This document shows, piece after piece, positions 1-64,000 of a stretch of DNA of 64,000 nt. Positions within the stretch are counted from its first letter, which is position 1; every line of letters begins with the position of its first letter. The DNA comes from Wenjunlia tyrosinilytica (GTDB lineage Bacteria; Actinomycetota; Actinomycetes; Streptomycetales; Streptomycetaceae). The notes under the pieces were generated by a model that was not told the DNA's origin, searched no databases, and saw nothing but the letters and a program-made list of their open reading frames with translations. Location: the NCBI RefSeq assembly GCF_014646055.1, contig NZ_BMMS01000007.1, positions 1 through 64,000 on the forward strand, written 5' to 3'. A program made the translations under genes and the position numbers.

Positions 1-80
1 CACCTCCCCCAACGGCACGGGAGCCGCGTGCGTTGCGGGCGTCGATTCCGTCACCCGATCAGTGACCGCGCTGAAAAAGC

Positions 81-1013
81 TCACTGCTTGCCGACAGACG
101 GACGGGTCCGGTGGAGCAGCGCCGAGCCCCAGCCCTGCTCGGGAAGCTTCAGGTCCGTCTCGACGAGGCCCACCGCTTCCGCCGGCCGCAGGCCACCGAA
201 GTACATCGCGGCGAACAGACCCACAAGGCGGCGACCACGAGCACGCCGGTGCCCGCCCACATAGGAAACCGCCGCCAGGAGGTTCCGTGCCTGCTCCGGA
301 TTGGCGACCACCCGCGGGTCGACCTGGTTGGACACCTTCGGCTTCTGCCAGCGGACAGCCGTGATGGGGTTCTCACGCAGCTCCCCCAGGTCGACGGCGT
401 AATTCGCGGCATTGACGAGCGTCCGACGCTTGCGCCGCACGGTCTCCGCCGCTGCCGCCGTGCCGTCGAGCTTGAGCTTCAGCGAGTCGAGGACCGTGCG
501 AGCCGTGGCCGCTTCAGCGAGATCGGCGAGCGGCCGGGACGCCTTGGACACCCAGTGGAGAACGTTCCGCACGTCGTTCGGGACTTCTCGGTCATCGGGC
601 CCCGGAAGCACGAAGGCCCAGTTGCGCAGTGCTCTGCGGATTTCCTCGTCGGACGGTCGTCCGGCGCGCTCGTCGAGGAGTTCCAGCGTCACGCTGGTGA
701 GGGATTCGTTGATGCCATCCCTCGTATTCGGGGCGGCATGAGGCCATTTCATGGCGAGGTACCTGAGAGCGAAGGCGTACCACGACACGGCCGACTTCTT
801 CTCTTCCATCGAGGCCGGAAGTCCCGACTCCGTGTCGAACTCCTCGCCCTCGCGCATCGCACGCATGAGCTTCGTGCGGTAGTGGTCGGCGAGCGCCTTG
901 GTGCGGAAGGACTCCGAGAACACATTGCCTGCGACGGACCAGCGGACACCGTACGAGGGCGTTTTGGTGTCCCGCTTACGGACTCCCCAGACCTTCACAT
1001 TGAGAGACTTCAC
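81..1013 (-). pseudogene. int: AICE tyrosine-recombinase integrase, 3'-truncated
   Basis: Site-specific integrase of the tyrosine recombinase family that would insert the element into a tRNA gene. The product is 310 residues if it starts at the GTG at 1013, which overlaps the xis stop as GTGA with GGAGG just upstream; an ATG at 1040 is the alternative. An N-terminal arm-binding part, a core-binding helix region (about 60-200) and the first catalytic arginine (GLRPAEA, R276) are visible. The protein then stops after VGKQ, so the HxxR box and nucleophilic tyrosine are absent. Related integrases run to roughly 380-450 residues. The sequence beyond the stop does not resume the family pattern in any frame, which points to a deletion or recombination junction near base 80 rather than a simple nonsense change. 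Probably inactive. Confidence 0.85.
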
Positions 1014-1204
1014 GCCGCCTCCTCCAGCTGTCGCAGCCATGTGTTGAAGTCACTCCGCCAAACCCGCAGCTCTCCGTTGGGCAGCTTGAATGCGGCCGGC
1101 CCGTACCCCAGTTCGCGCCAGCGGTAGAACGTCCGACGGGAGACACCGCCCAGCTCATCCAGGACTTGGCGAACGGTCATCAGCTCGTCGCGCCGGGCGT
1201 CCAT
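1010..1204 (-). CDS. xis: Excisionase-like MerR/HTH_17 protein (Xis)
   Basis: A 64-residue DNA-binding protein with a winged helix typical of actinobacterial Xis proteins: a VRQVLDELGG turn, then SRRTFYRWRELGYGP recognition-helix residues, then an LRVWRSDFNTWL wing. It would direct the integrase towards excision. It overlaps repSA upstream by 25 bases and int downstream by 4 bases, so the three genes are probably translationally coupled, as in pSAM2 repSA-xis-int. It appears intact although its partner int is not. Confidence 0.88.
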   Translation of the reverse strand: MDARRDELMTVRQVLDELGGVSRRTFYRWRELGYGPAAFKLPNGELRVWRSDFNTWLRQLEEAA

Positions 1205-2541
1205 GTCGGTTCTCCTTCCGTTCCGGGGGCGGGTTCGAGGGACGCAGCGAGCCAGGCCTCGCCGTTACTCAGGCCGGTTCCGGCAAAGACCCAGTGGGCG
1301 AGGACGAGCGTGGTTTCGCCGTCCTGGGGAGCGGCCGTGGGCGCTTGTGCGCGGCGCCATTCGGCGCGGGCGTCGCGGAGGGCGCCGAGGGTGGTGGAGT
1401 AGCGGCGGGACTTGGTGGAGAAGTGGCCGCGGAAGCCGAGCATGTGGGCCCAGGCGCGCAGGCGGAGGTGTTCGAGGTCCTTGCGTGCGCCGAGGAACCA
1501 TGCGGTTCGGATCATGCGGCGGGCGTGGTCGCTGATGTCGAGCTGGGCGAGTTCGGCGGCGAACTTGAGCGGCCGGTCCAGAGCTCCCGTCGCGGTCTCC
1601 GCACCCTTGGTGGCGTACTTGGCGATGTAGGCGGCGACGGCCCGTTCGGTGAGCTCCTGGCCGTCGTCGAAGGCGGCTGAGCGGATGGTGCGTACGTCGA
1701 GCTGGCGGCCGAAGGTGAAGGTATGAGTGCGGCCGTCGATGACCGGCCCGTCCACGCGGACCTTGGCGGCGGCAGCACGGATGGCGTCCGTGAGCAGTTC
1801 GGCGGTTGCCCAGGTAGGAGGTGGGGTGTCGCCGCCGCTGGGACCGTCGATGCGGATGACGGCGTGGAAGTGGACGGCCCCGCGCTTCTGGTACTCGGCG
1901 ACCTTGGCGAAGGACACGCGGGCGTGCTCGCGGAAGCGCCGCTGGGACAGGCCGGCGCGCTTGGCGACCTCTCGGCGGACGTAGGTGGAGAAGCGCCGCC
2001 AGAGCGGACCGGCATGGGCGTTCCAAAGGACGGCTGCTTCGTAGTCGTAGGTGTCCGGGTCGAGTGGGGAGCCGAGTACGTCGTCGTCCTGTTCGTGGCG
2101 GGTGCCGCAGCGGCACGGGCGCCCGCTGGAGGGGCGGTTGTGGACCGGGCCGAAGCTCGGTGCGGTGAAGGTGGCGAACACGCGCGGGTGGGCGGCGACG
2201 TGCTCGGGGATGCCCTTGCCGCCGCGCAGGCCGGAGGTGATCAGGTGGAAGGTGTCGCGGCGGTAGACCTCCGCGCAGGCCGCGCAGCGGGTCGTGCGGC
2301 GGTTGTTGCAGCGGACGAGGAGCTGTCCGACCGGGAGGCTGGACGAGTCGAGGCGATGCAGGACGTTGCCGATCTCGCCGGTCGTGGTGTCGACGTCGTA
2401 CTCGGTGCGGTGGCCGTCGAGGCGGATCGGGTTGGTGCAGCCGCCGAGTCCGGAGAGTTGGCGGAGGATACCCGGCAGCGTGCCCTGTGCGGCCAGGTTC
2501 GCGAGTTCCGGGAGTGGGGCCGGAGTGGTGCTGGTGAAGAT
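1180..2541 (-). CDS. repSA: Rolling-circle replication initiator RepSA, non-canonical start
   Basis: Replication initiator of pSAM2-type elements, which nicks the double-strand origin for rolling-circle replication. An HUH-like metal motif (AVHFHAV, H224/H226 if numbering starts at base 2541) and candidate catalytic tyrosines (AAYIAKYATKG, Y305/Y309) are visible, with a cysteine-rich N-terminal segment (RCNNRRTTRCAACAEVYRR). The first normal start codon in frame is a GTG at 2181, yet about 120 codons of typical RepSA sequence lie upstream of it. The best-placed initiation codon is ATC at 2541-2539, six bases after AGAAGGGGA. It may be a start codon altered from ATG, a true rare ATC start, or a sequencing error. 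Full length would be about 453 residues. Confidence 0.85.
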   Translation of the reverse strand: MFTSTTPAPLPELANLAAQGTLPGILRQLSGLGGCTNPIRLDGHRTEYDVDTTTGEIGNVLHRLDSSSLPVGQLLVRCNNRRTTRCAACAEVYRRDTFHLITSGLRGGKGIPEHVAAHPRVFATFTAPSFGPVHNRPSSGRPCRCGTRHEQDDDVLGSPLDPDTYDYEAAVLWNAHAGPLWRRFSTYVRREVAKRAGLSQRRFREHARVSFAKVAEYQKRGAVHFHAVIRIDGPSGGDTPPPTWATAELLTDAIRAAAAKVRVDGPVIDGRTHTFTFGRQLDVRTIRSAAFDDGQELTERAVAAYIAKYATKGAETATGALDRPLKFAAELAQLDISDHARRMIRTAWFLGARKDLEHLRLRAWAHMLGFRGHFSTKSRRYSTTLGALRDARAEWRRAQAPTAAPQDGETTLVLAHWVFAGTGLSNGEAWLAASLEPAPGTEGEPTWTPGATS

Positions 2542-2636
2542 GGCGATTCCCCTTCTGGCTGGCTCGGTCGGGAGGAGCAGGCCCCGGGACGGCGAGATGC
2601 TTGGTCGTGTGCCGCCGCCCCGGAGGCCAGCGCGGT

Positions 2637-2882
2637 TCAGCGGCGGTGGTGGTCGCGGAGCATGGAGCGCAGTACGACGGCGGCGATGGCTACGGAGATG
2701 GCCGTGACGGCTACGGCGGCCAGGAGCGCGGTGAGGACTACCCCGCCGACGACCAGGGCCACGACGGTTTTCTGATCGTTGGCGACCGACGGGAGCGAGC
2801 GCCGTACGGGTGCCGTCTCGGTCGGGGTGTGGGTGTGCGCGGGCGGCGGGGTCGGGCTGTCGGGGTACTTCGGGAGGAACAC
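2637..2882 (-). CDS. Small membrane spread protein (SpdD-like)
   Basis: An 81-residue protein starting at GTG, with AAGGAG upstream. The first 40 residues are proline/threonine-rich; residues 41-70 form one strongly hydrophobic transmembrane segment (VVALVVGGVVLTALLAAVAV), followed by a short basic tail (RDHHRR). Position between the transfer genes and repSA, and the architecture, match the Spd proteins of pSAM2-type elements that help the plasmid form move between mycelial compartments. A KorSA-type box lies directly upstream (2901-2915), so the spd-rep-xis-int block may have its own repressed promoter. Confidence 0.65.
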   Translation of the reverse strand: MFLPKYPDSPTPPPAHTHTPTETAPVRRSLPSVANDQKTVVALVVGGVVLTALLAAVAVTAISVAIAAVVLRSMLRDHHRR

Positions 2883-2898
2883 GGTCAGGGCTCCTTAT

Positions 2899-3099
2899 CT
2901 ACTCGTCTAGGTGTGAGCCGTTTATGACGGTCACGCCGGAGCGCGTGCCGGACTCGATGCCGGGTGCGAGGAAGGTGCGGGAGAGCCAGAAGCCGAAGAG
3001 GGCGATCAGGACGACGATCCAGACGCGGACGCCGAGGAACCTGACTGCTCCCCAGGCGAAGAAGCCGAGGACGACGACAAGCGGCAGGCTGACGGTCAC
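2899..3099 (-). CDS. Small membrane protein of the transfer/spread block
   Basis: A 66-residue hypothetical protein with two hydrophobic segments, about residues 3-20 (LPLVVVLGFFAWGAVRFLG) and 24-42 (WIVVLIALFGFWLSRTFL), and a short polar tail. Its place among the spd genes suggests a role in intramycelial spread, but no family was recognised. It sits 14 bases after the preceding mobile-element gene and is very likely co-transcribed with it. Confidence 0.6.
   Translation of the reverse strand: MTVSLPLVVVLGFFAWGAVRFLGVRVWIVVLIALFGFWLSRTFLAPGIESGTRSGVTVINGSHLDE
2901..2915 (-). promoter_or_regulatory. KorSA-type operator box (copy 1)
   Basis: ACTCGTCTAGGTGTG shares the first nine bases with the boxes upstream of the Pra-like gene, korSA and the divergent transcript. 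It covers the end of the 66-residue membrane gene and the gap before the spdD-like start. Its right half is degenerate, so it may be a weaker site. The assignment rests on similarity between copies within this window. Confidence 0.5.
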
Positions 3100-3113
3100 G
3101 AGCGCGGGTCCTT

Positions 3114-3305
3114 TCAGCGAACGGGGCAGCGGTGGGTGCGGGCGGCCAGCTCGGCAGCAGCACGGCCGTCGTAGTCGGTGGAGAAACCGCAGCGCGGGGC
3201 GGTGCAGGCGGCGGTGTGCTTCTCCTGGCCCCGGCCGTCGTAGTACGTGCCGACCCGGACGGGGCCGATGCGGACGACGTTGCGGAAGCGGCGGTTGGCG
3301 GTCAC
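3114..3305 (-). CDS. Mobile element transfer protein, small basic
   Basis: A 63-residue protein starting at GTG 3305, with GAAGGAG seven bases upstream. It contains VRIGPVRVGTYYDGRGQEKHTAAC followed by a CxxxxCGF pattern and ends THRCPVR. This cysteine-containing type is found next to spd genes in many Streptomyces integrative elements and is usually called mobile element transfer protein; its biochemical role is not known. A longer open frame continuing upstream to 3875 overlaps the DUF2637 gene and is an artefact of GC bias. Confidence 0.72.
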   Translation of the reverse strand: MTANRRFRNVVRIGPVRVGTYYDGRGQEKHTAACTAPRCGFSTDYDGRAAAELAARTHRCPVR

Positions 3306-3316
3306 GCAGGTCTCCT

Positions 3317-3985
3317 TCAGAGGTGGGTGGCGATGGCTTCGGCCATGGGTTCGGGCACTCCGAGACGGGTGCGGAGGGTCGGGGTGTCGATGGGTGTTCC
3401 GGTGCGGGTGTGGTGTTCGGCGGCGACCTTGCGGGCGTGGGCGACCAGGGCGGCCGGTACGGGCAAGGTGGGACGCTCGGGCGGCTCCTGCTCGTCGGCC
3501 GGGTGGGGCGGGGCTTGTTCGGCGGCCGGGTGTGCAGGCGGCTCGGGATGGCGTTCTGGTGCCTCCGCGCGGTCGTGGACTTCGTTGTCGTTGTCGGGGT
3601 CGGCGGCCTGGTCGAGGGTTGTCGGCGCGGAGTGCGCGAGGAGCGTGCCGCCGAGGAAGGCGACCGCGGGCCAGCCCGCGACGAGGATGCGCAGCCAGGC
3701 CGGTACGTGATTCATGTCGAGGAGGCCGGCGGTTGCGACGTTGGCTCCGAGGGAGGCGGTGAGCGCGATGACGAACCAGCACCACCCGGCCGCTTTGGCT
3801 TCCCCGGACCGCAGTCGGCGCCAGGCGGCGACGAGCAGCAGGTCGACGCTGATCGGGTAGGCCCAGGCTTTCCATCCGTCCTGCCCGGCCGCTGAGGCGA
3901 TGTCGTGCAGGTGGGCGAAGGACAGTGCCGCAGCGATGACGGCTTGGATGAGCACCGCGTCCACGCGGGCCAGTTGGGCGCGCAT
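3317..3985 (-). CDS. DUF2637 membrane protein (SpdB/SpdA-like)
   Basis: A membrane protein of 222 residues from the ATG at 3985 (MRAQLARVDAVLIQ); an earlier ATG at 4045 would add 20 residues. About four transmembrane helices fill the first half: AVIAAALSFAHLHDIA, AYPISVDLLLVAAWRRL, WCWFVIALTASLGANVA and WLRILVAGWPAVAFLGGTLLAH. The C-terminal half is acidic/proline-rich and ends in a short helical DNA-binding-like patch. DUF2637 proteins sit next to FtsK-like transfer genes in AICEs and are thought to help DNA pass between compartments. The downstream gene begins 12 bases after its stop. Confidence 0.75.
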   Translation of the reverse strand: MRAQLARVDAVLIQAVIAAALSFAHLHDIASAAGQDGWKAWAYPISVDLLLVAAWRRLRSGEAKAAGWCWFVIALTASLGANVATAGLLDMNHVPAWLRILVAGWPAVAFLGGTLLAHSAPTTLDQAADPDNDNEVHDRAEAPERHPEPPAHPAAEQAPPHPADEQEPPERPTLPVPAALVAHARKVAAEHHTRTGTPIDTPTLRTRLGVPEPMAEAIATHL

Positions 3986-4068
3986 GATGCGGCTCCTTCC
4001 GGATTCAGGCATGCGAGGGGTAGGGACTTGGCGTGAGACGGTCACGCCGACCGGGGTTGGTGAGGAGG

Positions 4069-5444
4069 TCAGCCGGTTGCCGGGCGAGGTTCGATGACCG
4101 GGGCCGGGGATTCAACCGGCCGTACCGGCGCCTCGGGCTGGAAGGGCTTGAGCACGGGCACGTCCGGCACCAGGTACGCGTACTCGCGGCAGGTCTCGGC
4201 GGCGCCACCGAGTGACAGATACGGCGTCCGGATGCGCGACCAGCCGCCCGAGGTGTCACCTGCCACGGCGAGGCCGGGACGTTCGGGGGCGATGGCACAT
4301 GCGGCCATGACCGCTTCGGGTGCGATGTCGCCGAGCGCCATCTTCGCGGAGGCTTCGTCGTTCACTCGGTGGCAGACACGGCCGGTCAGCTGGGCCCGCA
4401 GCATGGTGGCACCCTTGCCCAGCTCGGCCCCGAAGCGCTGCCCGCAGACCTCCAGGTAGATGCCTGCCGCGCGGCCGAGTTGGGCGAGCCGGATGAGCTG
4501 GGTAACCATCTCGTCGCGCCGTTCCTCGTCCTTCCTGGTGGCGACGAGGAACAGTTCAGCGACCTCATCCACGAACAGCACCAGGGGACGGGGCGCGCGG
4601 ACTCGGGCAGTCCCCAGATGTCGGAGGTGAGCTCTTCGGCCGGGGTACTCGGGGCGATGCCCTGCCGGGCCTTGATCAGGTCGTAGCGGTCCTCCATTTC
4701 CTTCACGAGCACGGGCAGCAGCTCGGCTGCCTGTTCCGGTTCGGTCGCCAGCGCGGAGAGGCGGGCCGCGAACGGCGCCAGCTCCACTCCGCGCTTGCAG
4801 TCGATCCCGACCAGGGCGACCGGCTGAGGGGCGAGTCCGGCGATCAGGTGCCGCAGATACATGGACTTGCCCGACAGCGTGGCGCCGAGGGTGAGTTGGT
4901 GAGGCACGGTCCGGTAGTCGCGTACGAAGGGCATGGCATCCTCCCGCAGCGCCACCGGCACCTGAAGGAACCCGGCATCCACCTTGCGCGGCATCCGCAC
5001 CTGCCGCAGCACATTGAAGCCGACCAGCCTCAGCTCAACCACACCCGGCTTGACCGTGGTCACGTACACGGCGTGAACGCCCCAGGCATGCCGCAGCCGT
5101 TCCGCCGAGGCGGCGACATCGGCCGGTTCCTGCCCCGGAGCGAGCCGCAGCCGAAGCCGCAGCCCGGTCGAGGTGGGCCGGATGACGCCCCGACGCGGCG
5201 GTACGGGACGAACTTCTCGGCGAGTGGTGGCCTTGACCGCCAGCATCCGCAGCCGGGACGGAGCCACGGTCAGGCCGCAGGCCTCCATGACCGAGCCGTA
5301 TGAGCTGAGGAGCCGGGCCGTGGATATCGGCAGGCCGACCGTGGACCAGTACACCCCGGGATGCTTGGCCCGGGCGTAGGCGGCCCCGCCGCCGAGTGCG
5401 GCGACAGGACCACCCACCTCCAGGAGTGTCGTCAGATCGGTCAT
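4069..5444 (-). pseudogene. traSA: FtsK/SpoIIIE-like DNA transfer ATPase TraSA, frameshifted
   Basis: Conjugal double-strand DNA translocase of the TraB/TraSA type, the single transfer protein of pSAM2-like elements. Reading starts at ATG 5444 and runs about 287 codons through a Walker A box (GATLSGKS, residues 187-194). At the run of four G at 4584-4587 (C on the coding strand) the frame is lost. One extra C there would restore VPLVLFVDEVAELF, the Walker B segment, which continues in the next frame to 4069. The second part keeps the QLIRLAQLGRAAGI and TGRVCHRVNDEASAKMALGD motifs. Together about 458 codons, near normal length. A one-base deletion or a homopolymer sequencing error explains it; if real, transfer is lost. 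Confidence 0.85.
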
Positions 5445-5800
5445 CAGGCAGCGGCCCCGGTGGCGGCCGGGAACGCGGCCGGAGTCACGGCGGCGGCCCG
5501 GAAGGCGATGCCGTGCCGCTGTTGCCCGTTGAAGACGCTCTCCCACGGCCGGGCCACCAGACCCGGAAGCGAGACCGGAGCCCCGAGCGTCAGCCCCTCG
5601 GACACTCCGCTCTCCGGAACGGTGACCTTGATCAGCGACGATTCGCCGTCTTCCAGGTAGACGACGCCGATCGTCATCAGTGCCTCTCCGCTGGTGGCGT
5701 CCTTGGCGATCTCGCCGGTCTGCCGGTCGCGGACCTTGGGCTCGGGGGCCTCGGTCAGCAGGATCGTTGCGGCCGAGGTCTCTACACGGATGGTGCGCAA
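5444..5800 (-). CDS. SCO3933-type regulatory protein in the pra position
   Basis: A 118-residue protein (MRTIRVETSAATILLTEAPEPKVRDRQTGE) of the family found directly upstream of traSA in many Streptomyces elements. Its TGA overlaps the traSA ATG (ATGA), implying translational coupling. A KorSA-type box begins 16 bases upstream of the start. In pSAM2 the gene in this position, pra, is the KorSA-repressed activator of replication genes, so Pra function is a reasonable inference from position; I cannot show homology from sequence alone. Confidence 0.72.
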   Translation of the reverse strand: MRTIRVETSAATILLTEAPEPKVRDRQTGEIAKDATSGEALMTIGVVYLEDGESSLIKVTVPESGVSEGLTLGAPVSLPGLVARPWESVFNGQQRHGIAFRAAAVTPAAFPAATGAAA

Positions 5801-5815
5801 AGCTTCTTCCCATCT

Positions 5816-5830
5816 ACTCGTCTATACAAG
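5816..5830 (-). promoter_or_regulatory. KorSA-type operator box (copy 2)
   Basis: ACTCGTCTATACAAG, just upstream of the Pra-like gene at 5800. It is nearly identical to the other boxes in the element and is placed to block the transfer operon promoter, as KorSA does at pra in pSAM2. Confidence 0.75.
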
Positions 5831-5889
5831 ATGCGGCGTTCGAACCCGATCTTCCGGGAATGGCAACCACCTTGCCACACAACTTGCCC

Positions 5890-5905
5890 ACTCGTCTATA
5901 CGAGT
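5890..5905. promoter_or_regulatory. KorSA-type operator box (copy 3, perfect palindrome)
   Basis: ACTCGTCTATACGAGT is an inverted repeat of ACTCGT and ACGAGT around CTAT. It lies about 60 bases from copy 2, in the gap between the minus-strand transfer operon and the plus-strand gene at 6000. It could act on the divergent promoter. It is the best palindrome of the five and defines the motif. Confidence 0.75.
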
Positions 5906-5999
5906 ACGCCTGTTGAGATGTACGAGTTGGAGTTGGAGCAGGAGTCATGCACCACTGCTTCAAGTCCTCGCTGTCAGAGCCATGAAGCAGGATCCGAGC

Positions 6000-6368
6000 A
6001 TGCTGATTGCGACGAACACCCGCGGGCACAGGGTGAAACGCCCCTCGAAGCCGGCGATAGGCCGCATGCTCGCGAACCTGGGGCGCGGCAACGAGCACAT
6101 GGTCGTTGAACGACAGGACGCGGACGTCGTTGGCGACTGGTACATCCAGGTCCTGTTGCGCGAGAACAACACGTACCAGCTTGAGCACCGGGACGGCGTT
6201 GCTACGAAGCACTACCAGACTCAGACCGTCTCGCAGGAGAAGGTGCTTCGAGCGCTGCTCGGTTGGGCGACTGGCACATCGGAATGGCGCGAGGACTTCA
6301 TGTGGAACGACATCAGCTCGATGTTCGAGCCGCCCTCCACTGAGGACACCGCAGCGATCACCGCATAG
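6000..6368 (+). CDS. Hypothetical AICE protein
   Basis: A 122-residue protein of unknown function (MLIATNTRGHRVKRPSKPAIGRMLANLG). The ATG at 6000 has AGGA seven bases upstream; an ATG at 5982 is also possible. It has a basic N-terminus, then a mixed alpha/beta stretch with WYIQVLLRENNTYQLEHRDG, and an acidic C-terminal tail. It lies convergent to korSA, 26 bases away, and downstream of the palindromic KorSA-type box, so it may belong to the same repressed regulon. No family was recognised. Confidence 0.6.
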   Translation: MLIATNTRGHRVKRPSKPAIGRMLANLGRGNEHMVVERQDADVVGDWYIQVLLRENNTYQLEHRDGVATKHYQTQTVSQEKVLRALLGWATGTSEWREDFMWNDISSMFEPPSTEDTAAITA

Positions 6369-6394
6369 CGCCGATCCCGCTCCTTCCCGGGCGC

Positions 6395-7183
6395 TCACGT
6401 CGCTGGCAGCTGGTAAGACAGGACGTACGCGTCGGCCGCCATGACCGTGTCGCAGACCTCCACGGCCCGCCCTTCCTGGTCGAACGCGGTACGGATCAGG
6501 TGGATGACTGGCACGCCGGAGGCCAGCCGCAGCGTGCGCACCTCGTCGGGCGAGGGCATCCGGGCGCGGATCTCTTCCTCGAAGTGGTCGAGGCGGTGCC
6601 CCAGCTCCTCAAGGCGGGCGTAGATGCCGCCCGGCCCGGGGTTCGGCTCGGCGATCGAAGTACCGCGCGCGATGTCGAGCGGCAGGTACGAGGTAGCGAA
6701 CTCCACCGGCCGCCCGTCCAGCAGATACCGGCGACGCCGGGCCAGCACCCGTCGCACGGACCCGAGCCGGGTGGAGACGTCCTGGCTGGCCTTCTCCTCC
6801 TTGACCTCCAAGCTGTCCACCTGCGGGTGACTGCCGGCGGCGTCGGCCTCCACGATGAACGCGGACTTCCCCTGCTCGCGATGGCGCCGTGCGAACCGGT
6901 CGGAGGCGAGCCGCCGTACAGGCGGTCGTGGTCGCACGAAGACGCCCTTGCCGTGCTCGGCGTGCACCAGGCCCTCACCCTGGAGGACAGAGAAGGAGTT
7001 TCGAACCGTCATACGGGAAACCCCGTAATGCTCGACTAGTTCGGCCTCGGAGGGCAGCTTTTCGCCCTCCTTGAATCGCCCACGGTCGATGGCCTCGCGC
7101 AGCTGGTCGGCGATCTGCCGGAAGACCGCACGATCGCTCGTGGGGTCGAGATCGCCGAGGAGGCCGGAGGAAAGAGAGGGCAC
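6395..7183 (-). CDS. korSA: GntR-family repressor KorSA (UTRA subfamily)
   Basis: Central transcriptional repressor of pSAM2-like elements. It has 262 residues, starting at GTG 7183 with AAAGGAG upstream. The N-terminal winged helix (about 17-84) has the GntR signature FKEGEKLPSEAELVEHYGVSRMTVR and the wing HGKGVFVR; a UTRA effector domain follows (about 100-250, YLLDGRPVEFATSYLP). It would keep the pra-tra and possibly the spd-rep-xis-int blocks silent by binding the ACTCGTCTA boxes, including one in its own upstream region, giving negative autoregulation. Confidence 0.88.
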   Translation of the reverse strand: MPSLSSGLLGDLDPTSDRAVFRQIADQLREAIDRGRFKEGEKLPSEAELVEHYGVSRMTVRNSFSVLQGEGLVHAEHGKGVFVRPRPPVRRLASDRFARRHREQGKSAFIVEADAAGSHPQVDSLEVKEEKASQDVSTRLGSVRRVLARRRRYLLDGRPVEFATSYLPLDIARGTSIAEPNPGPGGIYARLEELGHRLDHFEEEIRARMPSPDEVRTLRLASGVPVIHLIRTAFDQEGRAVEVCDTVMAADAYVLSYQLPAT

Positions 7184-7195
7184 GTGTACTCCTTT

Positions 7196-7211
7196 AGGTA
7201 TCTAGACGAGT
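7196..7211 (-). promoter_or_regulatory. KorSA-type operator box (copy 4, autoregulatory)
   Basis: On the minus strand this reads ACTCGTCTAGATACCT. It sits between the korSA start (7183) and the divergent NUDIX gene (7267), the expected place for korSA autoregulation and for control of the pif-like gene. Confidence 0.7.
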
Positions 7212-7266
7212 GGGCGAGCTTTATTGCTACGGTGGAGAGCCTAGCCAGCCGAGAGAGCAGAGGAAC

Positions 7267-7698
7267 GTGAGCACCGACCGTCCGCACTCCGTGAGCGTCG
7301 CCGGAGTCATCGTCGACGAGCAGGACCGCGCCCTCTTGATCAAGCGCCGCGACAACGGCCACTGGGAACCCCCGGGCGGAGTCCTCGAACGCGAGGAAAC
7401 CATCCCCGAGGCCCTCCAGCGCGAAGTTCTCGAAGAAACCGGCATCAAGATCGCGCTTCCCGCGACCCTGACCGGCATCTACAAGAACATGAAGGGCTTG
7501 ATCGTCTCCATGGTCTTCCGCTGTGAGGCCGCCGACGGCACGCCCACCACCGGGGACGAGACCCGCGCACTGCGCTGGGCCACCCGCGAAGAGGTCATCG
7601 AACTCGCCGACGAGGCGTACGCGATCCGCGTCCTGGACGCATTGGACGCGGTCTCCCCGCCGGCCATCCGCGCCCACGACGGCGTGAAACTCGTCTAG
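7267..7698 (+). CDS. pif: NUDIX hydrolase, Pif-like
   Basis: A 143-residue protein starting at GTG 7267 with AGAGGAA upstream. It contains a NUDIX box, G-V-L-E-R-E-E followed by REVLEETGI, matching Gx5Ex7REUxEExGU, which binds metal and hydrolyses nucleoside diphosphate derivatives. In pSAM2 the gene beside korSA, pif (pSAM2 immunity factor), encodes a NUDIX protein that blocks redundant transfer between cells already carrying the element. Position and fold fit that role; the substrate is unknown. Confidence 0.8.
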   Translation: MSTDRPHSVSVAGVIVDEQDRALLIKRRDNGHWEPPGGVLEREETIPEALQREVLEETGIKIALPATLTGIYKNMKGLIVSMVFRCEAADGTPTTGDETRALRWATREEVIELADEAYAIRVLDALDAVSPPAIRAHDGVKLV

Positions 7699-7739
7699 CC
7701 CGAACCCGCTGCACATGGCGGCCTACCAGCACGAAGAAA

Positions 7740-7754
7740 CTTGTATGCACGAGT
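7740..7754 (-). promoter_or_regulatory. KorSA-type operator box (copy 5)
   Basis: On the minus strand ACTCGTGCATACAAG, identical to copy 2 except for two central bases. It spans the start codon of the ATPase-fold gene at 7745, a position where a bound repressor would block transcription or initiation. Confidence 0.6.
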
Positions 7755-8170
7755 ATACGAGCACCGCCCGGGTCTGGGGACTCACTTGCCCAGGTTTTCC
7801 GGAAGAGGTCAGCCGGGCCCGCCGCTGGACACGGGACATCCTGCGCGGATCTCCCCTGGCCGACGATGCCGAACTGATCGTGAGCGAGCTGAGCGCGAAC
7901 GCGATCCTCCACACGACGAGTGGCGGGGTAGGCAGCTTCCACCTGGCCCTCGCGGTCTCCCCCAAGGTGGTCGCCCTGTCGGTCACCGATGAGGGAGGAA
8001 CGGGCACGGCCCCGAAGGTCGAGCAACCGAGCATGGACGCGGTACACGGCCGCGGCTTGGGCATGGTCAGCGTCATCGCACACCGGGTCATCGTCCACGG
8101 CAGCCACAGCGGCTACACCGTCACCGCCGAACTCTTCACGGACAACCAGCCGGGAGGACTCCCGTGCTGA
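7745..8170 (+). CDS. HATPase-fold anti-sigma-like ATP-binding protein
   Basis: A 141-residue protein (start ATG 7745; an in-frame ATG at 7715 is less likely because it precedes the operator box). It has the GHKL ATPase layout of Streptomyces RsbW-like proteins: SELSANAILHTTSG (N box), SVTDEGGTG (G1-like) and HGRGLGMVSVIAHR (G2). Such proteins bind ATP and can act as anti-sigma or anti-anti-sigma kinases; many AICEs carry one of unknown target. It overlaps the next gene by seven bases. Confidence 0.75.
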   Translation: MHEYTSTARVWGLTCPGFPEEVSRARRWTRDILRGSPLADDAELIVSELSANAILHTTSGGVGSFHLALAVSPKVVALSVTDEGGTGTAPKVEQPSMDAVHGRGLGMVSVIAHRVIVHGSHSGYTVTAELFTDNQPGGLPC

Positions 8171-8550
8171 TGGACAAGCCCCAGCGGGGCTTCTGGTGCG
8201 AGTGCTGGACCCAGAACGTCAACGACGAGGCAGGTCGGCCGGCACTCCGGGCATCATTCGACGCCTACTCGGCGCCACAGGCTGACAGATGGGTAGCGGT
8301 CGCCCTGCGCACCATCTCACCAGCACTCGATCCGGACGCCTCCGACGAGGCCTGGGCCTGGCTCTACGACGGCCGCATCGACACGCGGCGAGCCCTCTTA
8401 CGCATGGAACCCTGCACGGTCTCCGTTACCCACGCCAGCAGCCGCATCACATGGACGATCCGACCAGTCGTCTTCCTGCCGTTGCTCCACCGCCAGGGTG
8501 CGGAACTCCCAGCCTGCGCATACGACTTCACTCCCCCCACCGCAGACTGA
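8164..8550 (+). CDS. Hypothetical AICE accessory protein
   Basis: A 128-residue protein starting at GTG 8164 (or ATG 8170), overlapping the end of the ATPase-fold gene, so probably translated together with it. It is rich in tryptophan and aspartate (WCECWTQNVND, DEAWAWLYDGR), with no signal peptide or membrane segment. No family was recognised. Confidence 0.55.
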   Translation: MLMDKPQRGFWCECWTQNVNDEAGRPALRASFDAYSAPQADRWVAVALRTISPALDPDASDEAWAWLYDGRIDTRRALLRMEPCTVSVTHASSRITWTIRPVVFLPLLHRQGAELPACAYDFTPPTAD

Positions 8551-9106
8551 GTTACAACTTTCTCTACTGGTTTCAAGGCGGCTCGCTCCGCTCCCCGCGC
8601 ACGGCCCGGCCCCCGGCCGGGCCTGCGCTCCTGTCTACGCCCCGCTCCAGCCCGGCCGGCGCCCGCGCCGCGCGCACAGCAAACAGCCGCCTGACGCCAG
8701 AGAAGGGGCACGTCGTGGCTGGGGCGGTCGCCTCCACGGCTTTAGGCAGCCACTTTGGCGCGAGCCTCGCAGATCATGGCCCCAACGTCGTGCTTTACCG
8801 GGCAGGTCCACAGACTGCCCGACGCGCCGAAAGCTTACGGGGCCATGATCACTCGCGCCAAAGCAGCTCCAGCCCAAAGCCGCTCCACCGACCTACCGTT
8901 CGCGCCCCGCGCGCCGAGTGGCAGGGGCCTCTCTGAACCGCCCAGGGTGCCAGCATCCACACGGAGCTGGCCGAGGAAAGGAAGGCTCACGGACTTGCCA
9001 ACAGGTGTCAGTCATCCTCGCTAGAGTCAGACGAGCGGCCGATGAAGACACGTGTCATAATCCGGCCCGTCAAGCCAGGGCCAGTTCGGACAAATGGAGA
9101 CATTCA
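8551..9106. other. Intergenic region with GC hairpin and large inverted repeat
   Basis: No convincing gene. It begins with a GC-rich palindrome near 8600 (GGCCCGGCCCCCGGCCGGGCC), probably the terminator of the preceding pair. A long imperfect inverted repeat follows at 8754-8862 (separate entry). The rest leads to the hsdM promoter and its site GGAG at 9096-9099. Confidence 0.6.
8754..8862. repeat. Imperfect inverted repeat, about 25-bp arms, inner hairpin
   Basis: TTTGGCGCGAG...GATCATGGCCCC (8754-8783) is mirrored by GGGGCCATGATC then CTCGCGCCAAA (8839-8862). The left arm has about six extra bases in the middle. The loop contains a second stem, GGGCAG (8800-8805) with CTGCCC (8815-8820). 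As RNA or cruciform this would be a long structured element upstream of the restriction operon. It resembles the terminal repeats of a tiny non-autonomous element or a structured leader; nothing decides between these. Confidence 0.75.
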
Positions 9107-10672
9107 GTGGCACGTCAGGCCAGAAAAACACCCAACAAATCGCTTGAGCAGCGACTGTGGGACGCGGCCGACGCCCTCCGTGGCAACCAGGAGCCGTCCG
9201 AGTACAAGCACGTCGTCCTCGGCCTCGTGTTCCTGAAGTACATCTCCGACCGTTTCGAGGCTCGCCGCACAGAGCTTGCGGCCGAGCTACGGGCAGATGG
9301 TATCCCTGAGGCAAGACACGCCTCATTCCTCGAGGATCGTGACGAGTACGCCAGCCAGAATGTCTTCTGGGTGCCGGCCGATGCCCGCTGGGAGTCGATT
9401 CAGGCCCAGGCCAAGCTGCCGAAGATCGGCCAAGTCATCGACAGCTCTATGGATAAGATCGAGTCGTCGAACCCGGCCATCAGGGGTGTGCTACCGCGTA
9501 ACTACGGACGCGAGGGGCTCGACAAGGGACGCCTCGGACAACTCGTCGACCTGATCGGCTCGATCGGCTTCACCGAGAGCGATGATCACGGCAGCGACGA
9601 CGTACTCGGCCGTGTTTACGAGTACTTCCTCGGTCAGTTCGCTGGTAAGGAGACAGGCAAGGACGCAGGGGCGTTCTACACGCCCCGATCCGTGGTCAAA
9701 ACCCTCGTCGAAATGTTGGAGCCATACCATGGTCGCGTGTACGACCCGACGTGTGGCTCTGGCGGAATGTTTGTGCAATCTGCCGAATTCGTAAAGGCTC
9801 ACGGCGGTAAGCGGACGGACATCTCCGTCTACGGCCAGGAGTTCACCGAAACAACCTGGAAGCTCGCCAAGATGAACCTTGCCCTCCGGGGCATCGAGGC
9901 TGATCTTGGCGACCGTTCAGCTGACTCCTTCAGTCAAGATCTGCACCCGGACCTACGCGCCGACTTCATCCTCGCCAACCCACCCTTCAATGTCTCTAAT
10001 TGGTGGGACGCCAAGCTACAAGATGATCCGCGCTGGAAGTACGGCACTCCGCCAGAAGGCAACGCGAACTTCGCATGGGTGCAACACTTCATCCATCATC
10101 TGTCACCGAAGGGTACTGCGGGCTTTGTCCTCGCTAACGGTTCCCTCGCCGCGAAGGGAGCCGAGGGAGATATCCGGCGTAAACTCCTCGAGGCCGAACT
10201 AGTCGACTGCATCGTCGCTATGCCGGACAAGCTGTTCTTCAATGTGCAAATTCCGGTGACGCTCTGGTTCATTGCCAAGGATCGGCACGGGAACGGCCAT
10301 CGCCGTCGACTCGGCGAAGTGCTGTTCATCGACGGACGGAAGTTTGGTGCGTTGGAGACCCGGCGGCTGCGCGCGCTAAACGACGAAGAAATCGCCAGCA
10401 TCGCAGGTGCCTATCACTCATGGCGCAACACCGATGGTGACTATGCAGATGTACCTGGATTCTGCAGGTCGGCGACGCTCGAAGAAATTGCCGCGCACGA
10501 CTACGTTCTGACGCCTGGGCGGTACGTTGGGACGGAGGCGGCAGCACTTGACGACGAGCCAATACAAGAGCGGATCGATCGACTGAAGTCAGCGCTCTTC
10601 GCCGAGTTCGACCGCGGGCGCGAACTCGAGCAGATCGTACGAGAGCGTCTCGGAGGCCTCCGTGTCGGTTAG
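9107..10672 (+). CDS. hsdM: Type I restriction-modification methyltransferase subunit
   Basis: N6-adenine methyltransferase and modification subunit of the HsdRMS complex, 521 residues. The GTG at 9107 is preceded by GGAG at seven bases and starts the family-like sequence LEQRLWDAADALRGN; open frame further upstream is not supported. HsdM N-terminal domain about 10-150; GAFYTPRSVV near 190; S-adenosylmethionine loop DPTCGSGGMF near 214; catalytic NPPF near 290. It overlaps hsdS by 11 bases. Codon use has more A/T third positions than the surrounding chromosome, consistent with transfer. Confidence 0.93.
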   Translation: MARQARKTPNKSLEQRLWDAADALRGNQEPSEYKHVVLGLVFLKYISDRFEARRTELAAELRADGIPEARHASFLEDRDEYASQNVFWVPADARWESIQAQAKLPKIGQVIDSSMDKIESSNPAIRGVLPRNYGREGLDKGRLGQLVDLIGSIGFTESDDHGSDDVLGRVYEYFLGQFAGKETGKDAGAFYTPRSVVKTLVEMLEPYHGRVYDPTCGSGGMFVQSAEFVKAHGGKRTDISVYGQEFTETTWKLAKMNLALRGIEADLGDRSADSFSQDLHPDLRADFILANPPFNVSNWWDAKLQDDPRWKYGTPPEGNANFAWVQHFIHHLSPKGTAGFVLANGSLAAKGAEGDIRRKLLEAELVDCIVAMPDKLFFNVQIPVTLWFIAKDRHGNGHRRRLGEVLFIDGRKFGALETRRLRALNDEEIASIAGAYHSWRNTDGDYADVPGFCRSATLEEIAAHDYVLTPGRYVGTEAAALDDEPIQERIDRLKSALFAEFDRGRELEQIVRERLGGLRVG

Positions 10673-11879
10673 TTCCACTACGCTTCCCCTGGGAGCTACC
10701 CTTGCCCGAGGGCTCGGGGAGGCTAACCAACTGCCATGGCCATTGGCCCGCGCTAGCACGCTTTTTGAGCTGCGCTATGGTAAGGCCTTGGTTAAGTCGG
10801 CCCGCCGGCCCGGGCCTGTGCCGGTCTTCGGTACGAATGGTCAAACAGGTAGTCATGACACGGCTCTCTTCAAGGGCCCCGGAGTTGTACTCGGGCGCAA
10901 GGGCCAAGGTCCACTTGGCGTCGAGTGGGTCGATGAGGACTTTTGGGTCATTGATACCGCCTACGCCCTGAACGTGATCTCAAACGAGGTCGATCTCAAG
11001 TTCGCGTACTACCTGATTAAGTACGTAGGCCTTAATCACCTCAAGGACGGAACATCCAATCCATCACTGAGCCGTGAGACGTTCGCTGCACAACTCTTCC
11101 CAAAGCCTCCACTTGACGAACAACGGGGAATCGCTGCGACTTTGTCGGCGCTCGACGAAAAGATCGAGTCGGCTACTCGCGCTCGAGATCTGATCGAGGA
11201 CTTGATTTCCGCCTCATTCGAAGATCTTATCGCATCGTCACCTGTCACGAGAGTGCCTCTTGAGGACTTGGTTTCCACGACAAAGGGCGTGTCCTACAAA
11301 AGTGTGGACTTGCAGGAGTCGCACACGTCGCTTGTGACTCTCAAATCCTTCCATCGCAATGGTGGTTACAAGGCCAACGGCCTGAAGCCGTACGTCGGCC
11401 CTTACAAGCCTCAGCAAGTCATCGCGCCGGGTGAGATCGTCGTGGCACAAACCGATCTAACACAAGGCGCAGAGGTTGTTGGCCGCGCCGTCCGGGTTCC
11501 TGCAGATGCCTCGGCCGAGGTCCTGGTCGCTTCCCTAGACCTGGTCATCGTTCGCCCCAAACCCACCATATCGCGGGAATACCTGCTGGGAATTTTGAGC
11601 GACGAGTCGTTCCGGCAACACTGTCGCAGTCGAACTTCGGGCACGACTGTTCTACACCTGTCAAGCGACGCTATTCCTGCTTACTCGGCGCCGCTTGTGC
11701 CTGACGGTGCGCGCGACGAGTTTTCGGCATTTGCACAGCCTCTTCTAGCACGTGCCGACACGCTCGTTGCAGAGATCGAGAAACTCAAGGCGCTCCGCGA
11801 TGGGCTACTGCCGGATATCTTGGCAGGTCGCGTCCGGGTACCGAAGGCAACACTCAAGCTCCTGGAGGTCGTGAGGTGA
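10662..11879 (+). CDS. hsdS: Type I restriction-modification specificity subunit
   Basis: DNA-sequence recognition subunit, 405 residues, starting at GTG 10662 inside the end of hsdM. It has two target-recognition domains (about 20-130 and 205-345), each followed by a conserved helical spacer: the first around [22 protein letters not shown]-like sequence at about 145-175, the second ending [19 protein letters not shown]. The arrangement is the usual half-repeat one, so the target is predicted to be bipartite; the bases cannot be deduced. GTG of hsdR overlaps its stop. Confidence 0.92.
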
Positions 11880-14800
11880 CAGGTACCTTCAACGAATCTG
11901 TCGTAGAGGAAGCTGCTCTCGACTATTTGCGCGAGCTTGGTTACTCGACGGAGTTCGGCCCGAACCTGTCGGCCGACGGTCCCCGGCCGGAGCGGGCCTC
12001 CTTTCATCAGGTTTACCTGTACGAACGACTAAGGGATGCCGGCCGCCGTCTGAACCCCGCACATACCGACTTGGTCGATGATGCTATTAAGCGGCTGGAG
12101 CGCGCCGAGTCGCAGAATGCACTCGCCGAGAACTTCCGCGTCCATCAACTCCTCGTTCATGGCGTGCCGGTTGAGTATCGTGACGCCCAGGGGATTCTCC
12201 GGACCACCCAAGTCAAACTCATCGACTTTGACAACCCTGACAGCAATGATTGGCTAGCGGTAAACCAGTTCACGATTGTTGAAAACAAGCATCGCCGGCC
12301 AGATGTACTGGTTTTCATCAATGGTATCCCCGTTGCTCTGCTGGAGCTTAAGAGTCCGGCGGACGAGCACGCTACTCTTAAGAACGCGTGGAACCAGATA
12401 CAGACCTACCGCACGGACATCCCGTCCGCCTTCACATCGAATGCCATCGTGGTCATCTCAGACGGTACGAGCGCGGCCATGAGCTCGTTCTCTGGTGGCT
12501 TCGAGCACTATGCTCCTTGGAAAACTATTGATGGCCGCGACGTCGTCAACGGCAGGCCCGCCCTTGAGGTGCTACTCAAGGGTGTCTTTGACCCAACCCG
12601 TTTCCTGGACATCTTGAAGAACTTCATTGTCTTCAGCGATGAGCCGGTCGGTCTTGTCAAAAGGGTGGCGAAGTATCACCAGTACTGGGCCGTCAACGCC
12701 GCGGTCGAGTCAACCGTCCAAGCGTCCAGCCCCAATGGTGACCGTCGTGGTGGTGTCGTCTGGCACACCCAGGGCAGCGGGAAGTCCATTGAGATGCTGT
12801 TCTACGCGGCCAAGACCATGCGGGATGCTCGAATGAACAACCCGACGCTGGTCTTCCTAACCGACCGCAACGACCTAGATGATCAACTCTTCGCCGAGGT
12901 CTTTGCACCCGCCGAAATCCTGCCTGAGAAGCCCGTTCAAGCCGACTCGATCAGCGATCTGCGTACTCTGCTGCGCCGGGTATCTGGCGGCATCATCTTT
13001 ACAACTCTGCAGAAGTTTCGCCCTGAAGAAGGGCTTGACGTAAACCCCATCCTCACCGACCGACGCAACGTCGTCGTGGTTGCCGATGAGGCCCATCGCT
13101 CGCAGTACGGCTTCACAGAGACCCTTGACGAAGAGGGCCGACTCAAGTCGGGACTCGCTAAGCACATGCGGGACGCGCTGCCCGGTGCCACGTTCCTCGG
13201 TTTCACAGGCACCCCCATCGAGTCCGGAGACAAATCCACTCGCTCGGTATTCGGGGCCTGCATCGACGTCTACGACCTAACCCGTGCAGTTGAGGACGGC
13301 GCCACCGTCAAAATCTTCTACGAGTCACGCCTGGTCAGGGTCGGCCTGTCAGACGACGACTACCAGGCGCTCGACGAGTTGGCCGCGGAGATAACGGAGA
13401 AGGTCGAGCAGGAGGAAGGCGAGAAGGCGATGTCTCGCTGGGCGCGCCTAGAGGCAATCGTTGGCAGCGAAGAGCGCCTTGACCTCGTGGCGGCAGACAT
13501 CGTTCGTCACTGGGAGAAGCGCCGCGAAGCAATGATCGGCAAGGCCATGATCGTCACAATGTCGCGCCGTATCGCGGTGCGGCTCTACGAGAAGATCGTG
13601 ACACTGCGGAACGCCTGGCACAGTGACGATCCAGCTCAGGGCAAGATCAAGGTCGTGATGACGGGATCAGCTGCCGACCCGGAAGAGTACCAGCCTCATA
13701 TCCACTCGAAAGACGTGCGCAAGGCCTTGAAGGCGCGAGCCAAAAACCCAGAGGACCCGCTCGAAATAGTCATCGTACGCGACATGTGGCTGACTGGTTT
13801 CGACTCGCCGTCAATGCACACCATGTATGTCGACAAGACGATGCAGGGAGCTAGCCTTATGCAGGCGATCGCCCGCGTCAACCGCACCTTTCGCGACAAG
13901 CCTGGTGGCCTTATCGTCGATTACATCGGTGTCTTCTCGAACCTACAGAAGGCACTCGTCGAGTACTCCCCGAGCGACCGTGACCAGGCCGGCGTGCCGA
14001 TCGACGAGATCGTCGCCGTGATGATGGAGAAGCACGACATCATCTGCGGGCTGCTTCACGGCTGCCGATTCAATTCCCTCCCGGACCTTTCGGCAGCACA
14101 GCGGCTAGCTGAGCACGCTCGTGTGCTCGACTTCGTCATGGCAGACCCGGACCGCACCAAGCGCTTCCTTGACCAGGTACTGGCGCTCGCTAAGGCTTAT
14201 GCCCTTGCTGGCTCACGAGATGAAGCTACAGCCATTCGCAATGACGTGCGACTCTTCGCTGATGTCCGTGCCGCCATCCTGAAAATCCAAAACCCGGACT
14301 CCGGGCGCGGGGGAGCCGGTGGCATTGAGATCGACACCGCCATCGGGCAACTGGTTAACGAAGCGGTAGCCGCCGATGAGGTGGTCGACATCTACAAGCT
14401 CGCCGGCATCGAGACGCCCGAGTTGTCCATCCTCTCCGATGAGTTCCTTGACTCGCTAGTCGACAAAGACAAGCCTAATCTTCAGATGGGGTTGCTGCGC
14501 CGTTTGCTAGCCGACCAGATCAAGAGCATTCAGCGCTCCAACGTAGTGCAGGCACGGAAATTCTCTGAGCTGCTCGAAGCAGCGATCAATAAGTACACCA
14601 ACCGTTCGCTGACGACGGCTGAGATCATCGCCGAGCTGGTCAAGCTGGCGAAAGAGATGCGGGACCAGACGAAGCGACACGATCAACTCGGGCTCACGGT
14701 GGCGGAGGCCGCCTTCTACGACGCCATCGTGCAGAACGACGCGGCCGTTCTCCAGATGGGCGACAATGTCCTGAAGAAGCTGGCCCACGAGCTGGTCGAA

Positions 14801-14983
14801 TCGATCCGTCAGAGCGCCACCATTGATTGGAACCTTAAAGAGTCCGTCCGAGCCTCTATGCGTGCCAAAGTACGCCGCCTACTCGCTAAGTACGATTATC
14901 CGCCCGATCTCGAAGAAAAGGCTATCGACCTTGTACTCGAACAGGCCGAAGTCTACGCAGCCGATGCAGCGGGAGCCTCCTAA
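11876..14983 (+). CDS. hsdR: Type I restriction endonuclease/translocase subunit
   Basis: Motor and nuclease subunit that cleaves unmethylated DNA after ATP-driven translocation; 1035 residues, normal length. The N-terminal nuclease has the [12 protein letters not shown]...LLELKSP PD-(D/E)xK-type core near 140-162. Helicase motifs: Walker A TQGSGKS (about 297-303), ADEAHRSQ (about 402), GFTGTP (about 441) and [10 protein letters not shown] (about 662). A helical C-terminal domain follows. It starts at GTG 11876, overlapping hsdS by four bases. No damage is visible, so the system is probably functional. Confidence 0.93.
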
Positions 14984-15367
14984 AGGAAAAGATGAACTGG
15001 GGAGGCTGCATAACCAGCTGATGTTTGACGCGGACTGCCATGAGTGTCATCCCTGGCAAGCTCCCACGATCGGCTCGCTGGTTGCTGGACTAGCTGTTGG
15101 CCCTTGACTACGCAATCACTCGATGCCCTCCGGACACACGTTGCCTTTGGCGCGCAGTGGCCTCGAGGCCTTGCTCGGCGAAGGCAACGACCACCATCTT
15201 GAGCGGCGAGGATAACGGTCCGATCCGGCTGGTGCCCTCGGCTCACATGGGCCCCCGATTTCGCCGGCCGTTGAGGACGCCGCCGATGCCCCCAACTGTC
15301 GCGTGAGACGTGGGGGACGGGATGGCTCCGTCGCCGCAGGGTTCGCCGGAGGTCAGTGAGCGTGGCC
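14984..15367. other. Gap between hsdR and the convergent gene
   Basis: About 384 bases without a supportable gene. No clear terminator hairpin, tRNA or repeat was found. Short open frames on both strands lack start signals and typical composition. Confidence 0.5.
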
Positions 15368-16039
15368 TCACGTGTCGCATCCGCTGGCCGTGTGCTCCCA
15401 AATAATGATGTCTGCCGCTCGAAGAAGGCTGAGAGGCCTCTCGTCAGGCATGCGGATGCGGACAATAAGGTCTTGGATCCAATCCCGGTGACGGCGTAGG
15501 TCTGCTTGCAAGAGCGGCCACAAGCGGCGAGGGGTGTCCTTATAGGCCCCGGGAACTGGCTTTTCCCCGAGGTAGAACTGGTAGATGCTGCTGTCGAAAA
15601 TCGGCACTAGGTTAGGCCGCTTGCGGTGGAGGATCTTCGTAATGGCAACGGCCTTGAAGTCCGGCAGGCCCGTACCGTCGGCTTCACCTGTAGCGACCAA
15701 TGCTCGATCGACCAGGGACCAGGGTCCCATGGACGGATCCAGCGTCACGTCCAAGAAGTCCGCTGTCGCACAGGCCCCGTCGGCAAGCACCGCTTCCATT
15801 GCCTGTAGGACTTCAGCCCCTGGGCCGTCAGGGCGAAACAACGGAACTACCTGCTTGTAGCCAATGCGAACACTCAGCAGGGCCGGCGCCAGACAGTCCA
15901 GTGGGCTCAATCGTTCCGGGTCGCCCTGCCAGTCATACGTACGAAAGGCTCTGGGGCCCCGAGGATCTGTGTAGGTCTGAAGGTGCCTCTCCGCACAACC
16001 ACGCAGTGATCCGACGGTTCTCACGTAGTCCCTCCCCAC
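15368..16039 (-). CDS. Hypothetical protein, DUF6308-like
   Basis: A 223-residue cytosolic protein of unknown function near the right end of the element. Features include an N-terminal LRTYxxxG-like region (FRTYDWQGDPERLSPLDCLAPALL), LPDFKAVAITKILHRKRPNLVPIFDS in the centre, and a C-terminal RPLSLLRAADIIIWEH. This pattern resembles the actinobacterial DUF6308 family, whose role is unknown; the family name is from memory and tentative. Its location between the restriction system and the tRNA-like site makes it a candidate cargo gene. Confidence 0.6.
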   Translation of the reverse strand: MGRDYVRTVGSLRGCAERHLQTYTDPRGPRAFRTYDWQGDPERLSPLDCLAPALLSVRIGYKQVVPLFRPDGPGAEVLQAMEAVLADGACATADFLDVTLDPSMGPWSLVDRALVATGEADGTGLPDFKAVAITKILHRKRPNLVPIFDSSIYQFYLGEKPVPGAYKDTPRRLWPLLQADLRRHRDWIQDLIVRIRMPDERPLSLLRAADIIIWEHTASGCDT

Positions 16040-16187
16040 AGCCTTGATGACTCGCCCGGCAACGCCCCCGCCGGGACCAGAGCAATGCTCATGCGCATGC
16101 TACGAGCTGTGGACTATGTGTGGACCGATCCCTATCTAACAGCCGTCTGCAAGGCAGTGACCTGCCTCGATTCTTGGTAGTCAAGCC

Positions 16188-16231
16188 CCCTCCGGAGCCG
16201 TGTGCGCAGGTTCGAATCCTGCCGGGGGCAC
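16188..16231 (+). other. attR: 3'-half tRNA-Arg(CCG) copy, probable right attachment site (att)
   Basis: The sequence holds the 3' half of a tRNA: anticodon loop CTCCGGA (anticodon CCG) and stem GCCGT, a short variable loop GTGC, the T-arm GCAGG-TTCGAAT-CCTGC, and acceptor strand CGGGGGC with discriminator A. No D-arm or matching 5' half is present. This is what AICE integration leaves at the distal end. The intact tRNA would be to the left, outside this window, beyond the truncated integrase. It fixes the right border of the element near 16.23 kb. Confidence 0.75.
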
Positions 16232-16757
16232 TTCGCAGGAAGTGCCCAAAGACCCCGCCATCAGCGCTTTCGCTGAGGACGAGATCTTCGCGTATGTGCA
16301 GCCAGATGGCAGTGATCACGCAATCACGACGTAGTGATCTTGTCGAGCTTCGCAGTAGGTCAGCAGGACCTTTCGTCGTCCCCGGCAGCAGCCAGTTCCA
16401 GGAAGGACAGCGCCCCCGCTGCGGGTTGGAATCATGCTGAGGGCATCGTGATGAGGTGTCCGCGGAATCAACACCGCCCACCTTTCACCGGTGCGTGTGA
16501 ACCCCTGCGCGGGCCGCCCGCCGATCGGCAGGATGGTCAGCATCCACATCGAGGAGCGTCATATCCCCCAAGGGGCCGCAGCGGCATGCCTCCACCATCG
16601 GAGACGAGCACTCGAACCGGCACAAACCGCAACTTACTGCCGGGCGCAGCTGCTTCGATCGGCTCCGCGCTTCTGCACACAAGCGGGCACCACAGAAAGT
16701 GCGCTCGCCTGAATGCCGGATTCCGGCCTTCAGCCATGGAACGAAAGCAAAGGTGTC
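16232..16757. other. Junction region right of the att site
   Basis: About 525 bases between the tRNA remnant and the next gene. Just after the remnant is AAAGACCCCGCC, of the kind that often follows tRNA genes. No complete gene or clear repeat is visible. Confidence 0.45.
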
Positions 16758-18164
16758 ATGACCGACTCGGCAGCCAGGCCGTACGAAGGGCCTTCCCGGG
16801 CGCGTTACCTCCTGGACGGGAGGCGGGTCGGAGTCGCCGACCTGTTGAGCGGCGGATTGCTCAAGGAAGGTGAGCAGCTGAAGTTCGTACGGCGTCTCGT
16901 CGGCGAGACTCATCACGCCACCGTGACTTCAAAGGGATGGATTCGTCTGGACGACGGGGATGAATTCCGTTCGCCATCTGCGGCCGCTGCCGCCGCCGTC
17001 GGATCGGGGTCGTTCGACGGCTGGAACGCGTGGACGGTCAACGACGGCCGGCCTCTCGCCGCACTGCGCCAGCAATTGCTGGACCAGGCCGCCGAGGAGG
17101 CTGGCACTGACACGGTGGAGGAGCGGCAGACGTCGCTGGCGCCCAGTGCACGGCACGCTCGGCTGAAGACGGTCCGTGAACAGGCCGAGAAGGGGGAGCC
17201 CCAGTCCCTCTCGGTACAGGAGCTGCTGGGCTGGTGGGGCGCCACGGGGCGCGGTCCCGTCAACGATCAGATCGAAGCCGAACTCGCCAACCACAGCCTC
17301 GTCACTGCGCCGGGATTCGACAAGGTCCCGTTGGACTCCACCATCGAGCTGGTCAAGGCGCCGGACGGGTTCTCCGGGGAAGAACTCGTCGCCGGCGCAC
17401 AAGCGTTCACCGCCCCTACGGCCAACGAGGGGGAGTCCCACGAAACGGGATTGACGGTGGGCACACTGCCCTCCGCCCTGGGTGGAGTGACCAGTGTCAA
17501 GCCGACAGCAACGCTTGAGGAGGTCATCACGTTGATGACCCTCCACGACTTCTCCCAGCTTCCCGTCCTCGCCGGTCCGCACCACCTGCGGGGCGCCGTC
17601 ACCTGGAAGTCCATTGCCCGTACCCGCCATGTCGACCCAAACGCTTCCCTGTCCCAGGTGATCGTGGACGCCCGCGACGTCCGCTACGATCATGATCTGA
17701 TCGACATTCTGCCTTTGCTGGCGGAGTTGGACTTCGTGCTCGTCAAGGACCAGCACAATGCGATCGCCGGGATCGTTACCGCCGCCGACGTGGCGCAGGC
17801 GTACGGCGACCTGGCCAGCCACTTCCTGTTGATCGGTGAGATGGACCGCAGACTGCGGCAGATCATCGCGGAGACTTTTGCCTTGCCCGAGGTCACCGCC
17901 CTGTGCGACCCGACGGGTGAACGCGTCACCTCCTTCGGTGACATGACCGTGGGAGACTATCTTCGGGTTTTTGAGAACCCTGAACGGTGGAACCAACTCG
18001 GGTGGCGGTTGGATCGCAAGGTCTTCATCGGTCGACTCGAGGAGATTCGCAGGATCCGCAACAACGTCATGCACTTCAACAGCAGCGACCCCCTGCCGAG
18101 GGCGGACGTGGACAAGATCCGGAACCTCAACAAGCTGCTGAGGGAGTACGGCGGCGGCTCTTGA
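16758..18164 (+). CDS. RAMA - CBS pair - Swt1-like HEPN fusion protein
   Basis: A 468-residue multidomain protein (start ATG 16758 with AAAGGTG upstream; ATG 16713 possible). Residues about 10-105 resemble the RAMA domain associated with restriction/modification enzymes (YLLDGRRVGVADLL, then WNAWTVNDGRPLAALR). A spacer follows, then two CBS motifs (about 240-360: TLEEVITLMTLHDFSQLPVL and IAGIVTAADVAQAYGDL) that usually bind adenine nucleotides. The C-terminal helical domain (about 365-465) ends with RNNVMH (R434, H439), an RX4H motif like that of HEPN/Swt1 ribonucleases. It could be a nucleotide-sensing RNA-cleaving effector, though no activity is proven. It lies 0.5 kb from the AICE end. Confidence 0.72.
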   Translation: MTDSAARPYEGPSRARYLLDGRRVGVADLLSGGLLKEGEQLKFVRRLVGETHHATVTSKGWIRLDDGDEFRSPSAAAAAAVGSGSFDGWNAWTVNDGRPLAALRQQLLDQAAEEAGTDTVEERQTSLAPSARHARLKTVREQAEKGEPQSLSVQELLGWWGATGRGPVNDQIEAELANHSLVTAPGFDKVPLDSTIELVKAPDGFSGEELVAGAQAFTAPTANEGESHETGLTVGTLPSALGGVTSVKPTATLEEVITLMTLHDFSQLPVLAGPHHLRGAVTWKSIARTRHVDPNASLSQVIVDARDVRYDHDLIDILPLLAELDFVLVKDQHNAIAGIVTAADVAQAYGDLASHFLLIGEMDRRLRQIIAETFALPEVTALCDPTGERVTSFGDMTVGDYLRVFENPERWNQLGWRLDRKVFIGRLEEIRRIRNNVMHFNSSDPLPRADVDKIRNLNKLLREYGGGS

Positions 18165-18367
18165 GCGCCGGCTCGTGCTCGGCGAGGAGCTGAATCTCCC
18201 GGATTGGTGCTGGAATGGCAGTCGTGCTCCTGGGGTGGCCATGACCCGGTGCCAGAAGCTGACATACCCTCGGCCGAATGAGGGGTTCGGGGAGACTCAC
18301 CGGCGGTCTCCGGCGGTCGATCGACGGCGGCGTCTACGCTTCGCATGCGAGATCACATGGAGGGCGA

Positions 18368-18712
18368 ATGCGCGGCGGATCAGGGCGAATGGCTGGGGCC
18401 GGGGTGCTCATTGCCTCGTGCCTCGCTGCCCTTGTCGCATGCGGTTCCTCCAAGAAGGACCCCGGTGGGGGTGACAGCAGCCCCTCGCGGACATCGGACT
18501 CCGCCTCGGCTTCCGCCTCGCCCAGCTCGGCGCCGTCGCGTACGCACTCGGCCTCTCCACTGCCGACGCGCAGTGGAGGCAAGTCGATCGCACCGCCGCC
18601 GCCCCAGCCCAGGGACACCGGCAAGAAGCGCCGCAATCCCGTTGTCCCCACCGTCCCGCCGACGGGGACCGTCACGCCGTCCCTCACCGCCAAGCCCTCC
18701 AACGGTACGTGA
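18368..18712 (+). CDS. Putative lipoprotein with low-complexity region
   Basis: A 114-residue protein starting at ATG 18368. A hydrophobic signal (MAGAGVLIASCLAALVACG) ends in a lipobox LVAC, so it should be lipid-anchored at the membrane outer face. The rest is serine/proline/lysine-rich and disordered. It overlaps the next membrane gene by four bases (GTGA), so the two are likely made together. No function can be assigned. Confidence 0.65.
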   Translation: MRGGSGRMAGAGVLIASCLAALVACGSSKKDPGGGDSSPSRTSDSASASASPSSAPSRTHSASPLPTRSGGKSIAPPPPQPRDTGKKRRNPVVPTVPPTGTVTPSLTAKPSNGT

Positions 18713-19623
18713 GCGAATCCACGCACCGCTGTTCGCTATGCAAGGGACAGACGAGTGGGAGTTCCAGCTCCACTTCCAGTTCCGGTTCCGCTCCCACTTC
18801 CGGTTCGAATTCCAGCCCGGCCGCGCTCGTCAAGGTCCTGGTGGCGCAGGCGTCCTTTATCGCCGCACTGATGTTCTATCTGGGAGCGATCTACACCACC
18901 CGCTACTACAGCTACTTTCATCTCTCCCCCTTCTCTCTCGGCTTCGGCTTCGCCGAATTCGTCATGCAGTGCCTGCACCTGCTGACGTTTCAGGTGGTGA
19001 TCGGCGCCGTGGTCCTCCTCGTCGTCATCGGCGCCCCTGGTGTCACCGCCCATCTGCCGCTGCCCGACCGCTTCACCCGTGGTGTCAGCGAGGCCTGCCA
19101 CACTGCGGCGCGCTTCCATCTGTGGGTGGTGGCCGCCGGACTGGGCCTGCTGCTCCTTTGGCCATGGACCCAGGGGTACGGGTGGGTCGCTCCTTTCACG
19201 ATGGCGGCCGGGCTCCTACTGGGTCAGGCGCGAACCACCAAGGACGGCAAGCATCCCGAGGGGCTGCGCGGGCGGGCCCTGCCGATCTTCGCCGCCGGAG
19301 TCTTCCTGTTCTGGACCGTGACCCTCGTGGCCTGGCAGCTCGGTGACCGGGACGCCAGGCAGTCCGCGGCCGAGGTCGTCCGGTGGCCCGGGGTGGTCGT
19401 GCTCAGCACGCAGAGCCTGAGCCTGCCCACGCAGATCGTCCCGGAGGAGGACCTCGGGGAGGGCCTTCACCTGCGCTACCGGTACTCGGACCTGCGGCTC
19501 CTTGTGGAAAGGGATGGGCGCTACTACGTCGTGCCCACCAAATGGAACCCCAGAACGGACTCCGTCTACATCATCCGCGAAAGCGGTGACACACGGATCG
19601 AGCTCCGGCCGGGCGTCCAATAG
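18709..19623 (+). CDS. Membrane protein with Ser-rich N-terminus, unknown function
   Basis: A 304-residue protein starting at GTG 18709. An N-terminal CxxC (CSLCKGQ) is followed by a Ser/Gly/Thr-rich stretch (about 16-36). About five transmembrane helices lie between residues 40 and 225 (for example FIAALMFYLGAIYTTRYYSY, VVIGAVVLLVVIGA, LWVVAAGLGLLLLWPW, FAAGVFLFWTVTLVAW). A C-terminal soluble domain of about 80 residues ends in beta-like strands. The overlap with the upstream lipoprotein gene implies a joint product at the cell envelope. Confidence 0.65.
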   Translation: MSESTHRCSLCKGQTSGSSSSTSSSGSAPTSGSNSSPAALVKVLVAQASFIAALMFYLGAIYTTRYYSYFHLSPFSLGFGFAEFVMQCLHLLTFQVVIGAVVLLVVIGAPGVTAHLPLPDRFTRGVSEACHTAARFHLWVVAAGLGLLLLWPWTQGYGWVAPFTMAAGLLLGQARTTKDGKHPEGLRGRALPIFAAGVFLFWTVTLVAWQLGDRDARQSAAEVVRWPGVVVLSTQSLSLPTQIVPEEDLGEGLHLRYRYSDLRLLVERDGRYYVVPTKWNPRTDSVYIIRESGDTRIELRPGVQ

Positions 19624-19748
19624 CCTGGCCGGGAACTGAGCAGCGCGCCTGGCCGGGGAGCCTGAACAGGGCGCCTGAACAGGGCGCCCTGGCCGGGGAG
19701 CCCGATCGGGTCCGGTACCCGGGCACGTCCGACGTGGAGGGCAGAGGG

Positions 19749-20660
19749 ATGTCGAAGCCGCTGGCGGGCAGGGTCGCACTCGTGGCCGGGGCCACTCGGG
19801 GCGCCGGGCGGGCGATCGCGGTGGAGTTGGGCGCCGCGGGGGCCACGGTCTATGGGACGGGCCGCAGCACCGCGGGGCGGCGTTCGGAGTACGGGCGGGC
19901 GGAGGTGATCGAGGAGACCGCCGAGCTCGTCACGGCCGCCGGCGGCACGGGGATCGCGGTGGAGGTCGACCACCTGGTGCCGGAGCAGGTGCGCGGGCTC
20001 GTCGAGCGGATCGAGCGGGAGCGGGGGCGGCTCGACGTACTGGTCAACAGCATGGGCGGCGAGGCCTTTTACGAGCCGAAGGACGCCTTGTGGGAGCTGG
20101 ATCTCGACAAGGGGCTCCGGCTGCTGCGGACCGCGGTCGAGGCACATGCCGTGACCAGCCACCACGCCCTGCCGCTCCTCCTGCGCAACCCCGGTGGGCT
20201 GGTGGTGGAGGTGACGGACGGCACGGCCGCGTACAACGACACCCGCTACCGCGTGTCGTTCTTCTACGACCTGGCCAAGGCGTCCAATCTGCGGATGGCC
20301 TTCGCGCTCGGCCATGAGCTGGGCAAACGCGGGGCAACGGCCGTCGCGCTCACGCCCGGGTGGATGCGGTCGGAGATGATGCTCGACGTCTTCGGGGTCA
20401 CCGAGGAGAACTGGCGGGACGCCCTGGAGCGGGTGCCGCACTTCTGCATCTCGGAGACCCCGGCCTACACCGGGCGGGCGGTGGCGGCGCTGGCGGCCGA
20501 TCCCGAGGTGGCGCGGTGGAACGGGCGGTCGCTGTCCTGCGGGCAGCTCGCCAGGGTCTACGGGTTCACGGATGCCGACGGGAGCCAACCGGACGCCTGG
20601 CGCTACATGGTGGAGGTCCAGGACCCGGGCAAGCCGGCCGACGCCACCGGTTACCGCTGA
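19749..20660 (+). CDS. SDR family oxidoreductase
   Basis: NAD(P)-dependent short-chain dehydrogenase/reductase, 303 residues, start ATG 19749 with AGAGGG upstream. The Rossmann nucleotide motif is AGATRGAG (residues 13-20), NSMGG stands in for the usual NNAG, and the active-site Tyr/Lys pair is YDLAKAS. R17 and downstream arginines suggest NADP. A C-terminal extension (SLSCGQLARVYGFTDADGSQ) occurs in a group of actinobacterial SDRs of unknown substrate. Monocistronic; convergent with the DUF4190 gene across tandem repeats. Confidence 0.85.
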   Translation: MSKPLAGRVALVAGATRGAGRAIAVELGAAGATVYGTGRSTAGRRSEYGRAEVIEETAELVTAAGGTGIAVEVDHLVPEQVRGLVERIERERGRLDVLVNSMGGEAFYEPKDALWELDLDKGLRLLRTAVEAHAVTSHHALPLLLRNPGGLVVEVTDGTAAYNDTRYRVSFFYDLAKASNLRMAFALGHELGKRGATAVALTPGWMRSEMMLDVFGVTEENWRDALERVPHFCISETPAYTGRAVAALAADPEVARWNGRSLSCGQLARVYGFTDADGSQPDAWRYMVEVQDPGKPADATGYR

Positions 20661-20745
20661 TACCGGCTGCCTCGGGTGGAGGCAGGTGATACCGGCTGCC
20701 TCCGATCGAGGCGGGTGACAACCGGTCGCCTGCGATGGAGGCAGG
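20658..20745. repeat. Three tandem 29-bp repeats, each a small hairpin
   Basis: Units begin TGATACCGGCTGCCTC and end GAGGCAGG or GAGGCGGG (20658-20686, 20687-20715, 20716-20745, the last degenerate). Each can fold GCCTC with GAGGC. They fill the space between the convergent SDR and DUF4190 genes and probably act as a bidirectional terminator. Confidence 0.75.
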
Positions 20746-20750
20746 GGCCG

Positions 20751-21059
20751 TCAGACGCCGGGGTGCCAGCTCACGCCGTTGTTGGAGGCGATCAGGGTGG
20801 CCAGGATGATCAGGTCCGCGGCGCCGAGGACGGCGCCGAGCAGGGCGCGGCCGCGGCGGGTGGTGCCCTGGGAGACGGCGGTCGCGCTGAGGATCAGGGC
20901 GAGGGGGCCGAGGACGAGGTTGAAGACGAACAGGCCGAGCAGCCCCAGCACGAACGACGCGACGGCCTTGTCGTCGGCCTTCTTGATCCGCAGCTCGGAG
21001 GCGGTGACACGCTCGGGGCGCTCGGCGCGTGCGGTGTGCAGGTGCGTGATGCCGTTCAT
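20751..21059 (-). CDS. DUF4190 membrane protein
   Basis: A 102-residue protein. A soluble N-terminal part with charged RIKKADDKAVASFVLG is followed by two transmembrane helices, LLGLFVFNLVLGPLALILSATAV (about 40-62) and ALLGAVLGAADLIILATLIAS (about 72-92). The SFVLGLLGL...PLALILS pattern is typical of DUF4190, a family of small membrane proteins of unknown role common in actinomycetes. It ends 17 bases before the next minus-strand gene would end and is likely co-transcribed with it. Confidence 0.78.
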   Translation of the reverse strand: MNGITHLHTARAERPERVTASELRIKKADDKAVASFVLGLLGLFVFNLVLGPLALILSATAVSQGTTRRGRALLGAVLGAADLIILATLIASNNGVSWHPGV

Positions 21060-21076
21060 CGTGGTCTGTCCCTTCG

Positions 21077-21265
21077 TCAGTGCGCTTCTCGCGGCGCGGT
21101 GGAGCCCTGGTGGCGCTTGCTTCGGGCGGCGCGCTCGCGGATGCCGAAGATGAGGAGCCAGCCGCCGATGAACACGGCCGCGGCGATGTGCACGGGGGTG
21201 GTGGCGTAGGCGGCGGCGCCCAGGAGGGTGCCGAGCGCGATGAGGGCCAGGAGCAGAACAGCCAT
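21077..21265 (-). CDS. Small membrane protein
   Basis: A 62-residue protein with two transmembrane segments (AVLLLALIALGTLLGAAAYA and HIAAAVFIGGWLLIFGI) and a short basic C-terminal tail (RERAARSKRHQG). It starts at ATG 21265, divergent from the TetR gene with the palindromic operator between, and precedes the DUF4190 gene by 17 bases, so both are probably controlled by that regulator. Function unknown. Confidence 0.65.
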   Translation of the reverse strand: MAVLLLALIALGTLLGAAAYATTPVHIAAAVFIGGWLLIFGIRERAARSKRHQGSTAPREAH

Positions 21266-21325
21266 GTGCGCGACCTCCGTCGAGTCATTGAGCCGGTAGG
21301 CCCGTTAAGGCTTTGTATCGACTGG

Positions 21326-21353
21326 GTGAACAGTTGTAGTTACAGTTGTTCAC
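21326..21353. promoter_or_regulatory. 28-bp inverted repeat, probable TetR operator
   Basis: GTGAACA (21326-21332) and TGTTCAC (21347-21353) flank GTTGTAGTTACAGT, which itself is nearly symmetric. It lies in the 141-base gap between the divergent small membrane gene and the TetR gene, where a TetR-type repressor normally binds. Confidence 0.75.
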
Positions 21354-21406
21354 TGACTTCTACTGTACTCTCGCCCTCGTGGGCGAACGACTGTTTACCG
21401 AATGAG

Positions 21407-22036
21407 ATGAGCCACACTCTTGGGGCCCGGCAGGCCCAGAAGCAGAAGACCCGGCAGGCCCTGCTCGACGCGGCGTTGAGGCTGCTGGAGCACCAGAGCC
21501 TGAGCAGCCTCGGTCTGCGCGAGGTCACCCGTGAGGTGGGCGTGGCTCCGGCGGCGTTCTACCGGCATTTCAGGGATATGGCCGATTTGGGTGTGGCACT
21601 CGTGGAGGAGTCCTTCGGCAGTCTTCACGCGATGGTCCGCGACATCCGCGACGAGCAGGCCGAGACCGACGAGGTGATCCGCCGGACGGTGGAGGTCATC
21701 GCCCGCTACGTCCGGCAGCACCGCACCCATTTCCGGTTCCTCGCCCGTGAACGCCATGGCGGGGTGGCGCGGGTGCGGGAGGCCATAGCGGTGGAGTTCC
21801 AGCGCTTCGCGGAGGAACTGGCCAGCGACCTCGCCGACCAGCCCGAGTCCGATGGGTGGGCTCCCGAGGATGTACGGATGCTCGCCGACCTGTACGTCAA
21901 TCTCATGGTCATGACGGCAACGGCCTTCATGGAGGCACCGCCCGACGAGCCCGAGGTGGAGCGGCAGATCGCCAACGCCGCTCGCCGCCAGCTTCTCCTG
22001 ATCAACCTGGGCCGCCGCCACTGGAACCGCGGCTGA
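21407..22036 (+). CDS. TetR/AcrR-family regulator (FabR-like)
   Basis: A 209-residue transcriptional regulator starting at ATG 21407. The N-terminal HTH (about 15-62) reads ALLDAALRLLEHQSLSSLGLREVTREVGVAPAAFYRHF. The effector domain has VARVREAIAVEFQRFAEELASDL and LADLYVNLMVMTATAFM, a layout like FabR/DesT-type lipid regulators, though the ligand cannot be told. Divergent from two small membrane-protein genes across a palindrome, so autoregulation and control of those genes are likely. Confidence 0.82.
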   Translation: MSHTLGARQAQKQKTRQALLDAALRLLEHQSLSSLGLREVTREVGVAPAAFYRHFRDMADLGVALVEESFGSLHAMVRDIRDEQAETDEVIRRTVEVIARYVRQHRTHFRFLARERHGGVARVREAIAVEFQRFAEELASDLADQPESDGWAPEDVRMLADLYVNLMVMTATAFMEAPPDEPEVERQIANAARRQLLLINLGRRHWNRG

Positions 22037-22210
22037 CGGCCCGCACTCGCCGGGTTGCGGCCGACGGCCCGCAGTCGCCGAGTTGCGACCGACGGCCCGC
22101 ATCGGACCGCCCATCGCCCCGCACCGGACCGCCTCTGACCCCGCACCGGACCGCCCATCGCCCCGCGCCGGACCGCCTCTGGCCCCGCGCCGGACCGCCC
22201 TGGCCCCGCA
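22034..22210. repeat. Two sets of short tandem repeats
   Basis: From 22034 come two and a half 28-bp units of GACGGCCCGCANTCGCCG type. From about 22096 to 22210 come five copies of a roughly 20-bp unit CCCCGCACCGGACCGCC(TCT/CAT). They fill the gap between the convergent TetR and threonine-synthase-like genes. Slippage-prone, possibly terminator. Confidence 0.7.
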
Positions 22211-22251
22211 CCGGATCCCTCACGGTCCCGGCACCAATGGGGCCGCACAGC

Positions 22252-23478
22252 TCAGCCGTGAATACCCGCCCGCCGCAGCCTGCGGCGCACGTCCTCCCAC
22301 TCGGCTCCCACGGGGTCGGTTCCACGGGAGCCGACGGAACGGTCCTTGAAGCCGCTGGAGGTCGAGACGCAGACCACCGGACCCTCGATCGCCTCAACGG
22401 CCTCGACGTCACGCAGTCCCGCCAGCCCCGCGGCGCTCGACAGCTCCACCCACAGCCCTGCCCGCCCCAGCGCGGACTGGGCGGCCGCCAACTGCTCGTC
22501 GCTGACGGCCAGAGCCTGCCCACCGCTGTCCCGGACCGCGACCACCCCGCGGTAGCCGCTGACGGTGGAGACGATGGAGTACGCGTCGGTCGGCCCCACC
22601 GTCTCGTGCGTCGCCGCCGGAAGACCCTGGCGCATCGCCGTGACGAGGGGCGACGCGGCCGCGGGCTCACAGGCGAACATCCGGGGAGCGCGGTCGCTCA
22701 GACCCAGGCGCCGCAGTTCGGTGAAGCCCTTCCAGACGCCGAAGAGGAGTTCGGCGTAGCCGGTGGGCACGAACACGGCCTCGGGGACGCCGATCTCGGC
22801 GTATATCTCGTAGGCGATGGTCTTGTAGCCCTCCGGGCCGAAGGCATGGCCGGTGTGCGTGGTGGTGAGGTTGCTGACGGGATGCAGGCCCAAGCGGTCG
22901 ACGACCTGCCGCATCAACGGCTAACACGCCGCGCGTGGCACCGGCAGTACGACCGCTTCGTAGGCGCGCAGGAACGCGTCGACGGCCGGCGGCATGTCGA
23001 GGGGGGCGAAGACCACGCAGCGCAGTCCGGCGCGGGCGGCGAACGCCGCCGCCGAGGCGCCGTGGTTCCCCGAGGAGGCGACCACGACGCCCGGCGCTCC
23101 GACGCCCACCGCGGCGCTGACCGTGCAGCGGTTGAGCCGGTCCTTGTGGCTCCAGGTGGGGTTGCGCGACTCGTCCTTGACGAAGACCCCCGGTTCGAGC
23201 TCCATCAGCGGGGTGCCGCCCTCGCCCAGACCCGGCGCGGCCAGCGGTGGAAGCAGCGGCGCCCACCGGTCCAGCCCCGCGCTGGCGGACGTGCCACGCT
23301 CGGCGGAGAAGAGGCCGAGGTCCACCCGGTCGTAGGCGTAGTCGACCTCCACCGGATAGGAGATGTCGTCCGTGCTGGTCCGGGGGCAGCCGTGCGTCAG
23401 CGGCGGCCAGAGCGGATAGCCGATGTCCGGGTCGCCCAGCGACCGCTGGCGGATGGCCAGTGTGCTGTCACCTGTCAC
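22252..23478 (-). pseudogene. Threonine synthase-like PLP enzyme with in-frame amber codon
   Basis: Fold-type II pyridoxal-phosphate enzyme of the threonine synthase family. The first 185 codons contain the PLP lysine segment (NPTWSHKDR) and the phosphate loop SSGNHGAS. A TAG at 22923-22921 then stops translation, after VPRAAC. The same frame continues with PLMRQVVDRLGLHPVSN through FVPTGYAELLFGVWKG to 22252, so the whole gene is 408 codons of normal family sequence. Only one codon is affected, replacing perhaps Tyr or Trp. It is a nonsense pseudogene, a sequencing error or, less likely, a read-through codon. The C-terminal half could also be made from TTG/ATG at 22917/22914. Confidence 0.8.
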
Positions 23479-23875
23479 GCTCGCCGAGCTTAGGCCGTGG
23501 GCGAACCTGACGGTGGGTGATCCCGGAGAGTCGGGCCCCGCGCCCAGGCTTCGGCCACGCAGGCGTGGACCGCAACGGGGTCCTGCGCTGCGTTCGCGTC
23601 ATCGTCTCCGGATGGGGACGGTCACCGCGGGCCCACCTCAACGAAAGATCTTCGGCAAAGATGCCAACTCACCATGGATCTTTTTGAGTTGAGCGGCCAT
23701 GTCAGGTGTGTACCGCAAGGTCCTTTTCCGCCCGGACAACCGGACACCTCGCACCCAATGTCCGAATAGTGATCGACCGCCCGAACGCGCCCCGCCGAGA
23801 TCTGTAAGCATGAGCCCCGATCGGATTGATCATGAAATAGCACTTTCAACCATCCCAATCCCAGAGGAGATCACC
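23479..23875. other. melC upstream region
   Basis: About 400 bases between the divergent PLP-enzyme gene and melC1. Lower-GC stretches (AAAGATCTTCGGCAAAGATG near 23645 and TGATCATGAAATAGC near 23828) probably hold the melC promoter. No gene or firm operator was recognised. Confidence 0.5.
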
Positions 23876-24313
23876 ATGTCCGACATCAGCCGCCGCCGCG
23901 TCCTGCGAGGAGCCGCCATCGCCGTCGCGGGAGTCGCGATGGCCGCGCCCGCGGCCATCGCCGCCCAGTCCGCCGTGGCCGGGGCCGGGGGCTCCGGCCA
24001 CCCGACGGGGCACGGAGACCACACCCGGCCCGAGGCGTTCGACGAGGTCTACCGGGGCCGCCGCATCCAGGGCATGCCCATACCAGTCGAAGGCCGCGGG
24101 CACACCGGCCGCACCGGGCACAGCCCGCACATGGCCCACGAGGGGCCCGGCTACGCCGTCTTCGTCGACGGCGAGGAGCTGCACGTGATGCGCAACGCCG
24201 ACAGCAGCTGGATCAGCGTCGTCAACCACTACGAGACGTTCCGGACCCCGCGCGCGCTCGCCCGCGCGGCCGTCGACGAACTCCAGGGCGCCGTCCTCGT
24301 CCCCATGGCCTGA
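23876..24313 (+). CDS. melC1: Tyrosinase copper chaperone / Tat export partner MelC1
   Basis: A 145-residue tyrosinase cofactor starting at ATG 23876 with AGAGGAGA upstream. It has a twin-arginine signal ([24 protein letters not shown]), then a His/Gly-rich stretch that can carry copper, and a C-terminal domain ([12 protein letters not shown]...[30 protein letters not shown]). MelC1 delivers copper to MelC2 and carries it through the Tat system. It precedes melC2 by 90 bases in the usual melC operon. Confidence 0.92.
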
Positions 24314-24403
24314 GCCGGCACCCGGGTCCGGGCGAACACCTCCGGCGGCACGCCCGCCACCACCCCACCGATCCCCGATCACGGAAGGCATACAGGCACC
24401 CCC

Positions 24404-25231
24404 ATGGCTGTCCGCAAGAACCAGGCGACACTCACCTCCACCGAAAAGCGCGCCTTCGTCAACGCGCTCCTCGCGCTCAAGCGCAGCGGCCGCTACGACT
24501 CGTTCGTCACCACGCACAACGAGTTCATCACCAGCGACAGCGACAACGGCGACCGTGTCGGCCACCGTTCGCCGTCGTTCCTGCCCTGGCACCGCCGGTT
24601 CCTCATCCAGTTCGAGGAGGCACTCCAGTCCGTCGACTCCTCCGTCACGCTCCCCTACTGGGACTGGACCGACGACCGCACCGCCGCCTCGTCCATGTGG
24701 GCGCCGGACTTCCTCGGCGGCACCGGGCGCAGCCTCGACGGACAGGTGATCACCGGGCCGTTCGCCGCGTCCTCCGGCAACTGGCCCATCAACGTACGCG
24801 TCGACGGCCGCTCGTTCCTGCGCCGCTCGCTCGGCGGCGGAGGACGTCCGCTGCCCACCCGGGCCGAGGTGGACTCCGTCCTCGCCATGCCGACCTACGA
24901 CACCGCCCCCTGGAACAGCGCCTCCGACGGCTTCCGCAACCACCTCGAGGGATGGCGGGGCGTCAACCTCCACAACCGCGTGCACGTGTGGATCGGCGGC
25001 CAGATGGGCACCGGTGTCTCCCCCAACGACCCGGTCTTCTGGCTCCACCACTGCTTCATAGACAAGCTGTGGGCCGACTGGCAGCGGCGGCACCCGGACT
25101 CGGGCTACCTGCCGACCGGGGGAACGCCCAATGTCGTGGACCTGCACGACACGATGCGGCCGTGGAACGACGTGTCCCCGCAGGACATGCTCGACCACAC
25201 CGCCCACTACACGTACGACACGGCGGCCTGA
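24404..25231 (+). CDS. melC2: Tyrosinase MelC2
   Basis: Secreted type-3 copper monooxygenase that oxidises tyrosine to dopaquinone for melanin. It has 275 residues, standard length. CuA ligands H38, H54, H63 and CuB ligands H190, H194, H216 are in place, with LPYWDWTDD and NDPVFWLHHCFIDKLWADWQ motifs. No signal peptide of its own; export depends on MelC1. ATG 24404 follows GGAAGG. The pair predicts dark pigment on tyrosine. Confidence 0.96.
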   Translation: MAVRKNQATLTSTEKRAFVNALLALKRSGRYDSFVTTHNEFITSDSDNGDRVGHRSPSFLPWHRRFLIQFEEALQSVDSSVTLPYWDWTDDRTAASSMWAPDFLGGTGRSLDGQVITGPFAASSGNWPINVRVDGRSFLRRSLGGGGRPLPTRAEVDSVLAMPTYDTAPWNSASDGFRNHLEGWRGVNLHNRVHVWIGGQMGTGVSPNDPVFWLHHCFIDKLWADWQRRHPDSGYLPTGGTPNVVDLHDTMRPWNDVSPQDMLDHTAHYTYDTAA

Positions 25232-25458
25232 GCCGGCCCGAATCGGCACCCGGTCGGCGCCGAGCCGACATCGACCCGACGTCGAGCCGAACTCCAGGCG
25301 TCGGCGTGGCAGACATCACAGCGATTCCGCGGGACCGGGCCGTCACGGCGGCCCGGTTCCTCGCGTCTTCGGGGGAAGAAGGGGAACAGCAGGACCGGCC
25401 GACGGGGACGGGACCAGCAGGGGACGGGACCAGCGGGGAAAGAAGGGACACAGGCGTG

Positions 25459-25872
25459 ATGACGGCGGTACGCCAGACCATCGAATTCGACGTGGTCACG
25501 GCACCAGAGCTCTCCCTTCCCATCACCGCCGAGCTGTTCTATCTGTCGGCCGACCCCTTCGCCGTGCACATCCGCTTCCCCGGCTCCGCCACGCTCAGCG
25601 GGCGGGAGGTGGAGTGGGCCTTCGCCCGGGACCTGCTCGGCGCCGGTCTCGGCACGCCCACCGGCCTCGGTGACATACGGATCTGGCCGCTGGAGCCGGG
25701 CAGGACCGCCCTGGCGCTGATCGCCCCGGAGGGTGTCGCCGTGCTGGAGGGCGCTTCCGCCGATCTGTTCCGCTTCCTCGACCGGACCTACGCGGCCGTC
25801 CCGGCCGGGAGCGAGCGCGACCACAGCGGTGTCGACCGTGCGCTCGCCTCGCTCCTGGCCGGGGAGGAGTGA
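25459..25872 (+). CDS. SsgA-like sporulation/cell division protein (SALP)
   Basis: A 137-residue SsgA-family protein, start ATG 25459 (GTG 25456 directly before is the alternative), with AAGGG upstream. Signature: LPITAELFYLSADPFAVHIRFP, then VEWAFARDLLGAGLGTPTGLGDIRIWP, ending LFRFLDRTYAAVPAGSE. SALPs occur only in sporulating actinomycetes and guide septum placement and peptidoglycan remodelling; SsgB recruits FtsZ. The subtype cannot be fixed here. It is 230 bases downstream of melC2. Confidence 0.9.
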   Translation: MTAVRQTIEFDVVTAPELSLPITAELFYLSADPFAVHIRFPGSATLSGREVEWAFARDLLGAGLGTPTGLGDIRIWPLEPGRTALALIAPEGVAVLEGASADLFRFLDRTYAAVPAGSERDHSGVDRALASLLAGEE

Positions 25873-25882
25873 ACCCGGCGGC

Positions 25883-28024
25883 TCACTCCCCGTGAGCCGC
25901 CCCGCGGGCCTCCTCCTGGACCGCCTCGTCGGCGCCGCCGTGAACCGCCTCGGCCTGGCCGCCCCCCTCTGTCCGGCCGCTCGCGTCGGCGTCGCAGGCG
26001 CCGCTGCCCGCGCGGCCGGCGCCTTCCACATGGCACGAGCCGTGCCCCGAGCCGGACTCCCTCGGCAGGTCGAGCGCGGGGTTGCGGTCGAAGAACCCGG
26101 TGGGCTTGAGCGTGAAGCCGCTGTGATCGACCGGCATGACCGGCCACTCCTCCAGCCTCGGCAGGTGGGTGGGCCCGAAGGTGTGCCAGACGGTGATCTC
26201 GGTGGCCTCCAGGGACGCCCCCCGCCCGGCGTCCTCCTCGATCCACTCGGGGATGCCCCCGCCGCCCTTGTGCTGGTTGGGGTAGTCACCGTCCGGGTAG
26301 TGGCGGTCCTGCTGGTAGCGGGTCACCCACAGGTGCTTGGCGCCGTAGGCCACGCGCTTGGCCACGGACGAGCCCGGCTGTGCCAGGAGCACCGGTCCCG
26401 GCTGGGGGTTGAGGGTGTACGCGACCGGCTGCCCCATGCGGTTGAGCGAGTCGGGGTTGGAGACACGCCAGCGCCGCCCGACGCCCGGGTCGGCCACGCG
26501 GCCGGCGTCCGCCGGGTCGCTGACGGGGGTGGCGCGCACGGTGAACGCGTTGCCGTTGGGGTTGTCCTCCCCCATCGGGATGGGGACGACATCCAGTTCC
26601 TCCACCGTGTTCGCGGGGCCCCCGTCCAGGGCGAAGTCCAGCCGTACACAGAACAGGTGCTGGTGGTACGGGGCCAGCAGACCGGGGGCGATCTCCGTCC
26701 CGTACGGCGAGCCCGCGCCCGGCTCGACGGCCGAGGTCTGCACCAGCCCTGTGGACTTGGCCTCGAAGCCGATCGCGCCGTCCTGGTAGAGGTACCAGTA
26801 GAAGCCGTAGTCGTAGTTGCCGAGCGTGGCGATGTAGGAGACGACGAGGCGGCGCGAGCGGCGGCTCTCCGCGACGAAGTCGTTGAACATGTCGCTGTGC
26901 TTCCACAGGAGGCCGAAGTCCTCCTCGTGGATGCAGATCGCGTTCTCCAGGACCGCCGGGTTGCCGTCGTCGTCGTGGACGACAGCGTCCACGTAGGTGA
27001 TCTCGCCGAGGCAGTCGCAGCCCAGGCGCAGCGCGTTGGCGTTGCGGCCGAGGGTGTACTCGCCGACGTCGAGGTAGCAGACCCAGTTGCGGGACGGGTC
27101 GGGTTCGGCGTAGGGCACGGCCATCTCGGCGAGCGAGGCGCGGTGCAGGACGGGCCGGTCGCGGTCGCCGTCGCGGTGGTTGAGCTGGTGCAGGACCAGG
27201 CCCTCACGGGCGTTGAAGTCGAGGCGGAAGCTCCAGTTCTGCCAGGTGAGCAGGTTGCCCCGCAGGTCGAACGACGGGCCCTCGGGCTGGGTGATCTCCA
27301 GGGGGCGCAGGTCGGTGCGGGCGGGCCCGTTGAACTCGGCCTCGTAGCGGCCGCATTCGACGGGCACGGGGACGGCGCCGGTGTCGATGAACCGGATGAC
27401 CTTCCGCTCGACGAGGTCGACGTCGGCGACGAGGCCGCCGACGGGGTGCGCGAACGGGTTGTCGGTCTCGTCGCAGCGCAGGAAGGTCAGCGAGCGCAGC
27501 ATACGGCGGCCGGTCTCGTCCGGGTTGCCGAAGTTCCCGGCCGCCAGCGGGGCGCAGATGGCCAGGTCGGTGTCGGTGATGCCGCGCTCCGCCATGGCCC
27601 GCTGCCAGCGGGCGTCGGCCTTCACGATCTCCTCGCAGATGCCGTACTCCTGGAAGAGGATCGACGGCTGGCCCTCCTCGGCGGCGTCCAGGTCCCGGCA
27701 GGAGAGCACGATCCCCGCGGTGACGTCGACAACCGCCTCGGAGCCGGCGCCGGTCGCCGAGTCGAGCAGGGTGACCCGGACCCGCCGGACCACCGGGTCG
27801 CCCTCGCGGTGGGCGGCGACGGTGTGGCGGTCGGGCTCGTCCAGCAGCACGAGCGGGAACTTCGTCGTCTCGCCGACCCTGCCCGCCTTCTCGAGGGCGA
27901 GGCGGGCCGCGGTGAACTCCCCGGCCGACAGCGGGTCGAGCGGGTGCGGGGCGGGGCTTTCGGTGGGGAGCGGGGTGGGCTCCTGCCCGGAGGGGTCGGC
28001 GGCTTCCGTGTGGCAGCAGTTCAT
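25883..28024 (-). CDS. Copper-containing primary amine oxidase
   Basis: Oxidises primary amines to aldehydes with release of ammonia and peroxide. It has 713 residues, start ATG 28024 (MNCCHTEAA). The topaquinone precursor tyrosine is in TLGNYDYGFYW at about 400, the second Y after N, and the copper-ligand HxH occurs as HQHLFCVRLD. Two N-terminal N2/N3-like domains precede the catalytic beta-sandwich. The extreme C-terminus is glutamate/alanine/glycine-rich with many His/Cys (SGHGSCHVEGAGRAGSGACD), unusual and perhaps metal binding. It is the last gene of an operon with a permease and a helical-repeat protein. Confidence 0.94.
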   Translation of the reverse strand: MNCCHTEAADPSGQEPTPLPTESPAPHPLDPLSAGEFTAARLALEKAGRVGETTKFPLVLLDEPDRHTVAAHREGDPVVRRVRVTLLDSATGAGSEAVVDVTAGIVLSCRDLDAAEEGQPSILFQEYGICEEIVKADARWQRAMAERGITDTDLAICAPLAAGNFGNPDETGRRMLRSLTFLRCDETDNPFAHPVGGLVADVDLVERKVIRFIDTGAVPVPVECGRYEAEFNGPARTDLRPLEITQPEGPSFDLRGNLLTWQNWSFRLDFNAREGLVLHQLNHRDGDRDRPVLHRASLAEMAVPYAEPDPSRNWVCYLDVGEYTLGRNANALRLGCDCLGEITYVDAVVHDDDGNPAVLENAICIHEEDFGLLWKHSDMFNDFVAESRRSRRLVVSYIATLGNYDYGFYWYLYQDGAIGFEAKSTGLVQTSAVEPGAGSPYGTEIAPGLLAPYHQHLFCVRLDFALDGGPANTVEELDVVPIPMGEDNPNGNAFTVRATPVSDPADAGRVADPGVGRRWRVSNPDSLNRMGQPVAYTLNPQPGPVLLAQPGSSVAKRVAYGAKHLWVTRYQQDRHYPDGDYPNQHKGGGGIPEWIEEDAGRGASLEATEITVWHTFGPTHLPRLEEWPVMPVDHSGFTLKPTGFFDRNPALDLPRESGSGHGSCHVEGAGRAGSGACDADASGRTEGGGQAEAVHGGADEAVQEEARGAAHGE

Positions 28025-28056
28025 GGGGTCGCCTGTTCTGTTCGGGGATACATGGT

Positions 28057-28100
28057 CCGGGGCGCCGCGGCGGCGGGGGGGTGCCGCCGCGGCGCCCCGG
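28057..28100. terminator. Perfect 18-bp hairpin between permease and amine oxidase genes
   Basis: Arms CCGGGGCGCCGCGGCGGC (28057-28074) and its exact complement (28083-28100) with an eight-base loop. It is a very stable stem in the intercistronic gap of the minus-strand operon. It could attenuate amine oxidase expression, stabilise one transcript end, or mark a terminator; the following bases are not T-rich. Confidence 0.7.
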
Positions 28101-28141
28101 AGAGGCGGTGCCAGGCTGTTGACCGGGCGTGGACCCGGCGC

Positions 28142-29698
28142 TCAGGCCCTGGGCGCCTTCTCGGCCTCGGCGCTGGAGCGGGCGAGGTCGAGCTGGAACG
28201 CCTCGTTGCCCAGGCCGATGCGGGCGTGCGCCTGCGGCCGCTTGCTGCGCAGGACCGCTCCGTAGGCGCCTCCGACGACCGCGGCGACGAGGATGATCCC
28301 TGGCAGGATCCAGCGCAGCGACGAATTCGGGTCGGCTCCCAGCAGCTTGGGGAAGTCCGAGACCGCGTAGACGAGGATCACGGTGAGCGCGAGCGCGGCC
28401 GTGATCGAGGCGGTCAGCCGCGAGGCCTGGGCACGGGCCACTCCGCGCTTGGTGAAGAAGACGACGACGGCCAGGGAGGTGGCCGCCATCAGCAGGATGA
28501 TGCCGAGCGCGCCGACGTTGCCCATCCAGGTGAACAGGTGGAGTACGGGATCGCGGTCGGTCGCGGCGAAGGCGACGATCACGATCAGGGCGACCGTGGA
28601 CTGCAGCAGGGAGCCGAGCGCGGGGGCGCCGGTGGACTTGGAGGCGCGGCCCATGGCGGCCGGGAGCAGTCCCTCGCGGCCCATGGCGAAGGCGTACCGG
28701 GCGACCACGTTGTGGAAGCTGAGCATGCACGCGAAGATGCCGGTCACGAAGAAGACGCTCAGGATGTTGGAGAAGGCCGAGCCCAGGCGGGTGTCGCTGA
28801 GGGCGAAGACCAGTCCGGGACCCGCCTGCTGGGCGGCGCCGACGACCTGGGACGGTCCGGTGGCCACGCTTATCGCCCAGGAGCTGAAGGCGTAGAAGAC
28901 GGCGGCGAAGCCGATCGAGGTGAACATCACCCGGGAGACGACCTGCTGGGGGCGGCTGGTCTCCTCGGCGTAGACCGGGGCCATCTCGAAGCCCACGAAC
29001 GCCGCGATGGTGAAGCACAGCGCGGTGCCCAGTCCGGAGCCGCTGAGCATGTCCGGGTTGAACGCCTGGAAGGAGACGCCCTCGCGGCCCGGGTCGCCGA
29101 TGAAGGCGAAGTCGAAGATCAGCACCAGCAGGCACTCGGCGAGCAGGAGCACACCGAGGACCTTGGCGTTGAGATCGACCTTGAGGGCGCCGAGGATGCC
29201 GACGAGCACCAGGCCCGCCAGTGCCGGCCACCACCAGGAGACGGTGACGTCGGCGTGCTCCTTGAGGAGGGCGGACGCCTCGTAGCCGAAGATCCCGAAC
29301 GCGCCGACCTGCATGGTGCTGTAGGAGACCAGGGCCACGAAGGACGCGCTGGCGCCTGCGGTGCCGCCGAGGCCGCGGGCGATGTAGGCGTAGAAGGCAC
29401 CGGCGTTGTGGACGTGCCGGCTCATCTCCGCGTAGCCGACGCTGAACAGCGCCATGATCACGGCCAGGATGACGAACAGCAGCGGCTGCCCGACGATCCC
29501 CATGACCGCGTACGTCGTCGGCATGACGCCCGCCACGACCATCAGCGGAGCCGTGGCGGCCAGCACCGACAGCAGGAGGCCGGGCGTGCCGATCCGGTCG
29601 GCGCGCAGAGCGCGCTCCTGGCCCTTGAAGGTGCTGATCTGTGGCTGTGTCCCCGCGGGTGTTCTCGGGGCGGGCCCTGGTTCACGGCCGGTAAGCAT
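28142..29698 (-). CDS. APC-family amino acid/amine permease
   Basis: A 518-residue transporter with twelve or so transmembrane helices, opening with APLMVVAGVMPTTYAVMGIVGQPLLFVILAVIMALF. APC superfamily pattern: GPxxxxF-like start, AGAFYAYIARGLGGTAGASASFVALVSYSTMQVGAFG in TM2-3, and FIGDPGREG. It imports amines or amino acids by proton symport, probably the substrate of the neighbouring amine oxidase. Start ATG 29698. The gap to the upstream gene is 87 bases. Confidence 0.9.
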   Translation of the reverse strand: MLTGREPGPAPRTPAGTQPQISTFKGQERALRADRIGTPGLLLSVLAATAPLMVVAGVMPTTYAVMGIVGQPLLFVILAVIMALFSVGYAEMSRHVHNAGAFYAYIARGLGGTAGASASFVALVSYSTMQVGAFGIFGYEASALLKEHADVTVSWWWPALAGLVLVGILGALKVDLNAKVLGVLLLAECLLVLIFDFAFIGDPGREGVSFQAFNPDMLSGSGLGTALCFTIAAFVGFEMAPVYAEETSRPQQVVSRVMFTSIGFAAVFYAFSSWAISVATGPSQVVGAAQQAGPGLVFALSDTRLGSAFSNILSVFFVTGIFACMLSFHNVVARYAFAMGREGLLPAAMGRASKSTGAPALGSLLQSTVALIVIVAFAATDRDPVLHLFTWMGNVGALGIILLMAATSLAVVVFFTKRGVARAQASRLTASITAALALTVILVYAVSDFPKLLGADPNSSLRWILPGIILVAAVVGGAYGAVLRSKRPQAHARIGLGNEAFQLDLARSSAEAEKAPRA

Positions 29699-29785
29699 GA
29701 CGGGGGGTGTCCTTCCGGTGGGGGTGGTGGTCGGCGTCGCCGACCGTTGCGGTCCGGCCGCCCGGGCGGTGGGGCGTGTCGCGGC

Positions 29786-30748
29786 TCACGCCGTACCGGA
29801 GGATCCGAGTCCGAGCGCGGTGCCGCGTGCGGCACGGAACGCCTTCTTCGGATCCCGTCCCGGGTACGACCAGGGGACGTGCGTCGCGTGCGGGCCGACG
29901 CTGTTGAACAGCACGGCGGCTTCCGCCATGCGGCCCTCGTGGAACTTCGCGTGCGCGAGGAAGTTGAGGTCGACCTTGAGCCTGGGGTGGTCTCGGCCGT
30001 CCCATTCGAGCCACCAGCTGAACGCGGTGTTGAGGACCTGGCGGGCCCGCCAGGTCGTCCAGTGGTCGGAGTTGGCGGGGTTGCGGGGTTCGAGTCCGGA
30101 CTCGGCGAGGACCCGGTAGCGCTCGGTGTGGGCGACCACGGGCAGCACAGCCAGCGGGGAGCCCGCGTCGGCCTCGCCCGCGGCCCACTCGGCGAACTCG
30201 TACACCTCGTGGAACGGGTCGTCGCCGTCACCCTTCTGACGCTCCGCCAGGCAGGCGGCCATCAGATGGTGGGCGTGGTGGTGCTCGCGGTGCCGCCCGC
30301 GCACCTGGTCGAAGGCGCGCATGCGCTCGTCGTCGGTGCCGGTCCAGCGGGCGAGGATGAGCATGCCCAGCCACGGGGTGGGGTCCGCGGGGGCCAGACG
30401 GGCGGCGGTCAGGCAGGCCTCCTGGGCGCAGGCCGCCTTTCCCTTGCCGCGCGAGGCCAGCAGCGCCACCGCGAGGGCGTGCAGCGCGGCGGCGTCGACG
30501 CTGTCGGGCTCGGCGAGCAGCCAGTCCTGCGCCCAGCCGGCGCCCGAGGCGGTCTCGGCGAGGACCACGAGGCGGTGCGCCCGCCGGTCCCAGTCGTCAC
30601 CGGTCTCGGCGAGCAGGGCGCGGGCCTCGACCCAGCGGCCGATGGCCATGGCGTCGCGCACCCTGGCCAGCTCGTCGTCGTCGAGCGCGGGGTCGAACGA
30701 GAAGTCGTCCCTGGACAGGGAGAAGCGGAAGGGAGGGGGCGCCATCAC
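29786..30748 (-). CDS. Helical-repeat protein of the amine oxidase operon
   Basis: A 320-residue soluble protein of unknown function. It is alanine-rich and helical, with TPR-like pairs (ALHALAVALLASRGKGKAACAQEACLTAARLAPADP, then AKFHEGRMAEAAVLFNSVG). Conserved aromatic/His pieces include HHHAHHLMAACLAERQ and NSDHWTTWRARQVLNTAFSWWLEWDGR. It begins at ATG 30748 and precedes the permease and amine oxidase genes, hence it is likely first in the operon. It may organise a partner protein or copper loading; no catalytic site was recognised. Confidence 0.65.
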   Translation of the reverse strand: MMAPPPFRFSLSRDDFSFDPALDDDELARVRDAMAIGRWVEARALLAETGDDWDRRAHRLVVLAETASGAGWAQDWLLAEPDSVDAAALHALAVALLASRGKGKAACAQEACLTAARLAPADPTPWLGMLILARWTGTDDERMRAFDQVRGRHREHHHAHHLMAACLAERQKGDGDDPFHEVYEFAEWAAGEADAGSPLAVLPVVAHTERYRVLAESGLEPRNPANSDHWTTWRARQVLNTAFSWWLEWDGRDHPRLKVDLNFLAHAKFHEGRMAEAAVLFNSVGPHATHVPWSYPGRDPKKAFRAARGTALGLGSSGTA

Positions 30749-31267
30749 CGTGCTGCGGCGCCGGGGCCGGCCGCGGTGCGATGGCCGCCCGCGGCGCGGT
30801 GGCCGGTCGTGCGGCCCCGACGGTCACCGGGGCAGGCGCGGCCACTGGGACAGGCGCGGCCACCGGACGGGCGGGGAAGGGGTGTGTGGACCTGCTCCAC
30901 GTCGTACGTCACCTCCAGCTCCGGGTCCGGGCGTCCGTCCGCAGCTTCGCGGGTCCACCGGGGGCCGGGGCAGGGGGCACCGCGGACGCTCGGTGATCAC
31001 CCACAGCCAACCGGTAACCACTCTCCCGCATCAAGGCCGGACCTGTTGTCTCGGTGTAGTCCCGCGCGCCCCCGTGTGCGCCTGCCCCGTGTTTCGTCGT
31101 GTTTGTGGGGACTGATGTGCCCCTGGGGCCCGCGAGTTGGGCGATCCGGAGTGGATTCGTCCGGTCCGGAAGAGGTCGGATTACGAGGCGCTGTCTCACC
31201 GACAGGACAGAGGAATCACACCGGCTTACCACATCGGTATGGTCACGGCCTTGAGGCCACGCCGGTG
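30749..31267. other. Divergent promoter region with GC repeats
   Basis: About 520 bases between the helical-repeat gene and a regulator gene. GGGGCAGGCGCGGCCAC-type motifs repeat around 30830-30870. Short open frames on both strands have no plausible start signals. Candidate promoters for both genes lie here; no operator could be singled out. Confidence 0.45.
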
Positions 31268-32737
31268 ATGCGGATGATGAGGAGTCACCCCTTGGACGGA
31301 GGCGGCACGACCGACACGTCGGTGCATCCCCTCGCCCACATCAGGCGCAGCCGGGGCTGGAGTTACCAGGAGCTCGCCCGGGTGGTGGCCGACAACGCGC
31401 GTGCGCTCGGCGTTCCCATGGCCGCCCGCCGGGAGAAGGTGTGGCGGTGGGAGCACTGGGGTGTGGTCCCCGAACCCGACAGCCAGCGCGCCCTGGCCAG
31501 AGCGCTGGGGGTGCCGCAGCGCGAACTGGACGCCCGTCCCTGGCCCGGCTGGCTGCCCGTGCCGGGCAGGCTGCCGGAGGGACTTCGGTGGACACCGGAG
31601 GGGACGCTCGTCGCGCTGCGGAGCCTGCTGGGTGAAGCGGCGCAGGACGCACGGGAGTACCCGCCGGCCGCGGGCCAGGCGCTGCGCGAGGCCATGGCGG
31701 TGCCGGACTGGGCGGAGCCCCGCGTCCCGGAGCCCCGCGTCCCGGAGCCCCGCGTCCCGGAGCCCGGCGCCCCGGCGCCCTCGCCCGAGGAGTCCGGAGC
31801 TTCCGCGCGCGCACACGACGAGGACGGCGCCACGGCCGGGGCCGGAACCGCGGACTGGCTGCGGGCCGGGGTGCTGGGGCTGCGGCAGCTCGGCGACCGG
31901 CTCGGCGGCGCGGTCGTGCGCGACCGGGTGGAGGCGGACCTGCGGATCGTCGCCGACCTGCTGCAACGGGACGGTCCGCGGGAGGAGTCGGCCCGTCCCT
32001 TGCATCAAGTGGCGGCGGAGCTGGCCCGGCTGGGCGGGGCGGCGGCGTTCGAAGCGGGGCGGAACGGAAGCGCTCAGCGTCTGCTGCTGACCGGGCTGAG
32101 GGCCGCGCACAGCGCCGGGGACCGGTCGGCGGCGGCGGGGATCCTGGCCGAGCTGAGCCGCCAGGCACTGCTCGACGGACGGCCGGGGGACGCTTTGGCG
32201 GCGGTCCGGGCCGCCGACGCAGCGGCAGGGGTGGCCGCCAGGGGAAGGGTCCCGGCGCTGCTGGCCGTCCGTAGGGCCCGGGTTCTCGCCGCGCTGCGCG
32301 ACGAGAAGGGGTTCCGCGGGGCGCTGGGCCGGGCCGAGGAGCTGCTGGGCACCGCCGCGGACGGTGAAGACCCGTCCTGGGCCTGCTCGTTCGACGCCGC
32401 CGAACTGCACGCGGAGGCGGGGGCGGCACTACTGGACCTGGGGCACCCGCAAGAGGCGCTGGAACAGCTCGAACGGGCGCTGGCGGACCTCGATCCCGGT
32501 CGGCGGGCCGAACGGGCACTGCTGTGGGCGGCGGTGGCGACGGCCCGCCTGCGCGCGGGCGACGCGGAAGGCGCCGACGAGTCGGCCGCGCAGGCCACGA
32601 GGCTGTGCGACGACGGCGCGACCGCGCGTCTTCGGGACGCGGTCGAGGCGCTCAAGTCGGAGTTGAGGAAGGCCTCCGACGATCTCGGCGCCGCGGACGG
32701 CACCGAGGACTGCGCGGATGAGCCGCTACCGGCGTGA
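31268..32737 (+). CDS. HTH regulator with TPR-like helical repeats
   Basis: A 489-residue protein, start ATG 31268 (two ATGs follow closely). The N-terminus matches an XRE-like HTH used by Streptomyces regulators (HIRRSRGWSYQELARVVADNARALG...REKVWRWEHWGVVPEPDSQRALARALG). A proline-rich linker follows, with three to four copies of EPRVP encoded by 15-bp repeats at about 31727-31760. The C-terminal half (about 200-470) is TPR-like (LAELSRQALLDGRPGDALAAVRAADAAAG and the DLGHPQEALEQLERALADL repeat). Probably a development or metabolism regulator. An apparent frame continuing far upstream is antisense to the amine oxidase and not real. Confidence 0.75.
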   Translation: MRMMRSHPLDGGGTTDTSVHPLAHIRRSRGWSYQELARVVADNARALGVPMAARREKVWRWEHWGVVPEPDSQRALARALGVPQRELDARPWPGWLPVPGRLPEGLRWTPEGTLVALRSLLGEAAQDAREYPPAAGQALREAMAVPDWAEPRVPEPRVPEPRVPEPGAPAPSPEESGASARAHDEDGATAGAGTADWLRAGVLGLRQLGDRLGGAVVRDRVEADLRIVADLLQRDGPREESARPLHQVAAELARLGGAAAFEAGRNGSAQRLLLTGLRAAHSAGDRSAAAGILAELSRQALLDGRPGDALAAVRAADAAAGVAARGRVPALLAVRRARVLAALRDEKGFRGALGRAEELLGTAADGEDPSWACSFDAAELHAEAGAALLDLGHPQEALEQLERALADLDPGRRAERALLWAAVATARLRAGDAEGADESAAQATRLCDDGATARLRDAVEALKSELRKASDDLGAADGTEDCADEPLPA

Positions 32738-33030
32738 CCGCCCGCGCAGCTACCCCACGACCACCCGCATGACCACCCCTGAACAGCCCTTGTGAACCCC
32801 GTTGGAACCAAGGGTTCCTCGGGATCGTCCCCTACGGGTGATCAGCATCACGACCGGCCGGACCCTCGCCCCGGACTGTCAGGCGTACGCTGTACGGTTG
32901 GATGACCCGAAAGGGTCGCCGCGAAGAACAATTGAGAGACAAGCCGCCCCTGCCGCTCCAGCGACGTCGCGGCCGTTGACTGGTTGACGCCCGGTGATCC
33001 CGGGTGTCGCTGCGGAGCGGGGGAGATTTC

Positions 33031-33852
33031 GTGTTCGATCAACTGGGCGATCTGCTCAGCTCACCATGGGTGTATGCCCTGGTTGGGGCTTCTGTACTGC
33101 TGGACGTCTTTCTACCGGTACTGCCGAGCGGTGCGCTGCTCGTGGCCGCCGCCACGGCGGGGTCGGCGGGCAATGCCTTCGAGGCCGCCGAGATCGCGAC
33201 GCTGCTGTTGTGCGCGGCCACGGCCTCCTGCCTGGGGGATCTGGCGGCGTATCGGATGGCCCGCAGCGGCAGTGTCTGGTTCGAGCGCCGGATGGACAAG
33301 TCGCGTCGGCTGGCGGCGGCGCGCGAGCGGCTCGGCGAGATCGTGGAGCACGGCGGCGGGGCGCTGGTCGTGCTCGCCCGTTTCGCTCCCGCGGGCCGTT
33401 CCATCGTGAGCATCGCGGCGGGCGTCGCCAATCGGAAGGTGGCGGAGTTCCTGCCCTGGTCGGCGCTGGCCGGGGTGGCCTGGGCCGGATACAGCGTGGG
33501 CATCGGGTATCTGGGCGGGCAGTGGCTCGGCGCCTCGTGGCTCACCACCGGGCTGTCGTTCTGCGCGCTGCTGGCCGCGGGCTCGATGGCCGCGCGGGTC
33601 TTCCGCCGCGAGGGCGCCGTGCGCACTCCGCTTCCGGCCGGTGCCGAGATCCCCGCTCCGGCGGGTCCTGTCCGACCGGGCGTCCCGGGCGCCCCGGCCG
33701 AGCGGACTCCGGTGTCCGTGTCCTCCGTGGCGTCCGTGCCTCCTGTACGGCCCGCGCCGCTGGTGACCCGGGTGACCATAGTGTCCGCTGTTTCCAGTGT
33801 GGCGGCCGTGTCCGCTGTGCCGCAGGTGGCAGCCGTCACGGTGGACTCCTGA
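33031..33852 (+). CDS. DedA-family membrane protein
   Basis: A 273-residue protein starting at GTG 33031, preceded by GGGGGAG at about seven bases. It has the DedA/SNARE-associated fold: LPSGALLVAAATAGSAG, LGDLAAYRMARSG and the RFAPAGRSIVSIAAGVANRKVAEFLPWSALAG signature (motif F/RFxPxxRxxxxxxAG). DedA proteins are flippase-like lipid transporters of the inner membrane. The C-terminal 75 residues are Pro/Val/Ser-rich and disordered, an extension found in some actinomycetes. Confidence 0.85.
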   Translation: MFDQLGDLLSSPWVYALVGASVLLDVFLPVLPSGALLVAAATAGSAGNAFEAAEIATLLLCAATASCLGDLAAYRMARSGSVWFERRMDKSRRLAAARERLGEIVEHGGGALVVLARFAPAGRSIVSIAAGVANRKVAEFLPWSALAGVAWAGYSVGIGYLGGQWLGASWLTTGLSFCALLAAGSMAARVFRREGAVRTPLPAGAEIPAPAGPVRPGVPGAPAERTPVSVSSVASVPPVRPAPLVTRVTIVSAVSSVAAVSAVPQVAAVTVDS

Positions 33853-33969
33853 TCGGGTTCACCCTCTAAGGGGCCCGCCACCAGGAAAGGTGGCGCAGAA
33901 GGCGTACAGACCCCGACTGACGGAACTAGGCTGACTCCTGCTTGTCCTCCGTTCTGATTCGGGGCGAAC

Positions 33970-35265
33970 ATGTCAGCCGCAGGCACCTCACTCCTTCAGG
34001 CCGCTTGGCCGCCGGGCGCCGATCCGGCGCTCCTGCGGCGTACCGTCGCGCGTGCCCATGAGGAGTTCCTGAACACCGGTCATCTGCCGTCGAACGCGCG
34101 GGAAGTGGTCCGCGACTCCTGGCGGCGCTGCCGCGGCATCGGCGTGGATCCCGACCGCCCAAGACCCGCCGTCGGCTTCAGCACGGCCGACCTGCGCTCC
34201 TATCGGGCCGATCATCCCCTGGCCGCCGTGCTCCCCGTGATCCGCAACCTCCTGCTGGACTGCGCCCAGGGCGAGCAGCTGGTCGCCGTCACCGACGACA
34301 GGGCGCGGCTGATGTGGGTCGAGGGTGACCAGGGCCTGCGGTCGCGCGCCGAGCGCATCGGCTTCGTCGAAGGCGCGCAGTGGTCGGAGGAGCACGCGGG
34401 GACCAATGCCCCCGGTACGGCGGTCGAGGTCGGCCGGCCCGTGCAGATCTACGCCAGTGAGCACTTCAGCCGTCCCGTCCACGGGTGGAGCTGTTCGGCC
34501 GCCCCCATCCGCGACCCCGACACCGGGGAGCTGCTGGGCGTGGTCGACCTCACCGGAGGGGACCACATCGCGGCCCCCTACGCGCTGGCGCTGGTCCGGG
34601 CCACGGTGGCGGCGGCCGAGGTGGAGCTGCGGCTGCTGCGCCTCAAGGGCGTACTTCCGGCGCCCGCGGCCGTCCGGCGCCAAAGCGCCCAGCCGCGGCT
34701 GGAGGCGCTGGGCCGCGACCGGGCCCGGTTCACCACCGTCCATGGCAGGAGCGGGGAGCTGAGTCCCCGCCACTCCGAGATCCTCCTGCTCCTCGCCCGG
34801 CACCCACGGGGCCTGACCGCGGACGCGCTCGGGCTCCTGCTCCACGAGGAGGAGTCGGCGCGGGTCACCGTGCGCGCGGAGATGTCCCGGCTGCGCCGCC
34901 TGCTCGGCCCCGAACTGCTCGCCTCGCGCCCCTACCGGCTGCTCTCCCCCGTCGCGACGGACGCCGACCGGGTCCGGACGCTGCTGGCCCGAGGGGCGCA
35001 CCGGCGCGCACTGGCGGAGTACCCGGGTCCTTTGCTCCCCCGTTCGGAGGCGCCGGGCGTGGTCGAGGAGCGCGAGGAGCTGGACGGGGCGATGCGCAGC
35101 ACCCTGCTGCGCCGGGGCGACCACGAGTTGCTGCTGCGGTGGCTGGACCGGCCGGAGAACGCCGACGACGTGGAGGTGCTCGGCGCTGCGCGGCTGGCCC
35201 TGCCTCCGGGATCTCCGCGCCGGGAGCTGGTGCGGGCCCGCCTGGAGCGGCTCTCCCCATGGTGA
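33970..35265 (+). CDS. GAF-domain regulator with winged helix, AcoR-like without AAA+
   Basis: A 431-residue transcription regulator. An N-terminal GAF-type sensor (about 80-220) contains WSEEHAGTNAPGTAVEVGRPVQIYASEHF and SAAPIRDPDTGELLGVVDLTGG, the AcoR-type effector site that senses acetoin or aldehyde-like compounds. The C-terminal winged helix (about 260-330, SPRHSEILLLLARHPRGLTADALGLLLHEEE...MSRLRRLLG) stands where an AAA+ sigma-54 module would be in AcoR. It lies 300 bases upstream of the aldehyde dehydrogenase gene and probably regulates it through the palindromes there. Confidence 0.78.
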   Translation: MSAAGTSLLQAAWPPGADPALLRRTVARAHEEFLNTGHLPSNAREVVRDSWRRCRGIGVDPDRPRPAVGFSTADLRSYRADHPLAAVLPVIRNLLLDCAQGEQLVAVTDDRARLMWVEGDQGLRSRAERIGFVEGAQWSEEHAGTNAPGTAVEVGRPVQIYASEHFSRPVHGWSCSAAPIRDPDTGELLGVVDLTGGDHIAAPYALALVRATVAAAEVELRLLRLKGVLPAPAAVRRQSAQPRLEALGRDRARFTTVHGRSGELSPRHSEILLLLARHPRGLTADALGLLLHEEESARVTVRAEMSRLRRLLGPELLASRPYRLLSPVATDADRVRTLLARGAHRRALAEYPGPLLPRSEAPGVVEEREELDGAMRSTLLRRGDHELLLRWLDRPENADDVEVLGAARLALPPGSPRRELVRARLERLSPW

Positions 35266-35566
35266 CCGCGACGCTGTGACTGCGGCGCTGTGGCAGGGAG
35301 GCTGTGACTGCGGCGCGGTCGGTTCGCGGTGAACCGCCGCGGTGACGCCGCGCGCGAAGCGAAGGCGGCGCGCGCCGGGCGTGCGCGGGGCCGCGGGGGG
35401 GCGTACCAGGAGCGCGGACAAAACCGCAGGTGAACGGGGTGACGGCCGCGGAGGCAGACACCTCGGCGGACCCGGCCCGGACCCGGCAGCCGACCGCAAC
35501 CTGGTTGCAACCTCCTGCCCTCTAGCGTGCCTTCTCGCGGGACGACGCTACCCGAGGAGGAGCCCT
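35266..35566. other. Aldehyde dehydrogenase upstream region
   Basis: About 300 bases holding GC-rich repeats (GTGACTGCGGCGC repeated near 35275-35315, and a GCCGCG palindrome) and the regulatory palindromes noted separately. AGGAGG precedes the ATG at 35567. No gene. Confidence 0.55.
35496..35512. promoter_or_regulatory. Overlapping palindromes before aldehyde dehydrogenase
   Basis: GCAACC-T-GGTTGC (35496-35508) and GGTTGCAACC (35503-35512) overlap 55 bases before the start. This is a candidate operator for the adjacent GAF/winged-helix regulator or promoter element; no TATA-like -10 could be fixed beyond TCTAGCGT. Confidence 0.55.
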
Positions 35567-37090
<1,524 letters not shown>

Positions 37091-37194
37091 AAGCCCGGCC
37101 TGCGCGGCCTGCAGACCCAGGGGCGGTACGGGCCCGAGGGAGCCGAGTGAGGCGGTCTCCTTCGGGCCCGGCGACCGACTCGCGCGAGCGACGT

Positions 37195-37236
37195 CCGGTG
37201 GTGGGACCGTTTTGGAGGACTCGGTCCCACCACCGG
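37195..37236. terminator. Perfect 15-bp hairpin terminator
   Basis: CCGGTGGTGGGACCG (37195-37209) and its exact complement (37222-37236) enclose a 12-base loop (TTTTGGAGGACT). It lies between the convergent aldehyde and alcohol dehydrogenase genes and is suited to end transcription from both. Confidence 0.85.
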
Positions 37237-37321
37237 CACCAGCCGCGCGTCGGGGAGCGGCCCCGTCAACGCTCCCCAGGGCCCCGGTTCCGCGCCGAAC
37301 CCTTCCGCGCTCCCAGCGTTC

Positions 37322-38344
37322 TCAGCGGGAGGGGGTGAGAACGACGCGGAACCGGGCTTGCCCACTCAGCATCCGTTCGTGCGCCTGCTGCGCCTGCTCC
37401 AGCGGCATCGTCTCGATCATCGGCCGCACTCCGGTGCGCGCGGCGAAGGCGAGAGTGTCCTCGATGTCGAGAGAGGTGCCCGAGGCATGGCCGGTGACGG
37501 TGCGGCTGCCGAAGAGGAACTGGGTGGGATTGACCCCGATCGGCTCGGGCGAGGCGCCGATGACCACGAGGCGGCCCCGGGGCGCCAGCCCCTCGAACGC
37601 GGCCGTCATGACCGCCGCGTCGGCCGCGGTCGCGAAGACCACGCTCGCTCCGCCGAGTTCGGCCAGGGCCTTGGCGACGTCCTGCCCCTCGCTGTCGATG
37701 TAGTGGTGGGCGCCGAGTTCGCGGGCCAGCGCCTCCTTGGCCCGGCCGCGGGCGACGGCGACCGTCTCGAAGCCCATGGCCGCCGCGAACTGCACACCCA
37801 TGTGCCCGACACCGCCCACGCCGAGCACGGCGACCAGGTCACCCGCGACGGCGCCGCTGCGCCGCAGCCCGTTGAACGAGGTCACTCCCGCGCACATCAG
37901 CGGGGCCGCCTCGGCCGCGGTGAGGCCGTCGGGGATGCGCGCCAGCGCCTCCACCGGAACGATCATGGCTTCGGCGTAGCCGCCGTCATAGCCGAGGCCG
38001 GGTATGCGCAGTTCACGGCACTCGATGAAGTCACCCGCGCGGCACTGGCGGCAGCGCCCGCAGTGGCCGCCGTGCCAGCCGACACCGGCCCGGTCCCCCG
38101 GCTCCCAGCCGAGGACGCCCTCGCCGACGGCGTCGATGCGGCCGGCCACCTCATGGCCGGGGACCATCGGGAACGCTCCTGCGGGGAAGTGGCCTCCGGT
38201 CATCCCGGCGTCGCTGTGGCAGACCCCGCACGCCTCGACGGTGAGGCGGACCCGGCCGCGTCCGGGCTCGGGCAGGGTGCGTTCGACGAGTTGGAACTTC
38301 CCTGCGGCGCAGGGGACCTGGGCAACGAGCATGGTGGAGTTCAT
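37322..38344 (-). CDS. Zinc-dependent alcohol dehydrogenase
   Basis: Medium-chain dehydrogenase, 340 residues from ATG 38344 (GTG 38365 would add 7). Catalytic zinc motifs are C-GVCHSDAG and GHEVAGR; structural zinc cysteines are HCGRCRQCRAGDFIEC; the Rossmann motif is VLGVGGVGHMG. The substrate is likely a primary alcohol or aldehyde, as in the AdhP/AdhA group. It is divergent from a TetR gene across an AT-rich palindromic region. Confidence 0.93.
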   Translation of the reverse strand: MNSTMLVAQVPCAAGKFQLVERTLPEPGRGRVRLTVEACGVCHSDAGMTGGHFPAGAFPMVPGHEVAGRIDAVGEGVLGWEPGDRAGVGWHGGHCGRCRQCRAGDFIECRELRIPGLGYDGGYAEAMIVPVEALARIPDGLTAAEAAPLMCAGVTSFNGLRRSGAVAGDLVAVLGVGGVGHMGVQFAAAMGFETVAVARGRAKEALARELGAHHYIDSEGQDVAKALAELGGASVVFATAADAAVMTAAFEGLAPRGRLVVIGASPEPIGVNPTQFLFGSRTVTGHASGTSLDIEDTLAFAARTGVRPMIETMPLEQAQQAHERMLSGQARFRVVLTPSR

Positions 38345-38389
38345 GGTCCTGCTCTCTCTGGTCACGGCACACTTGCGGAATCAACGATA

Positions 38390-38417
38390 CACAGATATAT
38401 ATATCGGCGCTATATAC
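38390..38417. promoter_or_regulatory. AT-rich operator/promoter between adh and tetR
   Basis: Sequence near 38393-38416, AGATATATATATCGGCGCTATATA, has TATATA arms around TCGGCGC. It is far more AT-rich than the surroundings and lies between the divergent alcohol dehydrogenase and TetR genes, so is likely their shared promoter with a TetR site. Confidence 0.6.
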
Positions 38418-38446
38418 TTGGGGCAGCCGTCTGTAGCATTGATCCC

Positions 38447-39169
38447 GTGAGCACGCCGACGAAGGACGCCAAAGAGGCCAAGGACACCAGCGCACGCGAG
38501 CGCATCCTGCGGGCGGCCGCCAAGCTCCTCGCGGAGTCCGGCGGCGAGCCCGTCTCCACCCGCGCCGTGCTCGCCGAGGCCGGTGTCCGGGCACCCACGC
38601 TGTACCACCACTTCGGGGACAAGCAGGGCCTGTTCGACGCGGTCGTCGCCCATGGCTTCGCCCAGTACCTGGCCGCCAAGCGGGAGCTGCCCGTCATCGA
38701 CGACCCGCTGGACAATCTGCGCCAGGGCTGGGACAACCACGTCGAGTTCGGCCTCACCAACCCGGCGTTCTACGTCCTCATGTACGGCTCGGCCCGCCCC
38801 GGGGTCCGCCCTCCGGCGGCGGAGGAGGCCTACAGGCTGCTGCTCGAATCCCTGGAGCGGGTGGCCCGCGCGGGCCTGCTGAGAGTCCCTCCGGAGCAGG
38901 CGGCCCGCATGGCGATCGCCGCGGGCGTCGGGGTGACCCTCACGCTCATCACCGACCCCTCGGGCAGCGTCGACAGCGATCTGTCGGTCCGTACCCGTGA
39001 GGCGGTTCTGGCCGCCACCACCGTCCAGCCGGGCGGCGGTACGCCGGAGAGCTCGCTGCCCGGCCTGGCCATCTCGCTGGGCGCCGCCCTGTCCCAGGAC
39101 GGCGCCCACGTCCTCAGCCCGGGTGAACAGGCCCTGCTGCGCGAATGGCTCCAGCGCCTGGAGTCGTAG
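38447..39169 (+). CDS. TetR-family regulator
   Basis: A 240-residue repressor starting at GTG 38447. HTH about 20-65: RILRAAAKLLAESGGEPVSTRAVLAEAGVRAPTLYHHFGDKQGLFDAVV. A C-terminal ligand domain follows (LMYGSARPGVRPPAAEEAYRLLLESLERVARAGLL). Its divergent position and the AT-rich gap suggest it controls the alcohol dehydrogenase gene and itself; its ligand may be an alcohol or aldehyde. Confidence 0.85.
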   Translation: MSTPTKDAKEAKDTSARERILRAAAKLLAESGGEPVSTRAVLAEAGVRAPTLYHHFGDKQGLFDAVVAHGFAQYLAAKRELPVIDDPLDNLRQGWDNHVEFGLTNPAFYVLMYGSARPGVRPPAAEEAYRLLLESLERVARAGLLRVPPEQAARMAIAAGVGVTLTLITDPSGSVDSDLSVRTREAVLAATTVQPGGGTPESSLPGLAISLGAALSQDGAHVLSPGEQALLREWLQRLES

Positions 39170-39259
39170 CGCACACCGTCGGGGCCGCGCCCCTCGCCCC
39201 GCCGCGCCCCTCGGCCCAGCGGCCCTTTCGGGCCCAGCCGCCCCTCGGACCCAAGCCCC

Positions 39260-40027
39260 TCAGGTCCGGCCGCCCGGACGGCCGTCCCGTGGGCCGAATG
39301 CCGCCAGGGCGTCCTCCGCGGAGTTACGGGCGTGGACGTACTCGTCCGCCCAGGCCGCGGCGTCCGGGTAGCCGGACTCGGCCGCGATCCGGGCGCACGC
39401 CGCCTCGTAGTCGAACGGGGTGCGGCGCAGCGCCGCCCCGCCCGGGCCCAGCAGCGCCCAGTGCGCTCCCGGCCGGCCGTACGGCATGCCGACACTGCCC
39501 GCGTTCACCACCAGCCGCCCATGGGTGAGCCGGGCGAACGGCACATGGGTGTGCCCGCACACCACGGTCCCGATCTCCCCGCCGACCCCGTCCATCACCT
39601 CGGCCCACCGCCGCTGCGTCGAGTCCACGAGCACCGTCTCCTCGTCGTCGCGCGGTGTGGCGTGGCAGAAGAGCACCGCGCCCAGCCCGTCCACCTCCAG
39701 GGTCAGCGTCCGCGGCAGCCCGGCCAGCAGCTCCACCTGGTCCTCGCGCAGTTGCCCGGCCGCCCAGGGCGCCACCGGGTCGGGGACGGCGGCGGTCGTG
39801 CCCTCGCGGTGCCCGACGAGTTCGCGGTCGGCGTTGCCGCTGATCCACAGCGCCCGGTCGCCGAGCGAGGCCAGCAGGTCCAGCGTCCGCACGGGCAGCG
39901 GGCCCGCCGCCAGGTCCCCGCAGAGCACGATGCGCTCCGCGGCCCGTACATCGGGCTCGGCGAGGACGGCTTCGAGAGCGGGGAGCACCCCATGGATGTC
40001 CGACAGTACGGCCGCTGTGGTCACCAT
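39260..40027 (-). CDS. Calcineurin-like metallophosphoesterase
   Basis: A 255-residue protein from ATG 40027. It has metallophosphoesterase signatures: SDIHGVLPALEAVL, CGDLAAGP, GNADRE and VCGHTHVPFARL, with HATPRDDEE before it. The family includes YfcE/MJ0936 phosphodiesterases with two metal ions. Substrate unknown. A frame running upstream past 40027 is not supported. The C-terminal 45 residues (YVHARNSAEDALAAFGPRD) are specific to actinomycete homologues. Confidence 0.87.
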   Translation of the reverse strand: MVTTAAVLSDIHGVLPALEAVLAEPDVRAAERIVLCGDLAAGPLPVRTLDLLASLGDRALWISGNADRELVGHREGTTAAVPDPVAPWAAGQLREDQVELLAGLPRTLTLEVDGLGAVLFCHATPRDDEETVLVDSTQRRWAEVMDGVGGEIGTVVCGHTHVPFARLTHGRLVVNAGSVGMPYGRPGAHWALLGPGGAALRRTPFDYEAACARIAAESGYPDAAAWADEYVHARNSAEDALAAFGPRDGRPGGRT

Positions 40028-40125
40028 GGGGCAAGCCTGCCCGGCCGAGGGCCGTCCGGTGCCGTGGTTCTGCCGCCGGCAGACCGCTCGCTCGCCCCGG
40101 GGCGGTGCGAGCGCGGTCCGCGCGG

Positions 40126-40857
40126 TCAGAGCAGGTGCGCGGCCGGCTCCCCCAGCCTCGTCAGGCGCTGGGCCAGATCCCCTGCCGGGCTGGTCCTGCT
40201 CTCCTGGGCGAGTGCCGTGTGCATCAGCGCCTCCACCCGGTCGTCGCCGGCCGCCGTCACCCCGAGCATCCCGACGAACAGGTCCACCAGCCACGCCCGG
40301 AGCTCGTCGGCGGGCGGCTGCCTGCCCTGGTCGAGCCAGGTCAGCGACACCATCTCCACCGAGGCGATCCACGAGCGGACCGCCAGCACCAGCCGGGGGC
40401 TCGGCTCGGGAACGTCGAGGTGGACGAGTATCTGCTCGAGGGCGCGGCGCCGCACCTCGTCCACGATCGCGTTGGTGCGGCTCGTCTCGGCGACGCAGCC
40501 GCCGCGCAGCAGGGCCGCGTACCCGGCGGCCCGCTCGTCCACGAACGCCAGATAGCGGTCGAGCGCATTGGACAGCCGTTGCGTCGGGGTGCCCTGCGCG
40601 GGCTCGACGAAGCGCTCGGACAGCTCCTGCGCGGCCTCCCGCAGCGCCGCCTCGTAAAGCTGCTGCTTGCCGCCGGGGAAGTACCGGTAGACCAGCGGCC
40701 GGGAGACCCCGGCCGCCGCCGCCACGTCGTCCAGGGACACCTCCTCGGGCGGCTCATGCCCGAACAGGTCCTGAGCTGCGGCGATCAGCTGCTCCCGGCG
40801 CTTCTCCACGGGCAGCCTGCGGTACGCCCCGCGCTTGACTGCTTCAGATGCTGCCAT
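40126..40857 (-). CDS. TetR-family regulator of the oxygenase cluster
   Basis: A 243-residue repressor, start ATG 40857. HTH about 20-65: RREQLIAAAQDLFGHEPPEEVSLDDVAAAAGVSRPLVYRYFPGGKQQLYEAAL. The C-terminal part has VRSWIASVEMVSLTWLDQGRQPPADELRAWLVDLFVGML. It is 26 bases after the flavin monooxygenase stop and on the same strand, so it is probably the last gene of that operon and controls it. Confidence 0.85.
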   Translation of the reverse strand: MAASEAVKRGAYRRLPVEKRREQLIAAAQDLFGHEPPEEVSLDDVAAAAGVSRPLVYRYFPGGKQQLYEAALREAAQELSERFVEPAQGTPTQRLSNALDRYLAFVDERAAGYAALLRGGCVAETSRTNAIVDEVRRRALEQILVHLDVPEPSPRLVLAVRSWIASVEMVSLTWLDQGRQPPADELRAWLVDLFVGMLGVTAAGDDRVEALMHTALAQESRTSPAGDLAQRLTRLGEPAAHLL

Positions 40858-40883
40858 GCCTCGCAGCGTAACCGGCGCCACCT

Positions 40884-42356
40884 TCAGCCCATCACCTTGT
40901 AGTGCTCGGGCCGGGGTCTGCGGGTCCGCAGCCAGAACTGCCAGGTCCAGCCCGGCCAGGCCGCCCGGTTGACTCCCTCGCTGTCGAGATACCAGCTGGC
41001 GCAGTTGCCCTTGCTCCACACCTCTCCGTCCAGCGAGCCCTGCAGCCGGTCGTTGAACGCGCGCTGCGCCGTGTCCTCGACCTCCAGCGCCCTGCCGCCG
41101 CGCCGGTCGATCAGGTCCAGGCACCCGACGATGTAGCGGGTCTGCGCCTCGACCATGAAGACCATGGAGTTGTGGCCGAGCCCGGTGTTGGGGCCGAGGA
41201 CGAGGAAGAGGTTGGGAAAGCCGGTGACGGTCGTCCCGAGGTACGCCTCGATGCCGTCCGCCCACGCGTCCTGGATCTTCAGACCGCCGCGCCCGGTCAG
41301 CGGCAGCCGCTCCATGGCGTCGGTGACATGGAAACCGGTGCCGAGCACGATCGCGTCGACGGGGTGCTCGGCGCCGTCGCGGGTGACGACGCGGTCGGCG
41401 CGGACCTCCTGGATACCGGTGGTGACGACGTCGACGTTGGGGCGGGCGAGCGCCGGGTAGTAGTCGTTGGAGATGAGGGTGCGCTTGCAGCCCATCGTGT
41501 AGCTCGGGGTCAGCGCCCGGCGCAGCTCCGGGTCCTTGATGTGACGGCGCATGTTCAGCCGGGCGAGCCGCTCGGCGACGCGCATGAGACGCGGGTGCTC
41601 GAAGGCGACGAAGCGGCTCTCCAGGCGCCAGTAGATGGAGGTCCGGTAGGCGCGCTGCGTCAGCGGCAGCCGCTCGAACAGCCGCCGCTCCAGGGAGCTC
41701 ACCGCCCGGTCCGGCTTGGGCAGGATCCACGGCGGTGTGCGCTGGAACAGCGACAGCCTGGCGGCCCTCGGGGCGATCCGCGGCACGAACTGGATGGCGC
41801 TGGCGCCCGTTCCGATCACCCCGACGCGCTTGCCGTCGAGCTCCACGCCGTGGTCCCACTCGGCGGAATGGAACAGCGGCCCCTCGAAGTCGGACAGCCC
41901 CGGGATGTCGGGGATGTTCGGCTTGTGCAGCGGGCCCATGCCGAGGACGAGCGCCCGGCAGGTGAGCACCGAGCCGTCCCCGGTGCGCACCTGCCACAGC
42001 CGCCTCGCGTCGTCGTACTCGGCGCCGCTGAACTCCGTGCCGAAGCGAATGTGCGGCCGCACCCCGTACTTGTCGGCGCACCGCCGCAGATAGGCGAGCA
42101 GTTCGTGCTGGAGCGGGAACATCCGCGACCAGCCGGGGTTGGGCTCGAAGGAGAACGAGTACACATGCGACTGCACATCGCAGGCACAGCCGGGATAGGT
42201 GTTCTCCCGCCAGGTGCCGCCGACCTCGTCGGCCTTCTCCAGGATCACGAAGTCCTCGCGACCGCCGCGCTTGAGCTCGATCGCCATCCCCAGCCCGGCG
42301 AAGCCGGAGCCGACGATGACGACGTCGTGGTCGGGCGGGGTGCTGTCCTCGGTCAC
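40884..42356 (-). CDS. Flavin-containing monooxygenase (BVMO-like)
   Basis: FAD- and NADPH-dependent monooxygenase of 490 residues. The GTG at 42356, preceded by GGGAGG, begins VTEDSTPPDHDVVIVGSGFAGLGMAIELKR with the FAD motif GxGxxG. The Baeyer-Villiger-type marker FxGxxxHxxxWP appears in the form FEGPLFHSAEWDHGV, and the NADPH motif as GVIGTGASAIQF. Substrates may be ketones, acids or hydrophobic rings. It lies between the AurF-like gene (14 bases upstream) and tetR, and probably works with the diiron proteins. Confidence 0.9.
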   Translation of the reverse strand: MTEDSTPPDHDVVIVGSGFAGLGMAIELKRGGREDFVILEKADEVGGTWRENTYPGCACDVQSHVYSFSFEPNPGWSRMFPLQHELLAYLRRCADKYGVRPHIRFGTEFSGAEYDDARRLWQVRTGDGSVLTCRALVLGMGPLHKPNIPDIPGLSDFEGPLFHSAEWDHGVELDGKRVGVIGTGASAIQFVPRIAPRAARLSLFQRTPPWILPKPDRAVSSLERRLFERLPLTQRAYRTSIYWRLESRFVAFEHPRLMRVAERLARLNMRRHIKDPELRRALTPSYTMGCKRTLISNDYYPALARPNVDVVTTGIQEVRADRVVTRDGAEHPVDAIVLGTGFHVTDAMERLPLTGRGGLKIQDAWADGIEAYLGTTVTGFPNLFLVLGPNTGLGHNSMVFMVEAQTRYIVGCLDLIDRRGGRALEVEDTAQRAFNDRLQGSLDGEVWSKGNCASWYLDSEGVNRAAWPGWTWQFWLRTRRPRPEHYKVMG

Positions 42357-42370
42357 GTCGCGGCCTCCCG

Positions 42371-43267
42371 TCAGCCGACCAGTCCGGAGCTGCGCCACAG
42401 CCGCGCGCCCGGTCCGCTGATCACACCGATCTCGTCGAAGAAGCCGGTCAGCCGCTGGGCGGAGGTCCGCATGATCTGCCGCCGGTGGCCGCTGGCGCAG
42501 GCCTGGCGCAGCGCCTCCTGGGGGTCGAGGCCGACCGAGGAGTAGACCCGAGGGCTGATCAGAGCCTTGGCCACGACCCGGGCGGCCTCCCCTGCGGCGA
42601 GGCGGGTGAGATTGCGCTCCCAGGCCGGGCAGGTCGCCATCTGGCGGCGCAGTTCCTCACGGGCGTAGCGCACGTGCCGTGCCTCCTCGACCACGTGGAT
42701 GCGGGTCACCCCGCGCACCAGCGTCTGCACCTTCTCGTCGGGGAAGGTCTGACGCTGCATCCAGTCGAGGATCTCCTCGACGAGCAGGGTGGAGCTGAAC
42801 GACCCCGGGGTGGTGGAGATGGTCTTCATCAGCCGGCCGAGGTTGTGGTGCAGCCTGCTGGGCCGGTAGGCGGGTGCGTCCATCTTCTCGATCAGCCGGG
42901 CGAACATCTTGGAGTGGCGGCACTCGTCGGCGATCTCGGTGAGCGCGTAGCGCACATGCCGGGTGGTCGGGTCCACGTCGAAGATGTGCCGGGTCAGCAG
43001 CTGGATCAGGATGATCTCGAACCAGATGCCGATGGAGCACAGGCTCGCCATCTCGTGCTTGGACAGCTCGATGCGCTGGTCCTCGGGCATCCGGCGCCAC
43101 AGCGGGGTGTCGTAGAGCGAGACCAGGTACTCGGGGAGGAACCACTTGCCGTCCTCGATCGGCGCCTCCCAGTCGAGTTCGACGTCGGGGTCGAAGGAGT
43201 GCTTGGCGGAGGCTTCGAGCAGCCGTTCCGCGACGAGTTCGCGGTTTTTGAAGGGTGCCGTGGTCAA
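42371..43267 (-). CDS. AurF-like diiron oxygenase
   Basis: A ferritin-like diiron protein of 298 residues. The best start is TTG 43267 with GGGGAG upstream. Two helical-pair iron boxes are seen: EIADECRHSKMFARL (ExxH type) and HVVEEARHVRYAREEL, plus an EMASLCSIGIWFE helix. The AurF family oxidises amines to nitro groups or hydroxylates substrates using O2 and an iron pair. It is followed by the flavin monooxygenase with 14 bases between them. It starts divergently from a second diiron gene. Confidence 0.82.
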   Translation of the reverse strand: MTTAPFKNRELVAERLLEASAKHSFDPDVELDWEAPIEDGKWFLPEYLVSLYDTPLWRRMPEDQRIELSKHEMASLCSIGIWFEIILIQLLTRHIFDVDPTTRHVRYALTEIADECRHSKMFARLIEKMDAPAYRPSRLHHNLGRLMKTISTTPGSFSSTLLVEEILDWMQRQTFPDEKVQTLVRGVTRIHVVEEARHVRYAREELRRQMATCPAWERNLTRLAAGEAARVVAKALISPRVYSSVGLDPQEALRQACASGHRRQIMRTSAQRLTGFFDEIGVISGPGARLWRSSGLVG

Positions 43268-43436
43268 CGTTCCGCTCCCCTGCCGGTCTGGTCGTATGCC
43301 TGGACACGTTCGATCGCTCTTATGAGACTGCTTGTCAGCAAACACGTCAATCCCTTGGGCGCACACTTGTTGACCCATCGGTAACTTCCGTGTGACGGTG
43401 ACCACATCGGCTCCCGCGAAGGGAAGGAGAGCGTCC

Positions 43437-44546
43437 GTGTCGACGCAGCGCTTCTACACGCACCCCGTCAAAGAGGCCCAGTGGGAGGTCCCGGCCTCCG
43501 GAGCGGCCCGTTTCACCTGGGAGTACGACGACGGACGCGAACGGCTCCTCGCGCTGTACCAGAAGGGCAAGGACAAGCAGTGGGACGCCGTCAAACGCGT
43601 CGACTGGGACATCGAGGTCGATCCCTATGACCCGCTCGGCGTACCCGACGAGGCGATGACGCTCTACGGTACGCCGTACTGGGACAAGTTCAGCGAACAG
43701 GACAAACGCGATCTGCGGCGGCACTACGCCTCCTGGCAGTTCTCGCAGTTCCTCCACGGCGAGCAGGGCGCCATGGTGTGCGCGGCCCGCATCGTGGAGT
43801 CGGTGCCGGACCTGGACGCGAAGTTCTACTCGGCGACCCAGACCATGGACGAGGCCCGCCACGCCGAGCTGTACTCGCGCTTCCTGCACGAGAAGATCGG
43901 CATGCTCTACCCGATCAACGACAATCTGCGCAGCCTCCTCGGCGACACCCTCACCGACTCCCGCTGGGACATGCCGTATCTGGGGATGCAGGTCCTGATC
44001 GAGGGCCTGGCGCTGGCGGCGTTCGGGATGCTGCGCGACACCACCAACCGGCCGCTGCCCAAGCAACTGCTCGCCTACGTCATGCAGGACGAGGCACGGC
44101 ATGTGGCCTTCGGGCGGATGGCACTGCGCGACTACTACCGCGAGCTGTCCGACGCGGAGCTGCACGAGCGCGAGGAGTTCGTGATCGAGGGCTGCTACCT
44201 GATGCGCGACCGCATCAAGGGAGTGGAGGTGCTGGAGAACTTCGGCATCCCCAAGCAGGAGGCGGACGGGCTCAGCGAGCGCAACGAGTACTTCCAGCTC
44301 TTCCGCAAGCTGCTGTTCAGCCGGATCGTGCCGTGCGTGAAGGACATCGGGCTGTGGGGCGAACGCCTTCAGCGGGCGTATGTGGACATGGGGGTGCTGG
44401 AGCTGGGCGACGCCAGCCTCGACCTGCTGATGAAGGAGGACGAGGCGGTCGCCGAAAGGCTCGACGCCGAGCGCTTCGCGGCGGAGGAGGAGGCGAGAAG
44501 AGCCGAGGTGTCCGAGGCAATCGCGGCGGGAGCCGAACAGGACTGA
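43437..44546 (+). CDS. Ferritin-like (R2/diiron-oxygenase type) protein
   Basis: A 369-residue helical protein from GTG 43437, preceded by AAGGAG. A GTG at 43392 would give 15 more residues. Iron-binding boxes: QFLHGEQGAMVCAAR, TMDEARHAELYSRFL, then YVMQDEARHVAFGRMAL, the two DEARH motifs being typical of diiron carboxylate proteins. The C-terminal tail is Glu/Ala-rich. Together with the divergent AurF-like gene it suggests a two-oxygenase pathway or an oxidase pair. Confidence 0.8.
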   Translation: MSTQRFYTHPVKEAQWEVPASGAARFTWEYDDGRERLLALYQKGKDKQWDAVKRVDWDIEVDPYDPLGVPDEAMTLYGTPYWDKFSEQDKRDLRRHYASWQFSQFLHGEQGAMVCAARIVESVPDLDAKFYSATQTMDEARHAELYSRFLHEKIGMLYPINDNLRSLLGDTLTDSRWDMPYLGMQVLIEGLALAAFGMLRDTTNRPLPKQLLAYVMQDEARHVAFGRMALRDYYRELSDAELHEREEFVIEGCYLMRDRIKGVEVLENFGIPKQEADGLSERNEYFQLFRKLLFSRIVPCVKDIGLWGERLQRAYVDMGVLELGDASLDLLMKEDEAVAERLDAERFAAEEEARRAEVSEAIAAGAEQD

Positions 44547-44621
44547 GCGGGACGGGAGCGGGCCCGTCCGGGGCGGCCCGCGCACGACCGAACGGGTGAG
44601 CGGCCCGGGTCACTGCCGCCG

Positions 44622-45596
44622 ATGTCACATCCGCCGTCGCAGGCTCGTCCCATGGTCATGGACGAATCACCGGAGAACGGCAAGAGAATCCTGCTCGCGG
44701 GAGCGAGCGGCGTCCTGGGGCGGCATCTGGAACGGGCGTTCACGGCCGCCGGATACCGGGTGACCGGGCTCGGGCGGGCACCGGACAACGACGTCTCGGC
44801 ATCCCTGCTCGACCGGGACGCCCTGCTGATGGCCGTGGACGGCATGGCGTTCGACATCGTCATCCACGCGGCCACCGCGTTGCGCGAGGCTCCCATGCGC
44901 CACCGCGACATGGCGGCCACGAACTGGCTGCGGATCGAGGGCACGGAGAATCTGCTGGCCGCCGCGAAGGCCACCGGCGCCCGCCGCTTCGTCGCCGAGT
45001 CGATGGTCTTCGGATACGGCTTCGGCGACCACGGGGACGTCGTCATCACCGAGGAGGGCACCCCCTTCGGGCCCCACGGCAGGCACAGCCGGCTGGAGCG
45101 GCACATCGCGGCGATGCGGACCAAGGAGGAGCTGACCTTCACCGCCGAGGGGATCGAGGGGATCGCCCTGCGGTACGGCCTGCTGTACGGGCAGGGGGCC
45201 ACGGACGCGATCGTGGAGCTGCTGCGCAAGAGGACCCTGCCGGTGCCGGAGGACCGCGGACGGGTGCTGCCCTGGGCGGAGCTCGGTGACGCGGCGCGGG
45301 CCACGGTCGCGGCGGTGGAGCGGGGACGGCCCGGCGAGGCGTACAACATCGTGGACGATGTGCCGCGCGGCTTCGGCGGGCATGTGCGGGCGGTGGCGGA
45401 CACGCTCGGTCTTCGGCGCCCGATGACCGTCCCGGTGTGGATGATGCGGCCGCTGGCCTATGCCCACGCGATGATGACGACGACCCTGCGGGTGTCCAAC
45501 GGCAAGGCACAGCGGGAGCTCGGCTGGACCCCCGAGTACCCCGACTCCTTCGCCGGACTGCGCGCGTACGCCCGCGACGTACAGTCGGTGAGGTGA
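44622..45596 (+). CDS. NAD-dependent epimerase/dehydratase-family protein
   Basis: A 324-residue extended SDR (a start at ATG 44652 or 44658 is also possible). Nucleotide motif GASGVLGRHL (GxxGxxG); IHAATALREAPM; the usual YxxxK is degenerate (HSRLERHIAAMRTKEE), so the catalytic tyrosine may be missing and the enzyme may be a reductase or binder rather than a true epimerase. C-terminal AYNIVDDVPRGFGGHVRAVADTLGL is standard. Downstream of the diiron gene by 75 bases and same strand, so likely one operon. Its stop overlaps the start of the next small gene. Confidence 0.8.
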   Translation: MSHPPSQARPMVMDESPENGKRILLAGASGVLGRHLERAFTAAGYRVTGLGRAPDNDVSASLLDRDALLMAVDGMAFDIVIHAATALREAPMRHRDMAATNWLRIEGTENLLAAAKATGARRFVAESMVFGYGFGDHGDVVITEEGTPFGPHGRHSRLERHIAAMRTKEELTFTAEGIEGIALRYGLLYGQGATDAIVELLRKRTLPVPEDRGRVLPWAELGDAARATVAAVERGRPGEAYNIVDDVPRGFGGHVRAVADTLGLRRPMTVPVWMMRPLAYAHAMMTTTLRVSNGKAQRELGWTPEYPDSFAGLRAYARDVQSVR

Positions 45597-45868
45597 GAAG
45601 CGAGCAGACCGAGTTCGTCGGCGGGCCCATGGACGGCCGGGTGCTGCCGGTCCTGGTCGGTGTGACGGGACATCCCCCCAAGGTCTACCGGGTGCCGGTC
45701 CCGGGTGAGGACGGCGCGGCGCCGACCGTGTACGTGTACCAGCGGGTGCTCAACCCCGACCCCAAGGGGCGGCGCGGGGCCGGGCGGTGGAGGTACGAGT
45801 ACGCGCCGCAGGGGCTGCCCGAGAAGCGGATGTGGCCGTGGAGCCGGCGCGGATCAGGTGGTTCCTGA
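45593..45868 (+). CDS. Small hypothetical protein
   Basis: A 91-residue protein from GTG 45593, whose start overlaps the epimerase stop (GTGA). It opens RSEQTEFVGGPMDGRVLPVLVGV, resembling the small FVGGPMDG proteins seen in Streptomyces, and ends in a basic WPWSRRGSGG tail. Its 3' end overlaps the convergent MFS gene by 15 bases. Function unknown. Confidence 0.6.
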   Translation: MRSEQTEFVGGPMDGRVLPVLVGVTGHPPKVYRVPVPGEDGAAPTVYVYQRVLNPDPKGRRGAGRWRYEYAPQGLPEKRMWPWSRRGSGGS

Positions 45869-47650
45869 GCCCGCCGGCGGCCCCGTGGGGCCACCGGGGG
45901 ACGGTGGCGCGGGGGACGGCGGCCCGGCGGCTGGCGGCCCGGAGGACGGTGGCTCGGAGGACGGTGGCTCGGAGGACGGTGGCGCGGGGGACGGTGGCGC
46001 GGGGGACGGCTGCTCCGGCGACGGCGGGGTGGGCGACGGCGGGCCGGGCGATGTCGAGGGAGCCGCGGCCCCGGCCTCCGTCACCCGGGTGCCCGGGTGC
46101 ATGAGGGCGCACAGGAAGGCGGCCGCCAAGGCGGCGGCCATGGCGTAGAAGACCGTCCTCGTGCCCTCGGCGAAGTCCCCGCGGATGGTCTGGGCGAGAT
46201 CCCGCAGCGCCTGGGCGACCGGGCCGTCCCCGGTGGGCGGGCGGGTGGCCGCGCGTCCCCCGACCGACTGGACGATGTTCTCCGCCAGCCGGTGCGCGGC
46301 GCCGGAGGGCAGGCCCTTTGACTCGAACGTCCTGGTGACGCGGTCGGTGGTCACATGGGCGAGCACTGTGCCCAGGACCGCCAGCCCGACGCTCGCCGAG
46401 TAGTTGCGGACGGTCTGCGTGATGCCCGTGACCTCCCCGTAAGAGGCGTCGATGGAGCGGTTGACGGCGTCGGTGGAGGCGGGCCCCAGCAGGAAGCCGA
46501 TCCCGGCCCCCGACAGCACGATGTAGGGCCACTGCGCGCTCAGGGACAGGTCGGTCAGCTTCCCCGCCCACAGGGTGAATCCGACGGCACCGATGAGCGT
46601 GCCCAGCAGCATCGGGGCCTTGGCCCCTCGTTTGTCCAGCATATGGCCGCCCACCTGGGAGGCCGTGCCGAAGCCCGCGAAGAAGATCAGCAGGTAGAGG
46701 GCGGCCTCGTTCGCCGACGACTGGAGGGCAACCTGGGAGTAGATCGAGGCGAAGAAGAACACGGGGATGAACGTCATCATCGAGAAGAAGAGCACCGCGA
46801 TGTCCACCGCGAACGCCCGGTCGGCGAACACCCGCATCTTGATCAGGGGATCGCGGGTGCGCAGTTGGAGGACGACGAAGAAGGCCAGCACCACCAGCCC
46901 GCCGATGATGCAGGCCCAGGTGGCCGCGCTGTCCCAGCCCCAACTGCCCGCCTGCTGAAGGCCCAGGACGCTCAGCGCCATACCGACCGCGACCAGGAGG
47001 GCACCACGCCGGTCGAGGGGGGCGGGGCGCGGGCGGTTCGGGATGTGCGCCAGCGCGGTCAGCACGAGCGCCACGGCGGCGACCGGGACATTGACCCAGA
47101 AGACGGCCCGCCAGGTCCAGGTGGTCAGCCACCCGCCCAGGATGGGGCCGATGGCGGTCAGACCGCCCGACAGGCCGAAGAACAGGGCCAGCGCGCGTCC
47201 GCGCTGGGAGAGCGGGAAGACCGCGACCACCACGGCGAGGGCGGCCGGGAACATCAGCGCGGCGCCGAACCCCTGGACGGCCCGGAAGGCCACCAGCCAG
47301 ACCTGCGCCCCGCTGCCTTTGGGCACCGCCCCGCACAGCGCCGAGGAGACGACGAAGACGACGGTGCCGATCAGCATGACGCGACGGTGGCCGAAGATGT
47401 CGGACAGCCGGCCGCCGAGGGCGAAGAAGGCCGCGAGCGAGAGCAGGTAGGCGTTGACGACCCACTGCATGCCGTAGGCCGAAAGGCCGAGGTCGCGAAT
47501 GATGCTCGGGGCCGCGATGGACACGATCGTCTGGTCGATGAATGTCATCGCCACCGCGAAGAGCATCGCCGCCAGCGCCAGATTCCGCCTGTGCCGGGCG
47601 GCTTCGGCACAATCCGGGCCGGAACCGGCAGAGCCCTCGATGTCCGTCAC
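45854..47650 (-). CDS. MFS drug exporter, DHA2 (EmrB/QacA) family
   Basis: A 598-residue proton-driven exporter with 14 predicted helices. Typical motifs: VAMTFIDQTIVSIAAPSIIRDL in TM1, LGGRLSDIFGHRRVMLIG (motif A) and GWLTTWTWRAVFWVNVP (motif C region). It starts at ATG 47650. Residues about 535-598 are an unusual Pro/Ser/Glu low-complexity tail, PSPAPPSPAPP-like, encoded by 15-bp repeats near 45.9-46.0 kb. A drug or pathway product export role is likely. Confidence 0.9.
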   Translation of the reverse strand: MTDIEGSAGSGPDCAEAARHRRNLALAAMLFAVAMTFIDQTIVSIAAPSIIRDLGLSAYGMQWVVNAYLLSLAAFFALGGRLSDIFGHRRVMLIGTVVFVVSSALCGAVPKGSGAQVWLVAFRAVQGFGAALMFPAALAVVVAVFPLSQRGRALALFFGLSGGLTAIGPILGGWLTTWTWRAVFWVNVPVAAVALVLTALAHIPNRPRPAPLDRRGALLVAVGMALSVLGLQQAGSWGWDSAATWACIIGGLVVLAFFVVLQLRTRDPLIKMRVFADRAFAVDIAVLFFSMMTFIPVFFFASIYSQVALQSSANEAALYLLIFFAGFGTASQVGGHMLDKRGAKAPMLLGTLIGAVGFTLWAGKLTDLSLSAQWPYIVLSGAGIGFLLGPASTDAVNRSIDASYGEVTGITQTVRNYSASVGLAVLGTVLAHVTTDRVTRTFESKGLPSGAAHRLAENIVQSVGGRAATRPPTGDGPVAQALRDLAQTIRGDFAEGTRTVFYAMAAALAAAFLCALMHPGTRVTEAGAAAPSTSPGPPSPTPPSPEQPSPAPPSPAPPSSEPPSSEPPSSGPPAAGPPSPAPPSPGGPTGPPAGSGTT

Positions 47651-47766
47651 AAGGAGAAATTCTCCGCGCCCCGGGCACGGTTCGCACGCCGAACGCCGCG
47701 ATGAGCCGGTGCCGCCGGAGCGAGGGCAGAGCGACGGTGCCGCGACGACTCCTCGCGTGGACTACT

Positions 47767-47803
47767 CCTGTATAGACCATTGACAGGATTGGTACAGACC
47801 TAT
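47767..47803 (+). promoter_or_regulatory. Chitinase-type direct repeats / DasR-like sites
   Basis: Two related boxes, TGTATAGACCA (47769-47779) and TGGTACAGACCT (47790-47801), start 21 bases apart, i.e. two helical turns. The second matches the DasR consensus ACTGGTCTAGACCAAT at 12 of 16 positions (47788-47803). They lie about 60 bases before the chitinase start, as in known Streptomyces chi promoters. Confidence 0.72.
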
Positions 47804-47858
47804 TGAGTGCGGGTTGCGCCCATCCTTCGCCCCCCACGTCCAGAAGGAGCAGCCCCCC

Positions 47859-49445
47859 ATGCTCAGACGCACCCGAGCGCTGGCCTGTACCACCGCGCTC
47901 GCCACTACGGCGGCCGCCGTGCTGGCCGCCGCGTTCGCCCTGGCGCCCTCGGCACATGCCGGGGAGTTCCTGGCCAACGGCGGCTTCGAGACCGGCTCGC
48001 TCAGCGGCTGGACCTGCGACGCGAGCGCCAGGACCGTGACCGGCCACGCCAAGTCCGGCGGCTACGCCCTCGCCGGCAGCCCCGGCTCCGACACCGCCCA
48101 GTGCAAGCAGACGGTGAAGGTCGCCCCCAACACCACCTACCGGCTGACCGCCCAGGTCAACGGCTCCTACGTCTATCTGGGAGTCGAGGGCGGGAAGAGT
48201 ACGTGGACACCGGGCACCGGCGGCGGCTACCAGCCGCTGAGCGTGGACTTCACCACGGGCGCGAGCCAGACCAGTGCCACCGTCCATCTGCACGGCTGGT
48301 ACGGGCAGGCCACCTACTACGCCGACGACGCCTCCCTGACGGGGCCCGGCTCCCCCGACCCGACCGATCCCCCGACCGACCCACCCACCGACCCGCCGAC
48401 CGATCCCCCCACCACGCCGCCGTCCTCGGACCTGCCCGCCCACGCGCTGGTGGGCTATCTGCACTCCAGCTTCGCCAATGGGTCGGGATACACCCGGATG
48501 GCGGACGTCCCGGCCGGCTGGGACGTCATCAATCTGGCCTTCGGCGAGCCGACCTCGGCGACCTCGGGTGACATCCGGTACGCGCTCTGCCCGGCGAGCG
48601 AGTGCCCCAATGTCGAGTCCGAGGCCGACTTCAAGGCGGCGATCAAGGCCAAGCAGGCCCAGGGCAAGAAGGTGCTCATCTCCATCGGCGGGCAGAACGG
48701 CCAGGTCCAGCTGACCACCACGGCCGCCCGCGACAAGTTCGTGCAGTCCGTGAGCGCGATCATCGACAAGTACGGGCTCAACGGCCTCGACATCGACTTC
48801 GAGGGCCACTCTCTGTCCCTCGACGCCGGTGACACCGACTTCAAGAACCCCAGGACACCGGTGATCGTCAATCTGATCTCCGCGCTGAAGACGCTCAAGG
48901 CCAAGTACGGCAGCGGATTCGTCCTCACCATGGCGCCGGAGACCTTCTTCGTGCAGCTCGGCCACCAGTTCTACGGGCCCGGGCCGAACGGTGCCCAGGA
49001 CGCCAGGGCGGGCGCCTACCTGCCCGTCATCCACGCCATGCGAGGCGACCTGACCCTGCTCCACGTCCAGGACTACAACTCCGGCCCGATCATGGGCCTG
49101 GACAACCAGTACCACCAGATGGGCGGCGCGGACTTCCACATCGCCATGACCGACATGCTGCTGTCCGGCTTCCCTGTGGCGGGCAACAGCAACAACAGGT
49201 TCCCGGCGCTGGCGCCCTCCCAGGTCGCGATCGGCATGCCGGCCAGTCCCAACGCCGGCAATGGATGGGTGGCCCCCGGTGAGGTGAACAAGGCGCTCAA
49301 CTGCCTGACGAAGAAGACCGACTGCGGTGGCTATGCCACCCATGGCACCTGGCCCGCCCTGCGCGGCCTGATGACCTGGTCGGTCAACTGGGACAACTTC
49401 AACGGCCGGGAGTTCTCCAAGAACTTCGACAGCTACTTCGGCTGA
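47859..49445 (+). CDS. Secreted GH18 chitinase with N-terminal binding domain
   Basis: Exported endochitinase of 528 residues, start ATG 47859 with GAAGGAG upstream. The signal peptide ends near AHAGEF (about residue 30); a beta-rich carbohydrate-binding module covers about 31-165 (FLANGGFETGSLSGWTC...); a Pro/Thr linker DPTDPPTDPPTDPP follows; the GH18 catalytic domain runs about 190-528. The catalytic segment is GLDIDFE with E as acid. The substrate is chitin; the family matches Streptomyces ChiA/ChiC-type enzymes. Chitinase promoter repeats precede it. Confidence 0.93.
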   Translation: MLRRTRALACTTALATTAAAVLAAAFALAPSAHAGEFLANGGFETGSLSGWTCDASARTVTGHAKSGGYALAGSPGSDTAQCKQTVKVAPNTTYRLTAQVNGSYVYLGVEGGKSTWTPGTGGGYQPLSVDFTTGASQTSATVHLHGWYGQATYYADDASLTGPGSPDPTDPPTDPPTDPPTDPPTTPPSSDLPAHALVGYLHSSFANGSGYTRMADVPAGWDVINLAFGEPTSATSGDIRYALCPASECPNVESEADFKAAIKAKQAQGKKVLISIGGQNGQVQLTTTAARDKFVQSVSAIIDKYGLNGLDIDFEGHSLSLDAGDTDFKNPRTPVIVNLISALKTLKAKYGSGFVLTMAPETFFVQLGHQFYGPGPNGAQDARAGAYLPVIHAMRGDLTLLHVQDYNSGPIMGLDNQYHQMGGADFHIAMTDMLLSGFPVAGNSNNRFPALAPSQVAIGMPASPNAGNGWVAPGEVNKALNCLTKKTDCGGYATHGTWPALRGLMTWSVNWDNFNGREFSKNFDSYFG

Positions 49446-49586
49446 TCCACCGCCGACCTCGGCGACATCGCCGCGGTCCCCGCCGGGCGCCCCCGGTTTC
49501 CGGAGGATTCACACATCCTCCCTGCCGGGGGCGGCCCCTGCCATGGCAGGATCTCCCCCGACGCGTGTCGATCCGGAGGTGATGGG

Positions 49587-50774
49587 ATGTCAGCGGCACA
49601 CCGCTCCCAAGGGTGGCTGAGCAGGGCACTCTTGTGCGGGGCCGTCCTGGCAGCCGCGGCGCTCGCGCTGCCCGCGCAGGCCGCCCACGCCGCACCGACC
49701 CCTGGTCCGGGTTCGGGATCCGGCTCGGGGGGCGGTCAGGCGTCCGACTCCACGTTCGACCACACCCTGCCGCCCGGGGCCGACAGCTCGGCCGACGGCT
49801 CCGACGCCCCTCTGGAGGCCCTGCTCGGTCGCCTCCAGTCGCTGTACGGGGAGGCGGAGAAGGCCACCGAGGGCTACAACCGGGTCAACGAGAAGCTGAG
49901 GGACCAGCGCAAGGCGCTGACGGAGGTCACCCGGAGGCTGGAGCGGCAGCGCGAGGACATGGGCGAGAACCGCAAGCAGATCGGACGCCTCGCCCGCAGC
50001 CAGTACAGGGACGGCAACCTCTCCGACTACAGCAGGCTCCTGCTCAGCCCGGACCCGCAGACCGCGCTGGAGCGCACCCATCTGATCGCCAAGGCCGCCG
50101 ACTCGGCGGCGAGCCTGACCAAGCGGCTGCGCGAGCAGGAGAAGCGCCTCGACCGGCTCGTGGACCACCGCAGCGATGCGGTGAAGGACGTCGAGAAGCT
50201 CGCACGGGAGCAGAAGAGCGCCCGCGACAAGGTCAAGGAGCGGCTGGACCGCGTCGAGAAGGTGGTCGGCTCGCTCACGGGAGCCCAACTGGAAGAGCTG
50301 CGGCAGCTGGAGGAGCGAGGGGCCAGTGCCTCACAGGCGGAGTTCCTGCACTCCGGCATACTCGGCACGGGCAGCCGCCGCCCCTCCGAGGCCGGGCAGC
50401 GCGCCATCGCCTACGCGTTCCGGCACCTGGGCGACCCCTATGTCTGGGGCGCGGAGGGGCCGCGGGCCTTCGACTGCTCGGGGCTGACCTCGCAGGCGTG
50501 GGCGCACGCCGGAAGGCCGGTTCCCCGCACGAGTCAGGAGCAGTGGGAGCGGCTGCCCAGGGTTCCGCTGAACCAGCTGCGCCCCGGCGACCTGGTCATC
50601 TACTTCCCCGGCGCCACCCATGTGGGGATGTACATCGGCAACGGGATGATCGTGCAGGCCCCTCGGCCGGGCGACCGGGTGAAGGTCTCCCCGGTGGGCT
50701 CGATGCCGGTGCTCGGCGCGGTGCGCCCGGACCCGGAGGCGGAGTCGGTCAAGAACTGGTCGCCCAAGAGGTAG
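49587..50774 (+). CDS. Secreted NlpC/P60 cell-wall endopeptidase
   Basis: A 395-residue exported protein. Signal peptide about 1-35 (ALLCGAVLAAAALALPAQAAHAA). A coiled-coil segment spans about 85-225 (NEKLRDQRKALTEVTRRLERQREDMGENRKQ), as in RipA-type proteins. The C-terminal NlpC/P60 domain about 270-380 has Cys in FDCSGLTSQAW (about 297), His in THVGMYIGNG, and GDLVIYF. It would cut peptide links in peptidoglycan during growth or sporulation. Start ATG 49587 follows GGAGGTGAT. Confidence 0.92.
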   Translation: MSAAHRSQGWLSRALLCGAVLAAAALALPAQAAHAAPTPGPGSGSGSGGGQASDSTFDHTLPPGADSSADGSDAPLEALLGRLQSLYGEAEKATEGYNRVNEKLRDQRKALTEVTRRLERQREDMGENRKQIGRLARSQYRDGNLSDYSRLLLSPDPQTALERTHLIAKAADSAASLTKRLREQEKRLDRLVDHRSDAVKDVEKLAREQKSARDKVKERLDRVEKVVGSLTGAQLEELRQLEERGASASQAEFLHSGILGTGSRRPSEAGQRAIAYAFRHLGDPYVWGAEGPRAFDCSGLTSQAWAHAGRPVPRTSQEQWERLPRVPLNQLRPGDLVIYFPGATHVGMYIGNGMIVQAPRPGDRVKVSPVGSMPVLGAVRPDPEAESVKNWSPKR

Positions 50775-50902
50775 TTCCCCAAGGCGGAGTCGGTCAAGAA
50801 CGGTCGCCCAAGGGGTGCTCACAGCCCCCACAGGAGCGGGACGCCGTTGGGCCGCCCCGCCCGCTGGCGGGGAGGCGGCCCGGGCACGCGTATCGCCCCG
50901 CG

Positions 50903-52135
50903 TCAGCCCGCGTTGACCAGCGCCAGGTAGGCGGCGGCGCGCTCGGGGTCGAAGAACCAGTTCTCGAAGTCCTCGGGGTGGGCGAAGCCGTTGGCGAAGC
51001 GGTCGCGCACCGCCTGGGACCCCATGCCCGCGCCGATGATGCCCAGCACGTGCTCCGGCGGCGGCATCAGCATCGCGTTGGTCCACTTGGTGACGGGGGC
51101 CGCCTGCTCCCAGTAGCTGTCGAAGGCTCCCTGCATGAACTCCCGGTCGAACGGCCGGTCGCCGTGCTCCAGGATGCTGCTCAGGTAGGAGGCGGCGCAC
51201 TTGGCGGCGCTGTTGGAGCCCTGGCCGGTGATCGGGTCGTTGGCCACCACGACGTCGGCGACACCCAGGACCAGGCCGCCCGAGGGCAGTTCGCCGACCG
51301 GGCGGCGGACCGTGGGCGCGTAGCGTCCGGACAGCGTGCCCCCGGCGTCGGTCAGCTCCACCTTCGCGGCCCGCTCGTACTCCCAGGGGGTGAACTGCTC
51401 CATCAGCTCCAGCGTCAGCCGCAGGTGCTCGTTCGGGTCCTTGACGCCCTGGAACACATCGAGGGGGCCGTCGGGTATGCCCTCCCAGAACAGGATGTCG
51501 CACGGTCCCGTGGTGGTCAGGCACGGCATGATGAACAGCTCGCCGACGCCGGGGACGAGATTGCAGCGCACGGCGAGGAAGTCGTGCTCGGGACGGGGGC
51601 CGAGCCCGTTGACGTAGGAGACGGCCAGCGCCCGCTGCGGGGTGCTGAACGGGGAGCGCTCCGGGTCCCGTTCGAACATCGAGACGAGCTCGCCCTTGCC
51701 CGCGGCGATCAGCACCAGGTCGAAGGTGCGGGCGAACCAGTCGAGGTCGGAGACGGCGGCGCCGTGGATGACGACCTGTCCGCCGCGCTGGGCGAAGGTC
51801 TCCATCCAGCCCGCCATCTTCACCCGCTGGTCGACCGACTGGGCGTATCCGTCCAGGTGTCCCACCCAGTCGATCGGGCGGCTGCCGTCGGGGCCGGCGA
51901 CCGAGACCCCGAGGCCCTCGATCCTGGGCGTCTGGCTCTCCCAGAAGTTCACTTCCTGGTCGCGCTCGTGCTGGAGCGCGGGGTCGAACATGCACTGCGT
52001 GGACATCACCCGGCCAACGCGGATCTCGTCCGCGGTCCGGTTCGACATGAGGGTGACGTCGTAGCCGTTGCTCTGCAGTCCCAGTGCGAGCTGCAGACCC
52101 GCCTGACCCGCGCCGACGATGAGTATCTTCCGCAT
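50903..52135 (-). CDS. Styrene/indole monooxygenase-like flavoprotein (StyA type)
   Basis: A 410-residue FAD protein that opens MRKILIVGAGQAGLQLALGLQSNGYDVTL (dinucleotide-binding fold). It resembles StyA, the epoxidase component of two-component styrene/indole monooxygenases (WVGHLDGYAQSVDQRVKMAGWM; GVADVVVANDPITGQGSNSAAKCA; the C-terminal NWFFDPERAAAYLALVN). No FMN/FAD reductase (StyB) gene is next to it. It starts 77 bases after cvnD on the same strand, so it may be the fifth gene of the conservon operon. Substrate not predictable. Confidence 0.87.
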   Translation of the reverse strand: MRKILIVGAGQAGLQLALGLQSNGYDVTLMSNRTADEIRVGRVMSTQCMFDPALQHERDQEVNFWESQTPRIEGLGVSVAGPDGSRPIDWVGHLDGYAQSVDQRVKMAGWMETFAQRGGQVVIHGAAVSDLDWFARTFDLVLIAAGKGELVSMFERDPERSPFSTPQRALAVSYVNGLGPRPEHDFLAVRCNLVPGVGELFIMPCLTTTGPCDILFWEGIPDGPLDVFQGVKDPNEHLRLTLELMEQFTPWEYERAAKVELTDAGGTLSGRYAPTVRRPVGELPSGGLVLGVADVVVANDPITGQGSNSAAKCAASYLSSILEHGDRPFDREFMQGAFDSYWEQAAPVTKWTNAMLMPPPEHVLGIIGAGMGSQAVRDRFANGFAHPEDFENWFFDPERAAAYLALVNAG

Positions 52136-52212
52136 GACTGCCCGCTTTCCACAAAACGTTCAATGATCAAGCACACAAAGGTATATGGCACCCGTTCACG
52201 GAGCGGAAGGGC

Positions 52213-52842
52213 TCAGGTGCGGGCGAGGGCGTGCATGACCAGCGACATGAGCGCGTCCACGGCCGAGTAGCGCTTGCGGGCGTCGCAGATGACGACCGGG
52301 ATCTCATCGGGGATGGACAGCGCGTCGCGCACGTCATCCACGGAGTACTCGGCGCTTCCCTCGAACTGGTTGACCCCGACGACGAAGGGCAGCCCCGAGC
52401 TCTCGAAGTAGTCGAGGGAGGGGAAGCAGTCCGCCAGCCGTCTGGTGTCGGCGAGCACCACCGCGCCAATGGCCCCGCGCACCAGGTCGTCCCACATGAA
52501 CCAGAAACGCTGCTGTCCCGGCGTGCCGAACAGATACAGGACCAGGTCCGAGTCGAGCGTTATCCGGCCGAAGTCCATGGCGACGGTGGTGGTCGTCTTG
52601 CCCGGGGTGGAGTCAAGGTCGTCCAGGCCCTCGCTGGCCTGTGTCATGACCGCTTCCGTCGTCAGCGGCGTGATCTCGGAGACCGCGCCCACGAAGGTGG
52701 TCTTGCCCACGCCGAAGCCGCCCGAGATCACTATCTTGGTGGATATGGGAGCGTTCTCCCGGTCGTCGGCGAGGCCCGGAGCGTCCGTCTCCCGCAGTGC
52801 GACGCCTTCCGCACCGGCAGCCTTAGAGCCTTCGAAGTCCAC
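52213..52842 (-). CDS. cvnD: Conservon GTPase-like ATP/GTP-binding protein CvnD
   Basis: A 209-residue small-GTPase-like protein, start GTG 52842. P-loop GGFGVGKTTFVGA; switch and G3 region VAMDFGRITL...LYLFGTPGQQRFWFMWDDLV; GVNQFEGS in place of NKxD. Conservon D proteins form a membrane-associated signalling complex with CvnA-C. Its start overlaps the end of cvnC by 20 bases. Confidence 0.92.
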   Translation of the reverse strand: MDFEGSKAAGAEGVALRETDAPGLADDRENAPISTKIVISGGFGVGKTTFVGAVSEITPLTTEAVMTQASEGLDDLDSTPGKTTTTVAMDFGRITLDSDLVLYLFGTPGQQRFWFMWDDLVRGAIGAVVLADTRRLADCFPSLDYFESSGLPFVVGVNQFEGSAEYSVDDVRDALSIPDEIPVVICDARKRYSAVDALMSLVMHALART

Positions 52843-53236
52843 TGAGCACCCTCTCGAGAATCGCGTGGTCCGGCGAGGCCGTGCCCCGCCGACCGGTCCC
52901 GTGGACCTTGATCCGCCCCTGGTCCGCCAGGTCGCTGAGCAGCACCCGCACCACCCCCAGGGGGATGCGCAGGAGCGCGGAGACCTCGGCGACCGACCGC
53001 ATCCTGCGGCACAGCTCGACGATGGCCCGCAGTTCCGGCATGCCGCGTTCGCTGAACACCCCGCCCGACAGCTCCCGGCGCTCCTCCGGGGCATCGATCG
53101 TCGCCACGATGGTCTCGACGAGCAGGACATGGCCGAAGCGGGTACGGCCACCGGTCAGCGCGTACGGGCGGACACGGGACGGACGTCCGGGCCCGCGCAC
53201 GGGGAGAGCTGGATCCGCGCCCAGCACGCGCCTCAC
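52823..53236 (-). CDS. cvnC: Conservon DUF742 protein CvnC
   Basis: A 137-residue DUF742 protein, start GTG 53236 overlapping the cvnB stop. It contains RPYALTGGRTRFGHVLLVETIVATI and a winged-helix-like portion (RSVAEVSALLRIPLGVVRVLLSDLADQGRIKVHG). Typical third gene of a conservon; it bridges the sensor kinase and the GTPase. A frame extending to 53341 is not supported. Confidence 0.9.
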   Translation of the reverse strand: MRRVLGADPALPVRGPGRPSRVRPYALTGGRTRFGHVLLVETIVATIDAPEERRELSGGVFSERGMPELRAIVELCRRMRSVAEVSALLRIPLGVVRVLLSDLADQGRIKVHGTGRRGTASPDHAILERVLSGLRRL

Positions 53237-53766
53237 CGCTCCATGCTGCGGCGCAGTTCCACCCGCAGCTCCGGGGTGAGCACATGCCCGGCCCGGCCGA
53301 CGAACAGCGCCATGTGGTAGGCCACGACGCTCAGATCGCACTCGGCGGCCGCGTGGACCCCCAGCAGCGATCCGTCGCTTATCGACATCACGAACAGATG
53401 CCCATCGTTCATCGTCACGACGGTCTGCTTGACCGGACCGGCTTCCATCAGACGGGCCGCCCCGTCGGTGAGGCTGGCCAGTCCGGAGACGACGGTGGAC
53501 AGCTCCGCCGAACCGTCGGCCGGACCCTCGGGATCGGCCGGACCCTCGGGATCGGCCGGACCGTCCTCCCGCGCGCTCGGGCTGTCGGACTCGCCCTCGC
53601 CGTCACCGCCGCGTCTGCCCTCGGACGAGGCGAGCAGGAGCCCGTCCGACGAGACCACGGCCACCGACCGCACACCCGGCACCTCGGTGACCAGGTTCGC
53701 CAGCAGCCACTGCAGATTCTGCGCTCCGGTACTGAGCCCTTCCGCGTCCGTCCGTGCCGCGTTCAA
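53233..53766 (-). CDS. cvnB: Conservon roadblock/LC7 protein CvnB
   Basis: A 177-residue roadblock/LC7 protein, start ATG 53766, overlapping the end of cvnA by four bases. The NLQWLLANLVTEVPGVRSVAVVSSDGLLLASSEG core is standard. It contains an insert of charged/proline sequence (about 50-85) with ADPEGP repeated two to three times; the insert is longer than in most CvnB proteins. The C-terminal half has TVVTMNDGHLFVMSISDGSLLGVHA. Confidence 0.92.
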   Translation of the reverse strand: MNAARTDAEGLSTGAQNLQWLLANLVTEVPGVRSVAVVSSDGLLLASSEGRRGGDGEGESDSPSAREDGPADPEGPADPEGPADGSAELSTVVSGLASLTDGAARLMEAGPVKQTVVTMNDGHLFVMSISDGSLLGVHAAAECDLSVVAYHMALFVGRAGHVLTPELRVELRRSMER

Positions 53767-56528
53767 CCGCGTGCCTCCCCATCATCCGTGTCCGCGAGGT
53801 CGGCCACGGCCGCCTCGGCGTCCCTGCGGCCGTCGAGCAGGCCCCGCTGGAAGCCGCCGAGCCTGCGCCGAAGCTCCTCGGCGCTCACCCCTGCGGCGCG
53901 CCCGGCCGTTTCCCCGACCCCTCTGCCCCGGACACCGGTCTCGCCGCCGTCCTCGGTCCGGCCCTTCCTGCGCGCCACGGGGGCCGGACCACCGTGCAGG
54001 GAGCCGGCGTTGGGCACCCGCTTGGGCAGCCCGGCCCTGGTGAGCCTCGGCGGCTCGTCCGCGGCCGGTTCCTGGGCCGGGGGTGCCTTCCGGGCCGGCT
54101 TCGGCCGGGTCGGCGGCTCCTCGGGGGTGTCCCCGTCGGGCCGGGAGTGCTCCTCGCCGCCCTCGCCCTCCTCGGCGGGACCACCCACCCTCGGAGCCGG
54201 AACGCCATGAGTCGCGGGGCTCGCGGGGCTCGCGGGGCTCGCGGTCGCGCCCAGTGCGGCGGGAGGCGGTGTCCCCTGAGCCGGAGCGTCCTTCCGGATC
54301 CGCTCCAGGCGCCGGGAGGCGCACCGCGCCAGGGCCTTGGGCTCCCGGTCGCCGTCGCGCGGCTGGGGAACGGGCACCTGCGGCGCCTCGCCCTGCTCGG
54401 GCGCCACCACGACGTCACGCGGCAGGACCACCACCGCGGTCACCCCGCCCTTGCGCATCTCGCGCAGCTGCACCCGGATGCCGTGCCTGCGGGCGAGGCG
54501 GGCCACCACGAACAGGCCCATGCTGCGGGTGGCGTCCTCCTCGTGCGCGTTGGAGCCGTTCAGCTGCTCGTTGAGCTCGGCCAGGCGGTCGGCCGGGACC
54601 CCGATGCCGCGGTCCTCGACGGAGAGCATCACCTCGCCGTTCTCCAGCACCCAGCCGCTGACCTCGACATCGGACTGCGGGGGCGAGAACGCCGTGGCGT
54701 TCTCCAGGAGTTCGGCCACGAGGTGGCTGGTGTCATCGGCGGCGAACCCCGTCATGTAGGTGGCGGGCATGAACTGGATGCGCACCCGCTCGTACCGCTC
54801 GATCTCGGAGATGGCGGCACGCAGGACGTCGATCAGCGGGACCGGGCCGCGCTGGGAGCCGGCCGAGTGCTCCTCACCGGCGAGCACCAGCAGGTTCTCG
54901 CCGTTGCGCCGCATCCGGGTGGCGAGGTGGTCGAGCTGGAAGAGGCTCTCGAGCTGTTCGGCGTCCTGCTCGTGGTTCTCCAGGCGCTCGATCAGCGCCA
55001 GTTGGCGCTCCACCAGGGACAGGGTGCGCATGGAGAGGCTGACGAAGGTGTTGTGCAGATTGACCTGGAGGGAGTCGCGCTCGGCGAGCAGGCTCTCCTG
55101 CTTGAGCAGCAGCGCGTCCCTTTCGGCGGCCAGGGCGTCGCGCACGCCCAGCAGTCCGCCGTGCTCGGAGGCAAGGGCGCCACGCTCGCCGTGCAGACGG
55201 ACGGCGGCCTCCTGAAGACCGCTCACGGCCTCGGCCACGGAACGGAACTCGTCCCTGGCGGTGACGGACACCGGCCGGGGCTCCGGCGTGCGCACGTCCC
55301 TGCGGTTCAGCGGGGGCAGCACCCGCCCGTTGAGGTCGTCGGCGGCCTTGCGCAGCGCGGCCAGCGGGCGGACGACGGAGCGCGAGACCTGGACGGTGAA
55401 ACCGAGGACGACGAGCGCGCCGAGGGCGAGGAGGGCGAGGGTCAGCTCGAGGTCGACCACGTCCTCGTTGCGCATGCTCTCGAGGCGGTAGGCGGCGTCG
55501 CCCGTCAGCGACGACTCGACGCTGCGCATCCGGTCGATACGGGCGGTCAGCGCGGACTCGACGTCGTCGATGCGCAGCCGGAAGTCGTTCCCGGACAGGC
55601 GGGGCTGGTCGGTGAGCCGACGCAGCATGGCCTCGGCGTCGTCGACCTCCTTGCCGGTGACGGTCTCGCTGTACCGGTCCTGGGCGGCGGTGGACGCGGT
55701 CGCGTTGTAGTCGGCGAGTGCCGCCTCCTCGCGCACGCCCGCCTGCTGGGCCGCGCGCACGTAGGGCGGCTGGGAGCCGCCCGCGGCGAGCGCGGACAGC
55801 AGCAGGCCGCGCTGGGCGGAGGCCTGCTCGACGGCCCTGCCGAGCGCGGGCAGGGCGGTGGTGTCCGCGTCGGCGGCGCGGCCGGGCAGGGCCTCGACGA
55901 CGGCTCGTCCGAGACCGCCGAGGGCGTCGATGATGCGGGTGTAGGAGTCGAACGCCGCCTTGGCCGATCCGGGCCCCGACAACGAGCGCTGGCGAAGGTC
56001 GGGCAGGGTGGCCAGGAGCTTGCCGACGGCCTCGGTGCGGTCGGCGACGGCGGGGTCGTCACCGGGGTCCACGTCGGCGGCGCTGCGGCGGACCTCGGCG
56101 GCCTGCCGGTCCACCCGGGTGCGCTGCGACTCGGTGAGCCCCGCACCGCCCGAGGTGGAGCGTCCGGCGGCGATGAACACGGCCATCTGGTCGCGCTCGT
56201 CGGCGAGGGAGTGGGACAGGGCGACGGCCCTGCGGTTCAACTCGCCCAGATCGTCGAGCCGCTGCGACTCGCTCAGGTCCCCGGCCGCGCCGACGACGCC
56301 GGGAGCGCCCACGGCGACCACCGCGACGACGCAGACGGCGATCAGGGCAAGGAAGCGGCTGCGCACGCGCTTGCGCGGGGGCGCGGCGCCCATGGGTGCC
56401 CGTACGGCACTCTCGGCTTCGGCCGAAGCTCCGGGGGCCGCACCCCCGGCCAACACAGCGGGCGCCGCTTTCAGCGGCTTTCGCCTTGTCCGCACCGGAT
56501 CTCGCAATCTCGTTTCGCGCTCGTACAC
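53763..56528 (-). CDS. cvnA: Conservon sensor histidine kinase-like protein CvnA
   Basis: A 921-residue membrane sensor. Two transmembrane segments frame a nitrate- and sulfur-sensing (NIT)-type extracytoplasmic region (about 60-360). A HAMP-like and coiled-coil segment follows, then a kinase-like ATPase with HLVAELLENATAFSPP (N box), VEDRGIGVPADRL (G1) and SMGLFVVARLARRHGIRVQLR (G2). The expected His-box is degenerate, as usual in CvnA. The C-terminal 200 residues are Pro/Ala/Lys-rich. First gene of the conservon operon with cvnB-C-D. Confidence 0.93.
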   Translation of the reverse strand: MYERETRLRDPVRTRRKPLKAAPAVLAGGAAPGASAEAESAVRAPMGAAPPRKRVRSRFLALIAVCVVAVVAVGAPGVVGAAGDLSESQRLDDLGELNRRAVALSHSLADERDQMAVFIAAGRSTSGGAGLTESQRTRVDRQAAEVRRSAADVDPGDDPAVADRTEAVGKLLATLPDLRQRSLSGPGSAKAAFDSYTRIIDALGGLGRAVVEALPGRAADADTTALPALGRAVEQASAQRGLLLSALAAGGSQPPYVRAAQQAGVREEAALADYNATASTAAQDRYSETVTGKEVDDAEAMLRRLTDQPRLSGNDFRLRIDDVESALTARIDRMRSVESSLTGDAAYRLESMRNEDVVDLELTLALLALGALVVLGFTVQVSRSVVRPLAALRKAADDLNGRVLPPLNRRDVRTPEPRPVSVTARDEFRSVAEAVSGLQEAAVRLHGERGALASEHGGLLGVRDALAAERDALLLKQESLLAERDSLQVNLHNTFVSLSMRTLSLVERQLALIERLENHEQDAEQLESLFQLDHLATRMRRNGENLLVLAGEEHSAGSQRGPVPLIDVLRAAISEIERYERVRIQFMPATYMTGFAADDTSHLVAELLENATAFSPPQSDVEVSGWVLENGEVMLSVEDRGIGVPADRLAELNEQLNGSNAHEEDATRSMGLFVVARLARRHGIRVQLREMRKGGVTAVVVLPRDVVVAPEQGEAPQVPVPQPRDGDREPKALARCASRRLERIRKDAPAQGTPPPAALGATASPASPASPATHGVPAPRVGGPAEEGEGGEEHSRPDGDTPEEPPTRPKPARKAPPAQEPAADEPPRLTRAGLPKRVPNAGSLHGGPAPVARRKGRTEDGGETGVRGRGVGETAGRAAGVSAEELRRRLGGFQRGLLDGRRDAEAAVADLADTDDGEARG

Positions 56529-56856
56529 TGACGCCGAGGTGACCTCGAGTCAGCTCCACGGTTGCCGCACGCGCGATCGAAACCCACCCCGGCATATGGC
56601 CTCGACCTTTGCAGCCAGTGCCCGGGGGTGTCGCGCGTCCCCCGCTGAGACACCCGAATGAGTGAACATCACAGGTGTGGTGCCGAACAAGGGGGCAGTC
56701 ACTCCCTGGACAGACCACTAGTGGTCAGTGGGGGCCGTGATTTGAAAGGGGTGACGGCGTCCTGCCAGGATGCGCCCGCTACCCCAGGTAGTAGCACACC
56801 AGTACGGGACGACAGTGTTCGAACAGATGCCGACCAGGCCGGGGCAGAATGGCCGC
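56529..56856. other. Divergent promoter region of conservon and PP2C gene
   Basis: About 328 bases between the divergent cvnA and PP2C-like genes. A strong palindrome lies at 56713-56726 (separate entry); the remainder has no recognised gene. The region probably carries both promoters. Confidence 0.5.
56713..56726. promoter_or_regulatory. 14-bp perfect palindrome GACCACTAGTGGTC
   Basis: Perfect palindrome in the gap between the divergent conservon and PP2C-like genes, 130 bases before the PP2C-like start. It is a good candidate binding site for a dimeric repressor; which one is unknown. Confidence 0.6.
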
Positions 56857-57702
56857 ATGCGCGTTGAACTGGCCTCCGAGCCCGGCACCCCGGACCGCCC
56901 CAACGAGGACTTCGCGTCGGTCGCGCTTCCCGCGGGCGGACGCGGTGGGACGCTGGTCGTGCTCGACGGGGTGACACCGCCGCGCGGTGACGACGGATGC
57001 GTCCACGGAGTCCCCTGGTACACCTCGCGGCTCGGCGGGGCGATGCTCGAACTGTCCGCTTCTCACCCCTCCCTGACCCTGGGCGAGTGCCTGGGCGGGG
57101 CCATCGAGCGGACGGCCGCCGCCCACCGTGGGCGGTGTGACCTTTCTCATGTTCGGACCCCGCAGGCAACCGCGGTTGCTGTGCGGTGGTCTGACAGCTC
57201 TTTGGAGTATTTGGTGCTCTCGGACTCGGTCCTCCTGCTGGAGCGGGACACCGGGGTCGACGCGGTCCTCGACGACCGGCTCGGCAGCCTGCCGGAGCGG
57301 GTGCGCGAACTGGGCCGGGCCTACCGGGCGCTACCCCCGGGTTCGCCGGAACGGGCGGCCGCCGCGGCGGAGTACGGCACCGCGGTGGAGGCGCTGCGCA
57401 ACGCCGAGGGCGGCTTCTTCACCGCGGCCGCCGACCCCTCGGTCGCCGGACGGGCCGTCACCGGCACGGTGGAGCGCGAGAGTGTGCGGGCGGTGGCGGC
57501 GCTCACGGACGGGGCGACCCGGCTGGTCCAGCTGTTCGGGGTGGCCGACTGGGCGAGCAGCATGGGGCTGCTGCGCAAGGAGGGGCCCGCGGAGCTGATC
57601 GCGCGGGTGCGGGCGGCCGAGAAGGCGGATCTGGAGACGACCGAGCACCCTCGCTGGAAGGCGCACGACGACGCCACGGCGGTGCTGGTGGAGCTCGGGT
57701 AG
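56857..57702 (+). CDS. PP2C-like phosphatase-fold protein
   Basis: A 281-residue protein from ATG 56857. It has features of the PP2C fold: EPGTPDRPNEDFASVAL, TLVVLDGVTPPRGDDGCVHGVPWY and RSVAALTDGATRLVQLFG-like strands with DDATAVLVELG at the end. Several metal-binding aspartates are present (D in PNEDF, LDGV, LTDG, HDDATAVL). It might dephosphorylate serine/threonine residues of regulatory proteins; target unknown. It is divergent from the conservon. Confidence 0.78.
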   Translation: MRVELASEPGTPDRPNEDFASVALPAGGRGGTLVVLDGVTPPRGDDGCVHGVPWYTSRLGGAMLELSASHPSLTLGECLGGAIERTAAAHRGRCDLSHVRTPQATAVAVRWSDSSLEYLVLSDSVLLLERDTGVDAVLDDRLGSLPERVRELGRAYRALPPGSPERAAAAAEYGTAVEALRNAEGGFFTAAADPSVAGRAVTGTVERESVRAVAALTDGATRLVQLFGVADWASSMGLLRKEGPAELIARVRAAEKADLETTEHPRWKAHDDATAVLVELG

Positions 57703-57728
57703 CCCGGGACGGTCTCGAGCGGGCCGCC

Positions 57729-58187
57729 CTATGCCTGCTCGGCGTGCTCGTTGAATCGGTGGAGGAGGCGGGCGAGTTCGGCGACCTCGCCGCGGTCCCA
57801 GGACTTCATCAGCTCCAGGTAGCGGCCGCGCCGGGCCTCGCGGACGCCGTTGAACCGTCGCCGCCCCTCCTCCGTGAGCTTCATCAGATAAGCCCTGCCG
57901 TCGGCCGGGTCCGGCTCGCGGGCCACCAGGCCGAGGTCGCACAGCGCCCTCAGCTGGCGGCTCATCGTCGCCTTGCCGACGCCGAAGTAGGCGGCGAGGT
58001 CGGTGGCCCGCTCCGAGCCGACCTGCTCCAGCCGCACGAGCAGCCCGTAGGCACCGGGCTCCAGCTCGGAGTGCAGCTCCCTGGCCATCTCGCCCATCGA
58101 AGCCCGGGCCCGGCGCAGCAGGACGGAAAGCTCGCGCTCCAGCTCCTCGAGCGCGCCTTCGACGCCTGCTCCGGCCTCATCCACCAT
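57729..58187 (-). CDS. MarR-family regulator
   Basis: A 152-residue winged-helix repressor from ATG 58187. Core: PGAYGLLVRLEQVGSERATDLAAYFGVGKATMSRQLRALCDLGLVAREPDPADGRAYLMKLTEEGRRRF, including the DxR wing (DPADGR). MarR proteins answer phenolic or oxidative signals. It ends convergent to the PP2C-like gene; upstream is the deacylase gene on the same strand. Confidence 0.88.
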   Translation of the reverse strand: MVDEAGAGVEGALEELERELSVLLRRARASMGEMARELHSELEPGAYGLLVRLEQVGSERATDLAAYFGVGKATMSRQLRALCDLGLVAREPDPADGRAYLMKLTEEGRRRFNGVREARRGRYLELMKSWDRGEVAELARLLHRFNEHAEQA

Positions 58188-58201
58188 CGGACGAGTATCC
58201 C

Positions 58202-58738
58202 TCAGCCGGCCAGGCCGTCGAGGACCTGCGCCCCGGGCAGGCCCGCGAGCGACTTGCCGGGAACGAGGATCTTGGAGCGGCGCACGCCGCTGCCGATGAC
58301 GGCCCAGGGCACGTCCAGGACGGCCCGGTCGATCAGCAGGGGCCAGGAGTCGGGAAGGCCCACGGGGGTGATGCCGCCGAACTCCATGCCGCTCTCGGCG
58401 ACCGCGATCTCCCGGGGTGCGAACGAGGCCTTGCGCGCACCCAGGTGGCGGCGGACGAACCCATTGACGTCGGCGCGGGTGTGGGCGAGGACGACGCACG
58501 CGGCGAGGGTGGTCTCCCCGCCCCGTTTGGCGGCGACGACCACGCAGTTGGCGGACTCCTCCATCGTGACGCCGTACCGCTCGCAGAACGCGGCGGTGTC
58601 GGCGACCTCGGGGTCGGTGTCCACGACGACCGCCCCTTCCAGGGAGGCGATCACGGCCGCGACGGGCTCGGCCAGCAGGTCGGGCCGCTCGGTGGCGGGC
58701 CAGGCTTCGGTGAAGGTCCCGAAAGGCGCATCAGGCAT
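58202..58738 (-). CDS. YbaK/EbsC-type aminoacyl-tRNA deacylase
   Basis: A 178-residue member of the YbaK/prolyl-tRNA editing-domain superfamily, start ATG 58738. It has NCVVVAAKRGGETTLAACVVLAHTRADVNGFVRRHLG, the AREIAVAESGMEFGGITPVGLP loop, and VIGSGVRRSKILVPGKSLAGL. Such proteins hydrolyse mischarged tRNAs; this subgroup usually has a lysine in the active site near VAAKRG. It lies 14 bases before the MarR gene on the same strand, likely co-transcribed. Confidence 0.85.
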   Translation of the reverse strand: MPDAPFGTFTEAWPATERPDLLAEPVAAVIASLEGAVVVDTDPEVADTAAFCERYGVTMEESANCVVVAAKRGGETTLAACVVLAHTRADVNGFVRRHLGARKASFAPREIAVAESGMEFGGITPVGLPDSWPLLIDRAVLDVPWAVIGSGVRRSKILVPGKSLAGLPGAQVLDGLAG

Positions 58739-58771
58739 ACCGCCAGCCTAGTGGCGGCGGGCAGCCGTCCC

Positions 58772-58843
58772 GGCCGCATCCGGGGTACCGGCCGTATCCG
58801 GGGCACCGGTCGTATCCCGGGTGCCGGCCGTATCCGGGGCACC
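58772..58843. repeat. Four 18-bp tandem repeats
   Basis: Units GGCCGCATCCGGGGTACC, GGCCGTATCCGGGGCACC, GGTCGTATCCCGGGTGCC and GGCCGTATCCGGGGCACC at 58772, 58790, 58808 and 58826. They lie just upstream of the deacylase gene and may fold into hairpins; their role is unknown. Confidence 0.8.
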
Positions 58844-58924
58844 GGCCGCGCGACCTCCGTTACGCCAGGCAGATGAAATTACGGATGTCGGCACGGCGAT
58901 CCTCGGAGCCGACGGCTTCCCCCT

Positions 58925-58940
58925 GGTGGTATAGACCAAC
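58925..58940. promoter_or_regulatory. DasR/chitinase-like operator upstream of the GH25 gene
   Basis: GGTGGTATAGACCAAC carries TGGTATAGACCA, matching ACTGGTCTAGACCAAT at 12 of 16 positions. It is 82 bases before the GH25 muramidase start at 59022, and shares its core with the sites before the chitinase gene. Confidence 0.65.
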
Positions 58941-59021
58941 GGCGTGGTCGGCGGAGCCTTTCACCGCCGCTTCTCCGCACACACCCTCACATGTCATGGC
59001 CACACCAAAGGCGGAGGCACC

Positions 59022-59861
59022 ATGCTCGTGCACAGACCCGGCTCGGCACGTCGTTCCCCGCGCACCGCCCTCATGGCGCTGCCCGCCGTGTTCGCCCTGG
59101 TGATCACCCTGCCCGCGACCGCCACGGCGGGCGGCAGGGGCCGGATCCCCCACCCCGAGGCCGACTGGGCGGGCTCCACCGTCCTCGCCCACGAAGGCGG
59201 CGGGTCCGACAACGACCCACCGCGGCCACGGGTGGCCCAGACCGGCGGAATGGACGTCAGCAGCCACCAGGGCAATGTCGACTGGGCCACCGCGTGGAAC
59301 AACGGTGCCCGCTTCGCCTACGTCAAGGCCACCGAGGGCACCACGTACACCAATCCCTACTTCGCCCAGCAGTACAACGGCTCCTACAACGTCGGCATGA
59401 TCCGCGGCGCCTACCACTTCGCCCTGCCCGACGTCTCCAGCGGCGCCGCCCAGGCCGACTACTTCGTCGACCACGGCGGCGGCTGGTCCCGGGACGGCAG
59501 GACCCTCCCGCCGGCCCTCGACATCGAGTACAACCCCTACGGCGCCACCTGCTACGGCCTGAGCCAAGCGGGCATGACCAACTGGATCCGCGACTTCAGC
59601 AACACCGTGCTCGCCCGCACCGGCCGCTACCCGACCATCTACACGAGCACCAACTGGTGGGTGACCTGCACCGGCAACAGCAGCGGCTTCGGCGCCACCA
59701 ACCCGCTCTGGATCGCGCGCTACTCCTCCAGCCCCGGCACCCTCCCGGCCGGATGGGCCTACCACACGATCTGGCAGTACGCCTCGTCCGGCACCTTCCC
59801 GGGCGACCAGGACTGGTTCAACGGGGCCTACGACCGGCTCCAGGCCCTGGCCAACGGCTGA
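59022..59861 (+). CDS. Secreted GH25 muramidase (lysozyme)
   Basis: A 279-residue exported N-acetylmuramidase. ATG 59022 follows GGAGG. The signal peptide ends near TATAGG (about residue 37); the GH25 domain occupies about 75-279: GMDVSSHQGNVDWATAWNNG, AYVKATEGTTYTNPYFAQ, the catalytic Asp/Glu in LDIEYNPYG, and IYTSTNWW. It hydrolyses peptidoglycan glycan chains, similar to cellosyl/mutanolysin. The short His-like insert between signal and domain is acidic/Pro-rich. Confidence 0.94.
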   Translation: MLVHRPGSARRSPRTALMALPAVFALVITLPATATAGGRGRIPHPEADWAGSTVLAHEGGGSDNDPPRPRVAQTGGMDVSSHQGNVDWATAWNNGARFAYVKATEGTTYTNPYFAQQYNGSYNVGMIRGAYHFALPDVSSGAAQADYFVDHGGGWSRDGRTLPPALDIEYNPYGATCYGLSQAGMTNWIRDFSNTVLARTGRYPTIYTSTNWWVTCTGNSSGFGATNPLWIARYSSSPGTLPAGWAYHTIWQYASSGTFPGDQDWFNGAYDRLQALANG

Positions 59862-61166
59862 TCAGCGGCCCGCCCACACCGGCCCGTCGGGGAAGCGGTA
59901 GTGCTGGAGGGACTCGTCGTGCATCCGCGTCGACATACCGGGGGCAGTGGGCGCGAGGTAGCGGCCGGCGCGGACGCGCGCCGGATCGGTGAAGTGCTCG
60001 TGGAGGTGGTCGACGTACTCGATGACGCGGTCGTCGAGGGACCCGCTCACGGACACGTAGTCGAACATCGCCAGGTGCTGGACGGACTCGCACAGGCCGA
60101 CCCCGCCCGCGTGGGGGCAGACCGGGACACCGAACTTGGCGGCGAGCAGGAGGATCGCGACATTCTCGGCCACACCGCCGACCCGGCAGGCGTCGAGTTG
60201 CAGCACATCGAGGGCACCGGCCTGGAGGAACTGCTTGAAGACGACCCGGTTGTGGATGTGCTCGCCGGTGGCGACCTTGACCGGTGCGACGGCACGGCGG
60301 ACGGCGGCGTGGCCGAGTACGTCGTCCGGTGACGTGGGCTCCTCGATCCAGTAGGGCTCATAGGGGGCCAGGGCCTTGGTCCAGGTGATGGCGTCGGCGA
60401 TGTCCCAGCGCTGATTGGCGTCGACGGCGATCCGGATGTCGGGGCCGACGGCGTCCCGGGCGACCCTCAGGCGGCGGGCGTCCTCCTCGAGATCGGCGCC
60501 GACCTTCAGCTTGATCTGGCTGAAGCCCTCGGCCACGGCCTGCTTGGACAGCTCCGCGAGCCGTTCGTCGGTGTAGCCGAGCCAGCCGGGGGTGGTGGTG
60601 TAGGCGGGGTAGCCGTCGGCGAGGAGGTGGGCGATGCGCTGCTCGCGGCCCCGCCGTGCGCGGTGGAGGATGCCGAGGGCCTCGTCCGGGGTGAGGGCGT
60701 CGGTGAGGTAGCGCCAGTCGACGAGGCCCAGGATCCGCTCGGGTTCCATGTCGGCGAGCAGCCGCCACACGGGTTTGCCGGCGGCGCGACCGGCGAGGTC
60801 GAAGGCGGCGTTGACGATGGCGCCCGCGGCCATGTGGACGGCGCCCTTCTCTGGTCCGAGCCAGCGCAGTTGGGAATCACGGACGAGATCGCGGGCGAAG
60901 CCGCCGAGGTCGGCGACGACGCTGTCCACGCTGCGCCCGACGACGAGCGGGGCATGAGCGCGGATGGCCGCGGTGCAGACCTCGTTGCCGCGGCCGATGG
61001 TGAAACAGAAGCCGTGGCCGTGCTCGTGCTGCGGACCGTCGGTCCGCAGCACCACGTAGGCGGCCGAGTAGTCGGGGTCGGGGTTCATCGCGTCCGAGCC
61101 GTGCAGTTCCAAGGAGGTGGGGAACCGCACGTCGTGGATGTCCACAGCGGTGATGACGGACGCCAT
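59862..61166 (-). CDS. L-fuconate dehydratase (enolase superfamily)
   Basis: Enolase-superfamily acid-sugar dehydratase, 434 residues, start ATG 61166. Pattern of L-fuconate dehydratase: [34 protein letters not shown], the KLKV lysine pair, [27 protein letters not shown], and the catalytic base in CPHAGGVGL. It removes water from L-fuconate to 2-keto-3-deoxy-L-fuconate in fucose breakdown. Its stop lies next to the GH25 stop (convergent); its promoter faces the FadR-type regulator. Confidence 0.9.
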
Positions 61167-61275
61167 GCGGTCTGTCCCTTCGTCGCAAGTGTAAGAATAT
61201 TTATCAGACCTCTTTATGGTTGGAACAGGGCCTGTATGGGATTTTCTTCCTCAGAACCTCACCGTTGCAGCACAT

Positions 61276-61286
61276 TGGTCTGACCA
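61276..61286. promoter_or_regulatory. FadR-type operator TGGTCTGACCA
   Basis: TGGT-CTG-ACCA is a perfect match to the TNGTNNNACNA pattern of FadR-subfamily sites. It lies between the L-fuconate dehydratase gene and the divergent GntR regulator (gap 61167-61383), the expected place for autoregulation and repression of the pathway. Confidence 0.68.
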
Positions 61287-61383
61287 TTGAGGTGGGGGGC
61301 ACAATGTCTGGCGATGGCAAGACCGACGGGGGCACGACCGACGGGGGCACGGACGCATGTACAGCGCGGAAGGGGACGGGGGC

Positions 61384-62112
61384 ATGGACGGACTCGCTAC
61401 ACCGGCGGCCGAGGTGGCGCCGGGCAGACGAACGGTGACCCAGCGGGCCATCGAGCAGATCAAGCAGATGATCGCGGCGGGAGAGCTCAGGCCGGGGCAG
61501 CGGCTGCCGACGGAGCGGGATCTGGCGGCACAGCTCGGCCTGTCGCGAAGCTCCATGCGGGAGGCGATCCGGGCGCTGACGGTGCTGGGTGTCCTCCAGG
61601 CGAGGCATGGGTCGGGGATCTATGTGACGGAGCTGGGGGCCGGGGACCTGCTGGAGACGTTCGGCCTGATGGCGGAGGTCGTGCGGGGGGAGCAGCTGCT
61701 GGAGCTCCTTCAGGTTCGGCGGTTGCTGGAGCCGACGGCGACGGCGATGGCGGCGGCGAGGATCACGGAGCCGGAGCTGGCGGAGGTCGAACGCCATCTG
61801 CTGGCGATGGAGGACACGGACGACCCGGAGGAGCTGCTGACGGAGGACCTGGCGTTCCACCGCGCGGTGGTGGCGGCGGCGGGCAACCCGACCCTGGCGG
61901 CGATCGTGGAGGGCCTGTCCAGCCGCACCTTCCGCGCCCGTCTGGGGCGCGGGCGCCAGGAGCCGGGAGTGTTCGCTCAGGTCCGCAAGGACCACGCCCG
62001 GATCCACAGGGCGTTGGCGGCCCGCGACCCAGAAGCCGCCCGCGCGGCGGCGGCGGTCCACATCGCAGAGGTGGAGGACTGGCTCAGAGCGCACATGGAC
62101 GACTGGAGGTGA
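61384..62112 (+). CDS. GntR-family regulator (FadR subfamily)
   Basis: A 242-residue repressor. ATG 61384 follows AAGGGGACGGGGG; ATG 61357 is an alternative. Winged helix about 15-80: AIEQIKQMIAAGELRPGQRLPTERDLAAQLGLSRSSMREAIRALTVLGVLQARHGSGIYV. The FCD ligand domain follows (LLEPTATAMAAARITEPELAEVERHL, DLAFHRAVVAAAGNPTLAAI) with metal-binding Asp/His candidates. Divergent from the L-fuconate dehydratase gene and next to a TGGTCTGACCA site, so it is its probable repressor. Confidence 0.88.
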   Translation: MDGLATPAAEVAPGRRTVTQRAIEQIKQMIAAGELRPGQRLPTERDLAAQLGLSRSSMREAIRALTVLGVLQARHGSGIYVTELGAGDLLETFGLMAEVVRGEQLLELLQVRRLLEPTATAMAAARITEPELAEVERHLLAMEDTDDPEELLTEDLAFHRAVVAAAGNPTLAAIVEGLSSRTFRARLGRGRQEPGVFAQVRKDHARIHRALAARDPEAARAAAAVHIAEVEDWLRAHMDDWR

Positions 62113-62544
62113 CCCCCTCGGCGGAGTGCGCCGTAAAACCGACGGCACCGCCGCCGGCGCCCTCCGCGCGGGAACGGCGCCCCTGCCCCGGCGGCGGCTG
62201 GCCCCGCAGGCGGGCCTCGGCTTCGGAGGCGTGTCCGAGCGGTTCAGCCGCCGGACTGGTCAGCCGCGCTCCACGCGGGGACCGAAAACACCACCGCAGG
62301 GGGCGCCTGCCGCCGAACTGACGGTCCCCCCGCCAAGTGGCGGCCGGTGCTGCGTGCTCCGCACGAAAGACAAAAGCGCTCGCAGGGGGAGCGAGCGGGG
62401 TCGGCACCGCAGGTGACCCGTGCCCGAGGATGGGCTGGGGGGTACGGGGGTCGTTTGGCCCGCACCCGGCACCCGGCACGCGGCCCCGCGTGCCGCTGTG
62501 GTCCCTTGGCTGTGGTGCGCTCACCGTTGGCGACACAAACCACC
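62113..62544. other. Gap with hairpin, no gene
   Basis: About 430 bases. A 7-bp hairpin CGCTCGC/GCGAGCG at 62377-62397 and GC-rich repeats near 62480-62500 (ACCCGGCACCCGGCAC) are present. A tRNA-Ser-like 5' half at about 62226 has no 3' half (see rejected list). No coding sequence supported. Confidence 0.5.
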
Positions 62545-63784
62545 TCAGCTCGAATCCGGGCGATCGCCGCCAGGAGGGGAGGCTTTCAAGCCCTGATATG
62601 CCTCACGCAAGTCCGAGGCTTCCGGCAACTGTCGAGCCTCGACCGCCTTGACAACTTCCAGGACTCGCCAATGATTCGATGGCACGACACGTCCGGACTG
62701 TATGGCCTTCTGTGCGGCGTCGCACGCTTCGTCCAGTCGATCAGTCGTCAACAAGGCCAACGCCAAGTCAATATTTGCCGAGGCGACACGGCGTGGCCAT
62801 TTGCTGATTTCATCGCTTGGACCAAGGTTCGCGATAATTTCCCGTGCGTACCTTTCGGCGGCAGGGTCGCCTATCCAAGCGAGAGTGGTTGCCGTATACG
62901 CTGTTGATTTACCGGGGTCGTATTGATAATGATGCTCGGGACGTTTCCGTCTTTCCAGGGTGGTTGACATCATCTGCACCCTGTCAATGGCGGCGTACGT
63001 CTCTTTCACATGGCCAAGCCGTGCTCGCGCCCTACCCTCTTGTGCGGTTGCCTGAATGGATACCGAACTTCCAACTGGAGCAAGGCGCTGTGCAATCCTC
63101 GACAGTTCCACGGCGTGCAGGAAATCGCCGTCCGTGAGTACCCGCCAAGCATCCGTCTCATAACACCACGCTTGAATTTCCGCATGGCCGACGTGTTGGG
63201 CGAGAGTTGCCGCAGTTCGCAAACGGGCCGTCGCGGCGTGCTGTTGGTTGAGATCGATATGCAGCGTGGCCCCCAACAGGGAAAGCCAACCTCCAACTGT
63301 GAGCAACCGCCGTTGCTCATCGAGAGTCTTTCTCGCGTCCATAAGGTGAGCCACATAGGCGGAGTGTCTGCGCACCCCGCTCAGGAGCTCTTGGGGCGGT
63401 GCAACTGGATAGGCTGTAGCTAATTCGTCAAACGCGGACTCAAGCCGATTCAGCGTTTCCGCTCCGACGTCACTTGCTTCTACGCGTCGCACCAACTCAA
63501 GCGCGTCAAGTTCGTCGTCATTGGCGTGGGCGCCATTCACAGGCCGCTGGCCGGCGGGCCGATGAACTGCAACGGCATCAAGGACCAGGAGCGCTTCGAG
63601 CTCATCCATAGTAATCGCCAGAAGTTTTAGCAATCCTTGGCCGAAGCCAAGGCTGCGGCCCATTGCCTCCTTTCTCCTAACGCTGAACTGTGGTGCGGTC
63701 CACTTTCAACGCGTTCGCGAATTCCTCTTGACTGTATCCGCACGTCTTCCTGCGATCCGCGAGGCGCTCCCGCTCGTTCCCCAT
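62545..63784 (-). pseudogene. XRE/TPR-type regulator broken by amber codon and frameshift
   Basis: The 5' part starts at ATG 63784 with AAGGAGG upstream and encodes an HTH_3 region (RRKTCGYSQEEFANALKVDRTTVQR). A TAG at codon 36 (63679-63677) follows, where homologues have WEKG. The same frame reads on as EKGGNGPQPWLRPRIAK to a run of four A on the coding strand where the frame shifts by one. The other frame then carries KLLAITMDELEALLVLDAVAV and a long helical TPR-like domain to 62545. Without these lesions the gene is a normal XRE-TPR regulator of about 414 codons. Two independent changes suggest a decaying gene. Confidence 0.8.
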
Positions 63785-63828
63785 GCCTGTCCTCCTTCCC
63801 GGTGCCGTTTCGCCAGGTCAGCGTATCC

Positions 63829-63845
63829 GGTGCAGCGCCTGCACC
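63829..63845. promoter_or_regulatory. Inverted repeat GGTGCAG-cgc-CTGCACC
   Basis: A 17-bp hairpin/palindrome upstream of the broken XRE/TPR gene, followed by repeated ATGCAGC near 63852-63880. Candidate operator for this regulator and for a divergent gene. Confidence 0.5.
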
Positions 63846-63973
63846 GCAGTGATGCAGCGGAAATGCAGCAGCGATGCGGCACTTCTGCCGTGGTGCGGAG
63901 CAGCAGTCCCCGATTGCCTGGGAGAAACGGCGACACGGTCTGATCAGTGAGCGGACGAGACGCGAGGTACCCC

Positions 63974-64000
63974 ATGGTGACGGCCCAGCAGGCAGCCGAA
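63974..64000 (+). CDS. Partial start of a further gene at the window edge
   Basis: ATG 63974 followed by nine open codons (MVTAQQAAE) to the window end, with GCGAGG upstream. Only a short run is seen, so it may be the start of a gene divergent from the XRE/TPR regulator. Low support. Confidence 0.25.

Follow-up and report, generated by a model that had tools for sequence, protein, structure and literature searches.

The closest described counterparts of the site reported here are the single-strand origins (sso, or minus origins) of rolling-circle plasmids and elements. In the accessible parts of PMC4170104, the sso of pIJ101, known as sti, is placed beside spdA2 in the interval between korB and spdA2, and RNA-polymerase-independent priming is cited for pSN22. 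The sti of pHZ1358 is given as 76 bp in the part of the literature covered. The cis-acting transfer locus (clt) of pIJ101 consists, according to the accessible part of PMC3583192, of three 5-bp direct repeats near korB. Among integrative conjugative elements, an sso (sso1) has been proven for ICEBs1, where it is orientation-specific and contains stem-loops, and the parts of PMC4595007 covered mention none for an actinomycete element. Integrative elements that replicate by the rolling-circle mode need their displaced single strands to be made double again, and the Tra proteins of such elements are thought to move double-stranded DNA according to the accessible sections of PMC3218068. The start of their second strands is unreported in the literature searched. 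Nor did we find an sso of an actinomycete integrative element, modular or otherwise, described in that literature, which took in few subscription papers and not the original reports on sti and pSAM2. Here we examine a locus of Wenjunlia tyrosinilytica that appears to supply a candidate for such a site. The window is the whole stretch analyzed, the first 64,000 nucleotides of contig NZ_BMMS01000007.1 (assembly GCF_014646055.1), and all coordinates below refer to it unless another record is named.

The original prediction was of a 109-base inverted repeat with an inner hairpin at 8754-8862, and its arms and helices were found at these places on the plus strand. The main helix pairs 8754-8764, which reads TTTGGCGCGAG in the window, with 8852-8862, giving 109 bases from outside to outside. 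A second helix between 8772-8783 and 8839-8850 is complementary at all 12 of 12 positions, and an apical hairpin of the form CGGGCAG-loop-CTGCCCG occupies 8799-8821 (arms 8799-8805 and 8815-8821). This inverted-repeat pattern occurs once in the window against an expectation of zero. When folded as RNA, 8740-8880 reached -71 kcal/mol, compared with -44.9 ± 3.5 for 200 shuffled versions (z -7.5), none of which folded as well. Homologous copies share sharp limits at about 8715 and about 8894, indicating that the unit is a module of approximately 180 nt at 8715-8894. We refer to it as module B, a bipartite hairpin of which the inverted repeat forms the core. Its outermost helix joins 8726-8730 to 8889-8893, and as DNA the module folds with z scores of -7.5 for the minus and -6.2 for the plus strand. 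Conservation ends at these limits, and the downstream flank is near random. The repeat had been placed in an otherwise empty gap, a description that must be corrected since the feature is larger than 8754-8862 and is preceded by a second conserved segment at 8553-8680, here called module A.

Module B lies in an integrative conjugative element of the pSAM2 type (about 1180-8550), in which Pfam recognized RepSA, Tra, KorSA and Nudix genes. On the minus strand are repSA for a rolling-circle initiator (1237-2469, an open frame without stops, with a Pfam RepSA match at 1180-2181) and the genes for a DUF2637 spread-type protein (3317-4045), an FtsK/SpoIIIE transfer protein of the TraSA type (4069-5813, in two overlapping frames) and a GntR/UTRA regulator of the KorSA type (6395-7183). 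The plus strand encodes a Nudix protein of the Pif type (7210-7698), a HATPase_c_2 protein (7715-8170) and a hypothetical protein whose frame (8164-8550) is common to several related elements. The presence of RepSA contradicts the earlier view that the window encodes no partner enzyme. Neither the ends of the element nor an integrase was found in the window, the first base of which is also the start of the contig. The transfer gene is split into frames of 475 and 170 amino acids; its relatives at three other loci (L053, L056 and L067) are single frames of 538-546 amino acids. The split, which may reflect a frameshift or a sequencing error, suggests that the element in the window may be transfer-dead. 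Downstream of module B are the hsdMSR genes (about 9050-14983), and beside them at 15368-18164 are a DUF6308 gene and a gene with RAMA and CBS domains, which may be part of the same defence cargo. When the window and 43 other B loci were searched with tblastn, the window alone gave an HsdM match, and we therefore regard the restriction operon as an incidental neighbour.

A search for copies elsewhere, as had been proposed with the original prediction, found module B to be neither confined to this site nor unconserved. A covariance model (R1) built from 35 sequences and run on 150 related genomes detected it in 47 of them, at 99 distinct loci (E ≤ 0.001). The underlying alignment represents 35 of 43 B copies, the other eight being omitted because one half had diverged or the copy was weak. 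A pattern scan of named genomes matched at least 119 stretches, and R1 scored at least 50 bits in 105 of the 119 pattern-matched stretches listed, nearly all of them from Streptomyces. The genome of W. tyrosinilytica itself holds no other strong copy. Four plasmids (L029, L030, L031 and L032) also carry the module. In the linear plasmid L030 (NZ_CP109595.1), a good copy at 1958-2109 lies 2 kb from one end, with a helicase gene and a GC-rich array of repeats next to it. A link to telomeres was considered as several plasmid matches lie about 2 kb from ends, but was rejected: the gene neighbourhood is the same in all those that were read, one of these records is circular, and other matches lie far from any end. 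In two plasmid records (L032 and L075), the set of rep and transfer genes is present twice, head to tail and nearly identical, which may reflect dimers or assembly duplications. Two IMG/VR contigs catalogued as viral (L205 and L206) carry module B as well, raising the possibility that integrative elements have been misfiled as viruses. At one further locus (L052, G016:C20), an integrase gene, A and B are found beside a tRNA-Arg gene in a genome without a RepSA match, and this locus may be a remnant or a minimal element.

The pairing in module B is conserved beyond its sequence. Double changes were present in 15 of the 47 pairs tested, including three of the six pairs of the outermost helix, and the 5′ arm of the main helix reads CATGGGGCGAG in other copies, with a matching change in the opposite arm. 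Double-change cells numbered 99 compared with 28.8 in shuffled alignments, none of 500 of which reached that number, and with at most 15 in slid controls; the alignment was built from sequence and in turn supplied the structure, for which reason one control (b) leans towards the structure. A count of wobble pairs, taken as a guide to the strand that folds, gave 41 G-T against 67 A-C combinations on the plus strand, or 127 against 60 under another pairing of one base; it omits opposite-strand and weak matches, and its direction hinges on that one pair.

Module A (8553-8680, plus strand) is a relative of a pIJ101 segment in the sso interval. It is related to 7265-7384 of pIJ101, the match at 80% covering 7269-7389; this segment sits between korB and spdA2, and relatives were also found in pSN22, pJV1, pTSC2 and others. 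In the 7 of 8 plasmid records with an identified rep, A and rep lie on opposite strands. Based on its position and conservation, we infer that A probably corresponds to the sti/sso of pIJ101. It is not the clt, which in pIJ101, by our reading, corresponds to a region around 6880-6935, across korB from A. The folding of A relative to shuffled sequences is weak, with 10 copies spanning z scores of -0.6 to -4.2 and the window at -3.4, and RNAalifold detected no structure common to the module A copies; folding as a single strand, a property expected of an sso, is less well supported for A than for B. The same interval of pIJ101 (L028) contains another conserved segment at 7397-7659, with relatives in L071, L072 and L074-L077, and in pSN22, pJV1, L076 and L077 this segment directly follows the GntR gene. 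It was considered as a relative of B and rejected because it shows no similarity to B and no excess folding (z +1.7) and is often placed elsewhere. No sequence relative of module B was detected in pIJ101, pSN22 or pJV1.

The arrangement of A and B is regular. Within the 500 nt upstream of B, A was detected in the same orientation at 120 of 159 loci from four partly overlapping sets (25/37, 19/21, 46/67 and 30/34), never on the other strand, and on the 3′ side of B at 0 of 162; opposite-strand and weak matches were omitted from these counts, and one masked stretch (L159) was excluded from the A set. A class of elements with B only was also entertained and discarded: blastn had missed diverged copies of A, and reading of the upstream DNA together with an HMM revealed A in most of them.

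In elements that lack B, a second large hairpin is present downstream of A. This hairpin, here called cassette D, appears unrelated to B. It measures 151 nt, with 23 and 27 pairs in its two helices, folds as DNA with a z score of -5.8 and shows 28 double-change cells compared with 9.8 in shuffled alignments (0 of 500 as high; 11 sequences). In a fold test confined to the first 200 nt after A, D elements showed no excess, the hairpin being cut by the 200-nt limit. Of 28 genomes, 18 contain D, at 32 places in all, counted as one row per place after 29 opposite-strand rows were dropped, and D was absent from the window and from the rolling-circle plasmids tested (best E 0.02). The genome of W. 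tyrosinilytica contains a second RepSA element (G000:C8:180374-185616), which has module A in the usual polarity without B or D.

All three modules keep a fixed orientation to the replicon, as would be expected of an sso. Among the matches listed, RepSA was within 20 kb of at least 41 of the 99 B loci, on the opposite strand in 40 of 41 and always (41 of 41) on the 5′ side; these numbers derive from the RepSA rows minus second pieces of split genes and sub-cut-off matches, plus 17 extra rows. At most 58 of the 99 have no listed RepSA within that distance, and they are probably remnants or contig ends. At the single exception in strand, in genome G087, RepSA lies at a distance of 15.5 kb and is accompanied, in the normal polarity, by an A and a D of its own. 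Module A is opposite to RepSA in 50 of 51 cases and cassette D in all 21 with RepSA nearby. The orientation of the KorSA gene and the gene neighbours vary among loci, but that of rep does not.

The distribution of the two hairpins was examined at 65 RepSA loci, which are the near-full-length rows from 28 genomes after 25 partial or weak rows were omitted. A was near 49 of them, B near 26 and D near 19. The loci divide into 23 with A and B, two with B alone, 13 with A and D, five with D alone, 12 with A alone, nine with none and one with all three. The last is the G087 locus, where B belongs to a separate element. The probability that B and D would meet at no more than one locus by chance is 1.4e-4. 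On a tree of 40 RepSA proteins, well-supported branches force at least seven changes between B and D (shuffled mean 13.7), and at least eight are forced on a tree of 37 Tra proteins (shuffled 12.5), which omits five of 42 loci, four without Tra in the stretch and one with a short protein. Sisters on the Tra tree with support of 100/98 carry different cassettes, D in L305 and B in L220. The cassette is thus to some extent inherited but frequently exchanged, without being tied to the type of Rep or Tra.

We propose that A (8553-8680) and B (8715-8894) together probably constitute the single-strand origin of this pSAM2-type element. The site follows neither Rep nor Tra, yet its polarity is fixed and its folding conserved, a combination that favors an sso. 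Module B is also non-coding, folds as a single strand and belongs to an element that encodes a rolling-circle initiator. In the proposed mechanism, RepSA would start rolling-circle replication of the excised element, and one strand would be displaced as a single-stranded circle. By analogy with rolling-circle plasmids in general, we take the displaced strand to be the rep-sense strand, that is, the minus strand of the window. In this strand B, adjacent to A, would adopt a two-tiered hairpin fold that recruits host priming proteins so that second-strand synthesis starts, the site being exposed only upon strand displacement. B is one of at least two hairpin cassettes, the other being D, that can stand in for each other in the same place 3′ of A. 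The folded form would be single-stranded DNA with a role in priming replication. As a counterpoint to the sso, 39 of the 65 RepSA loci are without B, and nine are without A, B and D. A more specific reading, which we put forward tentatively and with somewhat less than even confidence, is that B and D, as two mutually unrelated families of single-stranded DNA hairpins, are swapped among actinomycete integrative elements independently of the replication and transfer proteins, each adding a distinct host-priming signal, for example for the loading of a primosome or primase, to an ancient sti-like core in A. If this were true, the elements would carry a modular, exchangeable minus origin.

Several other functions could be envisaged for such a hairpin. 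B, and likewise D, could be a clt bound on double-stranded DNA by the element's own FtsK-type Tra. The elements do hold a Tra, a conserved polarity would suit a translocase too, and no clt motif is described for pSAM2 in the accessible part of PMC9513070. We nevertheless regard a clt as unlikely. The known sites are sets of short direct repeats (PMC3583192 and PMC4170104, in the parts covered), but no 8-mer is repeated within module B and no family of direct repeats was detected at 8500-9200. The arms of B change in sequence while their pairing is kept, and a specificity for Tra is at odds with the switches of cassette type on the Tra tree and with loci that have RepSA and B or D but no Tra in the searched stretch (L033, L293 and L294). 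A double-strand (plus) origin nicked by RepSA would also be a hairpin adjoining a rolling-circle replicon in fixed polarity. Against it, B is missing within 20 kb from the 39 near-full-length loci noted above, and B and D replace each other on closely related RepSA proteins, although a plus origin would be expected to follow its Rep. The word CTTGATA, the nick motif of the pC194 type, was not found at 1-9200. A plus origin is for these reasons very improbable.

The remaining alternatives include those offered by the original prediction. A structured RNA, as a regulator or as the leader of a neighbouring gene, would agree with the strong fold, its covariation and the G-T pairs tolerated on the plus strand in one pairing. 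The conserved fold is the part of that proposal that stands. Rfam 15 at gathering score gave no match across the 64,000 bases, and a scan of 8500-9200, which has limited power for GC-rich actinobacterial promoters, gave neither promoter-like nor terminator-like sites. In addition, conservation stops at the ends of B, and it is rep rather than the gene neighbours or KorSA that keeps its orientation. Single-stranded DNA is the better reading of the fold, and we consider an RNA function quite unlikely. The idea of a mobile remnant was right in that B resides within a mobile element. The sharp ends, the many copies and the occurrence of several per genome might further suggest a small non-autonomous, MITE-like repeat moved by an enzyme in trans. 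Random insertion would not be expected to give a constant strand and side relative to rep or a constant place after A; B is therefore not an independently hopping repeat, and the MITE-like explanation has very little probability. The suggestion that B is an attenuator delaying expression of the hsd restriction operon draws on its place ahead of hsdM in the window. Since tblastn detected HsdM at none of the 43 other loci, the downstream flank is not conserved and no T-run such as an intrinsic terminator or attenuator would need follows the hairpin, we find this explanation scarcely credible.

A swappable, orientation-fixed hairpin beside a sti-like core would be a concrete candidate for the site where second strands start, and a marker for such elements and their remnants. 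It would also allow the host proteins behind second-strand priming in actinomycetes to be sought. With respect to known systems, the element resembles the pSAM2-type AICE (RepSA, Tra, KorSA and Pif) in its RepSA, DUF2637, FtsK, GntR and Nudix genes at 1237-8550, and differs from it in having Tra in two frames, with neither ends nor an integrase found in the window. Like the clt of pIJ101, pJV1 and pSVH1, the site is a non-coding cis element of Streptomyces conjugative elements; unlike it, B has no direct repeats and is independent of the type of Tra. With the sso-bearing plasmids pIJ101, pSN22 and pJV1 it shares module A, a relative of the pIJ101 segment between korB and spdA2, in the same polarity to rep, while B and D are unmatched in those plasmids and represent extra hairpins 3′ of A in the integrative elements. 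ICEBs1 belongs to another host group, and the likeness to it is one of description. As with its sso1, the putative single-strand origin in the window is fixed in orientation, contains stem-loops and resides on an integrative conjugative element.

Follow-up and report, generated by a model that had tools for sequence, protein, structure and literature searches.

A conserved and apparently uncharacterized Fer/AurF-TetR oxygenase locus with lineage-specific additions in Wenjunlia tyrosinilytica

The diiron protein gene fer, the divergent gene pair aurF-tetR and the downstream open reading frame dn1 form a conserved core in Streptomyces relatives, and in Wenjunlia tyrosinilytica this apparently uncharacterized oxygenase locus carries lineage-specific additions. 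We analyzed it in a window of 64,000 nucleotides on contig C7 of the W. tyrosinilytica genome (8.49 Mb, 172 contigs). A preliminary description had proposed a cluster of five genes encoding a TetR regulator, a flavin monooxygenase (BVMO), two diiron oxygenases and a short-chain dehydrogenase/reductase (SDR). Of this proposal, the association of Fer, AurF and TetR stands, whereas the BVMO gene appears to be a genus-level and the SDR gene a genome-level insertion. Our reading of the locus, tentative and short of probable, is that its products would oxidize a lipophilic substrate in several regulated steps, a type I BVMO having joined the core first and an SDR later.

Profile searches located all five genes at their previously described positions, and the Pfam matches bore out the families named for them (Table 1). 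No match to phage families was found. Homologue starts and ribosome-binding sites placed the start of AurF at the TTG codon and moved that of Fer from 43392 to 43437, which leaves a divergent intergenic region of ~170 bp between the two diiron protein genes. This common promoter region with a TetR gene close by had been described before; the promoter motif at 43319-43350 and dn1 had not. An oxidative capacity beyond the needs of a single step, as suggested earlier, is supported by the presence of two diiron proteins and a BVMO.

Table 1. Features of the locus (positions in the window).
Feature	Position	Strand	Evidence
TetR2, TetR-family regulator; 3'-most gene of the AurF-BVMO-TetR unit	40126..40857	-	PF00440 and PF21943
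Type I BVMO-like flavin monooxygenase, between AurF and TetR	40884..42356	-	PF13738/PF00743, fingerprints
AurF-family diiron oxygenase	42371..43267	-	PF11583, E 4e-97; TTG start at 43267
Conserved putative promoter/operator motif TTGACGnnCTTGCTGACAnGCAGTCTCATAAG	43319..43350	-	Conservation across loci and genomes
GGGTCAACAAG, inverted copy of motif half-site CTTGyTGAC, upstream of the motif	43366..43376	-	
Fer, second AurF-superfamily/R2-like diiron protein, divergent from AurF	43437..44546	+	PF11583, E 6.8e-16
Atypical extended SDR (epimerase-like), without catalytic Tyr	44622..45596	+	PF01370, E 4.9e-21
dn1, conserved ORF of ~90 aa; start overlaps the SDR stop	45593..45868	+	Homologues in other loci

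Gene neighborhoods were compared in 80 Streptomyces-type loci from named genomes. Fer, with orthologues 76-84% identical, was divergent from AurF in 70 of them, and two of the ten remaining loci lie too near a contig end to judge. The TetR gene (53-77% identical) followed AurF on the same strand in 72 loci and lay on the opposite strand in five. Downstream of TetR, most loci contain a dn1 homologue (45-67%), for which no Pfam match was found. The BVMO gene, in contrast, adjoins the core in a single locus (L049, from Wenjunlia vitaminophila) and the SDR gene in none of the 80, and these counts led us to reject a conserved five-gene cluster. The BVMO and SDR genes thus showed the scattering in other genomes that had been named beforehand as evidence against a cluster; the core did not. 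AurF-type homologues (E 1e-30) were detected in 194 of the 200 family genomes sampled, a count that takes in more distant, paralogue-like copies (~50% identity) in some genera, and the subfamily is near-universal in Streptomyces and its relatives. Our literature search found no paper characterizing it or Fer. SCO5297, a candidate guessed from synteny in S. coelicolor, turned out to be a transposase.

The usual gene order is Fer on the minus strand, AurF, TetR, dn1 and an NlpC/P60 gene on the plus strand, then a styrene-monooxygenase-like gene on the minus strand. Compared with Streptomyces relatives and with G001, the nearest of the genomes compared, positions 40126-50774 of the window are rearranged, such that TetR-BVMO-AurF-Fer is inverted relative to dn1-P60-StyA, and the same region has gained the SDR gene together with one MFS and one GH18 gene. 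G001 has the canonical order, except that the BVMO gene is inserted and the site no longer has Fer, and it agrees with the W. vitaminophila locus in order and identity; its BVMO homologue is 76% identical and occupies the same position between AurF and TetR. Because BVMO is present in both genus genomes and SDR in one, the former would be a genus-level and the latter a genome-level insertion, as far as two genomes show.

The surroundings of the locus contain further genes. A styrene-monooxygenase-A-like flavoprotein (PF17885; 50906-52135), which neighbors the core in ~59 of the 80 loci, is possibly a third oxygenase of the region. Genes for an aldehyde dehydrogenase, a zinc alcohol dehydrogenase (minus strand) and another TetR protein (35342-39169) adjoin the cluster in the window and are not beside AurF in G001. 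A Roadblock-domain protein and a NIT-domain sensor kinase (53239-56369) form a conservon-like group that is conserved near the core.

The SDR had been noted to lack an obvious YxxxK motif, and alignment confirmed that Ala/Gly or another residue replaces the Tyr. The same Tyr is absent from all 17 aligned homologues, the closer of which mostly retain the Lys, so that a changed role specific to the W. tyrosinilytica gene does not hold: the whole subfamily is without it. Homologues of the SDR turned up in 17 of the 121 family genomes searched and never next to AurF.

The AurF-side intergenic region contains a 32-bp motif, TTGACGnnCTTGCTGACAnGCAGTCTCATAAG, that is recognizable in 77 of the 80 loci and has an expectation of zero occurrences in shuffled windows. 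When 61 family genomes were scanned allowing up to three mismatches, the motif was found exactly once per genome in 33, and a reversed-pattern control gave no hits; where coordinates were compared, the match falls immediately upstream of AurF. The scan revealed no second site in the W. tyrosinilytica genome at this tolerance, and a regulon-wide role was rejected on this ground. The motif persists in genomes from whose locus Fer is missing (G001, L048, L090 and L103), implying that it belongs to AurF. The upstream element GGGTCAACAAG is conserved in most loci and missing in several Actinacidiphila loci. We propose that TetR2 controls the motif and would be released from it by a compound of the pathway.

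The BVMO is most similar in the PDB to cyclohexanone monooxygenase (E 1.2e-75). It carries two GxGxx[GA] Rossmann motifs (GSGFAG and GTGASA) as well as the BVMO1 (GGTWRENTYPGCACD) and BVMO2 (FEGPLFHSAEWD) fingerprints as defined in PMC9044951, which place it among the type I enzymes. In nine loci of the outgroup actinobacterial family f17 (L252, L253, L255, L257 and L272-L276), an AurF homologue is directly followed by a BVMO homologue, most of them within a conserved GMC oxidoreductase-MerR-SDR-AurF-BVMO-hydrolase cluster with a classical SDR and an alpha/beta hydrolase. Since this adjacency recurs in a distant family, the AurF-BVMO pairing looks functional. An unrooted BVMO tree does not group the f17 and Wenjunlia lineages; common ancestry of the two pairings is not supported, and they may have arisen independently. 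Related BVMOs of the Streptomyces family (~50% identical) likewise adjoin alpha/beta hydrolase and classical SDR genes.

Fer scored 58.7 bits against PF11583 (cut-off 29.6). In all 15 sampled family genomes that carry a close orthologue, it adjoins AurF; outside the family, 16 sampled genomes have both genes, in every case on different contigs or separated by more than 1 Mb, and Fer often follows a TetR gene. Given this separation, Fer may be unrelated to the AurF pathway.

The AurF-type protein exceeds the PF11583 gathering cut-off (325.2 versus 29.6 bits). Both diiron proteins retain two ExxH motifs and extra Glu ligands, and the AurF-type pattern E, ExxH, E, H-x3-ExxH is conserved in 45-46 of 46 homologues, outgroups included (45 at one His). 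Characterized AurF/CmlI enzymes are amine N-oxygenases. A serious rival to lipid oxidation, though one that we consider rather unlikely, is that the AurF-type protein converts an amine to a hydroxylamine, nitroso or nitro compound, with the flavin enzyme either acting on what is formed or carrying out N-oxygenation as well. Its predicted structure (pLDDT 81.3) has the AurF/CmlI fold, the best nine Foldseek matches all being AurF/CmlI (TM 0.55-0.66); its close-fold relatives of known chemistry are N-oxygenases, and the full set of three His and four Glu, with H-x3-E-x2-H, is present. The best NCBIfam model of the SDR points the same way: it is the diazo-removing reductase AvaA7 (NF058621), matched at 146.6 bits, below the cut-off of 400. 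However, the structural alignment with AurF/CmlI gave only 13-17% identity, neither phmmer nor profile searches matched them, and PDB sequence searches with the AurF-type protein and Fer returned no usable relatives. The family-wide location without an evident biosynthetic cluster around it also argues against N-oxygenation, as do the recurrent f17 neighbors, i.e., alcohol oxidase, SDR, BVMO and hydrolase. In eight other loci (L266-L270, L285, L287 and L290), among them second AurF copies of Streptomyces-family genomes (L270 and L290), the gene after the AurF homologue encodes a 4Fe-4S ferredoxin-NADP reductase-like fusion, which could plausibly supply electrons.

Alternatively, and with equal doubt on our part, the functional unit might comprise AurF and its TetR only, with Fer regulated independently and BVMO and SDR as chance insertions at a tolerant site. 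The absence of Fer from eight loci with sufficient upstream sequence, in which AurF and the motif are kept, fits this model, as do the separation of Fer from AurF outside the family and the confinement of the SDR to the rearranged W. tyrosinilytica locus with its MFS and GH18 insertions. It does not account well for the persistence of the BVMO between AurF and TetR in the two genus genomes, for the nine outgroup pairings or for the consistent adjacency of Fer to AurF within the family. That one or both diiron proteins instead serve iron/O2 or oxidative-stress handling, or act as R2lox-like oxidases, is very unlikely: Fer is weakly similar to R2 and R2-like ligand-binding oxidases and in some outgroups lies near genes that by inspection resemble rsrA-like anti-sigma and aroA/rsgA genes, but it scored only 25.8 bits with the R2-like ligand-binding oxidase model NF006200 (cut-off 194), and the genes that accompany AurF (reductase, BVMO and oxidoreductase) suggest a catalytic role.

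Lipid oxidation is the best-supported reading and rests on gene context. In our working model, the AurF-type enzyme would hydroxylate a lipophilic substrate with O2 and electrons from a ferredoxin/reductase, and an alcohol oxidase or dehydrogenase would form the ketone; a candidate is the homologue of the f17 GMC oxidoreductase (72% identical) on another contig of the W. tyrosinilytica genome. The BVMO would then convert the ketone to an ester and a hydrolase would cleave it. As a further oxygenase under separate promoter control, Fer may feed or parallel the AurF route and would be dispensable. Both the substrate and the order of reactions are inferred, and C-hydroxylation is an extrapolation because of the amine chemistry of AurF/CmlI. 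The fixed orientation of the core, the single-copy AurF promoter motif, the AurF ligands and fold and the BVMO fingerprints support the model, as do the nine f17 pairings, the hydrolase and SDR neighbors of related BVMOs, the reductase-like fusions beside other AurF homologues and the GMC homologue. Against it, we recognized neither an alpha/beta hydrolase nor a classical SDR gene in the W. tyrosinilytica locus, the f17 SDR had no match in the genome at E 1e-20, and the BVMO lineages are not grouped in the tree. The literature yielded no biochemistry for these proteins. An acyl, amine or sterol substrate had been suggested; nothing in these analyses points to a sterol or amine in particular, and an indirect lean to lipids comes from two findings. 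A Fer paralogue (~65% identical; L120:9454-10578 and L121:8856-10043) lies directly downstream of a YegS/diacylglycerol-kinase-like gene in both genus genomes, and TetR2 weakly resembles FasR (NF053731, 60 bits, cut-off 330). The pathway would most likely oxidize a fatty or lipid compound.

A locus that sits at the same chromosomal position in most Streptomyces relatives and has its motif once per genome is expected to have a physiological role, and we found none described. The AurF-BVMO pairing in a distant family suggests a testable route of hydroxylation, oxidation, Baeyer-Villiger reaction and hydrolysis. In its most specific form, which we regard as distinctly unlikely, the AurF-type subfamily would be a C-H oxygenase rather than an amine N-oxygenase and would supply a lipid-cleaving pathway that depends on a BVMO and is controlled by a dedicated TetR with one operator per genome; Fer would likewise act in lipid metabolism, as another diiron oxygenase not described so far. 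If true, AurF chemistry would extend beyond amines.

The arylamine N-oxygenases AurF and CmlI share with the AurF-type protein the Pfam family, the predicted fold and the two-iron ligands, including the third His of H-x3-E-x2-H, which Fer replaces with Val (Val215; its predicted structure, at pLDDT 55, was too poor to use). They differ in setting, being encoded in antibiotic clusters rather than at a family-wide core location. Type I BVMOs such as cyclohexanone and phenylacetone monooxygenase and the mycobacterial MymA, EthA and Rv0892 have BVMO1, BVMO2 and both Rossmann motifs in common with the W. tyrosinilytica protein, which is shorter (~490 versus ~540 aa), is encoded within an AurF-TetR unit and has a predicted activity. 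In Mycobacterium abscessus, MAB_4050c-4053c are listed as monooxygenase, ferritin-like reductase, lipase/esterase and SDR (PMC11925935), a likeness by annotation only. The f17 cluster has adjacent AurF (45-52%) and BVMO (51-55%) genes in the order and strand of W. tyrosinilytica; it differs in having MerR in place of TetR, in lacking Fer and, mostly, in including a classical SDR, a hydrolase and a GMC oxidoreductase.
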